From positions 6,261,001-6,325,000 of the forward strand of contig JAGTTD010000011.1 in assembly GCA_018398585.1 (NCBI GenBank): a DNA stretch of 64,000 nt. Direction: 5' to 3'. Below the pieces are notes generated by a model. That model saw nothing but the letters and a program-made list of their open reading frames with translations. It searched no databases and had not been told where the DNA came from. The translations under genes were made by a program, and so were the position numbers. Below, in pieces: positions 1 to 64,000 of this stretch. The DNA comes from Simmondsia chinensis (taxonomy: Eukaryota > Streptophyta > Magnoliopsida > Caryophyllales > Simmondsiaceae). Positions within the stretch are counted from its first letter, which is position 1. Each line of letters opens with the position of its first letter.

Positions 1-97
1 TCAAAGCGGGGGGCTAACTAATGAATATAAAAATGGTAACCACTGAAACTGTGGCCCAACAACCCTCTCATGGGCCCATACGGGAGTAAGACCGAGC

Positions 98-300
98 CCA
101 GGGGTCATTACCGTCCCCTTTCCTGACCACTCCCAGGCGGTGCCAGGCCCAGGGGTCATTACCATCCCCTCTCCTGACCACTCCCAGGCGGTGCCGGGCC
201 CAGGGGTCATTATCGTCCCCTCTCCTAACCACTCCCAGGCGGTACCGGGCCCAGGGGTCCTTACCGCCCCCTCTCCTGTCTGCACCAGAGCGGTATCGCA
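98..300 (+). repeat. Four-copy tandem repeat, 50-51 bp unit
   Basis: Units start at about 98, 148, 199 and 250, each opening with CCCAGGGGTC and containing ACTCCCAGGCGGT. The first three are nearly identical; the fourth diverges in its second half. The array ends about 80 bp upstream of the TATA box at 383, the position of enhancer-like U3 repeats in plant LTRs. It is GC-rich compared with its surroundings. Confidence 0.85.
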
Positions 301-382
301 TCTAGGAGACACCATCACCCCTATCACCAATGGCCTCCAGGCGGTACACCCTCAAATACTACATGAACACGCCTGTATCTAC

Positions 383-390
383 TATAAATA
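383..390 (+). promoter_or_regulatory. TATA box
   Basis: The octamer TATAAATA is followed directly by GGGGCGG. This is the common form of an RNA polymerase II TATA element in plant LTRs. It is placed just downstream of the GC-rich tandem repeat. No transcript evidence is available. Confidence 0.5.
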
Positions 391-555
391 GGGGCGGTGG
401 TCCCAACAAAGAAGGCAAGGAACTTGAGCCCAGTTCTACCCTTAAAACCCCAACAAAAAATCCTGAAACAATCTCTTACCACTATTGCAGTCAAGGAACA
501 GCGACCCTCTTCTTCTGAAAAATATGTTACACGTTCCCAAATTATATGTGAACTT

Positions 556-3297
556 TTTGTCGATCAAACAACCTACCAACAATCTAGATTATCAAGTAAA
601 AAATATGTCCTACTCGTGTTTTTCAGGATTGGGCTACAGGTAGGAATATTGGACATGCTAAAGAAAGGGATGGACTCTACATCTTAGAGACCGAAGCTGG
701 CATCAGTGCTCGGGAACCATTTTCTAGCCTAAAAGAACACCTATCCTCAAATAAAGAAGACAATTGGCTTCAAGATTTCCACCTTGGACGTCCTCCGTTC
801 GGGTTGCTTAAGAACATGCTTCCTTTTTTATTGAAAAACGTGGACATAGGAAGTCTGCATTTTGATGTTCATGAGTTTGCTAAACACCATTGGGTTTCCT
901 TTCCGTACAGCAATAATAAAAACATCTTCACCATTTACTTTAATCCATTCCGATGTATGGGGTCTATCGAGGGGGTCCCTGACTTGTCAGAATCAAGATG
1001 GTCACAAGGGGAACATGGGCCTTTCCTCTGAAAAAACAAAATTAGAAGTTTCTGAAGTCTTTCCCAATTCTATGGAATGATTAAAAACCAATCTAATGTA
1101 AGCATTAATGGTCGAAGAAGTGACAATGGAAGGGATAATTTTAACCAAACTTGTGACCACCAAAAAGGAGGGATTATCCGTTTCTCATCTTGTGTAGATA
1201 CTCCGCACAAAAATGGGGGTGCCGAAAGAAAAAACTGACACTTGAGGTGACTAGAGCCCTCCTCTTTCACATGCAACAACAACAATAATAGGCCCAGTGC
1301 CTCAAGGGCCCCCGCGTAAGCAAAGTCTTTTTTTTTTTTTTTGGGGTGGGGGGAGGAGGGGGTGAGGGGGGACAGAATGTATGCAGCCTTACCCCTTCAA
1401 GGTGATACCCTAACGAGAGGCTATTTCCGAGCCTCCTCTTTCACATGCAAGTTTCTAAAACCTATTGGTGGAAAGTGGTTTCAACTACTGCTCATTTGAT
1501 TAAGCACCTATGGAAGTATATCTAACCCACTTTCCCAATTCACATATACTTACCAAACTTCCACCAAAGGTTGCAGGTGTGTTAACTTTGTATACATCAC
1601 AATAAAGAGAAACTTCAACAACGAGGTCCAGAGTGCATATTTGTTGCTACTCTTCGACACAAAAGGGTTATAAATGCTTTCATCCCTCTTCAAGGAAATT
1701 TTTTGTCTCCATGGTTGTGACCTTCTGCTTCAGGGGGAGAGAAACACTATGGAAGATAAGTACAAAGACGAGGATATATTTTTAATTCACCTTTCTACAG
1801 GTTTGCTAATTTGCCACCCATTCAACCTGTAAAAATGTCTAAAACAGCTCATAAACTGCCTAAAATAGCCTAAAAACTCCAAATTTAACCAAGCTCAGAA
1901 CTAGAAAACATAGCCCAAACATCTCCACACCAATCTGCTGCATCTGAGAGCTCAGACGAGCCAATACCGGCCTCTGAAAAACCATTTGAGCCATTACTAG
2001 CTGCTGAAAATCCACTGCTGGTATACTCATGCATCCTTCTACTGTTGATGACTATAGCTACTAGAAAAGGAACTCAAAGTTGTACTCAATATGCAACATC
2101 CCACTTTGTTTTATTAGACAAATGTTTGTTTTGGTAGGTCAGTGCCGGTGCTCTCTACCACTAGGCTATGTCCGTAGGCACAAGTGGGTCCTCACTCAAA
2201 CAAAATTTAACAAAATTTATTCGTATACCATAAGCTGTTCACGAGGCACTTAGAGATAAGAATTAGAAAAAGGCTATGAATGACAAAATGAAGGCACTAA
2301 ACAAAAAATAAAACTTAGGAAATTGTAGATTCGCTGAAAGGGAAGAAGTGTGTTGGATGCAAATGGGCGTTCACTACAAAGTATAAAGCGGATAGGTCCT
2401 TAGAAAGGTACCAGGGGTTGTCAATTTCTAAAGGACACAGTCGAACTTGTGGATAGACTATCAAGAAAACTTCCCGCCAGTAATGAATACTATTTGTTCT
2501 AACCTTGATTGGATAAACAAAAATTTGATATAAACAATGATCTTTTGCATGGTGATTTGGAAAAAGAGGTGTACATGGAACTCACGCCTCGTTTTGAAAA
2601 ATATTTTGAAAGAAATAAAGTTTGCAGTCTCCTCAGGCTCAGTCCGAAAGATTTACTAAGGTGATGCTAAGAATGAAATACAAAGTCAAGGGCACCACAC
2701 CTCGTTTCAAAGTAAGATTTGTGTTTCAAAGGTGAATCAAACTCAATGAAACACAATCCGAGCAACCATTAAATCATTTTGTTAGGAAAATACTTATCAA
2801 ATAATTTGTTGGCTAAATATATCACTCAATTCAATGAATGATTGAATCATGTGGATATATTGTCAATGTTCATCATCTCATTCATTGGAGTACTTAGTTT
2901 TCTTTGTTGTTGCTTAGTACTAATTATGTCCTTATATGTTATGCTTTAAGAGTTCAATTAATATCATTTCTTGTATATCTAATAAATAGCAACATAAATC
3001 TTGTCTCCACGCTTCCAAATTTAGAAACTCCTGTGACAACTCGCTCCCCCTTCCTGCTTCTGCTCCCGTTTCGCTTTGTGTAACTATGATTTTGTTGCCA
3101 ACTCGATTTCTATTGACCACCCGAAACACGTTCATGTTGACTTCCACTTTGTTCAAGAGAATGTTCTAAAAAGTGATCTCCAAGTACGATAAACCCCTAC
3201 TTCCAAGGAAGTCGCAAAAATTTTCACCAAAGGTCTTCCCACAGAGTGCTTGCATTATCACAAGACCAATCTATAGGTATATCCTCCACGCACACAT
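556..3297 (+). pseudogene. Ty1/copia polyprotein remnant
   Basis: Decayed Ty1/copia pol can be followed in order across all three frames. 620-1030 holds a GAG-pre-integrase stretch (LYILETEAGIS, then AKHHWVSFP). 1440-1720 holds the end of integrase, including STQKGYKCFHPSSRKFFVS. 2300-2440 holds the start of reverse transcriptase (KKCVGCKWAFTTKYKADRS). 2520-2590 is the 'HGDLEKEVYME' region. 3070-3270 is the RNase H end (THVEVDFHF-like, then FTKGLPT read across frames). The DD-containing part of RT is missing and there are many stops and frameshifts. The element is split by a SINE at 1277-1431 and ends in an LTR near 3306. It is certainly inactive. Confidence 0.85.
1277..1431 (-). mobile_element. 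RTE-tailed SINE, 5'-truncated copy
   Basis: A 155-bp insertion in copia integrase is flanked by a perfect 19-bp target site duplication, CCTCCTCTTTCACATGCAA, at 1258-1276 and 1432-1450. Read on the minus strand it has a body (GCCTCTCGTTAGGGTATCACC, then GAAGGGGTAAGGCTGC), an internal C/A-rich run, GGCACTGGGCC and a TTATTATTGTTGTTGTTG tail. Both tail and body match the retroposon at 62878-62999, and the tail resembles the RTE LINE 3' end at 61420-61542. No tRNA or 5S head is present, so this copy is 5'-truncated. It resembles the known plant Au SINE tail, which is the main alternative family assignment. Confidence 0.8.
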
Positions 3298-3305
3298 TGA
3301 GGGGA

Positions 3306-3530
3306 TGTATTAAAGTATTAGTATAATTGCGTTATATCTAGGACTCTATCTAATCTAGGATATCATGCATTCGAGTACTAGTATAACTCTACTTTATGTA
3401 AGACCTTATCTTATTTAGGATTTCTATCCTACTATCGCTATTCTACCTTGTAACTTCTATAAATACCATGACTATGTAACTCTTTATATATCAATAAAAC
3501 CTTAATATTTCACATAAGCTACTAATTTTA
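3306..3530 (+). mobile_element. Copia 3' LTR (of the 556-3297 element)
   Basis: A purine-rich tract (TTGAGGGGA) precedes TGTATTAAAGTATTAG, directly after the RNase H remnant, as expected for a polypurine tract followed by a 3' LTR. Inside are direct repeats of TATCTAATCTAGGA-like segments, a TATAAATA at about 3465, and AATAAA-type signals near 3493. The right boundary is approximate, and no matching 5' LTR is seen in the window. Confidence 0.6.
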
Positions 3531-3623
3531 GGTTATGCCAATGGGTTCTTTAGATAAGGCAAGCTAGATTCAAGCTCTACTAGTGTGGCAAGACCATTTT
3601 ACTTTTTCTTTGTTTTGTGTTTG

Positions 3624-5060
3624 TGTCACGACCCCAAACATAGCAAATGTAGGGCCAATGACTTATAAGCCAACAAGGGAACCAGTGGTCATCATAGGTA
3701 AAATACTAAGAAACTGTATTCTAAATATGCTTAATAATACAACGGATAACACATGATAAAAACCCTTGAAATTCAAAACTCAAAACAACAGCTAAGACTT
3801 CCAAACATAAACATATTCCTATATAACTGAATTACTAACTCATAAAACATAAAAGAAAGTATTCTAAGATTGTAATCACTTCAACCCTGAAGAAAATAAG
3901 TCCCTTGAATTTCTGCACTTAACTTTCTATGCCTTGACTGAAATTGTTAAACAACAGGGTGAGCATAAAGCTCAGCAAGTAACAAATCCATTAACAAAAC
4001 AAGGATCAAGCATTATTTGAAAGACATGAACACATCAAAACATAACTGAAATGGTTTACTAAAAATTAATTCTGAAAACTTAGAAACACATCAACTGAAT
4101 TCTTAGACTTTAAGCCTCTTGGCTGTGGCTGCATACAATCCCTGCAACTGGGCTCAGAATTAGCTATCACAATTGGGTCCCCGGCCAACTACGGGTTCTG
4201 AGGAACATTCCAAATAATGCACTAATAACACAAGATAGTATAATCCTCCATCGAGGGCTCAAAGATGTCTTTCCCCGTCATCGAAGGGCACAACCCACAA
4301 AACAAAACATGAGAAATGTATTTTATATTTGCTCATCATAAAGCATGATTCAAATCATATTTCCGAAATACCATAAATCAAGCAATATAACATAGCCAAT
4401 ATTAATTCAATATTCCACAAACTTAGTCAAACGTGTTTGATCCCATTTTAATTTCAAATACATAGAGGGTAAACATGCGGTGTACAAAACAAGTATTTTT
4501 GAGAATTTACGAAACTATTCACATATCAAACACTCAAAAGCTTTAACAAAAGGACGGAAAAGTTAACGAATAAGTTACTTGTAAAAATAGGCTCCCTTGA
4601 AATTCTAGATTATAAGTTTACTCTCTTTAACCTTTAATTCTCAATACTTAATTACTTTAGGTGGAGAAAATATTGAGTTGGATGGTTTGGGGTTGGGTAA
4701 AGGAGCTATTTATAGGAGGAGGGGTTACATCTTTTATCAAATACTTGTTCCCCACCCCAAAACAAAAACTTGTTCCCCACTCCATGTACTTGTTCCCTAC
4801 TTCTTCTTCTTCTTTTTTTTTTTTTTTTTTTTTTTGGTTTATTTCCTTGCTCCCCACTCCATGCTTATACTTGCTCCCCCACTCATTTCATTCTTTTTTT
4901 TTTTTTTTTTATCGTTCCTTGCCCTTGCTCCTATATATATACATACACAAATACGCAAGTACATGTAGGCATAATATTGATATGCAATTGGAGGTCAAAT
5001 TGAGTTTACTAAATATTAAAGGTTAGTCTAGGAGAGATTTTTAAATTTCAATTCCTTACA
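3624..5060. mobile_element. Solo LTR with 5-bp target duplication
   Basis: A 1437-bp block starts TGTCACGACC and ends TTCCTTACA. It is flanked by GTTTG on both sides (3619-3623 and 5061-5065), giving the 5-bp duplication of an LTR retrotransposon. There is no internal coding sequence, so it is a solo LTR left by LTR-LTR recombination. TGTCACGACC-type ends are common in plant Ty3/gypsy LTRs, so gypsy is likely but unproven. A CTTGTTCCCCAC-like segment is repeated several times at 4745-4880, separated by two long T-runs. Open frames there encode only poly-Phe and are not genes. Confidence 0.85.
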
Positions 5061-5065
5061 GTTTG

Positions 5066-5716
5066 TGTCCTCGTCCCCACTTTTGGAAGGGTAAACATTC
5101 TTATTTATAATGTCTAGGGCCCTGGTCCGAGTACGTGGAAAGAGATCATGACACCCGGGGTCCCCATTCGGGTGAGGGGACATCTTCCTCTAATGACTTC
5201 TAGGGTATTCCTTACTCGGTTGGCATAACTTATCTGACTTATCTATTTGCTTTTTGAGGGGAAATTCGGTTCATCCACGAGACTACTCGGACTCACATCG
5301 CGGCATGGAATTTGGTCCTTCTAAGATCGTCCACGGCCCACTCATACTTAGCTTACTCGTCCTTGAACTTACTTGTCCTGGCCTACTCGTCCTAGGTCTA
5401 TTCATCCTCAAATATATTTATCAACAGCTATTAGGAACACATATTGAGTATAGATTAGTTATATATAGCATTGCACGTGATCATAATACAATTCCTCCTG
5501 TTTCTTCTCAATCCCCAATTCAACTGTCTGTTCTTCTCCTTTCCTCCCTATTCTTTCTTTAAACAAACATTCATAATTCAATTCTTGGTAAGAAGTCTGA
5601 GTCAACTGCAGCAACCTGGGCCGCAATTCTTCTTCTTCCCACTCCCTTTTTCTAGGAACATTGCAACCGCATACAAGGCTAAAGCAAATTCTCATGACAA
5701 TTGACAACTAAATCAA
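5066..5716. other. Unassigned intergenic repeat sequence
   Basis: No gene is supported here. The part at 5330-5410 repeats ACTCGTCC-like heptamers several times, which suggests old LTR sequence. Pyrimidine-rich sequence follows at 5500-5660. Short open frames in both directions show no recognisable protein. Confidence 0.4.
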
Positions 5717-6110
5717 TTTTAACATTCCAAAAAATTAAAGGGTTACAGATCACACACAAACATTCCAAAAAATTAAAGGGTTACAGATCACACACAAACA
5801 CTGAATCCTAAATTGAAAGAATAATGAACACAAACAAAAGGGTCAAGGGAAAACAGAACACCGAAATTAACGTGGTTTGGTCAAACCTTACGACCACAGT
5901 GCAGCGATGAAAAAACACCATGGAAGAGAGATATTACAATGGTGACTATCACTCTCACTGATTTCTTCTTCTTCGCTCACTACACACCATCAAGCAAAAT
6001 AGAATTATATTTGTACATTTATAACAGTCAGGTAGCTCAACTATCACCATCAATACTACCATGAGAGCTACTAAATGTAGCCATTTAAAGGAACTGCATA
6101 AATGCCATAT
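5717..6110 (-). mobile_element. Copia-type LTR fragment with tandem duplication
   Basis: AACGTGGTTTGGTC at about 5870 resembles the conserved segment found in many copia LTRs (compare TTTACGTGGAAACCC at 24543). A minus-strand TTATAAATGTAC lies at about 6018-6029. The left part contains an exact 38-bp tandem duplication (5723-5760 and 5761-5798). Ends are not defined and orientation rests on the TATA-like sequence alone. Confidence 0.45.
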
Positions 6111-6133
6111 TTATTGTGTTGTTAAAGAGACCA

Positions 6134-8098
6134 GAGTTAAGTCCCATTTTGGTATCAAAGTGGCCAAAATTGGGCAAGTTAGTCACCTAAGTTAAATTTT
6201 GGAAAATTTAGCCATTCAATTACTATTAAAAATCTCATTTGGTCAACAAAGTGGTTTAAAATGGACAAGTTGGCAATCCATGTAATATTTTAAAAAATTT
6301 TATCACTCAACTTTACAAAAAACCAATTTTGGTCACTAAAGTGATTTAAAAATGATAAAAATCACCAAGTAAAAAATAACAAATTTGATTATACTTTTTT
6401 GCCTTATTTATTTCATTAGTCCTTATCTTTTTTTTTTTTTTCAAAACGATCCTTCATGTTTTATTTTGTAACCAAATTGGTTCTCATCTGTTTACTGGCA
6501 TTAGGTAATGTTAAGATTATGTCTCAAATTACTTGTTTTAAGTTTATGGGTTGCCATGAGGCCACCGATCGATCGTGAGGGAAGCCCGATCGATCGGGTG
6601 ATTTAAGTAAATTTTCGAGATTTTGGCCCATAAGAGGGCCGATCGATCGGCCCGGTTCCGATCAATCGGGACCTCCCAGACACGGGTCTATATATAGGGG
6701 CGTAGGGTTTACGTCATTGGGATCCAATTAAAGTGTGAGGCGCCGCCATTGAGAGAGAGAGGTGATTTTGTAATTCCTCCAATTCAGATATTCGAGTGCT
6801 ACGAGAGTTAAGAGAAAATGATTGTAATTCTTTCATAGATCTCATCAAGAGGAAGTGTCGTTATAATTCTTCCGTTCAGTATCAATAAAGAATCTCCATC
6901 TCCGCCCGTGGTTTTCTCCCCTCTCGATTGTAGAGGGGTTTCCACATGAATATTGTGTGTTCGTGTTTGTTCTTTCTTTCTCCATATATTTGTTTACTTC
7001 TCGTTTGTGTGAGTCATATTATTTGAATCGAATCAAGTGATTAGGGTTTACGCTTCCGCATCAAGATTTCCCTAACAAATTGATATCAAAGTATATCAGT
7101 TTGTTCCAGATTTATCCGCACAGGTAAAAATTAAATGATGATAAACTAATTTTGACATAAAATGAAATAAATAAAACAATAAACAAATAAAATAAGAATC
7201 AAGGAATGACAAACATAGTAAAACACGGTATAGGAATTAAATGGAGTTTAGTACGTTCGTGTATTATTCGGCTCTATACATAAAAAGTTTGGTCAAAAGT
7301 TTGTTGACTTATAAAAAGAATTATACATTATTACATTCATGACAATAACAATTCCTTCTAAAATATGGAGTGGAAATGAATGTAACTAATTTTCATTTTT
7401 ATTGATAGTGTTACATAGCAGTTGTAAGAAGCATAATACATAGTAAAAAGTAATGTCTAAGTCAATAGTTCAGGAGTCGAAGTTACAAATTTTGCAAATA
7501 TAGAATATAGATACTTAATCTAGGGTATTTTGCAACTTAGTTTCAATCGATCGTTTTCTTATTTGAGAAACATACGGATGTCTATTTAAACGAGTATTAT
7601 AAGGCTAACATTGAAAAACACGCACAGCCGCACATAACCCTAAATAACCTAAGCAACTGCTTAGGGATTGTGTTTTTAAATCTCAATGTTAATATTAATA
7701 AGTTCTATAATTAAAATTTTTATAATTTGCTATATTAATATCATATTGTTAAGACAAACTTTTTATACAAGAAGGACACCAATTGAAACATTCACTTAGA
7801 GTCCTGACAATGTCATGATAGGCCCTGAAAATACGTATTTTATCGTATTATTGATGATCATATGTAAATGCCTCTTTTAAACGGAAAGATACAAACACGT
7901 GTTTACTACAGAAATTATAAGTGTATTTTGCTAACTAGGATGCCATGTGCATTAAAAATGATAAAACAATGATGAGAACCAATTTAGTTATTAAATGAAT
8001 TTTTATAAGAAGTTGGGTGACTAAATTTTCCAAAAGTTGACTTCAGTGACTAATTTCTCTATTTTTGCCACTTGGGTGACCAAAATGAGACTTAACTC
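6134..8098. mobile_element. Non-autonomous Mutator-like element, long TIRs
   Basis: The ends are inverted copies: GAGTTAAGTCCCATTTTGGT at the left and the complement of GAGTTAAGTCTCATTTTGGT at the right. Similarity continues for over 150 bp, including GTTAGTCACC-type and GGAAAATTTAG-type segments. Flanks AAAGAGACCA (6124-6133) and AATAAGACCA (8099-8108) agree at 8 of 10 bases, fitting a 9-10 bp Mutator-type target duplication. No transposase is present. Another LTR-like insertion occupies 6509-7122. Superfamily is inferred from TIR and duplication length only. Confidence 0.7.
6509..7122 (+). mobile_element. Copia LTR with primer-binding site, nested
   Basis: An LTR-like unit starts TGTTAAGATTATG and ends CCCTAACA at 7077. 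It has a TATATATAGGGGCG promoter near 6691 and AATAAAG near 6885. ATTGATATCAAAG follows directly, a decayed match to the initiator-Met tRNA primer site TGGTATCAGAG, as in 5' LTRs of copia elements. GGTAA occurs just before (6504-6508) and again at 7123-7127, after only 45 bp of internal sequence. That may be a target duplication or chance. CGATCGATCG palindromes sit upstream of the TATA box at 6570-6660. Confidence 0.6.
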
Positions 8099-8320
8099 AA
8101 TAAGACCATAAATCAGCCTAACAAATTATACATTGTCTCTTCATCAATTGAATCTATGTGCTTTTTATTGCATCAATTAGTTTCTATGCAATTTAAATTG
8201 TAACAAAATAATGGGTAAATTTGGCATTAAATTAGTGAGAGCTCTAATAAAATATTCGGTCAATAACAATAGAGGCATAAGATGTTAAAATACATGCTAA
8301 AAAAATGAATTACTTACATT

Positions 8321-8803
8321 TTAGTACCCGATATTTTTTAAAATAATAAAAAGGACTCTAACCTTTTCGAATTCATAAAAAAAGACTCCTAAGTTTTTGT
8401 CATTTTAATAAAAAAAGGCTCCTCTCCAGTGTGATTATGTCATTTTCTATCGATATAGCAAACATGGCAACTGCTTTTTTATTAATGTTATAGTAAAATA
8501 ACAAAAGCATCCTTCAATCCCCTAATATTTACTTTATAAGCACGAAATTATAGATTTTATATTACGTAGAAACTATATGTTTTCGCTTAATTTGTTTTAA
8601 AATATGGTTATTAAAGGGTATTTTTATCATTTTAATGTAACATTAATAAAAAAGCAATTGCCCTGTTAGCTCTACTGACGGAAAATGACGCCATCACGTT
8701 AAAGAGAGGCCTTTTTATTAATACGACAAATATGTAAGGGTTTTTTATCAATTCAAAAAGATTAAAATCATTTTTATTATTTTCAAAAGCATCAGCATAC
8801 TAA
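8321..8803. mobile_element. Foldback MITE
   Basis: Arms of about 200 bp are inverted copies. The left arm starts TTAGTACCCGATATTTTT and contains AAAATAATAAAAAGGACT. The right arm, on the other strand, starts TTAGTATGCTGATGCTTTT and contains AAAATAATAAAAATGATT. Both arms later share GCTTTTTTATTAATGTTA. There is no coding sequence. I could not find a convincing target duplication, so superfamily is open. The arms have diverged a good deal, which implies age. Confidence 0.65.
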
Positions 8804-8824
8804 CATATAAATAAGGGAAATGCT

Positions 8825-9005
8825 AAAAAGCATGAGAAAATTGCACGAAAAAAAGCACGAGTAGGGATTTGAACCCGAGCCCTCGCGTGTATTAGGCACC
8901 CTGTCCCCATATGAACTACCATTCTCTTAGTGATCCACTAGGGTAAATAAAATATTTAAACTTTATTACAATGACATCATCTCGTGTCCTTTCGTGTCCC
9001 ATTTT
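8825..9005 (-). mobile_element. tRNA-like/MITE-like repeat
   Basis: The minus strand contains a good RNA polymerase III B box, GGGTTCAAATCCC (about 8867-8879). About 32 nt upstream is an A-box-like TAGTTCATATGG, the spacing of a tRNA-derived SINE head. The outer parts are also inverted relatives (GAGAAAATTGCACG near 8840; the complement of GAGAAAATGGGACACG near 9000), which argues for a MITE instead. It is not a functional tRNA gene: no full cloverleaf is apparent. No genic content is seen in 9005-9480. Confidence 0.4.
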
Positions 9006-9482
9006 CTCTATACACTTCAAAAAAATCACAATTCAAAAGATAAGGATTGACTTATAACACGAATATTCAAATCCCTTGCCAGGTCACCAGCTTAGCTCAT
9101 TCTCCCCTTTATTAATAAGACCCAGAAGCGTTGTATCAGGTCTTGAGTGAATTGGCTTAAGCTTCTATCTTCCCTCTTCTTCTGTCTTCTCCCTCCCTTC
9201 TCGTCTATTTTTAGCTCAATCTTCTTTGATACTTACTACTACATTTGCTTCTACACTTGTAAAGCAATACTTATGTGAATCTATACAAGTTTGGTGCTCA
9301 ATGGATGTGTTAATTGATCTTTGGTTGATGTTATTGGTTTGAGTAGTGATTGAAGATAACTTATTATAATAAAAAAGCTATGTTAGCTTGGGATTACATC
9401 ATTATTAATTTAAATAATGATGCGACATACAAATAGATTGCATAAGGAAACCTAAAATTCAAAAGTAAGTAAATTTACGCAC

Positions 9483-9764
9483 ATAGAGCATTTGTCCGAC
9501 ATTGCCATCCTCAGCGGGACTCTCCGGTAACTGAATGGCGCTGCGGCTAGACGGATTGTCAGTGACAAACCCGAAGGGATTAAACGACGGCGTATTGTCA
9601 TCATCGGTGCCGCCATTGTTGCCGGAAGAAGCATCTGCAATTGTCGTCGGTCTCTTTCTGCTGGCGCCGAAACTGAAGCGCCTAGTGCTCGTAATGGTGG
9701 ATGATGAAGAAGAAGAAGAGAGAGGGAAGGTTAGGTGTGGTGAGATAAAAGTGCGAGAAGCCAT
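9483..9764 (-). CDS. First exon of a plastid-targeted protein, possibly alpha/beta-hydrolase
   Basis: The reading frame starts at an ATG at 9764 (MASRTFISPH) and gives 94 codons. The first 40 residues are Ser/Thr/Arg-rich without acidic residues, like a chloroplast transit peptide. A conserved-looking stretch follows, NPFGFVTDNPSSRSAIQLP then PAEDGNVGQMLY. After TAT at 9483 the next bases are GTGCGT, a plausible splice donor, so this is a coding first exon with phase 0. From memory the segment resembles the N-terminus of the plastid alpha/beta-hydrolase encoded by Arabidopsis At1g52510; that is recollection, not a search. No second exon is found on the minus strand down to position 1. The gene therefore has an intron longer than 9 kb, or this is an orphan exon. 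An upstream in-frame ATG at 9845 is possible but its extension looks like 5' UTR. Confidence 0.5.
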
Positions 9765-9938
9765 TACCGCCCTGTAGGTGTGAACGCCCGCACGGGGGAG
9801 GGAGAGAGGGAGAGAGAGATGATGATGAGGTAGAAGATGCAACAAGGACCAGTAGCGAAATGAGTGGCAAGCAGATGGATTTTCTCAGATTTTTGGGTTT
9901 TTCTTTTGGGTGTTTATACCGTGCAGGAAAAAAAAAAT

Positions 9939-9962
9939 TGTATATATATATATATATATATG
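9939..9962. repeat. (TA)n microsatellite
   Basis: A run of about eleven TA dinucleotides lies upstream of the minus-strand exon at 9483-9764. Very AT-rich sequence without coding potential follows to about 10220. Confidence 0.9.
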
Positions 9963-10234
9963 AAAAATAAACTAATTAGTTATTACTATAATATTATAAT
10001 TAATTTAAATATGGTAGTAATGACATACTAAATTAAAAATATATTATTCAAAAAAGAAATTAAGTGGTTAAAATTAAATAATATTAATTAAAAATTTATT
10101 GGTTCGAAAAATAAATAAAATGGTTAAAATAAAGAAATGTTAATTAATTTTATGTACCTAATACTATTTAAAAAATATTAAACATAAATATATAAAAATT
10201 TTACATAAATACAGAAATATAACAAGAATGTGTG

Positions 10235-11004
10235 TTAACACACAGACTACAAGTGTTGACACATTTTAATGTATTGAATACCACAGGCTATGTTCTCAAA
10301 ATCACCAACAACATACTCCAAATCACTGTTCAACAAAAACTAAGTGTCGACATATGTACGACGTGTGTCGACACAGTTAATGTGTTGAGCACATTTGGTG
10401 ATGTGTACATGGGTATGAACTATGTGTACATATATGACGACACACTTTTTCCGTATGTCGACACATGTATTTTGTTGTACATTGCTCTGCACTATTGTGA
10501 TGCGTACATGGATATGAATTTTGTGTACACATGTACACAACTTTGAGAACGTGATATATGTGTCGACACAAAAATAAATGGTTTCGAAACACAACCACTC
10601 TTAGTGTCTCGACACAAACATAAAAGGTGCCGTACACAAAATTCATATCCATGTACACATCTCCATATTGAAATAATAGTAATGGTTCACACAACACGTG
10701 TCGACACACGATATACGTGTGTCGACATATGTGTACACATAGTTCATACCCATGTACACATCACCATAATATATTCAAATTCAGTTTTGCATTAACACTT
10801 TACATGTGCCGACACACAGGACAAGGGTGTCGACACATGCATCAGGTACTTAGAATTACAATGAACGTACCGAAGTTCATTAACCATGTACTCAATATCA
10901 CACTAACAGAATGCATGTCGACATACATCGTCCGTGTGTCGACATAAATGTTATAGTGAGCTCAAATAGAGCTTGTGTGTCAACGCACGTATTGTAAGTA
11001 TTGA
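10235..11004. repeat. Left array: eight palindrome pairs, 21-bp pitch
   Basis: Core tetranucleotides (TCGA or its decay forms TTAA, TTGA, TCAA, ACGA, CCGA) in a TGTG-core-CACA context start at these pairs: 10235/10256, 10347/10368, 10437/10458, 10563/10584, 10701/10722, 10809/10830, 10918/10939, 10980/11001. Every pair has a start-to-start distance of exactly 21 bp, whereas the 11 bases between the ten-mers differ from pair to pair. Pairs recur every 60-140 bp. A second class with core GTAC is also paired at 21 bp: 10405/10426, 10504/10525, 10632/10653, 10733/10754. An extra single TCGA sits at 10609. The likeliest role is as binding sites for a dimeric protein. Confidence 0.9.
10391..10770. 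repeat. Large imperfect inverted repeat (hairpin)
   Basis: About 145 bp at 10391-10538 is the imperfect complement of 10625-10770. GGTGATGTGTACATGGGTAT at 10398 matches the complement of the sequence ending near 10766. ACATGGATATGAATTTTGTG at 10507 matches the complement of sequence starting near 10632. The loop is about 85 bp. Each arm contains TCGA- and GTAC-core palindrome pairs, so the array is itself arranged symmetrically. Confidence 0.8.
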
Positions 11005-11046
11005 CATGTGTAATGCAGTTAAGGCCCACCACCTCTTTCCTTAGTT

Positions 11047-11350
11047 GTTTTCTCTCTCTCTTTCTCTCCTTCGCTCGAACCCTAACTTCTTCAACACAAA
11101 ATCTTACCAAAGTTGTCAATTTCTCACAAAACTCGCTCAAAATTTTATTACAACTAAGGTTTCTATTTACAATTTAACCTCAATATGTTAAAATTCCCGT
11201 TATTATTCGTGTTCTTTCTCTCTTTCTCTCCTTCGTTCTAATCCTAACTTCTTCTTCAATATCTTACCAAGTCATCAATCTCTCACAAATCTCGTTCAAT
11301 TTTTTATTACAAATCAGGTTTCTATCGACTATATAACATTAAAAGGTTTG
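11047..11350. repeat. Two-copy tandem repeat, about 162 bp
   Basis: TTTCTCTCCTTCGCTCGAAC (about 11063) recurs as TTTCTCTCCTTCGTTCTAAT (about 11222). Downstream similarity includes CTAACTTCTTC, ATCTTACCAA, TCTCACAAA and TTTTATTACAA. CT-rich sequence followed by CCCTAACTTC looks like plant 5' leader sequence in the plus direction, but no plus-strand reading frame follows. It lies inside the FAR1-type MULE, left of the transposase stop. Confidence 0.7.
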
Positions 11351-11773
11351 ATTTTTTTTTAAGACATTATATGTATAATTCCCACAATGTATCAATATAG
11401 GGTGATGTCGCACATTCGGAATCAATTAGTATGAATGTACCTGTTATTTTTGGGTTGCTTCTACCATAATATTGATGGGGACCAATCAATATTATTTGTG
11501 TCCTATATGCTGCTTGACGAGTTGTATTGTTGGTACTAGATTTCGTTACATACACAACATTATATATTCATTAGTGTACAAAATAAGTAATTGTTGCTAT
11601 GATTCAAAACATACCTCATTGTCGTGTTGCGTTGTAAAGTGCGGCATGGGTTGATGTGCAGCTGTACTTTGGTTACCGGATAGATCACCACTACGTAATG
11701 TGAAGTAGCTAGCATTGATCGATAATGATCGGCTGTAGTCGTATGAGCTAGAGATTCCACCTACGTGTGTGGA

Positions 11774-13545
11774 CTATTGACTTGGGCTCAGGTTGGATGT
11801 GCCTTGCGCACAATTGTGCTTGAGATGGCCTTCTCCTCCGCATTGCTTGGAGACCTTTGGTTTTATTGGTCTTTTTCTACCTTTTGATTTAACGATTGGA
11901 GGGTCAGCCACCCCAACTGTAGGTCCATCAGCTTGACTATTACGTAGGTCAACCTTATTCCTCATCTTAGCGCTTAATTGTTCTATACATTCTTTTGTTT
12001 CCTTGAATGCATCGCCAGTTTGCAATGCAAGGAAACATAGTTGGTTGCTACTGGTGTTCAGTGCACTGTATCTCATCATGCACTGCATTTCGGTGGGCAC
12101 CGATACTCCAGAGCTGTTGCGATCGAAAGGCTTTGCATGTATTGTCCATCGCTGTACAATACAACTGAGAGGGATGGTTTCCATGCCCCAAAATTCCATC
12201 ACAGCAATCATGTGTCCACATGGGAAACCGACCGTCTCTAGCTTCTTGCAATTGCATTTCATTACTTGCGTGGGTGGACAGTGTAGAACTGTCGACCTAG
12301 AATCGCCTTTTGGATATTGTCTTAGGGTGTATGCCATGTATTCCCCAGCTTGGGAGGCATCTATCACCAAAAAAAGCGACTCGCACGACAGCTCTACCTG
12401 AAATATCTTGAAGGCAGCTCGTGTGTATAGTTGGCCGGCATGAGATTCGATGCTGATCAACGGAGCTCTGATAACTAGCCTGGAATATAGAGTATCAAAG
12501 TTGGCCTTGACCTCTTTTTCCCTATTATCTAGAAGCCAGTGATCAAAATACTGAACAAACTCAAACAACTTTAGCCTGCGTTGCATGTACTGTTTCAAAG
12601 TTGAGTTTGTACTTTCACATCGTTGTGTGCTTCTCATGCCAGCAAAGAAGTGACCCTCCAGATATGCATCTGTCCAATGAAATTTTTTTTCAAACAGTGA
12701 CTGAATCCATTCGTTCTCTGTTAGATCCAATGGCTCGACCAAATTTTTCCATGCATGCACAAACTCTTTAGTTGTACGATGCACAATTGAACACTGTATG
12801 AATTCCTTTGAAAAAGTTGACCTATATATGCTTGCGCATTTCTCTTCATGTTCCACAGACACAATCAATGCACGGTAGTAGGAAGGACTCGTGATATCGC
12901 ATTTACCATGCTCATGTCCCCGTCCGTGATGGTAGTCAGTGATTTTTTTCCATCCACTGCCTCCAGTAAAGCTTCCAGAACCCAGACATTTTCATCCCAG
13001 AGCAATGCACATCCGAAAAACAATTGTTTGTTGATGGTTGTTCACCCCAACTATAGTCACGAACGGCATCCTATAAGTGTTGACCTTGTACGTCGTGTCG
13101 AAGGCCATGGTGTCGGCTAAGTTACGGTAGTCTATCCGCGACTTCGAATCGACCCAAAATATGTTTCATAGTTGATTTTCCTCATTAACATCGTACTTTA
13201 CGAACATTAACGGATCTGTTGTTCTCTTTCCGAATAGATAACCCAGTACACCTTCCGCGTCACCCCTTCTGTTGCATCCCTACGCTCCTTGGCGATGAAA
13301 TTATGCATGTTCTTCTTTGTATGGCCGACGTTTTGAGTCCCCCCCTGATTGTTGCACCATTGTGCGATGAATCTGCGATTGTTGTATGCCTAATTTGTAC
13401 ATTGACATTACTTGGGTCTTATGCCCTTTGTTTAAGCCTCTATGTGATCATAAGTACGAAACCTGTGCGGCATCAACAAATGGATGGTTGTGGTTTGATA
13501 TGAACTCTTTCACACACACCATACGCTTCTCTGCTTATCATACTT
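11774..13545 (-). pseudogene. FAR1-like MULE transposase (frameshifted)
   Basis: Reading leftwards on the minus strand, the end of a FAR1 DNA-binding domain (HNHPFVDAA) lies near 13490. A linker with LGIQQSQIHRTMVQQSGG follows, then the MULE catalytic core with the first Asp in MAFDTTYKVN near 13100 and the second in ITDGDMSMVNA near 12925. The long open part (11774-12868, 364 codons) carries the C-terminal half and a SWIM zinc finger, CNCKKLETVGFPCGH near 12215-12255. It ends in a Lys-rich tail with a possible zinc knuckle (CGGEGHLKHNC). At least three frame changes separate N-terminal and C-terminal parts, one near 12850, so the protein is not made intact. The family is the Mutator branch from which FHY3/FAR1 factors derive. 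Confidence 0.85.
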
Positions 13546-13619
13546 GAACTTTATTGTGGCTTGGCAGGAACACCTTGTGAGTGGCTAGGGTTTGAGAGAG
13601 AGAGAGGAGCAAACATGTG

Positions 13620-13875
13620 TCGACACACATTGGAAGTGTATGAACATATGTTTTACAGTGGACAATATGTGTCAACACAGGAAATAATCTGTGTCAACAC
13701 CCTTAGCAAATGTGTTGACACATGAATGTTGTGTGTAGACACACATTACAGTTAGCATAAATTGTGTTGACAATCGTCTTGTTTGTGTCGACACGCATAT
13801 TACGTACTCAGGTGTGTACACAAAATTCATATCCACACGTACACAACAAAGAATGTGTCGACACACAACGAACGT
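13620..13875. repeat. Middle array of palindrome pairs
   Basis: Core starts at 13620/13641, 13694/13715, 13715/13736 and 13767/13788 are exactly 21 bp apart; 13672/13694 is 22. Many cores have decayed from TCGA to TCAA or TTGA, the products expected from cytosine methylation and deamination. The block is closely related to 15300-15480 on the other side of the inserted LTR, including the shared CACCCTTAGCAAATGT. A GTAC pair at 13816/13839 has a 23-bp pitch. Confidence 0.85.
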
Positions 13876-15293
13876 TGATGTGATTTTAAAGTGTGTTTTA
13901 AAACCGTTTACTCGCAAGCGTATGAGATCGTCGTAGCTTTGTCAGGTATACGGGTCGTATCCACAGGGAATCGTGTCAAGTTAGATTTACTGATTAATGA
14001 ACGATTTGAATTTTTTTGGTTTTTTTTGTTGTTCAATAAGTTGTTAGCTAAATTACTAAAACTGAATATAAAGTGAATGCGATAATTCAATTGAGGTTAG
14101 TTTAGGGAGTGAATTTGGGGCAGCTTAACACGTATACCGTCATTATATTCTACTGAGGACGATGATTCGAAGGACTTAGGCTACAAGCTCTAAGCCTGGG
14201 TTAATACATAAATTAGTGCTTAGGGTAATGAACTAGTCTAAAGGCATAACCTATCTTAGCATCCTCGATGTAATATAGGTTATCTCATTAGCACTACTTA
14301 ATTCTTTTGTTACTCTTAATTCAATATCAACTTATATAAAAGATTGGGTTCAAGGTTGGGTATAACCTCAACCCTAACCACGCGTGAATTCCTATTATGT
14401 TATGGTCTAGGCTACAATCACAAGACTAATCGCTGTAAAGTTGGAGACCTAGTCATGGCTACAAGCACACATACCAAAATATCCAACAATCATGAAAAAC
14501 TTCCCACAGGGGTGCGAATATAACATAACTAAATCAATCATCAAAAGCATAATATAAATCTGGGATACGGGCGGCTACCCGCCCTTCATCCCTAAACTAA
14601 AAAAGTTTACTCCTCCATGGGAGTCTTACACATCCTTAAATTTATATAAAAGAAGATACTGTGCATAAACTAAATAAAAGAGTAAACTCCCTCAATCTTC
14701 GTGTCGATGCTAATCCAAGCCTGAATTCTCCCAGTATTCCAACCTCTTGCGCTTCAGCTTTTGAGAACCTGTAGGTCTCGTAGCGGCTTCGGGTTTGAGA
14801 GAAAGGGGAGGACGTGCGACCAGAAAAAGCGTAACAAAGGCTGACTTCCCCTTCTCTATTTATAGGCGCAGAAGCAGTTAGGGTTCCGTACGGAACCATC
14901 CCGATCGATCGGGAATAATACCACGTAAAGCTCCCGATCGATTGGTGCTTTTGGCCGATCAATCTGCAGGCTCTCAGTTGGTTTCCCTAACCGGGAGCTA
15001 CTGATCCATCTGTTCTTTGAGCCCCCTTTTCTTGATTAAGCATCGAAGCGCTATGGAATGTACTCGGTTCACTAAATTATGATCCAAGAGGTCTTTCTTC
15101 TGCACAAATGGTTGGGTTTCTACAACCAGTCTTCAAAAGTGCCTCAATAATGCTTGATTTTGCTAGAATTCTTCTTTCGTCCACTTTTATGTGTTCCACA
15201 TGAAAATGTACCTAAATAACAACCGAACACACATGTAGAGGCCAAATATATGACAAAAATGGGAAATAAAATAGGTAAAAATCATGCATATCA
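13876..15293 (-). mobile_element. Athila-type solo LTR (minus)
   Basis: This 1418-bp block is an inverted relative of the LTRs of the Athila-like element at 35533-47396. It opens TGATGTGATTTTAAAGTG, followed by ACTCGCAAGCGTATGAGATC, and closes AATCATGCATATCA. Shared internal landmarks include GGGTATAACCTCAACC, CCGATCGATCGG-type palindromes at 14902-14965, and a minus-strand TATAAATAGAG box near 14860. There is no internal region. Flanks AACGT (13871-13875) and GAGGT (15294-15298) do not match, so a simple insertion duplication is absent. Confidence 0.8.
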
Positions 15294-15301
15294 GAGGTGT
15301 A

Positions 15302-15989
15302 TCGACATATGTTTTACAGGGCCAGTATGTGTCGACACAGGAAATATTATGTGTCGACACCCTTAGCAAATGTCTCGACACATGAATATTGGGTGTCAAC
15401 ATGCATGTCACATACTCATATGTGTACACAAAATTCATATCCATATATACAACAGAGAATGTGTCGACACGTCTATTTCCTGTGTCGACACATTCTTTTG
15501 TTCCTGCATACTGTGTCGACACATGAAATAGACGTGTCGACACATAATCTTGTACACAATCTGCGTACACACAGCTTATGTTCATGTACACATCACCATA
15601 ATGTACACAAATTCAGTTATTCATCAACAATTTACATGTGTCGACACACTATAAACGTGTGTCGACACGTAATCTATTTCATTGATTGTTGACTTGAGTA
15701 GGTTTTTGGTGATTTTGAGCACCTTTCTAGAGATTTTGAGTACATAATTGTTTGTCAACACATGGTTTTTTTTTTTTTTTTTTTCTGTTTCAACACACCG
15801 TTTCGTACCCATGTACATATATTCAGTTATTCATCAACACTTTACATATGGCGACATACTCTTAACATGTGCCGACACAAATTTTACAATGATTGCTAGT
15901 TGATTTGAGTAAGTTGTTAGTTATTTTGAGCACTTTTCTCGAGATTCTGAGTACGTATACGTGTGTCCACACATATAGCTTTGTGTTGA
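15302..15989. repeat. Right array of palindrome pairs
   Basis: Exact 21-bp core pairs start at 15354/15375, 15375/15396, 15464/15485, 15516/15537, 15641/15662 and 15851/15872. The pair 15332/15354 is 22 bp and 15966/15986 is 20. At 15755/15790 the spacing is 35, explained by a run of about 20 T inside the spacer. A GTAC-core pair at 15565/15586 is also 21 bp apart. The pair at 15464/15485 sits in a dyad with perfect 13-base arms (AATGTGTCGACAC). Two larger units around 15620-15760 and 15830-15960 are tandem relatives. Confidence 0.88.
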
Positions 15990-16002
15990 CACACATTCAC
16001 GT

Positions 16003-16296
16003 ACTCCATTTAAATTCATGTGCTAAAATTCACTACTCTTTTTAATTATAAAATTTGTGATACAGAGTACGTCTAAGTGCATTTGTTAATTTGAACCACT
16101 ACTCCATTTAAATTCATGTGCTCAAATTCACTACTCTTTTTAATTATAAAATTTGTGATACAGAGTGCGTCTGAGTACATTTGTTGATTTGAATCACTAC
16201 TCCATTTAAATTCATGTGCTCAAATTCACTATTCTTTTTAGTTGTAAAATTTGTGATACAGAGTACGTCTGAGTACATTTGTTAATTTGACCCACT
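16003..16296. repeat. Three-copy tandem repeat, 98-bp unit
   Basis: Units start at 16003, 16101 and 16199 with ACTCCATTTAAATTCATGTG and end with GTACATTTGTTAATTTGA-like sequence. Copies are nearly identical (about 95% by eye). The array directly follows the right palindrome array and may belong to the same element. Confidence 0.9.
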
Positions 16297-17268
16297 TATT
16301 TTCTTAAAAATACACATTTCTTAATTTTTACCTAAATTTACAAAAAAAAACATTTTTAATTCTAGAATATTTCTTATAATTTTGTCTAGTATTTTTATAA
16401 ATAATTTTAGTAATTAAAATTAATTATTTATTACATTAATTAATTTCTTTTTAATTGATTTTAATTATTAATTACACTAATCCACTTATTTTTTTATTCA
16501 TTAATATATATAATTCATTCACTTATTTATTAATATATATAATTCATTCACTTATTTATTAATACAAAAATTATGCAACCAGTAAATACCAGTTGTCAAG
16601 TGCAGAAAAGTGCTTTTCTGCACCATAGAACTTCTATTTTCTTTTAGGTGGAGTCAGTGGTTAAGAATATGAGTTTTCTTTTTCTATTTTTTTATAACAG
16701 TAATGTTTTAGGAGAGAGAAATATCCTATAAATTTTCTTTAAAGAGGATCCATTATGAGCTTAGTGAAAATCGAATCCGGATCGCATTATTAGAAGTTGG
16801 AGAACTTCATTACTAGGTTATGTCTTTTAGGAATGCTTTAGGATATGAGTTATTGACACAATTGGTATTCCTTTTGAAGTTTCTCCAAATTAGTTCGTAA
16901 CTTTTTTAAGTTATTCTTTTGTTTTTCTAAATCTTATTTAAATTGATTTTTTATTTTTCTTTTATTTAATGGTTTTTTATAATAAAATTAGTCTCTCGTT
17001 TTCTTATGTGGGGAGTAATTTTTATTATAAAATAAAACATGAGGGACTATTTCAAATCAAAGAAAAGATGAAAAACTAATTTGAACAAATGACGATTGAC
17101 CATTTAAACAAATTTAAAAACATAAAGGACCAACACTGTAAATAACCTTTAAACCTATTGTGTTGAGTCATATTTACATTAATACCTTTTTATGGTTAGA
17201 ACATTTTGTATTAAGTCTTGTTTATATAGGACCTTTATTTAGTTTGGTAAGAAGGGGTGAGGGGTATA
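16297..17268. other. AT-rich intergenic sequence
   Basis: No gene is visible. 16370-16560 is dominated by TTAATTA-like and TATTAATATATATAATTCATTC repeats, the latter in two tandem copies. GTGCAGAAAA/TTTTCTGCAC at 16601-16624 forms a perfect 10-bp stem with a 4-base loop. A tRNA-like AATCGAATCC at about 16770 is too weak to call. Confidence 0.5.
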
Positions 17269-17269
17269 T

Positions 17270-18359
17270 TAATACTAGTGGGATGGTAAAAATATGACTT
17301 AGACCATGCCTAATAGGCTTTAGGCTTAAAATTGGACTTCAATTGAGCTAAAATGAGCTAGACTAACAATGGGTATAAAACGCCGCTTAGTGTACAAAAG
17401 GGAATTAAAATGTAGTGTTTTACTGTACAAATATTTTGAATTTGGGTACCTTGGGACAATGACCAAATTGTCCTCATTAATATGTACTAATTACCCTTGA
17501 TATCGTGTACTACAGCTGCCCTTAGTGTACTACCTGCCCAGCTCATTGTACTACTCTTGCCCGAATTGTACAGCTGCTGCCCGTACTGTACTAGCTCCCC
17601 GTGAAGTACATTTCATCCTTATCTTCATCCTCTTACCCGTTGGATATTGCAAAGCTTCTTTGAGAAAGAAGCTTTCTCATGGTGAATCCAGGCCATTCGT
17701 TTGCCTGACGCGTGTCACCCGATAAGGGTCTCACCTTCTGCTTTCTGTGGGTAAGCATCATATGTTAGATCGATTTTAATTGACGAATGTGATGAGGTCT
17801 TGTGCAGGCACACGGATTATAGCTTGGGGTAGTATAAATGCCGATAGTTAGGGTTTTAGAGAAGTGGATTTCTGATCAATCGCATCTTCTCCTCTCTTCT
17901 GGTGTTCATCTTCCCTAAGGCTCCCAATGCAACCCTAACCCTAAATTTGAACCTTTAAGCCTTAATATGAAAGGTTACAACCTTATGAGCCTAATTCGCG
18001 GTGATTTCGTGCTTGTGGCGTACGATTCAAGCTGGTGGAGTGCGATTTGAACTTGTGGTGTTCAATCATTGGTAAGACTCAACTTCTGGAAGAGGTATAA
18101 CATTATCCTTGGGTTAGTTCTTTGGTTTCTAGCTTAGAATCCGAAGATCTTGTGTGTAATCTTGAGTCTAGGAGTTATTTGTTTTAGATTTGAGTTATTT
18201 GTGGTTGTAATCAGTCTTCGTTTGTATAAATCGGTTCTTCAGGATCAAGATTTGAGATCTCGAAGTCCGTATTCATTTTTGCTTTGTCCAACTTGTAATC
18301 GTTTATCTGAAGTCATATATTGTGAAAAGTCGTTAACTTGTGGTATCAGAGCCCCAACA
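17270..18359 (+). mobile_element. Copia 5' LTR
   Basis: Similarity to the 3' LTR begins at AAAAATATGACTTAGACCAT (17288 here, 22526 there) and runs to GAGCCCCAACA. The exact left end is uncertain because the first 20 bp differ. Contains several GTACTA-rich short repeats (17500-17600) and AGGGTTTTAGAGAAG near 17850 shared with the 3' copy. Confidence 0.85.
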
Positions 18360-18399
18360 AGGTATCAGAGCCACAGTTAAAATGTAATTTTTGAGGAAA

Positions 18400-21300
18400 A
18401 AAATGACTTCAGCTAAACATGACATTAAGAAATCTACAGGTAGGAACAACTTTGAGTAGTGGAATGTAAAGGTCCAAGCCTTGCTCATGGCTCTTGGCGT
18501 GAGTTCCGCGCTTTTGGCGGATAAAGATCAACCAGAGGGACGCAAACCAGCAGAGAAGGCTAGCATGGATAAGGTAGTACATGGTAATATCTTACTCTGT
18601 CTTAATAACTCATTTCTTACTTAAGTTTCTACTGAAACAAGCAATCTTGGTGTGTGGAAAAAGTTAGAAAAATTATATGCTACAAAATCTCTAGCTAACC
18701 GAGTATTATACATGGAGAGATTCTACTCCTTTAGAATGGACGAAAACAAAAATATAGAGGATAATTTGGATAACTTTTACAAAGTTTTAGGTGACTTAGA
18801 TACACTAGAAGTTGGTATAACAAATGAGACTCAAGCAATAATACTTTTAGGATCTTTTCCTAAGTACCTAAAATCTCTAAAACACATCTTAAGATAAGGT
18901 AGAAAGACTATATCACTAGTTGAGGTAGAAGACGCCTTAAGATCAAAGTAGTAGAACTAAAGGAAGAAGGAAAATACTTTGGTAGCAATAGTTGCAACCA
19001 TGTGAGAGTTTAAATGTTAGAGGAAGAACTAAAACGAGAGATTATCATACAAAGAGCGGAAAGAGTCACTCAAGATTTCAATCTAGGGGTAGAAAAGATT
19101 TGTCTAATGTTAAATGCTATGAATGCGTAAAAATGGACATTATAGACGATTTTGCCCTGATAGGAACCTGAACTAAGGTAGAGCTGATTATATTGTTGAT
19201 AACAATGAATGTGGTGAAGTTCTTGTTGCTTATGCTGATCTTGCTTGTCATGAATGGGTGCTTGATTCTGGTTGTAGCTTCCATATGACTTCTGAAAAAT
19301 CTTATTTTACAGATTACTTGTCTATCAGTGGAGGAAAGGTTGTGCTAGGAAATAACTATGCTTGTAAGGTAGTTAGGGTGGGAATTGTGAGGGTAAAGAT
19401 GTCTGATGTCATGAGCTTTAACCTAGAGGAGGTTAAGCATGTCTCAGAACTGAAGAGAAACCTCATTTCTTTAGGACAGCTTGATCTGAGTGGACTAACC
19501 CTGAAAGCGAGTAGGGGAGAGATTAAAGTCCTTAGAGGTGCCCTAGTTGTGATAAAGGGTGTGATCAAGAACAGTTTGAATGTCCTGAAAGGGGAGGTAG
19601 TTTCTGGTGAGGGAAATGTAGCCAAGACTGACCCTAGAGACACCACTAGCCTATGGTATAGGAGACTTGGACACATATATGAGAGGGGACTGTTAGATTT
19701 ACATAAACAGAGTGTTTTTGGTGCTGATTCTATGTCACAGCTTGACTTTTGTGATCATTGCGTATTTGGCGAACATCATAGAATTGCATTTAGCACTAGT
19801 TCACATACAACTGATAGCATTGTAGACTATGTTCATGCTGACCCGTGGGGACCTTCTAGGGTACCTATAATGGGTGAAGCTTCATATTTCCTGTCTATAG
19901 TTAATGACTTTTCTAGAAAAGTATGGGTTTATCTACTTAAGAACAAAAATGATGCATTTGAGACTTTTGTTAAGTGGAAAACCCTAATTGAGAACCAAAC
20001 AAGAAAGAAACTTAAAGTGTTAAGAATAGACAATGGCCTTGAATTTGTGAACTCTGATTTTGACGTGTTGTGTGCTGAAAATGAAATTAAACTACATAAA
20101 ATTGTGAGAAAAACTCCCCAACAAAACGGTGTAGCTGAATGAATGAATTGGACTCTTTTAGATAGGGTACGATGTATGTTGTTTTCATCCGGACTATCAA
20201 AGCAGTTTTGGGGTGAGGCTGTTAACAAAACCTCCTACTTGGTTAATAGGTCCCAAATTCAGCTTTGAAAATGGAAACCTCTGAGAGTGTATAGACCGGT
20301 AAAACTATTAGTTATGATAACTTGAAAGTATTTGGATGTTCAGCCTTTGTACATCAAAAGGAGGGCAAATTGGAGCCTCGGGCAGTTAAAGGCATTTTTC
20401 TAGGATATCCTTCTGGTATAAAGGGTTTTAGAGGGGAGGGGGGTTAAGGAGGGTAACCCAATTATAACAATTATAAGTAGGGATGTCATGGGGGTTAAGG
20501 AGGGTAACCCAATTATAACAATTATAAGTAGGGATGTCATCTTCACTGAGAATGAGATGCCCTACATCAAAGAACAAACAAGTAATAGTTCAGCAGTTAG
20601 GAAATTTGATCTTGACTACTATAAATTTGAAGTTAACCCACCTAACTCTATAAACCTAAGTACAGATGCTGAAGATAACCTAGATAACACTGAAAATACT
20701 GATAGAAATGCTGTTGTAACTGTGCCTAATAGATCAGAAATGGAACCTAACAAACTTGAAAATGAGGTTCAGGATTTACAGACTTACCAACTGGTGAGGG
20801 CAGAGTTAGAAGAGAGTCTATAGCACCTCAAAGATATGGCTATGCTAATTGTATAGCCTATGCTTTAAACACAGCTTTAGATTATGTCGAAATCAAGCCA
20901 TTGTGCTATTCTCAAGCTATCAACAGCAAGCATTCAGCAAAGTGGCTGAATGCTATGACTGTTGAAATGGAGAGCTTGAGAAAGAACAATACTTGGGTTT
21001 TGATTCCCAAGCCTAAGAGTAGGAAGGTTATAGGTTCTAAATGGATCTTTAGGGTGAAAGAACCTGATACTCCTGAAGGTTTGCCCCGGTTTAAAGCTAG
21101 ACTGGTAGATAAAGGTTTTTTGCAGGAAAAGAGAGTCGATTACACTGAAATTTTTAGCCTTGTCGTTAAACATACCACTATTCATGTCATTATGTGCTTG
21201 ACTGCTTTCTATGGTATGTTGTTGCATCAAATTGATGTCACCACTGCATTTTTAAATGGAGAACCTGAGGAAGAGATCCTCATCTCTCAACCTGAGGAGT

Positions 21301-22490
21301 TTGTTGAACCTGAACATTCTGATCATGTATGTTTGCTGAAAAAATCACTGTATGGGCTAAAACGGTCACCCATACAGTGGTATAAGAGATTTCATGCGTT
21401 TATGATTGATAATGGCTTTAATAGGTCTGTTCATTATACATGCTTTTACTTCAAAGATATTGACTGTTCTGATATTATCTTCCCACTAATATACGTGGAT
21501 GATATGTTGTTAGCAAGCGGGTCCCAGAGGCAGATTTCATATTTGAAATCTCGGCTAAATGGTTCTTTCTATATGAAAGACTTGGGGGATGCTAAGAAAA
21601 TTCTAGGTATTGATACCTTCAGGAACAGGTCAAAATGAACAGTCCATTTGAGTCAGAGTCATTGTCTTACCAAGGTCTTAAAAAGGTTTAACATGATTAA
21701 GTCAAAACCTGTTAAACAACCCTTGGCAACACAGTACAAATTTTCAGCAAGTCAGTGTCTTGAAATTGAGCAAGAAAAGCTTAAAATAAGCATACTACCG
21801 TATGCTAACACTACAGGGTCATTAATGTATGCGATGACCTGCATTAGGCCGGACTTAGCTTTTCTGATGAGTATATTATCTCGTTATGTGTCGAATCCTA
21901 GTAAGGTGCATTGGGATAGAGTTAAATGGCTGCTAAGATATGTAAAAGGGTCAATAGATTTGGGCTTAACTTTTGGTAGGGACCAAAACAAACTTAATTG
22001 ACTGGTTATACATTATGATTTTGCCGGTGACCTAGATAGGACAGATCGACATCTGCTTATATCTTCACCTTAACGGGTGGAGCTATTAGCTGGAGGCCAA
22101 AGTTGCAGACTTTAACCTCTTTATCTAATACATAATCATAGTTTCTGGCTATATCTAATGCTGTTAAGAAAGATATATGGCTAAACGGCTTATTGAATGA
22201 GATAAAACTCGACTTAGGATCACCTAAAATCTATTCAGATAGTCAATCTGCAATTGCCCTGTGTAAGAGCATTGTATTCCACGATAGGACTAAACACTTA
22301 GCAGTTAGATGATATTTTATCATGGACAATATAGAAGAGAACCAGATTGAGTTGCTGAAAATTAGCACTGATGATAACCCCACCGATATGGGCACAAAAA
22401 GTCTTCCTTTGGAAAAGTTTACACGGTTTGTTAAACTTATCCAAATGGAATGGAACCTGAGGTGAAAAATGTTTGTGAAATTGTTAGTCA
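18400..22490 (+). pseudogene. Copia gag-pol polyprotein (broken)
   Basis: Gag occupies about 18400-19170, with KKLEKLYATKSLANRV and a zinc knuckle starting CYEC near 19115 that needs a frame change. The protease motif WVLDSGCSFHMTS is at 19255. GAG-pre-integrase LWYRRLGH is near 19650 and HHCC-type residues (CDHCVFGEHH) near 19755. The integrase core runs from IVDYVHADPWGPS through the DNGLEFVNS and PQQNGVAE motifs, ending at a stop at 20140. RT is in 20901-21638, with LHQIDVTTAFLNGE and the catalytic YVDD near 21495. RNase H/tail fragments extend to 22490, including TGSLMYAMTCIRPDLA. A 51-bp tandem duplication lies at 20441-20542. Confidence 0.9.
20441..20542 (+). repeat. 51-bp tandem duplication inside pol
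   Basis: GGGTTAAGGAGGGTAACCCA and the following ATAAGTAGGGATGTCAT occur twice, 51 bp (17 codons) apart. The duplicated part encodes the ISRDV segment conserved before RT in copia polyproteins. The two copies are essentially identical, so the duplication is younger than most other damage in the element. Confidence 0.9.
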
Positions 22491-22511
22491 TATAGTTGCC
22501 AAGGTGGAGTT

Positions 22512-23593
22512 TGTTATCAGTGATAAAAATATGACTTAGACCATGCCTAATAGGTTTGTAAATTAGGCTTAAAATTGGACTTAAATTGAGCTAGATTAAC
22601 AATGGAAATAAAATGCCTCACTTAATGTTCAAACGAGAATTAAAACGCAGTGTTTTACTATACATATATTTTGAATTTGGGTGCCCCTTGGGACAATGAC
22701 CAAATTGCCCCTATTAATATGTATTAACTACCCTTGATACCATGTACTACATCTGCCCTTAGTGTACTACCTGCCTAGCTCATAGTACTACTCTTGCCCG
22801 AATTGTAATGCTGCTACCCAAATTGTACTAGCTGCCCGTGAAGTACATTTCATCCTTATCTTCATCCTTTTACCCATTCGATATTGCAAAGCTTCTTTGA
22901 GAAGCTTTCTCATGGTGAATCCAGGTTGTTCGATCGTCTGAATGTGTCACCTGATGAGGGTCTCACTTTGTGCTTTTTGTGGGTAAGTATTGTCTGTAAG
23001 ATCGATTTTAATCGATGGTTGTGATGAGGTCTTGGGCAAGCACACGGATTGTAACTTGGGGTAGTATAAATGTCGATAGTTAGGGTTTTAGAGAAGTAGG
23101 TTTCTGATCAATCTCGTCTTCTCCCCACTCTCTTCTGGTGTTCATCTTCCTAAGGCTCCCAATGTAACCCTAATCCTAAATCTGAACCTCTAAGCCTTGA
23201 TATTCAAGGTTCCACCCTCGTGAGCCCGATTCAAGGTGATTTTTGCTTGTGGCGTACGATCCGAGCTGGTGGAGTGCGATTCGAACTTGTGGTGTTCGAT
23301 CCTCGGCAAGACTCAGCTTCTGGAAGAGGTATAATGTTATCTTTGGGTTAATTCTTTGGTCTCTAACTTAGAATCCAAAGATCTTGTGTGTAATCTTGAG
23401 TCCAAGAGTTATTTGCTCTAGATTTGAGTTATTTGTGGTTGTAATCAATCTTGGTTTGTATAAATCGGCTCTTCGGGGTTAAGATATGAGATTTTGGAGT
23501 TTGTATTTGTTTTTGCTTTGTGGGACTTGTAACCGTTTATCTGAAGTTATATATTGTGAAAACTCATTAACTCGTGGTATAAAAGCACCAACA
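22512..23593 (+). mobile_element. Copia 3' LTR
   Basis: Starts TGTTATCAGTGATAAAAATA after the purine-rich AAGGTGGAGTT and ends AAAGCACCAACA. Differences from the 5' LTR are spread along the length and include small indels near 22550, 22905 and 23120. Confidence 0.88.
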
Positions 23594-23734
23594 TATTCAA
23601 TTTCAAATAGTCTTTGGCCCTTGATGATCATCACTACTAGAATCGCGCCTTGTCTAGTTATTTGCACAGTATAGGATCGAACCAATGTTATTTTCAGTCC
23701 ACGGCACTTTACTATTTTGTGTGTACTATGCAAA

Positions 23735-24340
23735 TGTATTGACATTGTATATGTCGAATAGGGTTATAGCTTTGAAATGTCTTATGTAATCTTACTCATA
23801 TATACTGAAATATGTGTGCTTTCATATGTTGATGTAGGATTTGGTTGAATCATGTGTATGTGATGTCTTAAGTTTTCTCTCTTTCCCTATTGTGTACTAT
23901 TGTACTTGTTATTTCAATTTAGGGGCTTGATGTGTATGACACTAACAACTGGTATTAAAGCCTTAAGTGAAACCCTATTCGAAGACTAGTATTGCTAGGG
24001 CAAAAAGAGACCCAATAGCTAACTTCAACGATGGAAAGACCACTCTGTTCGTCTGGCGAGTAGCCCAATTTGGTGGAAAGAGCATAGCATAGCGTCTCAT
24101 CAACAATAGACTAACGCGTTGCACAGAGGACACTAGATTTAAATAAGACTTGAATTCTTCTCCAAGGGCCAGCATGGAGCAACTTCAAGTGAATACAAGT
24201 GAGCGTTCAGTGAGCATAGTGCATCTTGTTCGATTAGATATATGGTGGTGGTCCACCGATGAACGGCAAAGCAAGCACAGTGGTACGCGATGCATCTTGT
24301 TCGTAGCAAGGAAGAACTAGGTCTTTCCATGCATGTCACA
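23735..24340 (+). mobile_element. Copia 5' end fragment (short LTR, PBS, gag start)
   Basis: A short LTR-like unit (TGTATTGACATT to GACACTAACA, ending 23947) is followed at once by ACTGGTATTAAAGCC, a close match to the Met-tRNA primer site. A gag-like start then reads ANFNDGKTTLFVWRVAQFGG near 24010-24080. Sequence beyond about 24130 is too decayed to read. No second LTR is seen, so it is a 5' fragment, possibly cut by the LTR insertion at 24471. Confidence 0.55.
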
Positions 24341-24470
24341 CTCCCAAAAACGAACTAGGCTCGTGATAAGAGCATGATTTGAGTATGAGGGCACCACTTA
24401 CAGAGGAGATTCGCAACGTGACATTAGATCCAAACCAAGTGCCACCTTGGTTTTTCTCAGGAGCAAGTCG

Positions 24471-25229
24471 TGTTGCGAAAAATCACGCAATCAAGTAGAA
24501 GGAGAACCAAAATAAAAGAAAACTAAAACAGCACACCAATATTTACGTGGAAACCCTTTCTCAACTAGAGGGAAAAACCACAGGATCCAAACATGTGCTT
24601 CATCCATTATGAAATTCATGGAATTACAATTTCTAATTATAATCCCCAAACCCCATATACAATCATCAACCACATCATCGACATCAATGCGACTATTGCA
24701 CGGTAAGTCATGAACCCTCTCAAAGTGTAACTGTTGCACAGTGAGTCACCAACCCTCCTCAATGTAGCTTCTACACAGCAAGCCACTAATCCTCCCGCAA
24801 CGTAACTACTTCACGGTGAGTCACCAACACTTCTCAATGTAGCTTCTGCATAGCGAGCCACCAACCCTCTCATAATGTTGCTTTAGAAAGAGCAAGCTAA
24901 AAAAATTCTCATCAATGCCTCACAAAACACTCAATATAAATCTCTCACTCTCCCCTGCCTTGGTGCCCCCCAGGTACCTTTTTACAAATCTTACAACACC
25001 TCACATTTTTCCTCTCTACTCCTCCATCTCTCAACCCTTAACCTTAACCCCTATTTTTAATGAGTTACCTAAATCTAATCATATTTAAAATATCAAACTA
25101 AATCAAATCAAAGTTATTTAGGTAACTTAATATAAACCATATCTCATCCAAATCTCAAAAAATCAAATCCTAATCAAATCTAAATCATATCAAATCAATA
25201 TTAATTTCGAGATTAATAATATCCAAACA
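24471..25229 (-). mobile_element. LTR, minus orientation (inverted pair, left)
   Basis: About 750 bp is an inverted relative of 26216-26920. It contains ATTTACGTGGAAACCC (24542) and a run of roughly 32-bp sub-repeats around TTGCACAGTGAGTCACCAACC (24690-24880). It ends TATCCAAACA. AGCAA occurs at 24462-24466 and 25230-25234 and might be a target duplication if the left edge is slightly outside the TG end. Coding sequence is absent. Confidence 0.65.
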
Positions 25230-25283
25230 AGCAAAGTGTAGGGGCACACGCATAGAGTGCCCCAGTTGAGGTTGGGGGAAGAT

Positions 25284-26004
25284 GTTAGGAAAATAAGGTA
25301 AATGAATAATCAAAATATAACTCTAATACAATAAAAGGTGAGCTCGAGGTCAATTAAATGAATCTTCAGGATTATAAGATCAACATCAGAAATGATGAAA
25401 GAAAGAAATAGTAAGGAAAGAATAAATCGAAGAACTGACGTGCTGTGGAGAACTCCATTGGCCTAAGTCGTTTATGCCCCCCATAAGTACAGTGGGACCA
25501 ATGGCACTCCGACCGCCAAGGTTAACACGAAGCCCACCTCAATAGTGTACTTCGGGGAAATGGACTAGAGCACGCCTCAACTTGCCTAGCAATGGAGGAG
25601 AAAGAATTATATTTAAGAGAGAAAGTAAGGAGAAGAGAAGACTCAGTATTTCTGTTTTATGTGTAATGACCGGCTTACCAAAGGGTGTTATTTATAAATG
25701 AAAAACTTGCCCGTTAAGGAAAAGATCATGCCCTAAAAATCCGAACTTAGTTATGGAAGGAATGTTTATAGGAAGAGTGGGTGTTGAAACAGTCAAAATG
25801 CGTCCCTCGAGCTCGAGCTTGTAATCTCAAGCTTAAACTCGGAGTAACAAACTAACCTCAAGCTAACAGCCTCGAGGTTATCTAGAACTCCAGCATAAGG
25901 CCATGAGCTCAGACCGAAAGCAAGAACTCCCCTTGAGTTCATTTACGACAACTTAATAAATACGGCGGCCATAAAAATAAAAGTCCAAGATAGAAAAAGT
26001 CCAC
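25284..26004 (+). mobile_element. Possible LTR between the inverted pair
   Basis: A purine-rich tract (GGTTGGGGGAAGA) precedes TGTTAGGAAAAT, and AAAAGTCCACA is the proposed end. A TTATTTATAAATGAAAAAC promoter-like site is at about 25689, and the segment CACTCCGACCGCCAAGG resembles plant gypsy LTR leader sequence. Neither a partner LTR nor a target duplication is seen. The following 26005-26215 shows no gene. Confidence 0.4.
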
Positions 26005-26215
26005 ACCGCGACGCGCTGTCTGGCGCGAGAGGTGGGGCGACCAAGCGAGAATGGCCCATCATACCCACTCTAAGCCCACAAGACTTTTACCAATGACAAG
26101 GGGATGGGGTTATATAAACTAGACTTCCCACTTCTATTCTTCCTATGTGGGATGGATGTATTTTATAAGTTGAACAAAATTGAAGCATACCACTCCCAAA
26201 TTCCAACATAAGAAA

Positions 26216-26920
26216 TGTGAGATTGGGATATTATCTCAAAATTAATATTGATTTGATATGATTAGATTTGATTTGGGTGAAATGTGATTTAGACCAAGTT
26301 ACCTAAATATGTTTGATTTGATATGATTTAATATTCTAAATCAGGTTAGATTTAGGTAACTCAAGGTTGAGGGTTGATGTTTGGGACGTGTGAAGAAAAG
26401 AGAGGAAAAATGTGAGGGTAAGGGATTTGTAAAGAGGTGCCTAGATGGGCACCCAGGTAGGGGGAGAGATTTGTTTTGAGAGATGTTTTGTTCGAGAGTT
26501 ATTTGATTAAAGGATGAGGGAGAGTTTTTGAAGTTTCCTCTTTTCAAATCTATGCTGAGAAGGGTTGGTAGCTTGCCGTGTGTAACCTATATTATGAGAG
26601 GGTTGCTGATTCACTGTGCTGTAGTTATACTATGGGAGTATTGGTGGCTCGCCGTGCAAAAGCTAAATAGTGAGAGGGTTGGAGACTCGCCATGCAGTAG
26701 TCACATTGATGATAATGGTGTTGATGATGATTATAATATAGGGTTTGAGGGTTTTCAATTAGTGATTGTAATTCCTAATTTCATAGTAGATAAGTCACTT
26801 GTTTTGGTCCCGTAGTTTTCTCCTCCATTTGAAAGAGGGTTTCTACGTAAATTTTGGTGTTGATTGCTTCGATGCTTTTGACGTTTTTCGCTTTCTTGTG
26901 CTTGATTGTGTGATCCCCAT
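26216..26920 (+). mobile_element. LTR, plus orientation (inverted pair, right)
   Basis: Starts TGTGAGATTGGGATATTAT and contains GAGAGGGTTGGAGACTCGCC-type sub-repeats (26560-26700), the counterparts of those in the left LTR. GGTTTCTACGTAAATTTTGG is near 26840. The two LTRs diverge at many positions, so they are separate solo or partial insertions rather than one young element. Confidence 0.65.
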
Positions 26921-26923
26921 CAT

Positions 26924-26958
26924 CCCCCCCCCCCCCCAAAAAAAAAAAAAAAAAAAAA
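26924..26958. repeat. C14-A21 homopolymer junction
   Basis: Fourteen C are followed directly by twenty-one A, next to the right LTR of the inverted pair. Length may be affected by sequencing error. Confidence 0.9.
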
Positions 26959-27097
26959 CCACACACATAAAAAATATGAAAAGAAAGAAGGCCAAGCTTA
27001 GCCATGGAGGAAGCCATACCAGAATCGACTCCAATCATACTAGAATTGGTCCCTCCCCTTTCCCTTCAAACCAATTATGTTAGTTATTTGAGTTTTT

Positions 27098-27165
27098 GGG
27101 TTTGATGTAGTGGTTAGGCTACCTACTTTCTAAAGGTAAGGTCTTGGGTTCAAGGCTCGTTTAGA
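27098..27165 (+). mobile_element. tRNA-derived SINE head
   Basis: An A-box-like TGTAGTGGTTAGGCTA (27106-27121) and a B box TGGGTTCAAGGC (about 27145) are spaced as in a tRNA gene. The sequence lacks the paired arms of a working tRNA. It is probably the head of a SINE. The tail was not identified; 27170-27540 has an open minus-strand frame without recognisable similarity. Confidence 0.5.
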
Positions 27166-27543
27166 AAACATAGGATTATCACTGATTATTTCTTCTTGAT
27201 CCTCTTCGACCCTCAACTTGTCCATCCTTTTCTCTTGCAGTTTCTTGGTCTTAGGCTTTGTTCGAATCTTATTCTTCCCATTGGACTTAAATTCCATGCC
27301 CTCCAAACATTGTTGAAAAGATTTCTCAACTTGCACTTTCTTCTTTGACTCTTTGTTTTCCTACCCTTTCAAAGTGGAGGAGTTTTAAGGTCCCTCCAGC
27401 CTTTGAAAGGATGGCCTATTTTTTCGCTTGCTTGCTTGATTTCTCTATATGAGAAATTGGGGTGCTCTAGAAGAAAGAATCCACATTCCTCTTCTTCATT
27501 GTTGTGAGTTAGTTATATCTATGCATCATCCTTTTGGACAAGA

Positions 27544-29853
27544 ATGTTTGAAGTAGGGACCAACTTTATGTCATTGGCCTATGGGGATTCACACAAAGGA
27601 GAATCGCTTAATGGTTCAACAGCCCGAGGATTGAAACTCGAAGGAAGGAAGGATAATATGAAGCTTGGCCCGAAGACTTCGGAATGGGCCTACAAACTTC
27701 TTGATCTTACTAGAGATCCACCTCCAACCTGGCTTTTACATCTTGGAGAGCGTTCAAAATTCCAGGATCCCAAACTCCCTTGCCAAACTCCAATTGGCGA
27801 AGTGCACCATGATAGACCCCCAAAGTGGTGGAGAGTGATGCAATTTTTTTACTAGCAAGTGCACTAGTCGCTTTAAGTAATACAGAGTGAGTAGAGTATG
27901 GTTCGTACGAGGATTGCTGAGTGAGTACTAAAATTAATAGCTTTAATACTATTTGAAAAATCGAAAAATTGGGGATTTTGATATTAAATAAAGTAAGATA
28001 AAATAAAATAAAAATAAAAGTTAAAACTAGACTAGAATAAGCCAAATTAAATTATTTTTTTTTATTAATTAATAAAGTCTAAGGCATCCGATTTCACCTT
28101 AGTTGCATAAATACGCATTTTCTATTCTCGATATTCAAGTTGTTACTATGTGTTGATGGTTTAAAAATCTTAATTTACTAAACATTTTCCCTCGAGCAAC
28201 ATTTAGCGTACTCTTTAACATATTAACCCATCACTTTCGTGCATGAATTTAAATAAGAAAAGAGTTATAAAAGCTCTATAATTTTCTTTTAAAAATCACA
28301 CAAATCGCATTAATCTCTCTCGAGTATTCGCCCAATTTGTGGTGCTTATCACCTCAGCACTCATCATAAATCTCCTTTCGGTCTCATTATGAATAATTAT
28401 AGGTCTTAAATGGTGATCAAGCATTTAAAACTCATGAGGAACAATGATAAACACTTCAACAGCGCAATAACATAAACATTGAATACCTTGAATTAGAAAT
28501 GAGTGTATTTTACAACTTAGGTTACATCGTAGCCTTAGATTAACAAAATTAGTTCATGTTAAACTTAAAATTAAACATTACAAATATCAAAATACATGAA
28601 CTAATGAAAAAAAATGATAAAACTACCAAAAATTACAAAAAAAAAAAAAAAAAAAAAAAGAGAACAGGTCAGCTGCTGCACCAACCCGACCTGTTCTCAC
28701 CCCTTTCTCACTCGATTTTTTTGTGTTTTTTTTCCTAAAAACTTGATGAATCAACTCCTTGAAACCTCCCCTATTTATACAATTAGGATTGGGATAAAAA
28801 AATTTGGAAAAAATCTCAAAAATAAGCTCCCATTTTTGCATCCTGAGGCAATTCTGCAGATCTGGGTTTTTTATTGTTTTTCTTGATTTTTTTCTACACT
28901 CCACCTCCCAAATTCTGCACCAAAACATCATATTGATGTTGTGTGATGTTTGTAAAATGAATTTGGTTAAAAATAATCGAGCTTTAATTGCCAAAATGCA
29001 AGTTGTTCATGGAAAGCTGAAATCTGCGCCCAGTTTTCTCAATCATTTTCCAGCTCGGTTTTCTTCATTTTTTCATCAAATCCTCCACCCAAATGCTGCA
29101 ATAACATGTTAAAAAGATGCTAAATAACTTATTTAAGCTTTGGTTCAGTGAATTTAGTTGAAAAAATTCAAAAAAATCGAGCTGCAAAGTGTCTAGTTGC
29201 AGCAGGTTGCAAGTTGCTTGCAACTTGTAATTTTTTTATATTTTTTGATTTTTTTCTGGTTTTTTATGTAAAAGAATGCTTATAATAGCTTTAAGTAATG
29301 TTTAATTATTTTATACAATGCATAAAAGATGAATAATGAGGACAAAAGCTTGAATTTTATCTAAAAATTGATGCAAAACTTGTGAAATAGGGTGTAAGAT
29401 GTTCTTGGTAATTTTGTACAATTTTTGTTGTTATTTAGCAATTTTTTGATTTATCTTGCTTTTACTTATTAATATTAATGATAAAACTAGCAAGATTTAA
29501 TACAAAATTGGTGTTTTTACAAGAAAATAGCAAAATAGTTCAAAATAAGCAAAACCGGGCAAAATTGATAAAAATTTGATGTAAAAATGTTTAAAAATAT
29601 ATTAAAATATTATAAATAATTATATACTAATTTAGACTTATCAGAGAGGAAGCGGCTGGCATCTTTGACCACTAAGGTCACAGTGGTCCGCAATGCCCCA
29701 AGTGCCATTCCCGACGCTCAGTATGAGGATGAGGTCAAGGCGGAGCGAGCGATCGTAGTTGCATGTGATAATGGAGTCGGTGGTGGGACAGTCGGTGTGG
29801 TTACCATGTGCAAGCTAAGTGAAATAGGGGACAAATTAATTGATTTCACTTGA
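27544..29853 (+). pseudogene. Unrecognised coding-like sequence split by an LTR
   Basis: Open plus-strand sequence at 27544-27835 (KLGPKTSEWAYKLLDLTRDP) continues after the solo LTR at 29649-29853 (VTVVRNAPSAIPDAQYEDEV) once the LTR and one GAGAG copy are removed. The frame is not the same on both sides. I do not recognise the protein. The GC content is higher than in surrounding repeats, so it may be older genic or retroelement gag sequence. Confidence 0.3.
27836..29643 (-). mobile_element. Solo LTR with GAGAG target duplication
   Basis: A 1808-bp unit starts TGATGCAATTTTTTTAC and ends AGACTTATCA, flanked by GAGAG at 27831-27835 and 29644-29648. A minus-strand TGTATAAATAGGGG promoter at about 28769-28782 sets the orientation. 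ACTAGCAAGTGCACTAGTCG near the left end is typical of plant gypsy LTR 3' ends (Athila/Tat relatives). A long A-run is at 28638-28659. No internal genes. Confidence 0.88.
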
Positions 29854-30302
29854 GTTACTAGCTCAAAAGCTAATATCTTCGTCATTTAATTGATTGCTGA
29901 TAATTATGATCATTGGCCTTCTGAATTTCTTATGAAGTTCTATAATCCTATTGTAATTCCTTCTCATGTAATTATTCTATCATCCTTTGTAACTCTTCCA
30001 TATTAGGTCAAGATCATCTTTTGATTTCATTAGTTGGGCGTCGTCAATCCTCTAGGTCAGAGAATCGTTGCTCTCGTATCAATGTTGCAAATTGGGGTGA
30101 AAAGGATTGATGGCAACCAATTACGCACCACAACATGATGCCATGTAACATGCAAATCAACACCTCATCGATTGCCTAATATGGATAACTTGGCAAGAGA
30201 AGAAATAAAACATAAAATATTATTTTCTTCAAAAACATAAGGAATTAATTTATATAAATTTGTAAATCCAAAGGACCATAGGCATAACTCTTTTTTCCTA
30301 AT
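29854..30302. other. Unassigned sequence
   Basis: No reading frame, repeat or promoter can be supported. The segment around 29990-30110 resembles noncoding transposon leader, but without a clear match elsewhere in the window. Confidence 0.4.
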
Positions 30303-31150
30303 ATGCTTAGGGATGGTAATGGGGCGGTCGTTATCCTTGGGTATCTTCCCGTTTGGGCGGTTATGGGTGCAAGTAGGGTAGGTATTTAGCAGGTAGAGGT
30401 GAGTGTTGGCTATAAATGGGTATAAAAAACGTGCATTCGCAAGCAAATGAGTAAATCGTGATCATGGCAGGTATATAGGTGTTGTATTTGTGGGGGATCA
30501 ATATAAAGTTGGTTCAGTAACTGTTGAGTAGTTTAAAATCCAATTTTGTTGGAGAGAGTTGTATAATTAACGAAATTAAAGGAAATGAACAGTAATTTAA
30601 GGTTGTCTAGTCAATTAAGAGTAGTTTAGGTAATAAATTTAGGTTAGCCTAACTTTGATCCCATCATTATATTTCACCACGACAATGACTTTGATGATTT
30701 AGGCTACGAGCTCTAAATATAGATTAACACTTAATTAGTTTTGGTAATGAACTAATTTAAGGGCATAACCCATTTACTCACTCTAGATGTTACATGGGTT
30801 ATGTCAATAGCCCCAATTATTCCTTTGCAGCACTTAATTTAGCATTAATTTATATAAAAAATTACACTTAGGGCTGGGTACAACCTCAACTTTTACTGCT
30901 CATTAAAACCTATTATACTAAGGCTACCAGCACAAGTCAAAATGTAAATAAATTGACAATCAAATTATGGCTACAAGTAGTAAAACCTATTACCCACGGG
31001 TAAGCGCCACATTTGGGGCAGGTATGAGTACAATTGAAGCGGGTAGCGGGCACAAGTTGGGCATAAATTATAATACTCACTATGGGTATAAGGTCAGTAC
31101 GTATTTGATGTTGTACCCAACCCACCCCATACCCGTCACTCCACCCAATT
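30303..31150. mobile_element. hAT-like ends enclosing an Athila LTR fragment
   Basis: GGATGGTAATGGGGCGG at 30310 and the complement of it around ACCCCATACCCGTCAC at 31125 resemble terminal repeats of hAT-type elements rich in GGGTA motifs. Between them, 30425-30970 is a decayed minus-strand relative of the Athila LTRs (CATTCGCAAGCAAATGAG; GGCTACGAGCTCTAAAT; GGGCTGGGTACAACCTCAAC). This LTR fragment therefore appears to sit inside the older DNA element. Ends and duplications are not resolved. Confidence 0.45.
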
Positions 31151-31236
31151 TGTACATATATATATATTTGTGTCAAATATTAGAAATTATAATATATTCT
31201 AAAATATAATACTAAATAATTAATATGGACAGGTAT

Positions 31237-31912
31237 TGTTAGAACAAATTATTGAAATACTTGCAAAATACTTGCAAAATTTCCCAAAATACCGGGAACC
31301 GGGTAACCGAGAGATCTCAGGTGTTGAGGCGTGTAATCACTTTCCTTAAGGCTTATTTCGGTATACGAAATATCCTCGGGGATACAACAACAACCATATA
31401 TGAAGAAGAGAATATGTAAAGGGAGAGACATAGTGAGATGAATGAGAATAACCTTTTCAAAGACTTTCACAAATATGAATTTTTCAAGTGCTACTTGCAA
31501 TTGTATTTTATTTCTCAAAACATGAAAAGAGAATTCTCTTTTCTTCTCTTTTTAAATGAATCCCCCAAAGGGCTATTTATAGTTTTTCAAGTGTCTCTTC
31601 AAGAAGGGACACATCCCTTCATGAAGAGTCACTTTCTTTTTTAATATTACACAATTATTGCAAGTAAACACATTTCATATGTGTTCTCTTAAATAATAGG
31701 GGAAAATAATATGAGAAAATAAGGTTCAAAAGACGTCCCAAACTTATCAAAATGTTACTGTAATTCTATAAGATTTGTGTGTCAACATACAAATGACATT
31801 GTTGGATTGTGTATCGACACACGGGCCCTGTGTGTCGACACACATCCCATACAAGTTCAAAACACTTAACCAAGTATAGGACAATCACATACATTTTGAA
31901 AATACACCAACA
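31237..31912 (-). mobile_element. LTR (minus) carrying one palindrome pair
   Basis: A 676-bp unit has TG...CA ends (TGTTAGAACAAATT to ACACCAACA). It is followed at the right by TTCCCCCACCATTTTC, the complement of a polypurine tract, so it reads as the 3' LTR of a minus-strand element. A minus-strand ACTATAAATAGCCC promoter lies near 31570-31580. The U3 side holds a TCGA-core palindrome pair at 31814/31835 with exactly 21-bp pitch, the same arrangement as in the MULE arrays. The 5' LTR is not found. Confidence 0.65.
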
Positions 31913-34900
31913 TTCCCCCACCATTTTCAAAATGCCATCATTCTCGAATAATCAACATCTCAAATTAAAAGAGACCTTATTGTGCATCAATGAGGGTGTC
32001 TCACGATTGAACCCCCAGCTAGTGAAGAGACCATACAGTTAATCGGATCGAAAATGGTAGACCAAGCTTTGAACCATACAACCCATTTGACTAACCGACT
32101 ATCTAATCACGCACAAAGCGTACTCCCCGTACATACCCTACGACTCCCAGATCGACACATTCTGTGGCCTTGTGTCCTGTACCCTTCGTAAGTGTTTCAG
32201 GGCCAAACTCTTAGTAAAAAATCACCCCTTTGAAGCGGCCAAACTTCAACACTCACTAAGGTGGACCTCATTGATCATGTCCCTGCGACGCGACATTCAA
32301 TAAGTTTTTAAAAATCAGGTCCATTAAGAGCATAAGCTCATCCTCTTAGTATCTCTAACGCAGGTACCAAGCACTACACACTAGGGATGGAAAAATTCTC
32401 TTTTAGTGCTTGCAGTCACACGGATGACAAGTCTCTCTCATTGAACTCGAGACCTAGCGTCATACTAGGTGTCGAGTTGAGGGCCTATCATGGGTGACTA
32501 ATAATGACAGGTTTCACACCATCCCTTTAATTATCAAGTCTCTAGCAATGTTCTCAAATAAGAGATCTACTAGTTTCAGACTTATATTTCAAAGTCCACA
32601 GTGATCACTCAATCTTTTATGAGTTATCTCACTTCACAATATTTGACACTGTTGTATCCGGACTTTCAGTGATACATCTCACTCTTTCACATTTAAAAAC
32701 ATCTCACTATCACAACGGATAGATTTGGACAACATTGGCTTGTGCCACAAAGGAATTTTAAACACAAGATCCTTTAATCGCTATGTTTCTTTACAAGCTG
32801 AAACCAGAGCAATAAACTCTATTATCACAGTGGAATTTATAACACGAGTTAGTTTCTTGAAATTCAAGGAACAACACCCCCACCACTTATAACATTTACT
32901 AGCTTTTAAAAGCATAGTCATCCCTCTCGGATGTTCAACTGGCGTTCAAGTATTCTTCTTGGTAGAAGAGTATTCATTAAAATAACACCACAACGCGTGG
33001 TCATTCCAGTACCTTGTGTACTCCATGCCAGTTATCTTTACTTACATAGGTAGTTATTTACACTCAGCCATTCAACAACCAAGGCTATATCTAACCTTTT
33101 CAATTTTCAATTATACCATTGGAACATTTTCATTTGATTCTAAGTATACATACCAAATTTCAACATGTAAACAATGTACATTCACACAATGAATCCACTG
33201 TCATTATCAGACTATTCATTTACACTATTCGGATTCATTAACTACCTCTTACAAGAGGCCACATCGCAAGACTTCATAGACTCGTCATAGAATCACAATA
33301 TATGACACAACAATATTGAACTTTGATGTTCATATTATCTCTAGTTCATTCTTCTAGAAATACACAAGTCCGATCGCTAGGGACTTCTCTTTTCACACTT
33401 TTATTCTTTCAAAGTTCTAGAGTCTTTTCAGGGATATACCCTCAAACATGACTTTCATCATAATTTATTTTAATTCACATTATCACAATGCATCATTCAA
33501 GATCAATAAAAACTCGAAGTCACTTTCTACGTAGTCATGTACATTTATGTCTTAGGATGTTTACTCCACCCATAATTCAGTCATACGAAAATACATGCCA
33601 TTTATACGCATTAAAACTTATGGGTAATAGAGTCATCATAATTCAGTATTTACATACTCTTTAAATTTATCACGTTGGTGACTAACAACATCCTAACATG
33701 TGAACATATCATCACACAAAAATCTCATTTACCGTGCAACAATTGCATGAATCTATCACTCAGTTTGAGTATTTAAAATGCATTGTATAAAATACACTTC
33801 ATTTTAATCGACTACTCAGTCATCATATATATATGCCCTTAACATGCAGGTAAGCTTTACTTCAACTCCATTAATCATGATGATAGATAAAAGGATAATT
33901 TTACACGCATGCGGGTTTCCATTGGAACATTACATCCAATAACTTTGAAAACCCACCGAAGCAATGTGGTTAGTTATGAAATTATAAATCACCATTTTCA
34001 AGTGCTTTTATACAACCTCTCGCATTATTCTTAATCATGGACTTTAACGTGAATTTCTTTATATCAGTCATACTAGGGATCAACATATATAAAAATCCAT
34101 ACATTTCATGATCCACTGGGTTCCATTCAAATTCACATTATTTTCATTTATCAAGCAAACAAACGGCATTTATTTCATAAATAACAAAGCCGTAAAGCAT
34201 CATGATCACGTTTATGTTCATGGACATGTGGAACTCATAACCACATCAACATATATGCATCAACCTTAATTTAATAAAATCATACATCAATGCATATAAG
34301 CATTAATCATATAGCCACATTAATGTCCATACTTGTACCTTCATGCAAGTATTAGTTATATTAACTAACATGCATTAACATTATATCATCATTTATACTC
34401 AAATTTCTTTCATAATCATGATCATATAAACATTGCTTTTCATGATTTTCTAACTCCACTATTGCTCACTCCATTGTTTCTTAATATAAATTCCGTCAAC
34501 GAACAATACGTACAGGGGACTAAATTAATAACCTTCAAAACAAGAATGAATCAACATACCCATATTTGTCATGGGCTTATTTCCACATAGTTATTAAAAT
34601 ACGTGCATTAAACCTCAATATATTTATTGTTCATTTTGCAAATTCATACAACAATGAATTACTATACATAACGCACAATTTATACTTTATTTCAACCATC
34701 ATAATTCTTTATGAATTATAATCATGGTTATACACGTGCATAGATATTTTATTAGCAATTTATAATAGAGCATACATCCAAGTATTATTATTATTATTAT
34801 TAGTTTTAGAATCATTTCGGCGCTTGGTTTCAACAACCACGCTAAACAAGGATTTCCCTTTTTAGCATCGCCTCAACGTCTGGTTTCAACAACCACCCAA

Positions 34901-35532
34901 AACATTCATTTTTTTTTATTTTAATGCTCAAATCATACATACTAATTTATATTAAGTATGTCTTCATAATTTTAATTGTTTTCCTTAGTTAAAATTGCCA
35001 AAATAATTACATGTACATGACTTCGTTTGGATTATTATCCAAAATTGGGTGGCAGCTATGGGTATAGAAGAGGCACCCCCCATACCTCTTCCTCCCCATA
35101 GCATTATAATCCCTAGCTACAAACACATAAATGAAAAACCAATTTAAAATAATAAACCTTCTAAAGAGGTGCGGAAATATAATTACAGTAATTATCGCAA
35201 GCGAAATATAAATTCGGAATCGGCTTTGACACGATTCTGGCTTTGATTCCCTGGTACTTTAGTCACTTGCGCTTTAGCCTTTGTGAGAATTTGGTCCTTC
35301 GGGGTGGCTCAGGGAGGAAGGGTGTGTAAAAATAAGCCAGAATAAAAAATAATAATAATAATAATTCCCCTTCCCTTTTATGCCTGTAGCATGCCTTAGG
35401 GACCTCCCGTGTAGGAAATTGATTAATTAGGTGAATATCTGATTGATCAGATGCCTCCTGTGACCAGTGCACATATGACTTAAAATGCGTGTAACTTTTG
35501 ACCGGTAAGGAGCTACAAGACAAATTACATAT
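31913..35532. other. Long non-coding repeat interior
   Basis: Some 3.6 kb starts at the polypurine-like edge of the LTR at 31237-31912. It contains no open frame with recognisable protein on either strand. It may be the interior of a non-coding (LARD-like) retroelement. (ATT)n occurs at 34785-34802. Around 34810-34910 GGTTTCAACAACCAC is repeated twice. The last 80 bp (ACTTTTGACCGGTAAGGAGC) resemble gypsy LTR sequence and continue on the other side of the Athila element after 47396. Confidence 0.45.
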
Positions 35533-36921
35533 TGATGTGCCTCATTTCTACATACTCTATTTCTTATTCCTGGGACATATTCGGCTTTTACATGTGAGGT
35601 TTGTTGTAATCGAGGCATGTTTATGATTGGAATGCATTGGAGCAAATAAAGGTTGAAAAGTGGCAAAATCAGGCATTGCATAGGCACATTTGAAGACTAT
35701 CCCGAGAAACCCGACCACGTGTGCAAAAGGACTCATCGGGTCACAATTCGGCAAATCAAATACATCTCATAGCATTTCAGGGTTCAATCGACCTATTGGC
35801 ATGAAAAACCAATTGATTAGTTGCCCATAGTAGGACGGATCCTACAATGGGCCAGCCGATCGATCGGCCAACAGTGTCGATCAATCGGCAGCTTGTAGTA
35901 GGCTTGCCGATCGATCGGCATAGTACCTGCAGAGCGACCCCTATGTCACGCCACAAGTATAAATAGAGGGGAGACCTTAATTTTGGATCCTTCACACGTC
36001 TCCTCTAATCCTCTCCCTTTCGAAGCCGCTACGAGATTCAAAGGAATTCTCAAACGCCAAAGCGTAGATGACCAGAGTGCTGGGAGGATCAAAGCTCGAA
36101 TCAACATCAACGCAAATTGAGGGAGTCTCTGTTTTCTGAGTTTGACTTCATTATTCCTTTCTTTTCATTTAATGATGTGTAAAACTCCCAAAGGAGATGC
36201 TTTTAATTTAGGGGTGAAGGACAGGTAGCCGTCCATATCCCAAATTTGTATTTTACTTTGACGATGATTCAATTATGTTATATTCGCACCCCTGTGAAAA
36301 TTATTCATGATTGTTTAGTGTTTCTTTGTGTATGCTTGTAGCCATGTCTAGATCTCCAACTTTTTAGCGATTCGTCTTGTGCTTGTAGCCTAGATTTTAA
36401 CATAATATATTTTCACGTGTGGTCCCGGTTAAGGTTGCAACCAACCTTGAATACAATCTCTTATACAAGTTAATATTGAATTAGGAGTGAAAAAGGAATT
36501 AAGTAGTGGTAATGAGATAACCTATGCTACACTTAGGATGATAATATAGGTTATGCCTTTAGACTAGTTTATTATCCCAAGCCTTTATTTAATTATCAAC
36601 CCAGGCTTAGAGCTTGTAGCCTAAGCCCTTTAAATCATTGTCCTAATTAAAATGTAATGACGAGATACGAGTTAAGCTATCCTGAATTCATTCCCTAAAC
36701 TAACCTCAATCAAATTAACATTCTTTTTACTGTTTTAATTGCCTTAGCTTAGTTAATCACTTGACTTGACCAACGAAAAACCCAATCAACTCATTCATTA
36801 ATAATAGAATTCAACTTAACACCAATTCCTCGGGAATATGACACCCGTATACCCGACTACGCTACAACGAACTCGTACGCTTACGAGTACGAGGTTTAAA
36901 ACACACTTTTAAAACACATCA
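35533..36921 (+). mobile_element. Athila 5' LTR
   Basis: Starts TGATGTGCCTCATTTCTAC and ends TTTTAAAACACATCA. CCGATCGATCGGC palindromes at 35859-35919 stand upstream of GTATAAATAGAGGGG at 35957. GGGTAGCCGTCCATATCCCA-like sequence follows at 36230. The 3' copy at 45972 shares all of these landmarks. Confidence 0.9.
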
Positions 36922-36927
36922 TGTTTT

Positions 36928-36945
36928 TGGCGCCGCTGCCAAGGG
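36928..36945 (+). other. Primer-binding site
   Basis: TGGCGCCGCTGCCAAGGGA lies six bases after the 5' LTR. It is close to the TGGCGCCGTTGCC site complementary to tRNA-Asp used by Athila/Tat-lineage elements. Confidence 0.8.
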
Positions 36946-37013
36946 ATTGGTAGGCTAAGTAGATTTAGGTATTAACGAAATCTTTTTTTGTGGTTATTTC
37001 TTTTTCTTGACTT

Positions 37014-38400
37014 TTGGATTGTGGTCAACGTGGATTCAACTTGCTTTCTGTATTGTATGCACAGTCGAGGCTCACTCAATCCAGAACTGTTTCCTTACAT
37101 TCCGAAATTGAGTTGGCCCTATCTACCTTGAGGCGATATGAAGCAAGTGCAAATACACCTGACACCATTGCTAATGATGCATTGCGCACGATTGGGGACA
37201 ATTTTATTCCCCAAACATACGTTGCTCTCGTCGGAGTTACGTTACTTGTCGCGGGTAGCACCAACTTCAAACTTAAGCCTGGGATCATCAACATGCTTGC
37301 CGCTTTCTATGGGAAGCAGACTGAGAGCCCGTACAAGCACCTTGATGCATTCCTTAAAATTTGTGAAACTTGCCATTATTAAGGTGTCTCGACTGATGTG
37401 GTTAGACTATGTCTTTTTTCATTTTCGTTAAAAAACGTAGCTAAGAGGTGGCTTCAATCCTTACCCAGGGGTGAAATCACCACTTGGATGACCTCTAATA
37501 ATGCTTCCTGGTCAAATTTTTTTCTAAAGCCAAAATGATGGCTATTAGGTGTGCGATAAATAATTTTGAACAAAAGGATCAGCAGCAATTTCACGAAAGT
37601 TGGGACAGATTTAAGGAACTCCTTAGAAGTTGTCCTACCACGGGTCACCTAAGTGGGCTCTTGTTCAAAGTTTCTATGATGGTCTCTCAGCTTCCAACAA
37701 GCAGATGGTTAATGCTTCATGCCGGGGACATTTAACCAACAAGATGAGAACGAGGCTTGGACGCTCTTTGAGTGCCTCAGTGAACACTCCCTCGACCAAG
37801 CCTCTCCTGCGAGGGTGGTTAGAGGGGGCAAACGGTGTCTACAAAGTAGCACCTAACGATGATGTTAACTTTAGATTGGAAGGCCTTAGTAGGAAGATGG
37901 ATCAAATTATGAATTTACATGCAAACCCTAATAACGTGTACGCAGTTAATGCGGCTGAATCATCATTTGGTGGTACTACTCCATGTGGTATTTGTTCAAC
38001 CGAGGATCACTCCGTGTTTGACTGCTTATATGCGTCACAGTTTCCCGAATACGGGGCAAGACCTAGTTTATACAACATAGGGGTATTCGCGGAACAACGC
38101 CGTGTTCACCAACACCTATAATCCAGGGCGGGCAATCATCCGAACTTCTTGTGGAAGCAAAACGCGAATAAGAGCCAAGCCACGAGGCAACCAACACCAG
38201 GATTCGCAGGTAATGCATGCCCTCTCTGTTTTTAGGGAGGGCAAAGGTATGGCTCTTCTTCTAACCCTCCATCTCTGAATGCTAACCCTCCACCCCAACC
38301 TCCAAGATACACCTCTCAACTTAAGAAGCGTATGCTCCGCTTTATGGAGGAAATTCAACAGTTGATTCAGTCCCATTCACAATCTATCTCTCAACTAGAG
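37014..38400 (+). pseudogene. Athila gag (broken)
   Basis: Capsid-like sequence includes YKHLDAFLKICETCHY, then after a stop VVRLCLFSFSLKNVAKRWL (another frame), ITTWMTSNNASWSNFF, and FHESWDRFKELLRSCP. The 37630-38121 part reads NGVYKVAPNDDVNFRLEGL and a C-x2-C...C stretch (CGICSTEDHSVFDC) like a degenerate zinc knuckle. At least three frame changes separate these pieces. Confidence 0.8.
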
Positions 38401-38427
38401 AACCAAGTAGGACAGTTAGCTTAAGCT

Positions 38428-39492
38428 ATGAATAGAAGAGAGGAAGGGAGGTTACCCTCCCAGCCTCTTGCAAATTCTTGGGGAGCAACTGGTTCTGAAC
38501 TTTGCCAGGTCACTCACGAGCACGCTAAGGTTATATCGATTTTAGATGAGGATAATTTGAGAGAGGTAGAAGTAGAAGTTGAGCAGGAAGTTGTGACTCC
38601 ACCCCCCACTGTTGATAGGGATGGAGCACCAGCACCTTTATTTGGTTCACCATATGAACCCATCGTCCCTTTCCCTTCGGCACTTCTAGGACCAAAGGAT
38701 AAGGACGACCCGAAGAGAGTTGAGCTATTGGATATGTTTAAGGACGTCAAAATCAACTTTTCGTTGATTGACGCAATTAAACACGTCCCCATGTATCCGA
38801 AGTTCCTCAAGGACCTGTGTGTTAGGAAAAAGAAAGCGCAAGCTCATGTCCCTAGGAAGGTCTGGCTCACTGAGAAAGTGAGCAGCATTTTAGTTTCGGG
38901 CATCCCACCCAAATGTAGAGATCCAGGGGCTTTCACAGTCCAGTGCGTCATAGGAGAGAGCTACACTAGTTAAGATCTTTTGGATTTAGGGGCGAGCGTA
39001 AACCTCATCCCATACTTAATTTTTCAAGAATTAGGTATTGGAGATCTTAAACCGACTAGTGTTACTCTCCACTTGACTGACAGATCAGAGCATTTACCTA
39101 GAGGGATGCTAGAAGATGTACTTGTCAAAGTTGACAAGTTCGTCTTCCCCGTCGACTTTATCATGACAGACATGGATCCCATTCCTCATCAGAGGAATCA
39201 TACCCCCATCATTTTAGGTTGATCGTTCTTAGCAACCTCCAATGCTGTCATTTATTATAGGACTAGGGTGTTGGAGGTTTCATTTGGGAACCTTAAGGTC
39301 AAATTGAATTTGTCAAATGTTATTGAGTTCCCTGGTGATGAAGATGACTTTGATTGTTTTATGGTCAACACCATTGACCCTTTGGTTGAGTCGGTATCTT
39401 CTTACTTTATCAAAAGAGATGGTTTGTCTGATTTGTCTACTTTGACTGATACTGATGTTGATGTTGATAATTTGTCTGATGTGCAGATTTGA
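38428..39492 (+). pseudogene. Athila linker and aspartic protease region
   Basis: 38428-38973 is an open 181-codon stretch rich in Glu/Val (EVEVEQEVV) ending in KVWLTEKVSSIL, the usual lead-in to protease. After a stop, the protease active-site motif reads DLGASVNLIPYLIF at about 38980. TLHLTDRSEHLPRGMLEDVLVKV and FPVDFIMTDMD follow, all typical of the Athila retropepsin. A further open part to 39492 is the connector before RT. Confidence 0.85.
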
Positions 39493-39792
39493 GAATTGAG
39501 GCTAGGGGCCCGATTTTCGAACCCCTAACTGGCCTTTGCAGTGAACCTGCTAAACCATCGATTGAGTGTCCACCAATGTTAGAACTCAAGCCTCTCCCTG
39601 CCACCTTAAAATATGTATTTTTAGGGCCAAATGACACCCTTCCTGTGATTATAGCTTCTGACTTGACTGGGACACAGGAATGTAGGTTGTTAGTTGTCCT
39701 ACAGAACCATGAATGAGCCATAGGGTGGTCAGTTGCTGACTTGAGAGGAATTAACCCCTTCGTATGCATGCATAGGATACATTTACAGGATA

Positions 39793-40480
39793 ATGTTAAG
39801 CCTTCTGGGCATATGCAAAAAAGGCTTAACCCCGAACATAAGAGAGGTGGTAAAGAAAGAGGTCATGAAGCTGTTAGATGCAGGTATTATATACCCCATT
39901 TCTGATAGTCCTTGGGTCAATCTGGTCCAAGTGATTCCTAAGAAGTTAGGAATCACCATTGTTACAAATGCACAGGGAGAACTAGTTCCTACTCGTACCA
40001 CTACAGGGTGGAGAGTATGCATTGATTATCGTAAGTTAAACTCTGTAACGTGTAAGGACCACTTCCCCCTACCTCTTTTGGACCAAATCTTAGATAGAGT
40101 AGCAGGACAGACCTACTATTATTTTCTAGATGGTTACTCAAGGTATAACCAAGTCCTGGTTCACCCTGAAGACCAAGAGAAAACAACGTTTACCTGCCTC
40201 TTTGGTACGTTCACATATCGAAACGCACCTGCTACTTTTTAGTTATGCATGATGTCCATCTTTTCTGACATGTTAAACAATTACTTGGAAGTGTTTATGG
40301 ATGACTTTTCTATGTTTGGGTCTTCCTTTGATGAATGTCTTTCCGAGGAGTACAATCTGGAGCTCAATTAGGAGAAAAGCCATTTCATGGTTCAGCAGCG
40401 CATAGTTCTAGGACATGTGGTATCTAAAGAGGGTATCACTGTAGATAAGGTCAAGGTAGACTTAATTGCCAACCTTCCTC
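39793..40480 (+). pseudogene. Athila reverse transcriptase (broken)
   Basis: KKEVMKLLDAGIIYPISDSP, GWRVCIDYRKLNS and DHFPLPLLDQIL are the usual RT landmarks. The first catalytic-region motif reads FLDGYSRYNQ. Between TFTYR and NAPATF the seven residues corresponding to RMPFGLC of the family are missing, an in-frame loss. The FMDDFS catalytic motif follows near 40300 in the next frame, after a stop at about 40240. Confidence 0.88.
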
Positions 40481-40619
40481 CATCGACTTGGTGAAGGAAG
40501 TTTGCTCTTTCCTTAGCCACGCTGGTTTTTACTAGCATTTCATCATTAGCTTTAGTAAAATTGCTAAACCTTTATCGAATTTGTTTGCTAATGATGTGCC
40601 CTTTATTTTTTATAATGAG

Positions 40620-42000
40620 TGTTTAGCTGCGTTTACTGAGTTGAAAACCTTGTTGTCTACAGCTCCAATCATTCAACCTCCTAACTATTCGTTGCTATTT
40701 GAGATTATGTGTGACGCTTTAAGTTACAGTGTAGGAGCCATGCTCGGTTAATGAAAGGATTGCAAACCTATCGTAGTTTGCTATGCTAGTAAATCTTTAG
40801 ATGAAGCCCAAAAGAACTATACCGCTACTGAAAAGAAATAGCTATGTTTTCGCACTTGACAAGTTTCGACCTTATGTTTTAGGCTAGAGTGATTGTCTTT
40901 TCTTGCCATGCTTCCATTCAGTTCCTTCTTATCAAGAAGGAAACAAAGCCTAGGTTGATTCGCTCAGTTTTAGTACTCCAAGAATTTAACCTAGAGATTA
41001 AATATAGGAAAGGCTTGGATAATGTAGTGGCCGATCACCTTTCGAGGATTGTGTTCCCATCTGATTCTACTACTGGTCCCATTGATGACTGTTTTCCTAA
41101 TGAACAGTTATTTGCTATTGTAGGAGGTGGTATGTACACATCACGAATTACTTGGCAACGGGAAGGCTTGCTACCCACTGGTCGAAGCAAGTAAGGGACT
41201 GTTTCTTTTCATGAGTAAAGCATTTCTTTTGGGATGATCCAGATTTGTTTAAGGTATATTCTAATAAGGTAATACATCGCTATGTCCCGAAAATTGAGTA
41301 GGAGAGTATATTTGGGTTTTGCCATGGTCTAGCTCGTGAAGGGCACTTTGGGGGACAACGCACTAAAAGTCCGACAAAGTGGCTTCTTTTGGCCAACACT
41401 TTTCTAGGATGCTCGTGATTTTTGTAGGGTGTGTGATCGCTATTAATGCACAAGTGCGCTAACAAAATGAGAATGGGATGCCTCAACGTCCGATTTTAGT
41501 TTGTGAAATTTTTGACATTTAGGGCATCGATTTTATGGGACTTTTTCCTAATTCACATGGGTCTGCCTCTATTTTGGTAGATATTGATTACGTGTCAAAG
41601 TAGATTGAGCCATCACAACTAGGACAAACGACCACAAGGTTGTTGTTGAGTTTGTTAAAGATAATATTTTCACATTTTAGTGTTCCTATGGCGATAATTA
41701 GTGATGAGGGACATACTTTACTCATTGTTCGGTTGAGACACTTCTTTGGAAGTACTCAATCACCCATAAATTCCCTGCCCCTTATCACCCTCAAACCAGT
41801 GGTTAGGTTGAGGTTTCGAATCGAGAAATAAAGTCTATCGTTGAGAAGACCGTTAGATCGGACCGCAAGGATTGGTCTTTTAGGTTGAACGACGCTCTTT
41901 GGGCTTATTTGTACAGCTTTGAAGACTCCAACCAGCATGTCCCCCTATCGCTTAGTCTTTGGGAAGGCATGCCACTTGCCAGTAGAGCTTGAGCACCATG
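40620..42000 (+). pseudogene. Athila RNase H and integrase remnants
   Basis: RNase H wording appears at 40700-41050 (CDALSYSVGAMLG, then FNLEIKYRKGLDNVVADHLSR). Integrase follows with a zinc-finger region (FCHGLAREGHFGGQRT near 41320). The core is near 41510-41620, where CEIFDI is followed by GIDFMGLFPNSHGS and DIDYVSK. Most of it is interrupted by stops, and the catalytic triad cannot be read in one frame. Confidence 0.8.
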
Positions 42001-42557
42001 TGTTATGAGCAATTAAACAGTTCAATCATGACATGCACAGCATTGGGTCACATTGACGACTTCAACTCAGCGAATTGGAAAAGATGCGATACAAGGCATA
42101 TGAAAATGCCAAGCTCAACAAAGAAAGAACCAAAGTTTTTCTTGACAAACAAAATTCTCGAAAAAGTTTTGAAGTTGGATACAGAGTATGGCTTTGTAAC
42201 CCAAAACTTCAGCTCTTTCTTGAGAAACTACGCTCATGATGCGATGTACCTTATGAAATGGTCCAATTATACCCTTCCGGGGCAATTGAGATCCAAGACC
42301 TCAATGACGGCCGCCTTTTCATTGCTAATGACCATCGTCTTAAGTTAGCTATTGGTTTAGGAGATCGTCCTCACGAGTTTGAGAAAATTCACCTTGAGGA
42401 CCCAACCTTGGGATCAACATAGTTTTGTAGTCTACACTGCGTCCGGTTAAGGCCGTTCAACTTAGTGCTTTTGGGAGGCAACCCAATTTTTTCCTGACGT
42501 TTTGCAATTTTTGTTTTTCTTTAAAAAGCATTCAAAAAAAGGGGGACGTTGTATTGA

Positions 42558-42571
42558 TATTAATAATAAAA

Positions 42572-42624
<53 letters not shown>

Positions 42625-42693
42625 TAACAACAATAACAACAACAACAACAACAATAACAATAACAATAACAATAACAATAACAATAATAATAA
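42558..42693. repeat. (ATA)n/(ACA)n microsatellite
   Basis: A trinucleotide run shifts from AAT/ATA through AACAAC to AACAAT repeats, about 135 bp, inside the Athila element after the GGGAGGCAACCCAAT sequence that usually closes pol in this lineage. Both strands give open but low-complexity frames that are not genes. Confidence 0.95.
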
Positions 42694-43444
42694 AGGTTTT
42701 TTTGTTTGAGTATGGGGCGTACAGTTGCACCCCTGATCGACCGACTAAGAGGCTCAATCGATCGGGGGCGCCTATTGGAGCGCGCTAGGCACTCCAACGC
42801 CTAATCGATTGGGGTGCTCACTGCAACCCCTTTCAAAAATCTAAACCCCCTCACCCCTCCCCGCCCCCACCCTCCCAATTCTCTCTCTTCACCCCACTTT
42901 CTTCCTCTTTCCCAATCCCTAACCCTAGCTCGCCTAATCTTCCCCACGACCCACAGCCGGCCACCCCACCACCGCCGGTGTCTCCCTTTATTTTAAATTT
43001 TCTTTTTGCCTTGTTCATCTTTAGAGAGAGCATGTTTTGGGATTTTTCATGTATTTTTGACTTGCTATGTTCGAATATTCATAATTCAAGTCCTATTTAT
43101 GAACAAAGTTAGGGTTTTCTTGAACTTATCATTTTTGTATATATTTGTTCAAGAACCATGTTCAAATAGTGGTTCAAGTAACCGGATCTAGCGCTTTCAT
43201 GTCTTTATTTGATGGATTAATAGTTGTTTGGGGTTGTTGTGTGAGCAAATTAGGAATTTGTTACCATTTGCTTATGTCTGGGTTTTTCCTTCAATTTTCA
43301 CCAACGTTGTTCATGCTTTAGGTTCAATCGGCTGATTTTTTTTTTTTACTTTCTTTGGGTTTTTAGTCTATCTTATTAAATTTACATTTCTTTTACAACA
43401 TCAGTTGTGTTTAGTTTTACTTCAATTGTTTCTATTTTATTTAT

Positions 43445-44509
43445 TTGTCTTTTAGAATCTTATCCCTCTTTTTTGTGTTAATTTGCTTTCTTTTTTATGT
43501 TAATTTGCCAATGCTTTTTCAGGTTTTGCCTCATGTCAAGAAGAGTCTCCATGAGGAGGGTAGTAGCTGCCAACCTTCGGACCTTGACGTGCACATCCGA
43601 GCAGCACCGATAATTGGTGAAACGATGTTTAGTGATGATTTAAAGAAGGAACCTTATGGTTCTTGGGCCATTATGTTTTGTTTGGATGTGGGTCTTGCCT
43701 ACCTTCTTGGTAGAGATTTGACGGAGGACACTGTTTTTCCCCTTATTGGTGAAGGAATTTTATTTCTCCTTCACTCTCAACCATGAAGGGGGCCACCCAT
43801 CATGTGAGATCACTATCCGTGGCAAACGCATCATGTTTGATAAACATAATGTGGCCAAGGCTATTGGCTATCCACTTGATCATGATGACACCATTTGGTC
43901 CCCCTTGAGAATCCACCAAATGTTGTGACAATCATGGCTCGAATATGTGGTGGTTGTTCTGCTCTGAGTCGAGTGTCTACCACTGTTTGATTTGCCCTCT
44001 CTCCTCATATGTGGCTCTTGGATTTCATTCTTAAAGCCAATTTGTGGCCTGCGGTACATGAATAGGAGCAAACGGATCCTATCCTCGAACTTCTTTGGAA
44101 GTTCTACTAGGGTATTTGGTTTGATATCAGGGTCATTTTCCTAGAGATCTTTGCCGTCGTACGCCTTAGGCTTCTTCGCTTCACTATTGGGAAGGATGCT
44201 TTATTCTTTCCCCTTCTTATTACGAGGCTTTTGCTGCAAGCTTGGGTTCAGAATCCAACCGGACCCGACAAGAATTGTGCCCCACTTATTACCTTCAACC
44301 CCGCCCAACATATGAGAACTTATCTCTTACTCACTCCACCCCATGCACAAGGGGTGGAACTGGGCGAGGAGGAGGATCTTGAACAAGAGGGAAACCCTGC
44401 TCAGGATGAAGGTCCCGAGGAGAGGAATGTTCCTCCCCCCACTTCTGCCGGTCCTAATGCCATACCACTCTGTGTGACGGCAATTCTGGATTGTCTTGAT
44501 CATCTATAA
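43445..44509 (+). pseudogene. Athila extra ORF (env-position, plant transposon-type)
   Basis: Downstream of integrase two overlapping open parts are followed by a third. 43445-43786 contains PYGSWAIMFCLDVGLAYLLGRD. 43746-43928 contains ITIRGKRIMFDKHNVAKAIG. 44231-44509 ends in a Pro/Glu-rich tail. The 'G-KRI-FD---VAKAIG' pattern resembles the uncharacterised 'putative plant transposon protein' region found at this place in Athila elements. I assign no function. No convincing signal peptide or fusion peptide is seen. Confidence 0.5.
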
Positions 44510-45954
44510 TTTAAGATGGATGAATTTTGACGATTGCAGACCGGTGGTTCTTCACCAGGCTTCCCTCCTCCCTAATTTCTTTTATTTCTCTTGTACTAAA
44601 CAAATGTTCATTATGTGTATATATCTTTTCATCTTATTAACAATTTTGTTTAGTACACTATCGTCTATGTTTTTGTAGCTTGCTATTTCTGCTTTCACCT
44701 CTATGAATCTACTCGACATGCATAGCTGAATATGCCATACCTCAGGTCGTCTTTTTTCTTTCCTTGTTCATATTTATTTTCATTCATTTACATTGAAGAC
44801 AATGCAAGGTTTATGTTTAGGGATGGCAAGTGTGAGTTGAACTTCTGTTTGTCCTTTTACCTTAATTTTGCTTAAATTGGCTAAATTTTTGCATCAATGA
44901 GCATATAGTTGTTTGTGACTTTTATTAAAGACCAATTTTGAGAAGTTATATTGACGATTAGAATATTTATGTAATGACATTATTTCTGCATCTAACTTTT
45001 GAATCTGTATTTTTATCTTCCAACCAGTTAGAAGGATTATTACTTTTCACCCTCAATCTTGTGACATATCCTACTTTTTAAGTTGTAATAGCGGAAATAA
45101 TTTTAGGAATTTGAATCCACCATTTTACTCCTAACAATGTTGAAAATCAATTTTCTATCTCTTTATTTTGAGTGATTCCAAAAAAAGGGTACCACTGCAC
45201 TTGCTGGTTCTTGTAGCCCCTATGTCTAGAGCAAGTAAGCCCGTAGGGATGTCATAACACCTGGTACCTTGAGCGAACTAGGTCGGGAGCTGGCAGTCCA
45301 AAGCTTGTTATGCAGGCCATAGGGAAAGCTTAAAAAAAATCAACCACTTTAAGTCACTATAATAAACACTAATACCTATTTTGAAAAAAAAAAGAAGAGA
45401 AGAATTAAGATATGTGCTAATAATGGCTTAGGCTGTGAATTCCTTTGACTCGAGCCATTAGGTCCATGGAGTGATATTCACTCGGTGCCTTGAGCCAGCT
45501 GGATTGGCAGTCACCGGCTGAAAACTCGCTGCATGGGTCTGAGGGAGACACACATGACCATGAGTTACTTAAAAAAAAAAAGAAAAAAAAGAAAAAAAGG
45601 GAAAACAAGAAAGAAAAGAGAACCATTTGGATTTCATTATTGGCTAGCGGTGAATTGTTAGGATAAATGATTCCTTTGATTATTTTCTCTAGTCGTCTTA
45701 AATTTGGAGGGTTTAAACTAAGAAGAAGCGGAGAGAAGTTCTACGCTCACTCACTAGTAAAAAGACTTGAATCACGAGAACTTGAGTTGGAACCAGTATA
45801 ATAATAATGTTATATAAAGATTCTCTACTATCAGGTACACCTTCAAATATGATCAGAAAATATTTTTAACAAGTTATTCTTGTCATTACATGCCTGACTA
45901 AATTTTTCCATCATTAGGTAGTTCGAGTTGAATCTTGCTTGAGGACAAGCAAGG

Positions 45955-45971
45955 TGTGGGTTTGGGGATGT
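45955..45971 (+). other. Polypurine tract
   Basis: GGTGTGGGTTTGGGGATGT-type purine-rich sequence directly precedes the 3' LTR, after TTGAGGACAAGCAAG, a segment that regularly precedes the tract in this lineage. It would prime plus-strand synthesis. Confidence 0.7.
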
Positions 45972-47396
45972 TGATGTGCCTCATTTTTACATACTTTATT
46001 TCTCATTCCTACGATATATTCGGCTTTTATATGTGTGTTTTGATGTAATCTAGGCACATTTATGCTTGGAATGCATCGGAGCAAACAAAGGTTGAAAAGT
46101 GGCAAAATTAGGGATTGCTTCGGCATATTTGAAGACTATACATGTGCAAAAGAAGGACTCATCGGGTCACAATTCGGTAAACCAAATACATCTTGTAGCA
46201 TTTTGGGGTTCAATTGACCAATCGACACAGAAAATCGATCGATTAATAGCCCACAGTAGGACGGATTCCACATTGGGCTAGCCGATCGATTGGCTAACAG
46301 TGTCGATCAACCGGCAGCTTGTAGTAAGCTAGCTAATCGATCAACACAGTACCTGCAGTGTGACCCCCAAGTCACGCCGCAAGTATAAATGAAGAGGGGG
46401 AGACCTTAATTTCGGATTTTTTTCGCACGTCTCCTCTCCTCATCTCCTTCCCAAAGCCACTATGAGATTCAAGGAATTCTCAAACGCCGAAGCGCGGGTG
46501 GTCGAAATGCTGGGAGGATCAAAGGTCATATCAATGTCAATGCAAATTGAGGGAGTCTCTGTTTCCCTAGTTTTACTTCATTATTCCTTTCTTTCGATTT
46601 AATGATGTGTAAAACTCCTATGGAGAAGTAAACGCTTTTATTTTAGGGGTAAAGGACGGGTAGCCGTCCATATCCCAGATTTGTATTTTACTTTGACAAT
46701 GGTTTAGTTATGTTATATTCGCACCCCTGTGGGGAATTATTCAAGATAGTTTGGTATTTCTTTGTGTGTGCTTGTAGCCATGTCTAGATCTCCAACTCTT
46801 TAGCAATTCGTTTTGTGCTTGTAGCCTAGACTTTAACATAACATATTTCGTTTTGTGCTTGTAGCTTAGATCTTAACATAACATATTTTCACGCGTGGTC
46901 AGGGTTGAGGTTGTAACCAACCTTGAACACAACCCTTTATACAAGTTAATATTAAATTAGGAGTGAAAAAGGAATAAAGTAGTGCTAATGATGACCTACG
47001 CTACACTTAGAGTGATAAAATAGTTTATGCCTCTAGACTAGTTCATTATCCCAAGCCCTAATTTAATTATTAACCCAGACTTAAAGTTTGTAGCCTAAGC
47101 CCTTTAAATCATTATTCTAAGTAAAATATAATGACGAGATACGAGTTAAGCTATTCTGAATACATTCCCTAAACTAACATCAATCAAATTGACATCCTTT
47201 TCATTGTTTTAATTGTCTTAGCTTAGTTAATTACTTGACTTGACCAACAAAAAACCCAATCAATTCACTTATTAATAACTGAATTTGACTTAACATGGAT
47301 TCCTCGTGGATATCACACTCGTATACCCAACTAAGCTACGACGAACTCGTATGCTTGCGAGTACGCGGTTTTACACCACACTTTTAAAACACATCA
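45972..47396 (+). mobile_element. Athila 3' LTR
   Basis: Starts TGATGTGCCTCATTTTTAC and ends TTTTAAAACACATCA. Compared with the 5' LTR it has lost several CGATCGATCG palindromes by point changes (46238-46345). It also has a short tandem duplication near 46805-46870 (TTCGTTTTGTGCTTGTAGC). Confidence 0.9.
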
Positions 47397-48087
47397 CATA
47401 CCAAAACGAAGCTTTCCAAGAGATCTACATGATCCCAATGGTATCATTAGTGGGACTAGATATTATTAGGTCATGCATGCTCCTCTTTTAGCCTTTTGCT
47501 GATTTTATGCTCAATCGGTTGCCAAAATGCTTGGCCAATAGATCTGGACACACGAGGGGGGACTTTTCCTGGCCTAATTTTGATCAGGTTAGTCTTTTTC
47601 TCACACATAGGCAGCTTTCTCCGTTTTGTCTCCAAATTCGTTCGTTTTCACTCCACTGTTTTTCGAGTCCATCTCATTCCACCACGTCTAAGCCTATTGT
47701 GACTCAAATTACATTAATGTATGGATGTAATTGCCGAAAATGTCATGGTTATGAGGAATAGAACATTAGTATAGGAATAATTATGTCGCCACCCTCCTTG
47801 CCCTATACTTGCCATACTGATCTCGCACCTACTACAATTTGTAGTTATTATACTAAACAATTAACATAGAGGTATGGATAATAGTTTGGCATAGCACATA
47901 TATATTATAAACTTGTTGAATATCTGCAGATAATGGGTATATATTTATACCAATTGTGATGGATTTGTGTGACAAGCAATAAAACGAGTGACATCTATAA
48001 ATTTAGATAACAAGTACTAATCCGAAGGAGGCATCTCGTCTTACCTTGCCACGGCACATTGCCATCCGTGCGTGAGCTTTATTTTTT
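47397..48087. other. Unassigned repeat-like sequence
   Basis: This is the right-hand continuation of the sequence into which the Athila element inserted. Plus-strand open frames at 47496-47761 are short and overlapping and match nothing I know. The combination with ACTTTTGACCGGTAAG left of the element suggests an old gypsy LTR. Confidence 0.4.
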
Positions 48088-50153
48088 GGGAAATCGTACG
48101 GTTTGGACCCCCCACCCCAACCTTATTCTTTTTTAGACCCCATTAACAATAAATAGACTTTTTTGGACAAAAATGCCCTCCCACCTCACCCCCCCCCCCC
48201 ATCCGTCCTTTCTCTCTCCTCATTTGATGCAAGGCAGACAAAATGACACTTTTTTGACTTTTTCACTCTTCCTTTTCTTCATTTTTTTTTCCTTTCGAAT
48301 TTTTTTGTCAAAAAAAAAATATTATTTCCAAATTTGCCCTTTCTTCTTCTTCTTCCCTCCCAGACCTTGTTTAGGTGTGATTCAAGTAATTAGTGGTGTC
48401 TGAAATAAAATCATACACTGTGTATGATGCATTATAATACTGTAAAGTGAACTTATTCAGGTGTATTTCAAGAAATTAGTGGTAAATGACTTATCATACA
48501 CAATGTATGATTGGTTATAATGGCATAAAATCAACTTTTGCTGATTTTTTCAAGTAATTAGGGGTACAGTGGTCTGAAATCGAATCATACACTGAGTATG
48601 ATGTGTTTCAATGGTGTAAAATGACCTTATTCAGGTATACTTCAAGTAATTAGTGGTAAATAACTTGTCATACACAATGTATGATAGGTTTTAATGGCAT
48701 AAAATCAACTTTTACTGGTTTTATCAAGTAATTACTGTTACAGTGAGTTGAAATCGAATCATATAATGGGTATGATGCGTTAAAATGGTTTAATACGAAC
48801 CTTTTCAGGTATGTTTCAAGTAATTAGTGGTAAATGACCTATCATACACAAATTATTATAGGTTTTAATGGCATGAAATCAACTTTTGCAGTTTTTAAAT
48901 GAGGAGAGAGAAAGGGGACGGGTTGGGGGGTTGAATGGGAGGGCCTTTTGAAGGAAAATCGTACCGATTATTTTATTGAAATTGTATATTTTTTTTCTAA
49001 ATACACATCCCAAAAATACACAAATATATGTATGTTGATTTTACACAAATATAACCCATCATACACCGTGTATGAAGTGCATCATACGCCAATAAAATTT
49101 GAAATACACGTATATAAGCTGATTTCAGACCACTGCAACAGTAATTAATTAAAAAAAACAGCAAAAGTTGATTTTGTACCACTAAAACCTATAATAATTT
49201 GTGTATGATAAGTCATTTACCACTAATTACTTGAAACTTGCTTACATAAGTTCATTTTACACCATTAAAACGCATCATACCCAGTGTATGATTCGATTTC
49301 AGACCACTGCAACAGTAATTACATAAAAAAAATTGCAAAAGTTGATTTCATGCCATTAAAACCTATAATAATTTGTGTATGATAGGTCATTTACCACTAA
49401 TTACTTGAAACATACCTGAAAAGGTTCATATTAAGCCATTTTAACGCATCATACCCATTGTATGATTCGATTTCAGCCCACTGTAACAGTAATTACTTGA
49501 AAAAATCAGTAAAAGTTGATTTTATGCCATTAAAACCTATCATACATTGTGTATGACAAGTTATTTACCACTAATTACTTGAAGTATACCTGAATAAGGT
49601 CATTTTACACCATTGAAACGCATCATACCCAGTGTATGATTCGATTTCAGACCACTGTACCCTAATTACTTGAAAAAACCAGCAAAAGTTGATTTTATGC
49701 CATTATAACCTATCATACATTGTGTATGATAAGTCATTTACCACTAATTTCTTGAAATACACCTGAATAAGTTCACTTTACAGCATTATAATGCATCATA
49801 CACAGTGTATGATTTTATTTCAGACACCACTAATTACTTGAAACACACCTAAACAAGGTCTGGGAGGGAAGAAGAAGAAAGGGCAAATTTGGAAATAATA
49901 TTTTTTTTTTTGACAAAAAAATTCGAAAGGAAAAAAAAATGAAGAAAAGAAAGAGTGAAGAAGTCAAAAAAGTGTCCTTTTACCTGCCTTGTATTAAATG
50001 AGGAGAGAGAAAGGGAGAGAGAGAGAGAGGACGGATGGGGGGGGGGGGGGGGTGAGGTGGGAGGGCATTTTTGTCAAAAAAAGTCTATTTATGGTTAATG
50101 GGGTCTAAAAAAGAATAAGATTGGGGTGGGAGGTCCAAACTGTACGATTTCCC
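48088..50153. mobile_element. Foldback Mutator-like element
   Basis: GGGAAATCGTACGGTTTGGACC at the left end is mirrored by GGTCCAAACTGTACGATTTCCC at the right. The arms are inverted copies over some 800 bp. Flanks TTATTTTTT (48079-48087) and TTATTCTTT (50154-50162) match at 8 of 9 bases, the Mutator duplication length. Arms are built of 80-95-bp units, each with a palindrome such as TCATACACTGTGTATGA or CATACACAATGTATG. There is no transposase. A second terminus-like segment (AAATGAGGAGAGAGAAAGG to GGAAAATCGTAC) at 48897-48965 lies internally, so the element may be composite. Confidence 0.85.
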
Positions 50154-50162
50154 TTATTCTTT

Positions 50163-50951
50163 AGAGTCGGTTCCCTAAATAATGCTCAAAAATAAAAAAA
50201 TAATGCTGAAAAAAAAAATTTCCAAATCTACTGTTGAACCGAGTTTACTAAACGCGGCTTTGATAAACCGCGTCTAAAAATATCGTTTAATATTAGCATA
50301 AACCGCGTCATAAAGACGCGGTTTTGTTCTGTTATAACCGTGTCTTTATGACCCGGTTTACTAGGTTTATCTAATTCACGCGTGTTCTCTCCGCTGCTTT
50401 CACCATCTCTCTGCCTCTTTCTCGTTAACCCACCACCAGTCACGTCGTTCGCCTCCTCCTTTCTTTTGCTTACACACTGGAGATCTTTCAAGTACTATTA
50501 TTGGAGTTATTTGACCTCCACTTATGATGTTCGAGCTTCATTAAGAGAGACATGGGATCAATATGATAATCATCACAAATTGCGGCATAATAAAAACTAT
50601 AAACGAACAAAAAATTGAAGAATTACGGCACAATGGTAAGTATAAGTGAAAAAAAGGGCTTTTGGATTACTGACGTTAAACCACGTTTTGTAACTGCGGT
50701 TTAGGAATAAACCGCGTTTAGTAGACGCGGTTCAGTTATAAACCGCGTTTATTAAACGCGATTTATATTAAGTTAAACCGCGTTTAGTAAACGCGGTTTA
50801 CTCTGATATAACCCACATATTTTTATCCTGTTTTATTAAAATTTAAACGCGTTTAATAAACGCGGTTCAACAGTAGATTGGAAAATATTTTTTTTCAGTA
50901 TTATTTTTTTAATTTTTTTTATTTTTTAGCATTATTTTGAAAACAGACTCT
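50163..50951. mobile_element. MITE with ACCGCGTTTA-type palindromes
   Basis: The ends are inverted: AGAGTCGGTTCCCTAAATAATGC at the left, and AGAGTCTGTTTTCAAAATAATGC on the other strand at the right. TCTACTGTTGAACCG is shared further in. Each side has several copies of ACCGCGTTTAGTAAACGCGG or close variants. If the terminal A is excluded the flanks are TA/TA, but no longer duplication is seen, so superfamily is open. The centre (50380-50640) holds CT-rich sequence with an open frame that may be captured genic DNA. Confidence 0.7.
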
Positions 50952-50999
50952 ATTTTTTACGAGTCCAATTTAATAAAAATGACACATAATTTCAGATAT

Positions 51000-51311
51000 T
51001 CAAGAGAGAAAGTAAACAAACCCTAGCCTCTCTCGCGACGCTCAGACTCTCATTCCTACGCATCTCTCCCTCCCCTCTCCCGTTCACCGGCGTTTGTTCT
51101 CCACCAATTTCCGACCTCCAGGACCTCTGCTGTGACCCATCGCCTCGCGCCGCCATAACAACCGGCGCAGCATTGCAGCCACCACGACCATCGGCGCACC
51201 GGAGCCACCACTACTCAGCCAGTCATCGCCGAGGCAAGTTCACGCTCGCCGCAGGTCCGCCGCTGACTGCCCCTCCACGGCACCGGAACGCCACCACCGC
51301 CGCCTAGTCGG
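51000..51311 (+). other. Inferred 5' UTR exon of the FRS gene
   Basis: GC-rich sequence with a telo-box-like AAACCCTAGCC at 51018 and CT-rich leader looks like the transcribed start of a plant gene. It ends near CGCCTAGTCGG followed by GTTAGTTTTT, a plausible splice donor at 51312. The next acceptor-like TTTGCTTCCAG lies directly in front of the FRS start codon at 54293. The exon is inferred; RNA evidence would settle it. Downstream GC-rich sequence to 51540 could belong to an alternative leader. Confidence 0.45.
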
Positions 51312-52000
51312 GTTAGTTTTTGTTTCCTCTTTTCTTTTTTTTTGTTTTTTATTTTTACATTACGTCACGGCCACAGAGAGGCTGCAGCGCTCCCCTGTGC
51401 GCGGGTTAGATCTATGTATAACGCAAGGTTAGGTGGCCCGGGCACGCTCGTCTACAACCAGCGACGTCGGTTAAGACCCGGACACCACACCAGGACCAGT
51501 TGGGGTACAGGAGTGCACCCACAGCAGGACCAGGGAGGGTAAAATATTATCTTATTTTTATTTGAATATATTTTTATTAAATACTAGTAAGGTTAAAGAA
51601 AAGTAAATGAGTTACTTTTATATGAAAATTAGATAACTTGAAGAAAATCATGATTAAAATAAAGATAAATTGTTTATTTTTAAAAAATTTACCTTTCCTC
51701 TCTTATGCCTTATTTAGAAACTAGATAAAAATAGGTAAAGAGGGAAATTGTAATATAATATTTAGGTAAAAGGGCAAGAATAAAAAATTTATAGTTAAAA
51801 TAATAATAAAATTGTCTGAAATCTTTTAAAAATTTACCCTACCCACCTTACCCCAATTTAGGTTAAGGAAAATAGAGGTTAGGGGGTCAAGGAGGGTAAT
51901 AAGGGCCCACTACCCTTAAAAAATTTTGCCAAACAAAGGCAAGAATTTACCCTTACCCCTTTAACTCTTATTTATCCCGTTGTCAAACAGGGGGTTAGAG

Positions 52001-53174
52001 TAGGGGGTGTAAATAAGCCGAGCCTAGCCCGAGCTCGTTAGGCTTGAGGCTCGACGAGCTTGGAAATTTCGGGCTCGAGCTCAGCTTGTTGTGGGCTCAA
52101 GCTCGGCTCGTAGTGGGCTCGAGCTTGGCTCGCCGATGGTTCCCCATGTTCTCTCTCCCTCCTCCAACCCTAACCCCTGATTCACATCAACAAATTTCTT
52201 CCTCCTAACCAAATCCCTCCGTTAATTCGGTATCTAAATCATCATACTTTTTACCCCCGGGCCCCAAATTTCACTCTCAAACCATCAATGCAACTCAGAT
52301 TCTCACCATTTCAACCCATTTTTCCAACATTTACAACAGACCCAGAAGAACGATTCTCCTCCACCACTCAAAACTCATTCAAAACCACAAAAATTCAGCA
52401 CAAAACGTGAGATCTATCTCCTTGACACTCAAAGAACACTTTAAAACCTTAAAAATGAAACCCAATCACCATCACATCTCAAAAAAGATACAACAATAGA
52501 GAACAAAACTAGCCCGATTGAATCTGGACACACAAAATTGGAGGAATAAACATGAAAATAAACAAAAAAATAAGAAGAAATTAAAGCAAATTTTATCGAA
52601 GAGAGAGATTGGATACCGGTGGTCGGTGAGCAAACCCTCAGTTACGGTGGTTTTTTTTCCTTGTTTTTGTTAGCGAATCTGTAGAGAGAGAAAGAGGGGA
52701 GAGAGAGGGAGAGCGGTGTCCCCCTTGGATGCTGGCAGAGAGTGCAGTGGTTGTCGTCGAAGTCGGAGAGACGAGTCGTCGCCGTCGAAGCAGGGGAGGA
52801 GGGGAGAGTGTCGTTGTTGTCACCACTAGCGAAATCGAAGTGAGAGAGAGGAGGTAGGGTTTGGTGGTTGTGGTGAGTGAAGAGAGAGAGGAGGGAGGCT
52901 CAGGCAGGCAAGGCAAAAAGCAGGATTTTTATTATTATTAGTATTATTGTTGTTATTATTATTATTATATTTTTAATAAAGTTATTATAATTAAAATTTA
53001 AATTATATTATTTTTTTATATTTAGGCTTCGTTTAGGCTCACGAGCTCGAACTTTATCAGGCTTGGGCTCGGCTCGTTTATCTCAACAAGCCGGCTCGAC
53101 TCAGCTCGAGCTTGTGACGAGCCGAGCTATACGAGCTTTATATCGCGAGCCGCCTCGGCTCATTTACACCCCTA
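52001..53174. mobile_element. Non-autonomous hAT element
   Basis: The ends are inverted: TAGGGGGTGTAAATAAGCCGAG at the left, and TAGGGGTGTAAATGAGCCGAG on the other strand at the right. Flanks GGTTAGAG (51993-52000) and GGTTAAAG (53175-53182) match at 7 of 8 bases, the hAT duplication length. Subterminal regions are dense in GAGCTCG and GGCTCG motifs. The interior has a minus-strand Ser/Thr-rich open frame (52638-52916) that looks like leader sequence. No transposase. Confidence 0.85.
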
Positions 53175-53909
53175 GGTTAAAGTTCAAAATTTATCCTTTT
53201 ACCATTTAAAAGAATTTGCGGAACAGTGTTAAAATATTTGCCCCCATTACCCTTATTCTCTTTACTCTACTGCTGAATATGGGGTAAAATTGTACATCTG
53301 TTGAATATGTAAACTTAGAATTTGAAATTACAAAACTGATAGGTACAAAGTAACACTAGAGAATGGTTTTTTTTCAATGCTCTTTCACTGGCACATTTTT
53401 GGTGGCTTTTATAGACTCGCCACAAGCATGCTATGGGGCAACGGCTTCAGAAGACTAAGCTATGAATCAATAATTCGTGTAGGTTTAATGAAAAATTAAG
53501 AGTATCAATAACTAATTGGAGAAATAAATAGGTGTCAATTTTTTTTTTCTTTGATTTCAATACTCAAAAGATGTTGCAAAGCGGTCAAGTCGGGCAAAAT
53601 GTAAATATTGGTCACATAAAGTGAATGTGGTTCCATCAGAATTTATATGTGGGACAAGCTTCTCTCATTAAAATTGAAGCATATTCCAGGATTGTTTGTC
53701 ATAAATTTGGAAGTACCTTCCACATATTTAGCTAATTGATTGTGCGGAGCTGATAGGAAAAGCTTGTACTTAAATGCTTGGAACTAGCGATTTAAAAGGG
53801 TTTTTCAATTCAGCATCTGCTGATTCGTCCTAATTGTGTTGATGGCATCATTGGAGTGAAGATGGAGTTTTGACGAACATGTTGTGGTAAGAAAAGGTAA
53901 ATTTGCGCA

Positions 53910-53995
53910 AATGAGGACTCTGTCTAGTGGTAAAACGCAAAAAAAGTTACGAATGTGACAAGATTTTTGGTTCAAATCCACATCCTCGTTTAGCT
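53910..53995 (+). mobile_element. tRNA-derived SINE-like segment
   Basis: An A-box-like TCTAGTGGTAAAAC (about 53924) and a B box TTGGTTCAAATCC (about 53968) are spaced about 35 bp apart. The segment lacks tRNA pairing. No target duplication was found, so the extent of the element is unknown. Confidence 0.4.
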
Positions 53996-54292
53996 GCCTT
54001 AAAGGGAAATTTTGCTTTTCCAAAAAATAGAAAGCGTCGGTCAGATCTTCATCGGATTTTTAAAATGGAGAACATGGGAGAAGAAATCTAAGTGTTCTCC
54101 TCCATCTTAGCTGCGTCATGTTATGCATAGCTAGTATTTTGATTCTCTTTCTTAATCACTGTATTTTGATTGTTTTGTAAGTCCTGTATTTTGCGAACTA
54201 TATCAACCTCCTTTTAATGGGTACTTAAATATCCTTTCTGCTGCGTTATTCAATGTTTCCTTCTTGCTGAAAGATTTGTTCTTTGCTTCCAG

Positions 54293-56521
54293 ATGAATGA
54301 TAGTTCTCCAAACAGCAAGGACCCGCTCAAGGATGGAGGTGGTAACTGCGAGCATAATGGCCAGCAGCTGTTCAAAATTGATAGCAACGACCTTTGCATT
54401 GAAGTCGATGGACATGATCACAACATCCAGCCGGGTTTTGACATTGTAAGCAATGTTAGTGAGTCGTATTTGGAGATTGAATGCGATGAACACGAGAACA
54501 GTGAGCATATGCTCAGTGCTGAAGGAGAGGACCATGATCATAACCGTGGCTTCCTGCAGTTGCTTGACATCGGAGACAGTAACCAGGAAGACATGGAAGG
54601 GAATTCGGTCGTGGACGATCAACAAACGGTCTCCCGAGACAAGTATTACGCTCCACCTGTGGTTGGGATGGAATTTGAATCGTATGATGATGCTTATAAT
54701 TACTATAATTGCTATGCAAAAGAATTGGGTTTTGCTACAAGGGTGAAGTCTTCATGGACTAAACGCAACAGCAAAGAAAAACGGGGTGCGGTTCTCTGTT
54801 GCAACTGCGAGGGTTTCAAGACACCTAAGGAAGTATGTAGTAGAAGGAAAGAAACGCGAACCGGGTGTCTGGCAATGATTAGGTTAAGATTAGTGGAATC
54901 TAACAGATGGAGAGTGGACGAAGTGAAGCTTGAACACAATCACTCATTTGATCCCGAAAGAGCACAGAACTCCAAGTCACACAAGAAGATGCAACCGGGG
55001 GATAAGAGGAAATTCGAGCCAGCACTGGATGTCGAAGTACGAACAATCAAATTGTATAGAGCCCCCACCACTGATGCGGCTAGCTCTTCTAGCCATGTAC
55101 CTAGCAAACAACAGAAGGGAAACCGCGTCGAATCTGGTTACTTGAAGCTTAAAGACGGCGAAGCACAGGCAATTCAAAACTACTTCTGTCAGGCCCAGCT
55201 GATGAATCCAAACTTCTTTTATGTTATGGATTTGAACGATGAAGGTCGGTTGAAAAACGTGTTCTGGATCGAGCCAAGGGCAAGAGCTGCATATGCTCAC
55301 TTCGGTGATGTTGTAGCACTTGACACGACTTGCATTTCAAATAAGTCTCAGATCCCACTAGGGGCTTTTGTTGGAATAAATCACCATGGACAATCCATTT
55401 TGCTAGGTTGTGGTTTACTTGCAGATGAAACTGTGGAAACCTATGTCTGGTTGTTCAGAGCATGGCTCACATGTATGCTGGGGCGCCCCCCTCAAATTAT
55501 TGTTACAGATCGATGCAGCGCTATACAAACTGCAATTTCTGACGTGTTTCCCCGGGCCCACCACCATCTTTTTTTGCCATTTATCATACAAAGCATTGTG
55601 GACAACTTGCGGCAGATTTCTGATTCTGATGCATTCCATTCAGCCTTGGATAGTACAGTATATGATCCTCTGAAAGTCGAAGAATTCGAAATTGCTTGGG
55701 AGAATATGATACAGCATTTTGGACTCAAAGATCACAGATGGCTTCGTACTCTATATGAGGAGAGAGAAAGATGGGCGCATGTGTATTTGAAGGACACATT
55801 TCTCGCTGGACTTTTCGCTCGTCGAACAGGTGAGCTCTTGATTCCAGTTTTCCAGGGTTATGTTCATGACCAAACTTCTTTGAAAGAATTTTTTGATATA
55901 TATGATTCATTCATCCAAATGAAGCAGCAAGACGAATCCCTCTACGATTCTGAATCCATAGAATCAATCCCGTTACTAACAAGCTGCTACTATGAACTTC
56001 AGCTGTCAAAACTATACACTAAACCAATTTTTGACAAGTTCTCCATGGAAGTCGAATCGATGTCTTGTTTAAACATCATTGAAGTTAACACCACCGAACC
56101 AGTCATCACTTATATCGTGAAAGAACATGACAACACACTCGTAACAAAGTTCAAGACCTTCGAGGTGATGTATGACAAGGCAGCCGTGGAAGTACGCTGC
56201 ATCTGTGGGTGCTTTTACCTAAATGGTTATCTATGTCGACACGTTCTATGTGTCCTCAGCTACAATGGCTTTGAGGAGATTCCGAGTGCGTATGTGCTGG
56301 CACGATGGAGGAAAGACCATAAGCGCATGTATGTGACCAGTGTTGGGTCCGAAAATGTGGATATCGCGAACCCGGTTCAGTTGTATGAGCATTTATATAG
56401 AAAAGCAATGCAGGTGGTTGAAGAAGGGATGGTGTCACAGGATCATTATATGGTGGCTTGGCAAGCATTCAAGGAGACTTTGAATAAGGTGCGTCTAACT
56501 GTAGAAAAGCATGTGGAATGA
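54293..56521 (+). CDS. FRS6: FAR1-RELATED SEQUENCE protein (FRS6/FRS8-like)
   Basis: An intact 742-codon single reading frame encodes a FHY3/FAR1-family nuclear protein derived from a Mutator transposase. An acidic, His-rich N-terminus (1-120) precedes a FAR1 DNA-binding domain at about 125-222 (GMEFESYDDAYNYYN, CCNCEGFK, LEHNHSFDPE). The transposase-like domain at about 300-435 retains Asp344 in LDTTC and Asp406 in VTDRC. The SWIM zinc finger has Cys636, Cys638, Cys648 and His650. Wording around SSWTKRNSKEKRGAVLCCNC is as I remember for Arabidopsis FRS6 and FRS8, which are reported to affect flowering under light control; the choice between the two is uncertain. TTCCAG just before the ATG suggests a 5' UTR intron. 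No stop or frameshift, unlike the related MULE transposase at 11774-13545. Confidence 0.92.
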   Translation: MNDSSPNSKDPLKDGGGNCEHNGQQLFKIDSNDLCIEVDGHDHNIQPGFDIVSNVSESYLEIECDEHENSEHMLSAEGEDHDHNRGFLQLLDIGDSNQEDMEGNSVVDDQQTVSRDKYYAPPVVGMEFESYDDAYNYYNCYAKELGFATRVKSSWTKRNSKEKRGAVLCCNCEGFKTPKEVCSRRKETRTGCLAMIRLRLVESNRWRVDEVKLEHNHSFDPERAQNSKSHKKMQPGDKRKFEPALDVEVRTIKLYRAPTTDAASSSSHVPSKQQKGNRVESGYLKLKDGEAQAIQNYFCQAQLMNPNFFYVMDLNDEGRLKNVFWIEPRARAAYAHFGDVVALDTTCISNKSQIPLGAFVGINHHGQSILLGCGLLADETVETYVWLFRAWLTCMLGRPPQIIVTDRCSAIQTAISDVFPRAHHHLFLPFIIQSIVDNLRQISDSDAFHSALDSTVYDPLKVEEFEIAWENMIQHFGLKDHRWLRTLYEERERWAHVYLKDTFLAGLFARRTGELLIPVFQGYVHDQTSLKEFFDIYDSFIQMKQQDESLYDSESIESIPLLTSCYYELQLSKLYTKPIFDKFSMEVESMSCLNIIEVNTTEPVITYIVKEHDNTLVTKFKTFEVMYDKAAVEVRCICGCFYLNGYLCRHVLCVLSYNGFEEIPSAYVLARWRKDHKRMYVTSVGSENVDIANPVQLYEHLYRKAMQVVEEGMVSQDHYMVAWQAFKETLNKVRLTVEKHVE

Positions 56522-56700
56522 GTAAATATGTGAAATTTGTATTTCTTGTAATATGTTATCCATGGTGTAAAATTCTTTGCAAATTGTAGAGTAAAGGTGG
56601 CCACGGGCCGGGCCTGAAGCCCAAACCGGGCTGGTCCGGGCCGGGCTTGGAGCCCAAAATCTCTGGGCCTGGCTTGGGGGCCGGAGTGGGCTGGGCCTGA

Positions 56701-56727
56701 CCCCCCCCCCCCCCCCCCCCCCCCCCC
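56701..56727. repeat. C27 homopolymer
   Basis: Twenty-seven consecutive C in the subterminal region of the hAT element. Runs of this length are prone to length errors in assembly. Confidence 0.9.
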
Positions 56728-57121
56728 ATTTTTTAAATAAAAAATATAAAATTAAGGAAAAATAAACTCATTTTGTACAAATATTATTATAATTCATTGA
56801 TGAATAATATAAGATACAAATACAATCCATCACAATCTTTAATTTTTTTGGACATAAAAAAAATGTAATATATGATATAAAATAAAATATATATAGTAAA
56901 TAATAGTAAATAACGGTAAATAATGTAACAAATGTAACTACAACAGTTGGATTCTACTATTTAAATGTACAAATATATTTATTACAAAATAAAAACAAGA
57001 TATAGACGTACAGGTACAACAATACGAAATCAGTCTACTGGGGGGTTATTGCGCCGCTGCTTGACGTATCGGTAGTGCGGTCGTCTTTATCCTCGCTCGA
57101 TGAACCCAGCCTCAAGTCGGT

Positions 57122-59235
57122 TTACTCCCTAGCCTTTACGTGCATCCAGTCCTTTAAGCACACGGACATTTTCAAGCTGGAGGATGATAGCTTCGCCTCT
57201 TCGTTCTAAGCAACCTGCCACCAAGACTAAACGCACACTCTGATGGTACTGAAGACACCTGACACATTAGTATATCACGTGCCATGGTGGAAAGTACGGG
57301 ATACTGGGTTTGATTTGTACATCACCATTTTAAAATATCAAATTGCGGATTCGCCAATGTTGCGAAGAACTGGATCATCGGCGTCCGTAAATAGTAATCT
57401 AACTTGTCACATGACGTGGGAGTTTCTGCGGGCGTGAATTGGTCCAACAGCGTCCACGCATATGACGACTGTGAACTACTTCCGCCAGATGTGGAAGATC
57501 CTACTGTAGTAGAAGTAGCTTGTGGATTATCAGATAATAATCTCCGGGAATAATGAGAAAATAAAGTGTGTAGGTCCGTATCGATTTGCTCAATGAAAAC
57601 TGAGGTATTAAAAGTCGGGTCTAATTTTCCGTAAAAATATTTGGCAAACAGGTTTAAACCCCTTCGTTTACAACGGGGATCGAAAATAGTCGCAAAACAA
57701 TATAAAAGGGGTAGTTCAAGAAAATATTTACAAAATTTTGTTTTCATTGCGGCAATCGATGCGGCCAACAAGGGGTTTGATTTATTACCCGACATCCAAT
57801 TTACAATATCAATTAATTTTGATATTACTTGTGGTATAGTCGGATAATAGCAACCCGAAAAAAAGTTGGTAGCCTCCTTAAACATGGTAAAAAATTTACA
57901 AATTTCATTAATTGTGTCCCAATGTACATCGTTCAGATTATAATCACTTAAATCTGAATGAGTATCTCGTACAAATTCCACTAGGACATCCTTATATGGT
58001 AAAATTCGATCTAACATAACTACCGTTGACGACCACCTAGTTGGTGAGTCTAATTTAAATTGTTTATACTCTAAGCCATACGTCCTACATAGAGATCTAA
58101 ATCTTTTCTTTCTGGTTTCGAATGATTTTATAGCTATTGTTACATCTCTTAAGGTGGAAAGAGAATCGTTTGTTAGACCTAGACCATCCATAACCATTAA
58201 ATATAGTATGTGGCAAATGCAACGTAGATGAAAACACCGCCCACCTAACACGGGTCTCATATGCTTAATTAATTGTTTAACAGATGTATTGTTATTGGTA
58301 GCATTGCAGAACGTAATACTAAAAATACGTCGCTCTATGCCCCAACCGCGGACTGCCTCCATAATTATACCCGTGATTATGTCGGTAATATGGGGGTAAT
58401 CTAAATTTGCAAAATGGATTATTCTTTTTTGAAAGATGAAGGAGATATCGATCCAGTGTGCTATTACGCATAAGTAAGGCACACCAGGTTTTGACTTCCA
58501 AGTGTCGGACGTCAACGAGAACATGCTCGTGTTTGTCTTAAAAAGTTTAAAGACCTCAGTTTTCATCCTTTGGTAATCTTTAAAGGCGTCCCGCTTTAAG
58601 GTGTTTTGAGGAATTCGTACAATGGCGGCGTTCACCGCTGTTTGCATATACCTGATGAATTTCGGGTCTTCGCTGGTGCTAAAAGGCTTTTCAGCCGCAA
58701 TTACATACCTAGCCAGCTCCCGTCTATTAGTTTCATGGGAGAATTTAAAGTTAGCAAACGCACCGGTCGCTTGCTGTACTAGCCGTTGTTGGGCTCTTTC
58801 TGGGTCTTGTTCGGGGTGAGATCTAACTATATGTCTACTTAATGTGCCCGTCCCACTGCTGGGTGGATGACTAAAGGCCTTTGGTGGGTTACATAATTTA
58901 CAAAAAGCTTTATTAACTTTCCTATCTAAGTTAAAATGCTTCCAGACCCCATTAGTATTACACCTTGTACTACGAGTTCTTGAAGGCTGGGTTTCTGTGG
59001 TGGGTGTGGGTTCCTCTTCATTTTGTGAGTCAGGACAATCCTGCTTGTTGTGGGATTGTTGCTCAAAGTCTCAATCTATACTGTCAGTGTATGGAAGTGA
59101 TGGGCCTGGTTCTAGAAAAACTCGTTCATCAGTATTAAGTTCGACAATTCTACTCCTCTTAGGTATTATAAGCGGTCGCCGAGAAGAACTAGAACTCGAA
59201 CGACCGGTTCTAGACGTTGATGTATTGTGTGCCAT
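57122..59235 (-). pseudogene. hAT transposase (two nonsense codons, one frameshift)
   Basis: The protein starts at ATG 59235 (MAHNTSTSRTGRS). A BED-type zinc finger (FCKLCN, then LSRHIVRSH) lies at about 58830-58960. A long open core covers 57322-58647 (MFSLTSDTWKS, HLRCICHILYL, SPTRWSSTVVML). The C-terminal dimerisation region near 57180-57320 has STMARDIL, SVPSECAFSLGGRLL and, after a frame change, VCLKDWMHVKARE ending at 57122. Stops are at 59071-59073 (TGA after SID) and 57322-57324 (TGA after ILKW). At both, related proteins would be expected to have Trp (TGG). Family: RICESLEEPER/DAYSLEEPER-type hAT. It is almost intact, so the insertion is fairly young. Confidence 0.88.
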
Positions 59236-59929
59236 GATGATAATATTGCTGATTAGTATTTTAAAAATGCAACTATTAATGCAAAATTATAAAATTAGGT
59301 AGATAACTAGGAGAAAACAAATAAAATTTCGATACTAAAATTACCGAAGCAAGTGAAGCGAACAATGAAATTTGAACTTGAGCGAGATTCTACGAGCCGA
59401 ATGCTTTGTCAACAATGAAATTTAGAAATTTAGAGCACAATATTGCAAGTAGAAGAAGTACGTAGATGGATGTATTGAGAGAGAAGAGATAATAAGAATT
59501 TGTTTGTGAGGAAAATGAAATGAATGGGTTAGATATTTATAGATAAAAATGAAGTATTGTTTTTTTATTAATTTGGAGGGGGAGCAACGGCTCCCCCCAA
59601 AAGAGCCGTTGCCAACGGCTATCTGCTAGAGGGCCCGGACCGGGCCGGGCCTGGCCCCAATTTTTTTGGGGCCCGAGGCTAGGCCGCTACAGTGTTTAAG
59701 GTGTTTATTTTGGAAATAGCCGTGTTTAAGGTGACGATTGGCTATATTTTCACTTCAAGATGAGTGTTTGAGGTGTTTTTTTGAGAGGGTTTTCTAATTT
59801 TTGAGGAAAATTTTTGAAATCCCTTTAAAAAAAAAAAAAATTCATTTGAAAGACTTTTGGGAATTGGGTAGAAAGAGAGCATTTGCAGTTTTTTTTGAAA
59901 AGATCGCTATGGAAAATAGAAAAAACTAG

Positions 59930-60287
59930 AGTAGTTAAGAAAGAATAGTTTTCCAATTGAGAAATAGTTTTCATCATATGGTGCTTCGAGGCTCAGGACG
60001 TTTTCATCATTTTCTCGTGAGCGAAAATGGTCCTATTCACATTAAGTGATTGAACCATCGTAAGTGAATTCAATGGATAAGCTTTATCCATATAAAATCA
60101 TGACAATACCTTCTCCATACAAGATGATTGATGAATAAGGTTCTTGTTTGATAAATGCTTAATTTGGATATCGAGGCAAAATTTTGTTTTTCCAAGATCC
60201 TTGAATTCACCTTTTGAATATTCGACATTCTGTGAGATCTCTTTTAGAGTGGCAATAATACTCAAATCTTCAACATATACAGCAACT
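59930..60287 (-). pseudogene. Copia reverse transcriptase fragment (left of LINE)
   Basis: The minus strand reads AVYVEDLSIIATLKEI, the catalytic YVDD of copia RT with one change to YVED. KDLGKTKFCLDIQI, HQSSCMEKVLS and FYMDKAYPL follow. The frame continues on the far side of the LINE insertion (61559 onwards), so this is the downstream half of one RT. The one-residue change in the catalytic motif and later stops show it is dead. Confidence 0.85.
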
Positions 60288-61542
60288 GGGTACACTAGGG
60301 TTCTGCCTTGAGTCCCTTTCTGTTCATTCTAGTTATGGATGAGCTCACTAGACATATTCAAGAAGATGTGCCTTGCTGTATGCTTTTTGTAGATGACATA
60401 GTTTTGGTGGGGAATTCTCGAGCGGACATAAATGAGAAGCTGGAATTGTGGAGAAGCGCTTTGGAATCGAAGGGATTACGGATTAGCAGATTTAAGACCG
60501 AGTACATGGAATTCAAATTCGGCCATTCCACAACAACTAGTACAGAGGATGTCAAGATAGAATCGGAGACCATACTGAGTAAGGAGAGTTTCAGATACTT
60601 GGGTTCCACGATACAACAGAACGGAGGTTGACGAGGATGTCAACAACAAGATTGACGTAGGCTGGTAGAAGTGGAGGATGGCCTCCGGGGTGCTTTGCGA
60701 TAGAAAGTTCTCGCTAAAGCTAAAGGGAAAATACTACAGGACGGTAGTGAGACCGGCTATGTTGTATGGGGCAGAGTGTCGTCCAATGAAACAACTTCAA
60801 ACACAGAAGATGAAGGTGGCAGAGATGAGGATGCTGCGCTGGATGTGTGGCCACACAAGAAAGGATAGGATCAGGAACGACGTACTAAGAGGTAAATTGG
60901 GTATAGCCTCGATCGAGGATAAATTGAGGGAGCACCGCTTGAGTTGGTTTGGACATGTTAGCAGGAGACCGACCACAGCTCCAGTCAGGAGATGTGAACA
61001 GCTACATACTACGCTAGGCAGAAGAGGGAAGGGCAGGCCAAAGAGGAGTTGGCTGGAGACAATCCGACACTACCTAACCCACCTAAACCTAAGGGAGGAG
61101 ATGGCCTTAGATAGAGCTCAATGGAGGACTAGCATAGGGGTAGCAGATGTAGCAGTGAAGAGTAGTGCCGCGAATGGCTGGTAGTTTAGGATTTCTAGGT
61201 AGTCATAACCCTAGGTAGTGCACTTATCTTCTGTTTTGTTGCTTTTCGTTTATCCCTCTATTATTAGACATGTATTTTTTGCTCTACTATGTGCCTTTGT
61301 TGTCTTCTGTGGGATATATTTTATTGTGCTAGTTTTTCGCTGTGTCCTGTGCTGATGCTTTGTTGCTTCCATGGTTTCCAGGATACCATGTTATCTTGAC
61401 GACTCGATCTTCAGGATGAGGGTTCTCGGAAACAGCCTCTCTTTCACCCAGAAGGAGGAAGGCTACGTACATCCACCCCCCCCCAGACCCTGCTCAGTGC
61501 AGGAGCCACTGTGGCACTGGGACTGTTGTTGTTGTTGTTGTG
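60288..61542 (+). mobile_element. 5'-truncated RTE-type LINE
   Basis: A 1255-bp insertion is flanked by AACATATACAGCAACT (60272-60287) and AACATATACAACAACT (61543-61558), a 16-bp target duplication with one change. It starts inside RT (SALSPFLFILVMDELTRHI) and carries the catalytic FVDD motif (normally FADD) near 60393. After a frame change, an RTE C-terminal region follows at 60678-61184 (LYGAECRPMK, MRMLRWMCGHT, LSWFGHVSRR). The 3' UTR ends with GGTTCTCGGAAACAGCCTCT, CAGACCCTGC, GGCACTGGGAC and (TTG)n. Frameshift near 60631 and a stop near 60665 make it inactive. The simple-repeat tail rather than poly(A) is typical of RTE. Confidence 0.92.
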
Positions 61543-62769
61543 AACATATACAACAACTATGGTGAATGCACATCATGTATTTTTTTATAAACACGCATGG
61601 GCAAATGAGATTATTTTGATATCCTTCTTTCAATAAGTTTTCACTGATGCAATTGTTACCACATGCAACCAGATTGTTTCAAACCATACACGGATCTCCG
61701 AATTTTGAAAGAATATTAAGTCTCAGGATTTTGAAGTTAATGCTTCGGGCATTTTTAATCCTTCGGGGATTTTCATATATGTCATTATCCAATGATCCAT
61801 AAAAATACTGTCATGACATCCATGAGACGCATGTTGAGACCTTTTGAAACTACCCAGCTGATTAAGAATATGGATTTGATACTATCCATGATGGGTGAGT
61901 ATGTCTCATGATAATCAATGCCAGGTCTCTATGAGAAACCTTGTGCTACAAGTCGTGCTTTATATCTTACAACTTTAGTTTGTTCATTATACTTACGCGC
62001 AAATGTCCATTTATATCCAACGGGTTTAACATTTTAGGGGGTTTGGACCGGTCCAAACACTTCGCTTTCGACCAACGAGTTCAACTTATTTTGTATGGTG
62101 TCTTTCCATTTTGGCCAATCAGTTCTACATTGACATTCTTCGATTGTTTGGGGTTCAGATCCTTTTTCATCTAAAATTTCAATGGCAACTGCGTATGTAA
62201 ATATATGATCAAAATTAATTCGATTTCTATCTTATATGTCTCTTGATATTAGAGATATCTCATAATTTTCCGGTATCGGGACTACTTCAGGGGTTAATTG
62301 CTCACTAATATGGATTGTTGATTAGCAGTTCTTTATTCCTTTGACGTAGTCTCTTTAGGAGTAATAGTTTCTTTAGGAGTGATGACCTCTTCGAAATTAA
62401 AAACCTCTTCAGGAGCACTGATATTGTTTGGAGGGCACTTTTCCTTTTCCCTTTCTAGGGACTGAGTCTTTTGTACCAGTAGGTCTACCATGCTTGTGGA
62501 GTGGTTTAGATTCATTTCCTTTTGTACTAGTTGATTTTCCTGTAGGGATTACAATTCGGGAAGGTATATTCGCAGCTGGTACATGAGATTTTGTTACTTT
62601 GTGAGCATCGGTGAAAATATCAGGCAATTGATTTGCAACATTCAGCAAGTGAATAATTCTTTGCACTTGGCGTTCACATTACTAGTATAAGGATCAAGAT
62701 GAGATAGCTCTGGTACATTCCAACTATTCTCACGAGTTGTATAATTGGTTTTTGATCTTCTTAATGAAC

Positions 62770-62877
62770 GGAAACACGCAAGCATCGAATCCCATTAGAA
62801 CTTCGAAGTTAAGCGTGCTTGGGCGAGAGTAATACCAAGATAGGTGACCTATTGGGAAGTCCTCGTGTTGCACCCCT
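62770..62877 (+). pseudogene. 5S rRNA-derived segment
   Basis: From about 62783 the sequence follows plant 5S rRNA closely to its 3' end: CGAATCCCATTAGAAC, GAAGTTAAGCGTGCTTGGGC (A box, 62805-62824), GATAGGTGACC (C box, from 62840) and GGGAAGTCCTCGTGTTGCAC. About ten differences from the plant consensus I remember are nearly all transitions. The first dozen or so bases of 5S RNA are missing or altered. There is no terminal T-run, because the sequence passes straight into the retroposon tail, so it is not a functional rRNA gene. Confidence 0.9.
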
Positions 62878-62999
62878 CGGGTTTAGGGTTCTCAGAAACA
62901 ACCTCTCTTCAGGGTAGCACCATGAAGGGGGAAGGTTGACTACATCCACCCCCCCAGACCCTGCTTAGGCGGGAACTCTTGGGGCACTGGGAATGTTGC
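62770..62999 (+). mobile_element. 5S rRNA-headed, RTE-tailed retroposon (SINE)
   Basis: A 230-bp insertion in copia integrase is flanked by TAATGAAC at 62762-62769 and 63000-63007. The first part (to about 62877) is 5S rRNA-derived. The second (62878-62999) reads GGTTCTCAGAAACAACCTCT, AGGGTAGCACCATGAAGGGG, CTACATCCACC, CAGACCCTGC and GGCACTGGGAATGTTG, matching the 3' end of the RTE LINE at 61420-61542 and the body of the SINE at 1277-1431. The 5S head has the internal promoter regions, so it could be transcribed by RNA polymerase III. Tail sharing implies mobilisation by the LINE. A one-off template-switch chimera is the main alternative. Confidence 0.85.
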
Positions 63000-64000
63000 T
63001 AATGAACAAAAAAAAGACTCAAGGCACAATTTAAGAAACGGGCTCTAAAAAGATCACATATAGTTAAGGCCCCATCTTACTACATTGTGCAGGGGCAATA
63101 GGAACATAAACGACCCAACAAAAAAAATTCTAAGATCAGAAATATTTGGTTGTTGATCCAAAACCAGTTACAAAGGGGAGTACTTGTAATATGCACTTGG
63201 TCTGATACAAACTAAAGAAGCAGCATGTGCAATCGTAAGTCCCCAAGCAAATGCGGGCAACTTAGACTTCATAAGCATAAGTCTAGTGATTAATTGAAGA
63301 CACTTAATATAGGCTTCAACTAACCCTTTTTGAGTATGAGGGCATTATGATGTTCCACACTCACTCCAATTGACATGCAATAGTCATAAAATGATTAAGA
63401 AGTAAGTTCAAAAGCATTATCAATACGAATTGTCCGTATAAGATATTTAGGAAAATATGCTCGTAACTTTATTATTTGGGCAAGAAATCTGGCAAATGCA
63501 ACATTATGAGTGGAAAATAAGGATACATGAGACCATATAGTAGAAGCACAATGTGGACCATGAAATATCGAAATGGTCAACATGAAGGTTGAATTGGGCC
63601 ACATATATCACCTTGTATTCGAGTGTAATCTTTGAGTAATAAAATTTTGTTATTGTCAAGGGATACTTTTGAAAAAGATGGTATAACTATCAACTTTCGT
63701 TAAGCACATGCATTATAAGTGTAATCTTTGGGTAATAAAATTTTGTGATTTGACAATGGGTGACCATGTGTATTTTCTATAACGTTGCATCATTGTAGAT
63801 CCTAGATAGCCAAGTTGATCATGCCAAGGTACAAATGTCCTAGGGTCCGAGCACTTCTGGTGCATTAAATTTACTTCGATTGCCCATATATTTGTATTAT
63901 ATAATCCAGAAAAGAAAGTAGAAAATTTCTCTAATTAAAGCTTTTGGCCTAAAATAATAGACGTAATGTAGGGTATTCTATATCTCTCTCTTATTTGTTG

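Follow-up and report, generated by a model that had tools for sequence, protein, structure and literature searches.

TCGA-centred palindromes paired at a fixed 21-bp pitch in a decayed MULE and in LTRs of Simmondsia chinensis, possibly sites for protein dimers

The window analysed here is a stretch of 64,000 nucleotides from Simmondsia chinensis (contig JAGTTD010000011.1, positions 6,261,001 to 6,325,000). It contains a decayed FAR1-type MULE with arrays of short palindromes in its subterminal parts, the right one broken by a solo LTR, as follows (coordinates are those of the window, with strand where one is assigned):

10226..11012: left subterminal array, with eight TGTGTCGACACA pairs at 21 bp, GTAC-type words and TTTTGAGYAC-type words
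11041..11092, plus strand: CT-rich tract resembling a 5' UTR, bordering the left array on its inner side and containing AACCCTAA
11774..13534, minus strand: decayed FAR1-type MULE transposase, in pieces
13582..13612, minus strand: CT-rich tract resembling a 5' UTR, bordering the right array on its inner side and containing AAACCCTAG
13610..13875: right array, first part, broken by the solo LTR
13876..15293, minus strand: solo LTR with TG..CA termini, separating the two members of a pair
15294..16000: right array, second part

The MULE domain PF10551 was recognised in the piece at 12995-13165 (32.9 bits against a cut-off of 27.6), and the 405-amino-acid ORF at 11774-12991 gave a SWIM match below the cut-off and, as its sole protein match, a Coffea FRS5-like protein (32% identity over 88%). 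The FAR1 Pfam domain had no match in this ORF or in 12 minus-strand pieces from 12995-13941, one of which is of no relevance; two more of the pieces searched belong to the solo LTR. The piece at 13448-13534, directly upstream of a conserved SHRGLN piece, looks by eye like the closing part of a FAR1 domain (VKEFISNHNHPF): 6 of 12 residues agree with the FAR1 domain in the gene at 54218-56521 (E 0.2), and the MULE probably once encoded such a domain. Inverted homology links 10226-10435 with 15796-16000. The outer parts of the element are AT-rich and scored 84, compared to 76 for the highest of 60 shuffles; a search for the MULE ends and a target-site duplication gave no convincing duplication, and the ends were not definable. 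The arrays adjoin the CT-rich tracts on both sides, and these tracts may mark inward-facing promoters of the MULE.

The first-pass annotation had counted 18 palindrome pairs in the MULE with starts exactly 21 bp apart, and a recount by a fixed rule (one member matching TGTGTCGACACA at at least 10 of 12 positions, the other at at least 7 of 12) also gave 18. These pairs, each line beginning with its first site, and other paired words of the arrays are:

10231..10263: pair, 21 bp; inverted homologue 15962/15982 at 20 bp
10343..10375: pair, 21 bp; aligns in the inverted regions with 15637 and 15847
10433..10465: pair, 21 bp; duplicates 10697 in inverted orientation
10559..10591: pair, 21 bp; GGTTTCGAAACA is the second member
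10697..10729: pair, 21 bp
10805..10837: pair, 21 bp; has relatives at 15637 and 15847
10914..10946: pair, 21 bp
10976..11008: pair, 21 bp; second member weak (7/12)
13616..13648: pair, 21 bp; second member weak (8/12); the split pair 13854/15298 is its paralogue
13690..13743: triple, 21 + 21 bp (13690, 13711, 13732)
13763..13795: pair, 21 bp
15350..15403: triple, 21 + 21 bp (15350, 15371 and a weak 15392)
15460..15492: pair, 21 bp
15512..15544: pair, 21 bp; duplicates 15460 in inverted orientation and lies 31 bp from 15481
15637..15669: pair, 21 bp
15847..15879: pair, 21 bp
13854..13865: split pair, first member; partner 15298
15298..15309: split pair, second member
10404..10430: GTAC-type palindrome pair, 21 bp
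10271..10326: three asymmetric GTTCTCAAAATCAC-type words at a 21-bp pitch

Sites 13711 and 15371 are each first in their own pair and second in the preceding one, and in three pairs (10976, 13616 and 15371) the second member matches at only 7-8 of 12 positions. Strong sites (at least 10/12) number 36 in the MULE, spread over three arrays, compared to 6 elsewhere in the 64 kb and a chance expectation for the whole window of 1.65 (20 Markov sequences, maximum 4), so that the enrichment of TGTGTCGACACA sites exceeds chance. A 21-bp partner was found for 27 of the 36; the nine without one are 13668 and 15328 (distance 22 bp), 15962 and 15982 (20 bp), 15751 and 15786 (35 bp, with a T-run), the split pair 13854 and 15298, and 10605. 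Under the same rule the runner-up distances in the range 12-60 were 19 (12 cases) and 23, 50 and 52 (7 each). Among offsets of 12-70 on both sides, +21 and -21 ranked highest (mean match 5.88 and 5.79 of 12, against 2.98 +- 0.54 for the remainder).

A motif-free lag test also had its maximum at 21 (z 7.6 in the left array, 6.6 in the middle and right arrays taken together), while this signal was absent from the gene (z 0.1) and from the solo LTR (z 0.9). With the TCGA palindromes masked, 21, 31 and 42 (about two, three and four turns) were still the top three of 126 lags; once the GTAC words were masked as well, lag 21 no longer ranked among the top six of the left array but still came first in the right. 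Four further GTAC-type pairs, starting at 10503, 10631, 10732 and 15564, are related copies with similar spacers, and the triple of asymmetric words at 10271-10326 has inverted homologues at 15692-15747 and 15899-15954. When 16 palindromic centres were compared, pairs at 21 came from TCGA only. Over longer range, pairs showed no clear helical phasing relative to one another: the 22 distances gave P 0.12 for a 10.5-bp period and smaller values for periods of 9 and 12 bp, and a subset of 11 distances of at most 65 bp gave P 0.04. A 21-nt small-RNA register was discarded, as the distances of 31 bp between neighbours and of 52 bp among all pairs are not multiples of 21.

The solo LTR at 13876-15293 is related to the stretches at about 35533-36921 and 45972-47396, and its presumed 5-bp target duplication (AACGT/GAGGT) is identical at 3 of 5 positions. 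When the LTR and one copy of this presumed target were deleted in silico, 13854 and 15298 came to lie exactly 21 bp apart, and they presumably formed a nineteenth pair at the empty site; the tandem paralogue of the split pair, 13616/13637, is likewise at 21 bp.

The sequence between pair members had been described as free, and this held: the 9-nt spacers were 31% identical to the next and 26% to the previous 9 nt, where chance is 26% (171 positions from 19 pairs, the 31810 pair described below among them). Simple 21-bp tandem duplication within pairs, of which the earlier reading had likewise seen no trace, was rejected because spacer identity is near chance. Substitutions were equally common inside pairs and elsewhere (17% and 19%), indels were not significantly rarer inside them (4 per 283 columns compared to 22 per 647, P 0.13), and dyad-compensating changes were not above shuffles (P 0.25). 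A count of 13/15 pair lineages as independent was rejected, since several proved related on recount.

The same pitch was found in LTRs of the window. TGTGTCGACACA itself is paired in LTR-C (31237-31912, minus strand, with a purine tract and TATA box identified by eye), presumably in the U3 of this unrelated LTR, and a second word, CCGATCGATCGG, is found in LTR-A (limits set by eye at about 6509 and 7077) and in LTR-B, copies of which flank a PF00078 reverse-transcriptase piece:

31810..31842: TGTGTCGACACA pair at 21 bp (31810/31831), presumed U3 of LTR-C; third site at 31778, 32 bp off
6565..6669: CCGATCGATCGG boxes at 6565, 6586, 6639 and 6658 (21, 53, 19 bp), LTR-A
35856..35918: CCGATCGATCGG boxes at 35856, 35877 and 35907 (21, 30 bp) upstream of the TATA box, LTR-B2

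LTR-B3 likewise has CCGATCGATCGG boxes, at 46282 and 46303, as does the solo LTR, where those at 14934 and 14955 are again 21 bp apart. The LTR-A boxes lie about 20 bp upstream of the TATA box, and over LTR-A and LTR-B together some 20-40 bp separate the boxes from the TATA box downstream. Outside the MULE there were 12 pairs of like palindromes against 0.2 expected, three of them at 21 bp compared to none in 40 simulated sequences. No such pair was found in LTR-D (17284-18359 and 22521-23593) by an unbiased scan, and the motif-free lag test, confined to U3, was weak (z at 21 of 0.7 for A, 1.8-1.9 for B, 2.3 for C, and 0.8 and -0.2 for D). Support for a general pattern comes from three LTR families in one window, a small sample compared post hoc. 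Viral contigs with TGTCGACA pairs showed no sharp 21-bp peak: among the matches listed, 10 of the 134 distances in the range 12-42 bp were 21 bp, 24 and 30 bp being as common, and none of six candidates at E 10 was a mis-annotated protein revealing the array in other genomes.

The reading we favour, with a confidence that falls just short of even, is that the arrays are cis-regulatory boxes for protein dimers, the reader being likelier a host factor than the element's own transposase. The boxes would lie upstream of the presumed inward promoters, in two subterminal, partly inverted regions of the decayed MULE; a single dimer would occupy each 12-bp palindrome, and the two dimers of a pair, facing the same side of the helix, would bind cooperatively. 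A pitch common to a DNA transposon and to LTRs suggests a shared host factor, which may be an activator or a silencing or anti-silencing protein, used or suffered by several families. The palindrome arms vary by family (TGTG, CCGA), so a single binding protein would need to tolerate both.

The first-pass annotation had read the pairs as sites of the FAR1-type transposase; its two-turn pitch and free spacer stand, and the assignment to the transposase is weakened, so that we now consider it unlikely that paired dimers of this protein join both ends of the element. The arrays are present in both subterminal, partly inverted regions, as would suit such a role, transposase sites within MULE TIRs have precedent (MURA, in the accessible part of PMC3310237), and the half-site TGTGTC is close to TGTGTG, which the available text of PMC5437275 gives as one of three in-vivo motifs of Arabidopsis FRS12, a member of the FAR1 family. 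The resemblance of the piece at 13448-13534 to the end of a FAR1 domain, and with it the probable former presence of that domain, keeps this reading alive. The pieces tested had no FAR1 Pfam match, however, and the element has neither definable ends nor a definable target-site duplication; moreover, word and pitch both recur in LTR-C, and LTR-A and LTR-B have the pitch with a different TCGA palindrome, which a MULE transposase would leave unexplained. Inherited spacing without selection seems to us distinctly improbable; here inversion, tandem duplication and inter-palindrome exchange would have multiplied one ancestral pair, whose spacers drifted in sequence but kept their length since indels are rarer than substitutions. 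Many pairs are indeed related copies, a 52-bp deletion running from one MULE palindrome to another leaves 21 bp intact, the depletion of indels inside pairs is not significant, and local LTR copies have an indel/substitution ratio of 0.06-0.18, so few length changes would be expected anyway. Against this, some 12 groups, possibly interrelated, can be told apart by eye among the MULE pairs, and 11 of them include a 21-bp pair, with spacers at chance identity between groups (of the deviating groups, one is at 22 bp and one also has 20- and 35-bp copies); the pitch also extends to other words and to unrelated LTR families, which a single ancestral pair could not account for.

Less probable still is that the palindromes act as hairpins of RNA or single-stranded DNA, with a stem of 12 and a loop of 9, that feed small-RNA silencing, the spacer being the loop length. 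The right array folds far better than 20 dinucleotide shuffles (z -9.0), and with 12 mononucleotide shuffles each the left, middle and right arrays gave z -21.6, -9.1 and -9.6 compared to -1.8 for a gene stretch; small-RNA hotspots lie at Sirevirus palindromes, for which a role in small-RNA silencing has been proposed in maize (PMC5311732 and PMC10760457, as far as their accessible text goes). However, pair mates were no more complementary than members across pairs (185/228 positions, 19 pairs, P 0.19), a hairpin does not require a loop of exactly 9 nt, and the pitch is also seen in non-palindromic words. The fixed two-turn pitch with a free spacer hints at protein readers rather than hairpins.

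A wider and rather doubtful extension is that TCGA-centred palindromes with family-specific arms, in two-turn pairs to which a third box is sometimes added at three turns, make up a promoter module common to plant transposable elements of unrelated kinds, both MULEs and LTR elements, at which paired dimers of a host protein family would activate or silence, the arms diverging as in an arms race. The fixed two-turn pitch offers a cheap and specific spacing assay (16, 21 and 26 bp) for finding the binder. The palindromic boxes of plant retrotransposon promoters have been known since 2010, and no binder of them is named in the portions of the literature available. The 21-bp pitch is unreported in the accessible portions of the open-access literature, including PMC2829016, PMC5735166, PMC10398659, PMC3310237, PMC5437275, PMC6446971, PMC5311732 and PMC10760457, and the array words led to no work on such arrays among the matches listed, judged by title and opening of the abstract.

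In having short motif repeats near both ends, the MULE is like En/Spm with its subterminal TNPA arrays. These consist of direct and inverted 12-mer copies at variable spacing and belong to another transposase class. In the available text on VANDAL elements (PMC5735166, PMC10398659), which are MULEs too, dense short motifs likewise occupy non-coding parts, in arrays that evolve by repeat gain and loss and are bound by VANC anti-silencing proteins; unlike the palindromes here, the VANC21 motif YAGTATTAY is non-palindromic and in one orientation, and no paired pitch was found in that text. The Mutator/MuDR TIRs are comparable in their long inverted terminal regions, two inward promoters (as may be present here) and protein sites, but the MURA site is about 32 bp and the available part of PMC3310237 holds no palindrome array.

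En/Spm TNPA sites had earlier been named as a precedent, but the nearest one, on the available part of PMC2829016, is the set of palindromic repeated motif (RM) boxes of Sirevirus LTRs. The accessible account of these describes family-specific dyad palindromes in many copies, clustered in the cis-regulatory part upstream of the TATA box; here, palindromic boxes clustered upstream of the TATA box were found in both LTR-A and LTR-B. Sirevirus hosts are Copia elements, which neither the MULE (PF10551) nor LTR-B (PF00078 piece) is. The RM boxes are reportedly also the subject of Bousios et al. (2016, Genome Res 26:226). In the accessible account the boxes have a CGG-CCG core, unlike the TCGA centre of those in our MULE and Ty3-type LTR; TGTGTCGACACA lacks that core, and CCGATCGATCGG has CGG and CCG in the other order at its ends. 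Two of the 13 consensus boxes in the part of PMC2829016 available are nonetheless TCGA-centred (Tnd-1 ACAATCGATTGT and Vitis CGGTCGACCG), the Tnd-1 box of that published set being without a CGG-CCG core, and the maize Sirevirus box is found in Helitrons too (PMC10760457, in part). No spacing rule like the fixed 21-bp pairing was found in the accessible account in PMC2829016. The arrays may be a paired, fixed-pitch form of the Sirevirus LTR boxes; as far as these partial sources go, palindromic boxes in Sirevirus LTRs are already known, and what is new here is their fixed 21-bp pairing.

All 18 pairs at exactly 21 bp that the first-pass annotation had described in the decayed FAR1-type Mutator-like element (MULE, about 10226-16000) were found again under a fixed pair rule, which demands a match of at least 10/12 in one 12-bp TGTG-TCGA-CACA-type palindrome and at least 7/12 in the other, the runner-up distances being 19 bp (12 cases) and 23, 50 and 52 bp (7 each). 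The window is plant DNA rich in transposable elements (38% GC over 64,000 bases), and the arrays of the MULE (10226-11012, 13610-13875 and 15294-16000) hold 36 sites with at least 10/12 match to TGTGTCGACACA, compared to 6 elsewhere in the window and a chance expectation for the whole window of 1.65 (20 Markov sequences, maximum 4). A 21-bp partner was present for 27/36 of the array sites and absent for 9/36. When all offsets from 12 to 70 were scanned in both directions from these 36 sites, mean consensus match peaked at +21 (5.88) and -21 (5.79), the other offsets giving a mean of 2.98 (standard deviation 0.54). A motif-free lag test, which scored how often bases k positions apart are identical, had its maximum at k = 21 for the left array (z 7.6) as well as for the middle and right arrays together (z 6.6); neither the transposase region nor the inserted LTR peaked at 21.

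This inserted LTR splits one of the pairs:

13876-15293, minus strand: solo LTR with TG start and CA end, splitting pair 13854/15298

It is of the same family as the copies at about 35533-36921 and 45972-47396, between which lies a reverse-transcriptase piece (PF00078, 30.2 bits against a cut-off of 29.6), and its presumed 5-bp target duplication (AACGT/GAGGT) is 3/5 alike. Once the solo LTR and one target copy are taken out, 13854 to 15298 is exactly 21 bp. The rejoined sequence can be aligned to pair 13616/13637 and represents the second unit in a ~238-bp tandem duplication. On our reading of this alignment, the second unit carries a 52-bp deletion that would run from palindrome to palindrome, preserving the 21-bp distance.

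The spacers proved to be as free as had been claimed. Across 19 pairs (the 18 MULE pairs and the pair at 31810; 171 positions) identity of the 9-nt spacer was 31% with the 9 nt that follow it and 26% with the 9 nt that precede it, against 26% by chance, so that the pairs bear no obvious sign of descent from a 21-bp tandem repeat. Several pairs are nevertheless related to each other as copies:

Related copies among the pairs, from the spacer comparison unless stated
10433 and 10697, inverted
10805, 15637 and 15847
13690 and 15350
13711 and 15371
15460 and 15512, inverted
10343, 15637 and 15847, from alignment across inverted regions

Sorted by eye, the MULE pairs form about 12 groups, possibly interrelated, with a 21-bp pair in 11. 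Indels were not significantly rarer inside pair spans (4 in 283 columns versus 22 in 647 outside, P 0.13) and substitution rates were alike (17% inside and 19% outside), so the recent copies are without clear constraint, as expected for a dead element. Dyad-compensating double changes were not in excess (4 seen versus 2.6 expected, P 0.25). Taken together, the 22 inter-pair distances showed no 10.5-bp phasing (P 0.12; P was lower at periods of 9 and 12 bp), and those of at most 65 bp were only weakly phased (n = 11, P 0.04).

After masking of every site with a match of 9/12 or better, partners included, the top three of the 126 lags compared were 21 (0.360), 31 (0.356) and 42 (0.348), the mean being 0.284. 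The 21-bp signal left after masking stems from GTAC-type words, for which distance 21 occurs 7 times among the 26 GTAC of the arrays (elsewhere it occurs 3 times and a distance of 20 bp 5 times), and from an asymmetric word (GTTCTCAAAATCAC type) that forms triples at 10271-10326 and in the inverted homologues of this stretch; with GTAC words also masked, lag 21 was outside the six best in the left array and best in the right. These additional words at lags 21, 31 and 42 are only suggestive of support for the pitch, because they represent few, copied lineages and lag 42 is in part a doubling of 21. The right array is bordered on its outer side by three 98-bp tandem units (16002-16295, 93-94% alike) that include words resembling those of the asymmetric triples.

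An unbiased scan of the whole window for like 10-bp palindromes at most 60 bp apart gave 33 pairs: the arrays hold 21 of them, 10 at a distance of 21 bp, and 12 lie outside, three at exactly 21 bp. Markov-2 sequences of window length (n = 40) averaged 0.225 pairs, with none at 21. We read the three outside 21-bp pairs as sitting in LTRs: LTR-C, LTR-A and LTR-B2, a comparison that is post hoc, chosen after the MULE pattern was known.

Palindromes in the LTRs (distances in bp)
LTR-C, 31237-31912: word shared with the MULE, third site at a distance of 32 bp, pair about 230 bp upstream of TATA
LTR-A, about 6509-7077: word CCGATCGATCGG, distances 21, 53, 19
LTR-B2 and LTR-B3 (LTR-B copies): word CCGATCGATCGG, distances 21, 30
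Solo LTR: word CCGATCGATCGG, distances 21, 33

The CCGATCGATCGG boxes of LTR-A and LTR-B end about 20-40 bp upstream of TATA. LTR-B was assigned from three related copies, and LTR-A and LTR-C from TG..CA ends, TATA boxes judged by eye and sequence resembling a purine tract or primer site. Among the 16 palindromic 4-bp centres, pairs at 21 occurred outside the MULE for TCGA alone (2/5 of its pairs), all others having six pairs together, none at 21. LTR-D (17284-18359, 22521-23593) had no like-palindrome pair in the unbiased scan, and the motif-free lag test was weak in LTR U3 regions (z 0.7 to 2.3 for LTR-A to LTR-C; 0.8 and -0.2 for LTR-D). In viral contigs with TGTCGACA pairs, 10/134 distances of 12-42 bp were 21 among the matches listed, not above 24 or 30 bp. 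Weaker CGATCGAT-type palindromes (9-10 of 12) at 42733, 42754 and 42801, 21 and 47 bp apart, adjoin (42733-42812) a CT-rich tract with AACCCTAG; LTR-B2 has weak upstream boxes with an identical spacing order (21, 47), and the trio may be related. At 48088-50324, tandem and inverted repeats that are up to 94% alike form a dense block.

Pairs of this geometry occur with a free spacer in the MULE, and they recur in LTRs. The arrays may serve as promoter elements, in which each palindrome would hold a protein dimer and the two dimers of a pair would share one helix face and bind cooperatively; the protein would come from the host. FRS12, an Arabidopsis FAR1-family factor, is reported to have TGTGTG among three in-vivo motifs (PMC5437275), so a host FAR1-family protein counts as one candidate binder, six bases being thin evidence; this would unite the earlier idea of FAR1-type transposase sites with a host factor. 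The palindromes may instead act as hairpins, given the strong folding of the arrays; the left array contains an inverted repeat of itself (10396-10766, 71% over 393 columns), which must contribute to the strong RNA folding of that whole array. Within 10226-16000 the central TCGA is kept at 24/43 palindrome sites and is TTGA, TCAA or TTAA at 12/43, CpG losses as expected if germ-line methylation was followed by decay.

The MULE transposase domain (PF10551) is present in pieces, and the sole relative found was one in Coffea. No FAR1 Pfam match was obtained in the 405-aa ORF or the smaller gene pieces tested. A piece at 13448-13534, adjoining a conserved SHRGLN piece, resembles the end of a FAR1 domain (6/12 residues identical to that of the 54218-56521 frame, E 0.2), and therefore the MULE probably once encoded this domain, now mostly lost. 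The 54218-56521 open reading frame is long, encodes both FAR1 and MULE domains and is FAR1-RELATED SEQUENCE 8-like; among the best 120 of 1010 hits its named relatives are eudicots. It may be a host gene and lies 40 kb away from the decayed element; a TATGTCGACACG match in its SWIM-coding part is probably chance.

CT-rich tracts with AACCCTA words just inside both arrays look like 5' UTRs facing inward on both sides, and these putative UTRs resemble the two inward promoters described for MuDR TIRs (PMC3310237). The closest published counterpart of the arrays, as far as the sources consulted go, comes from Sirevirus LTRs: their palindromic repeated box, described as family-specific palindromes clustered upstream of TATA, has a TCGA centre in 2/13 consensus words and is there termed Sirevirus-specific (PMC2829016). 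The MULE arrays differ from it in their paired two-turn pitch, of which no description was found in the open-access literature searched. Later maize work ties palindromes of this kind to small-RNA hotspots (PMC5311732, PMC10760457) and reports the maize word in Helitrons too (PMC10760457); from this and the likeness to the Sirevirus boxes, we therefore read the arrays, by analogy, as their putative MULE counterpart.
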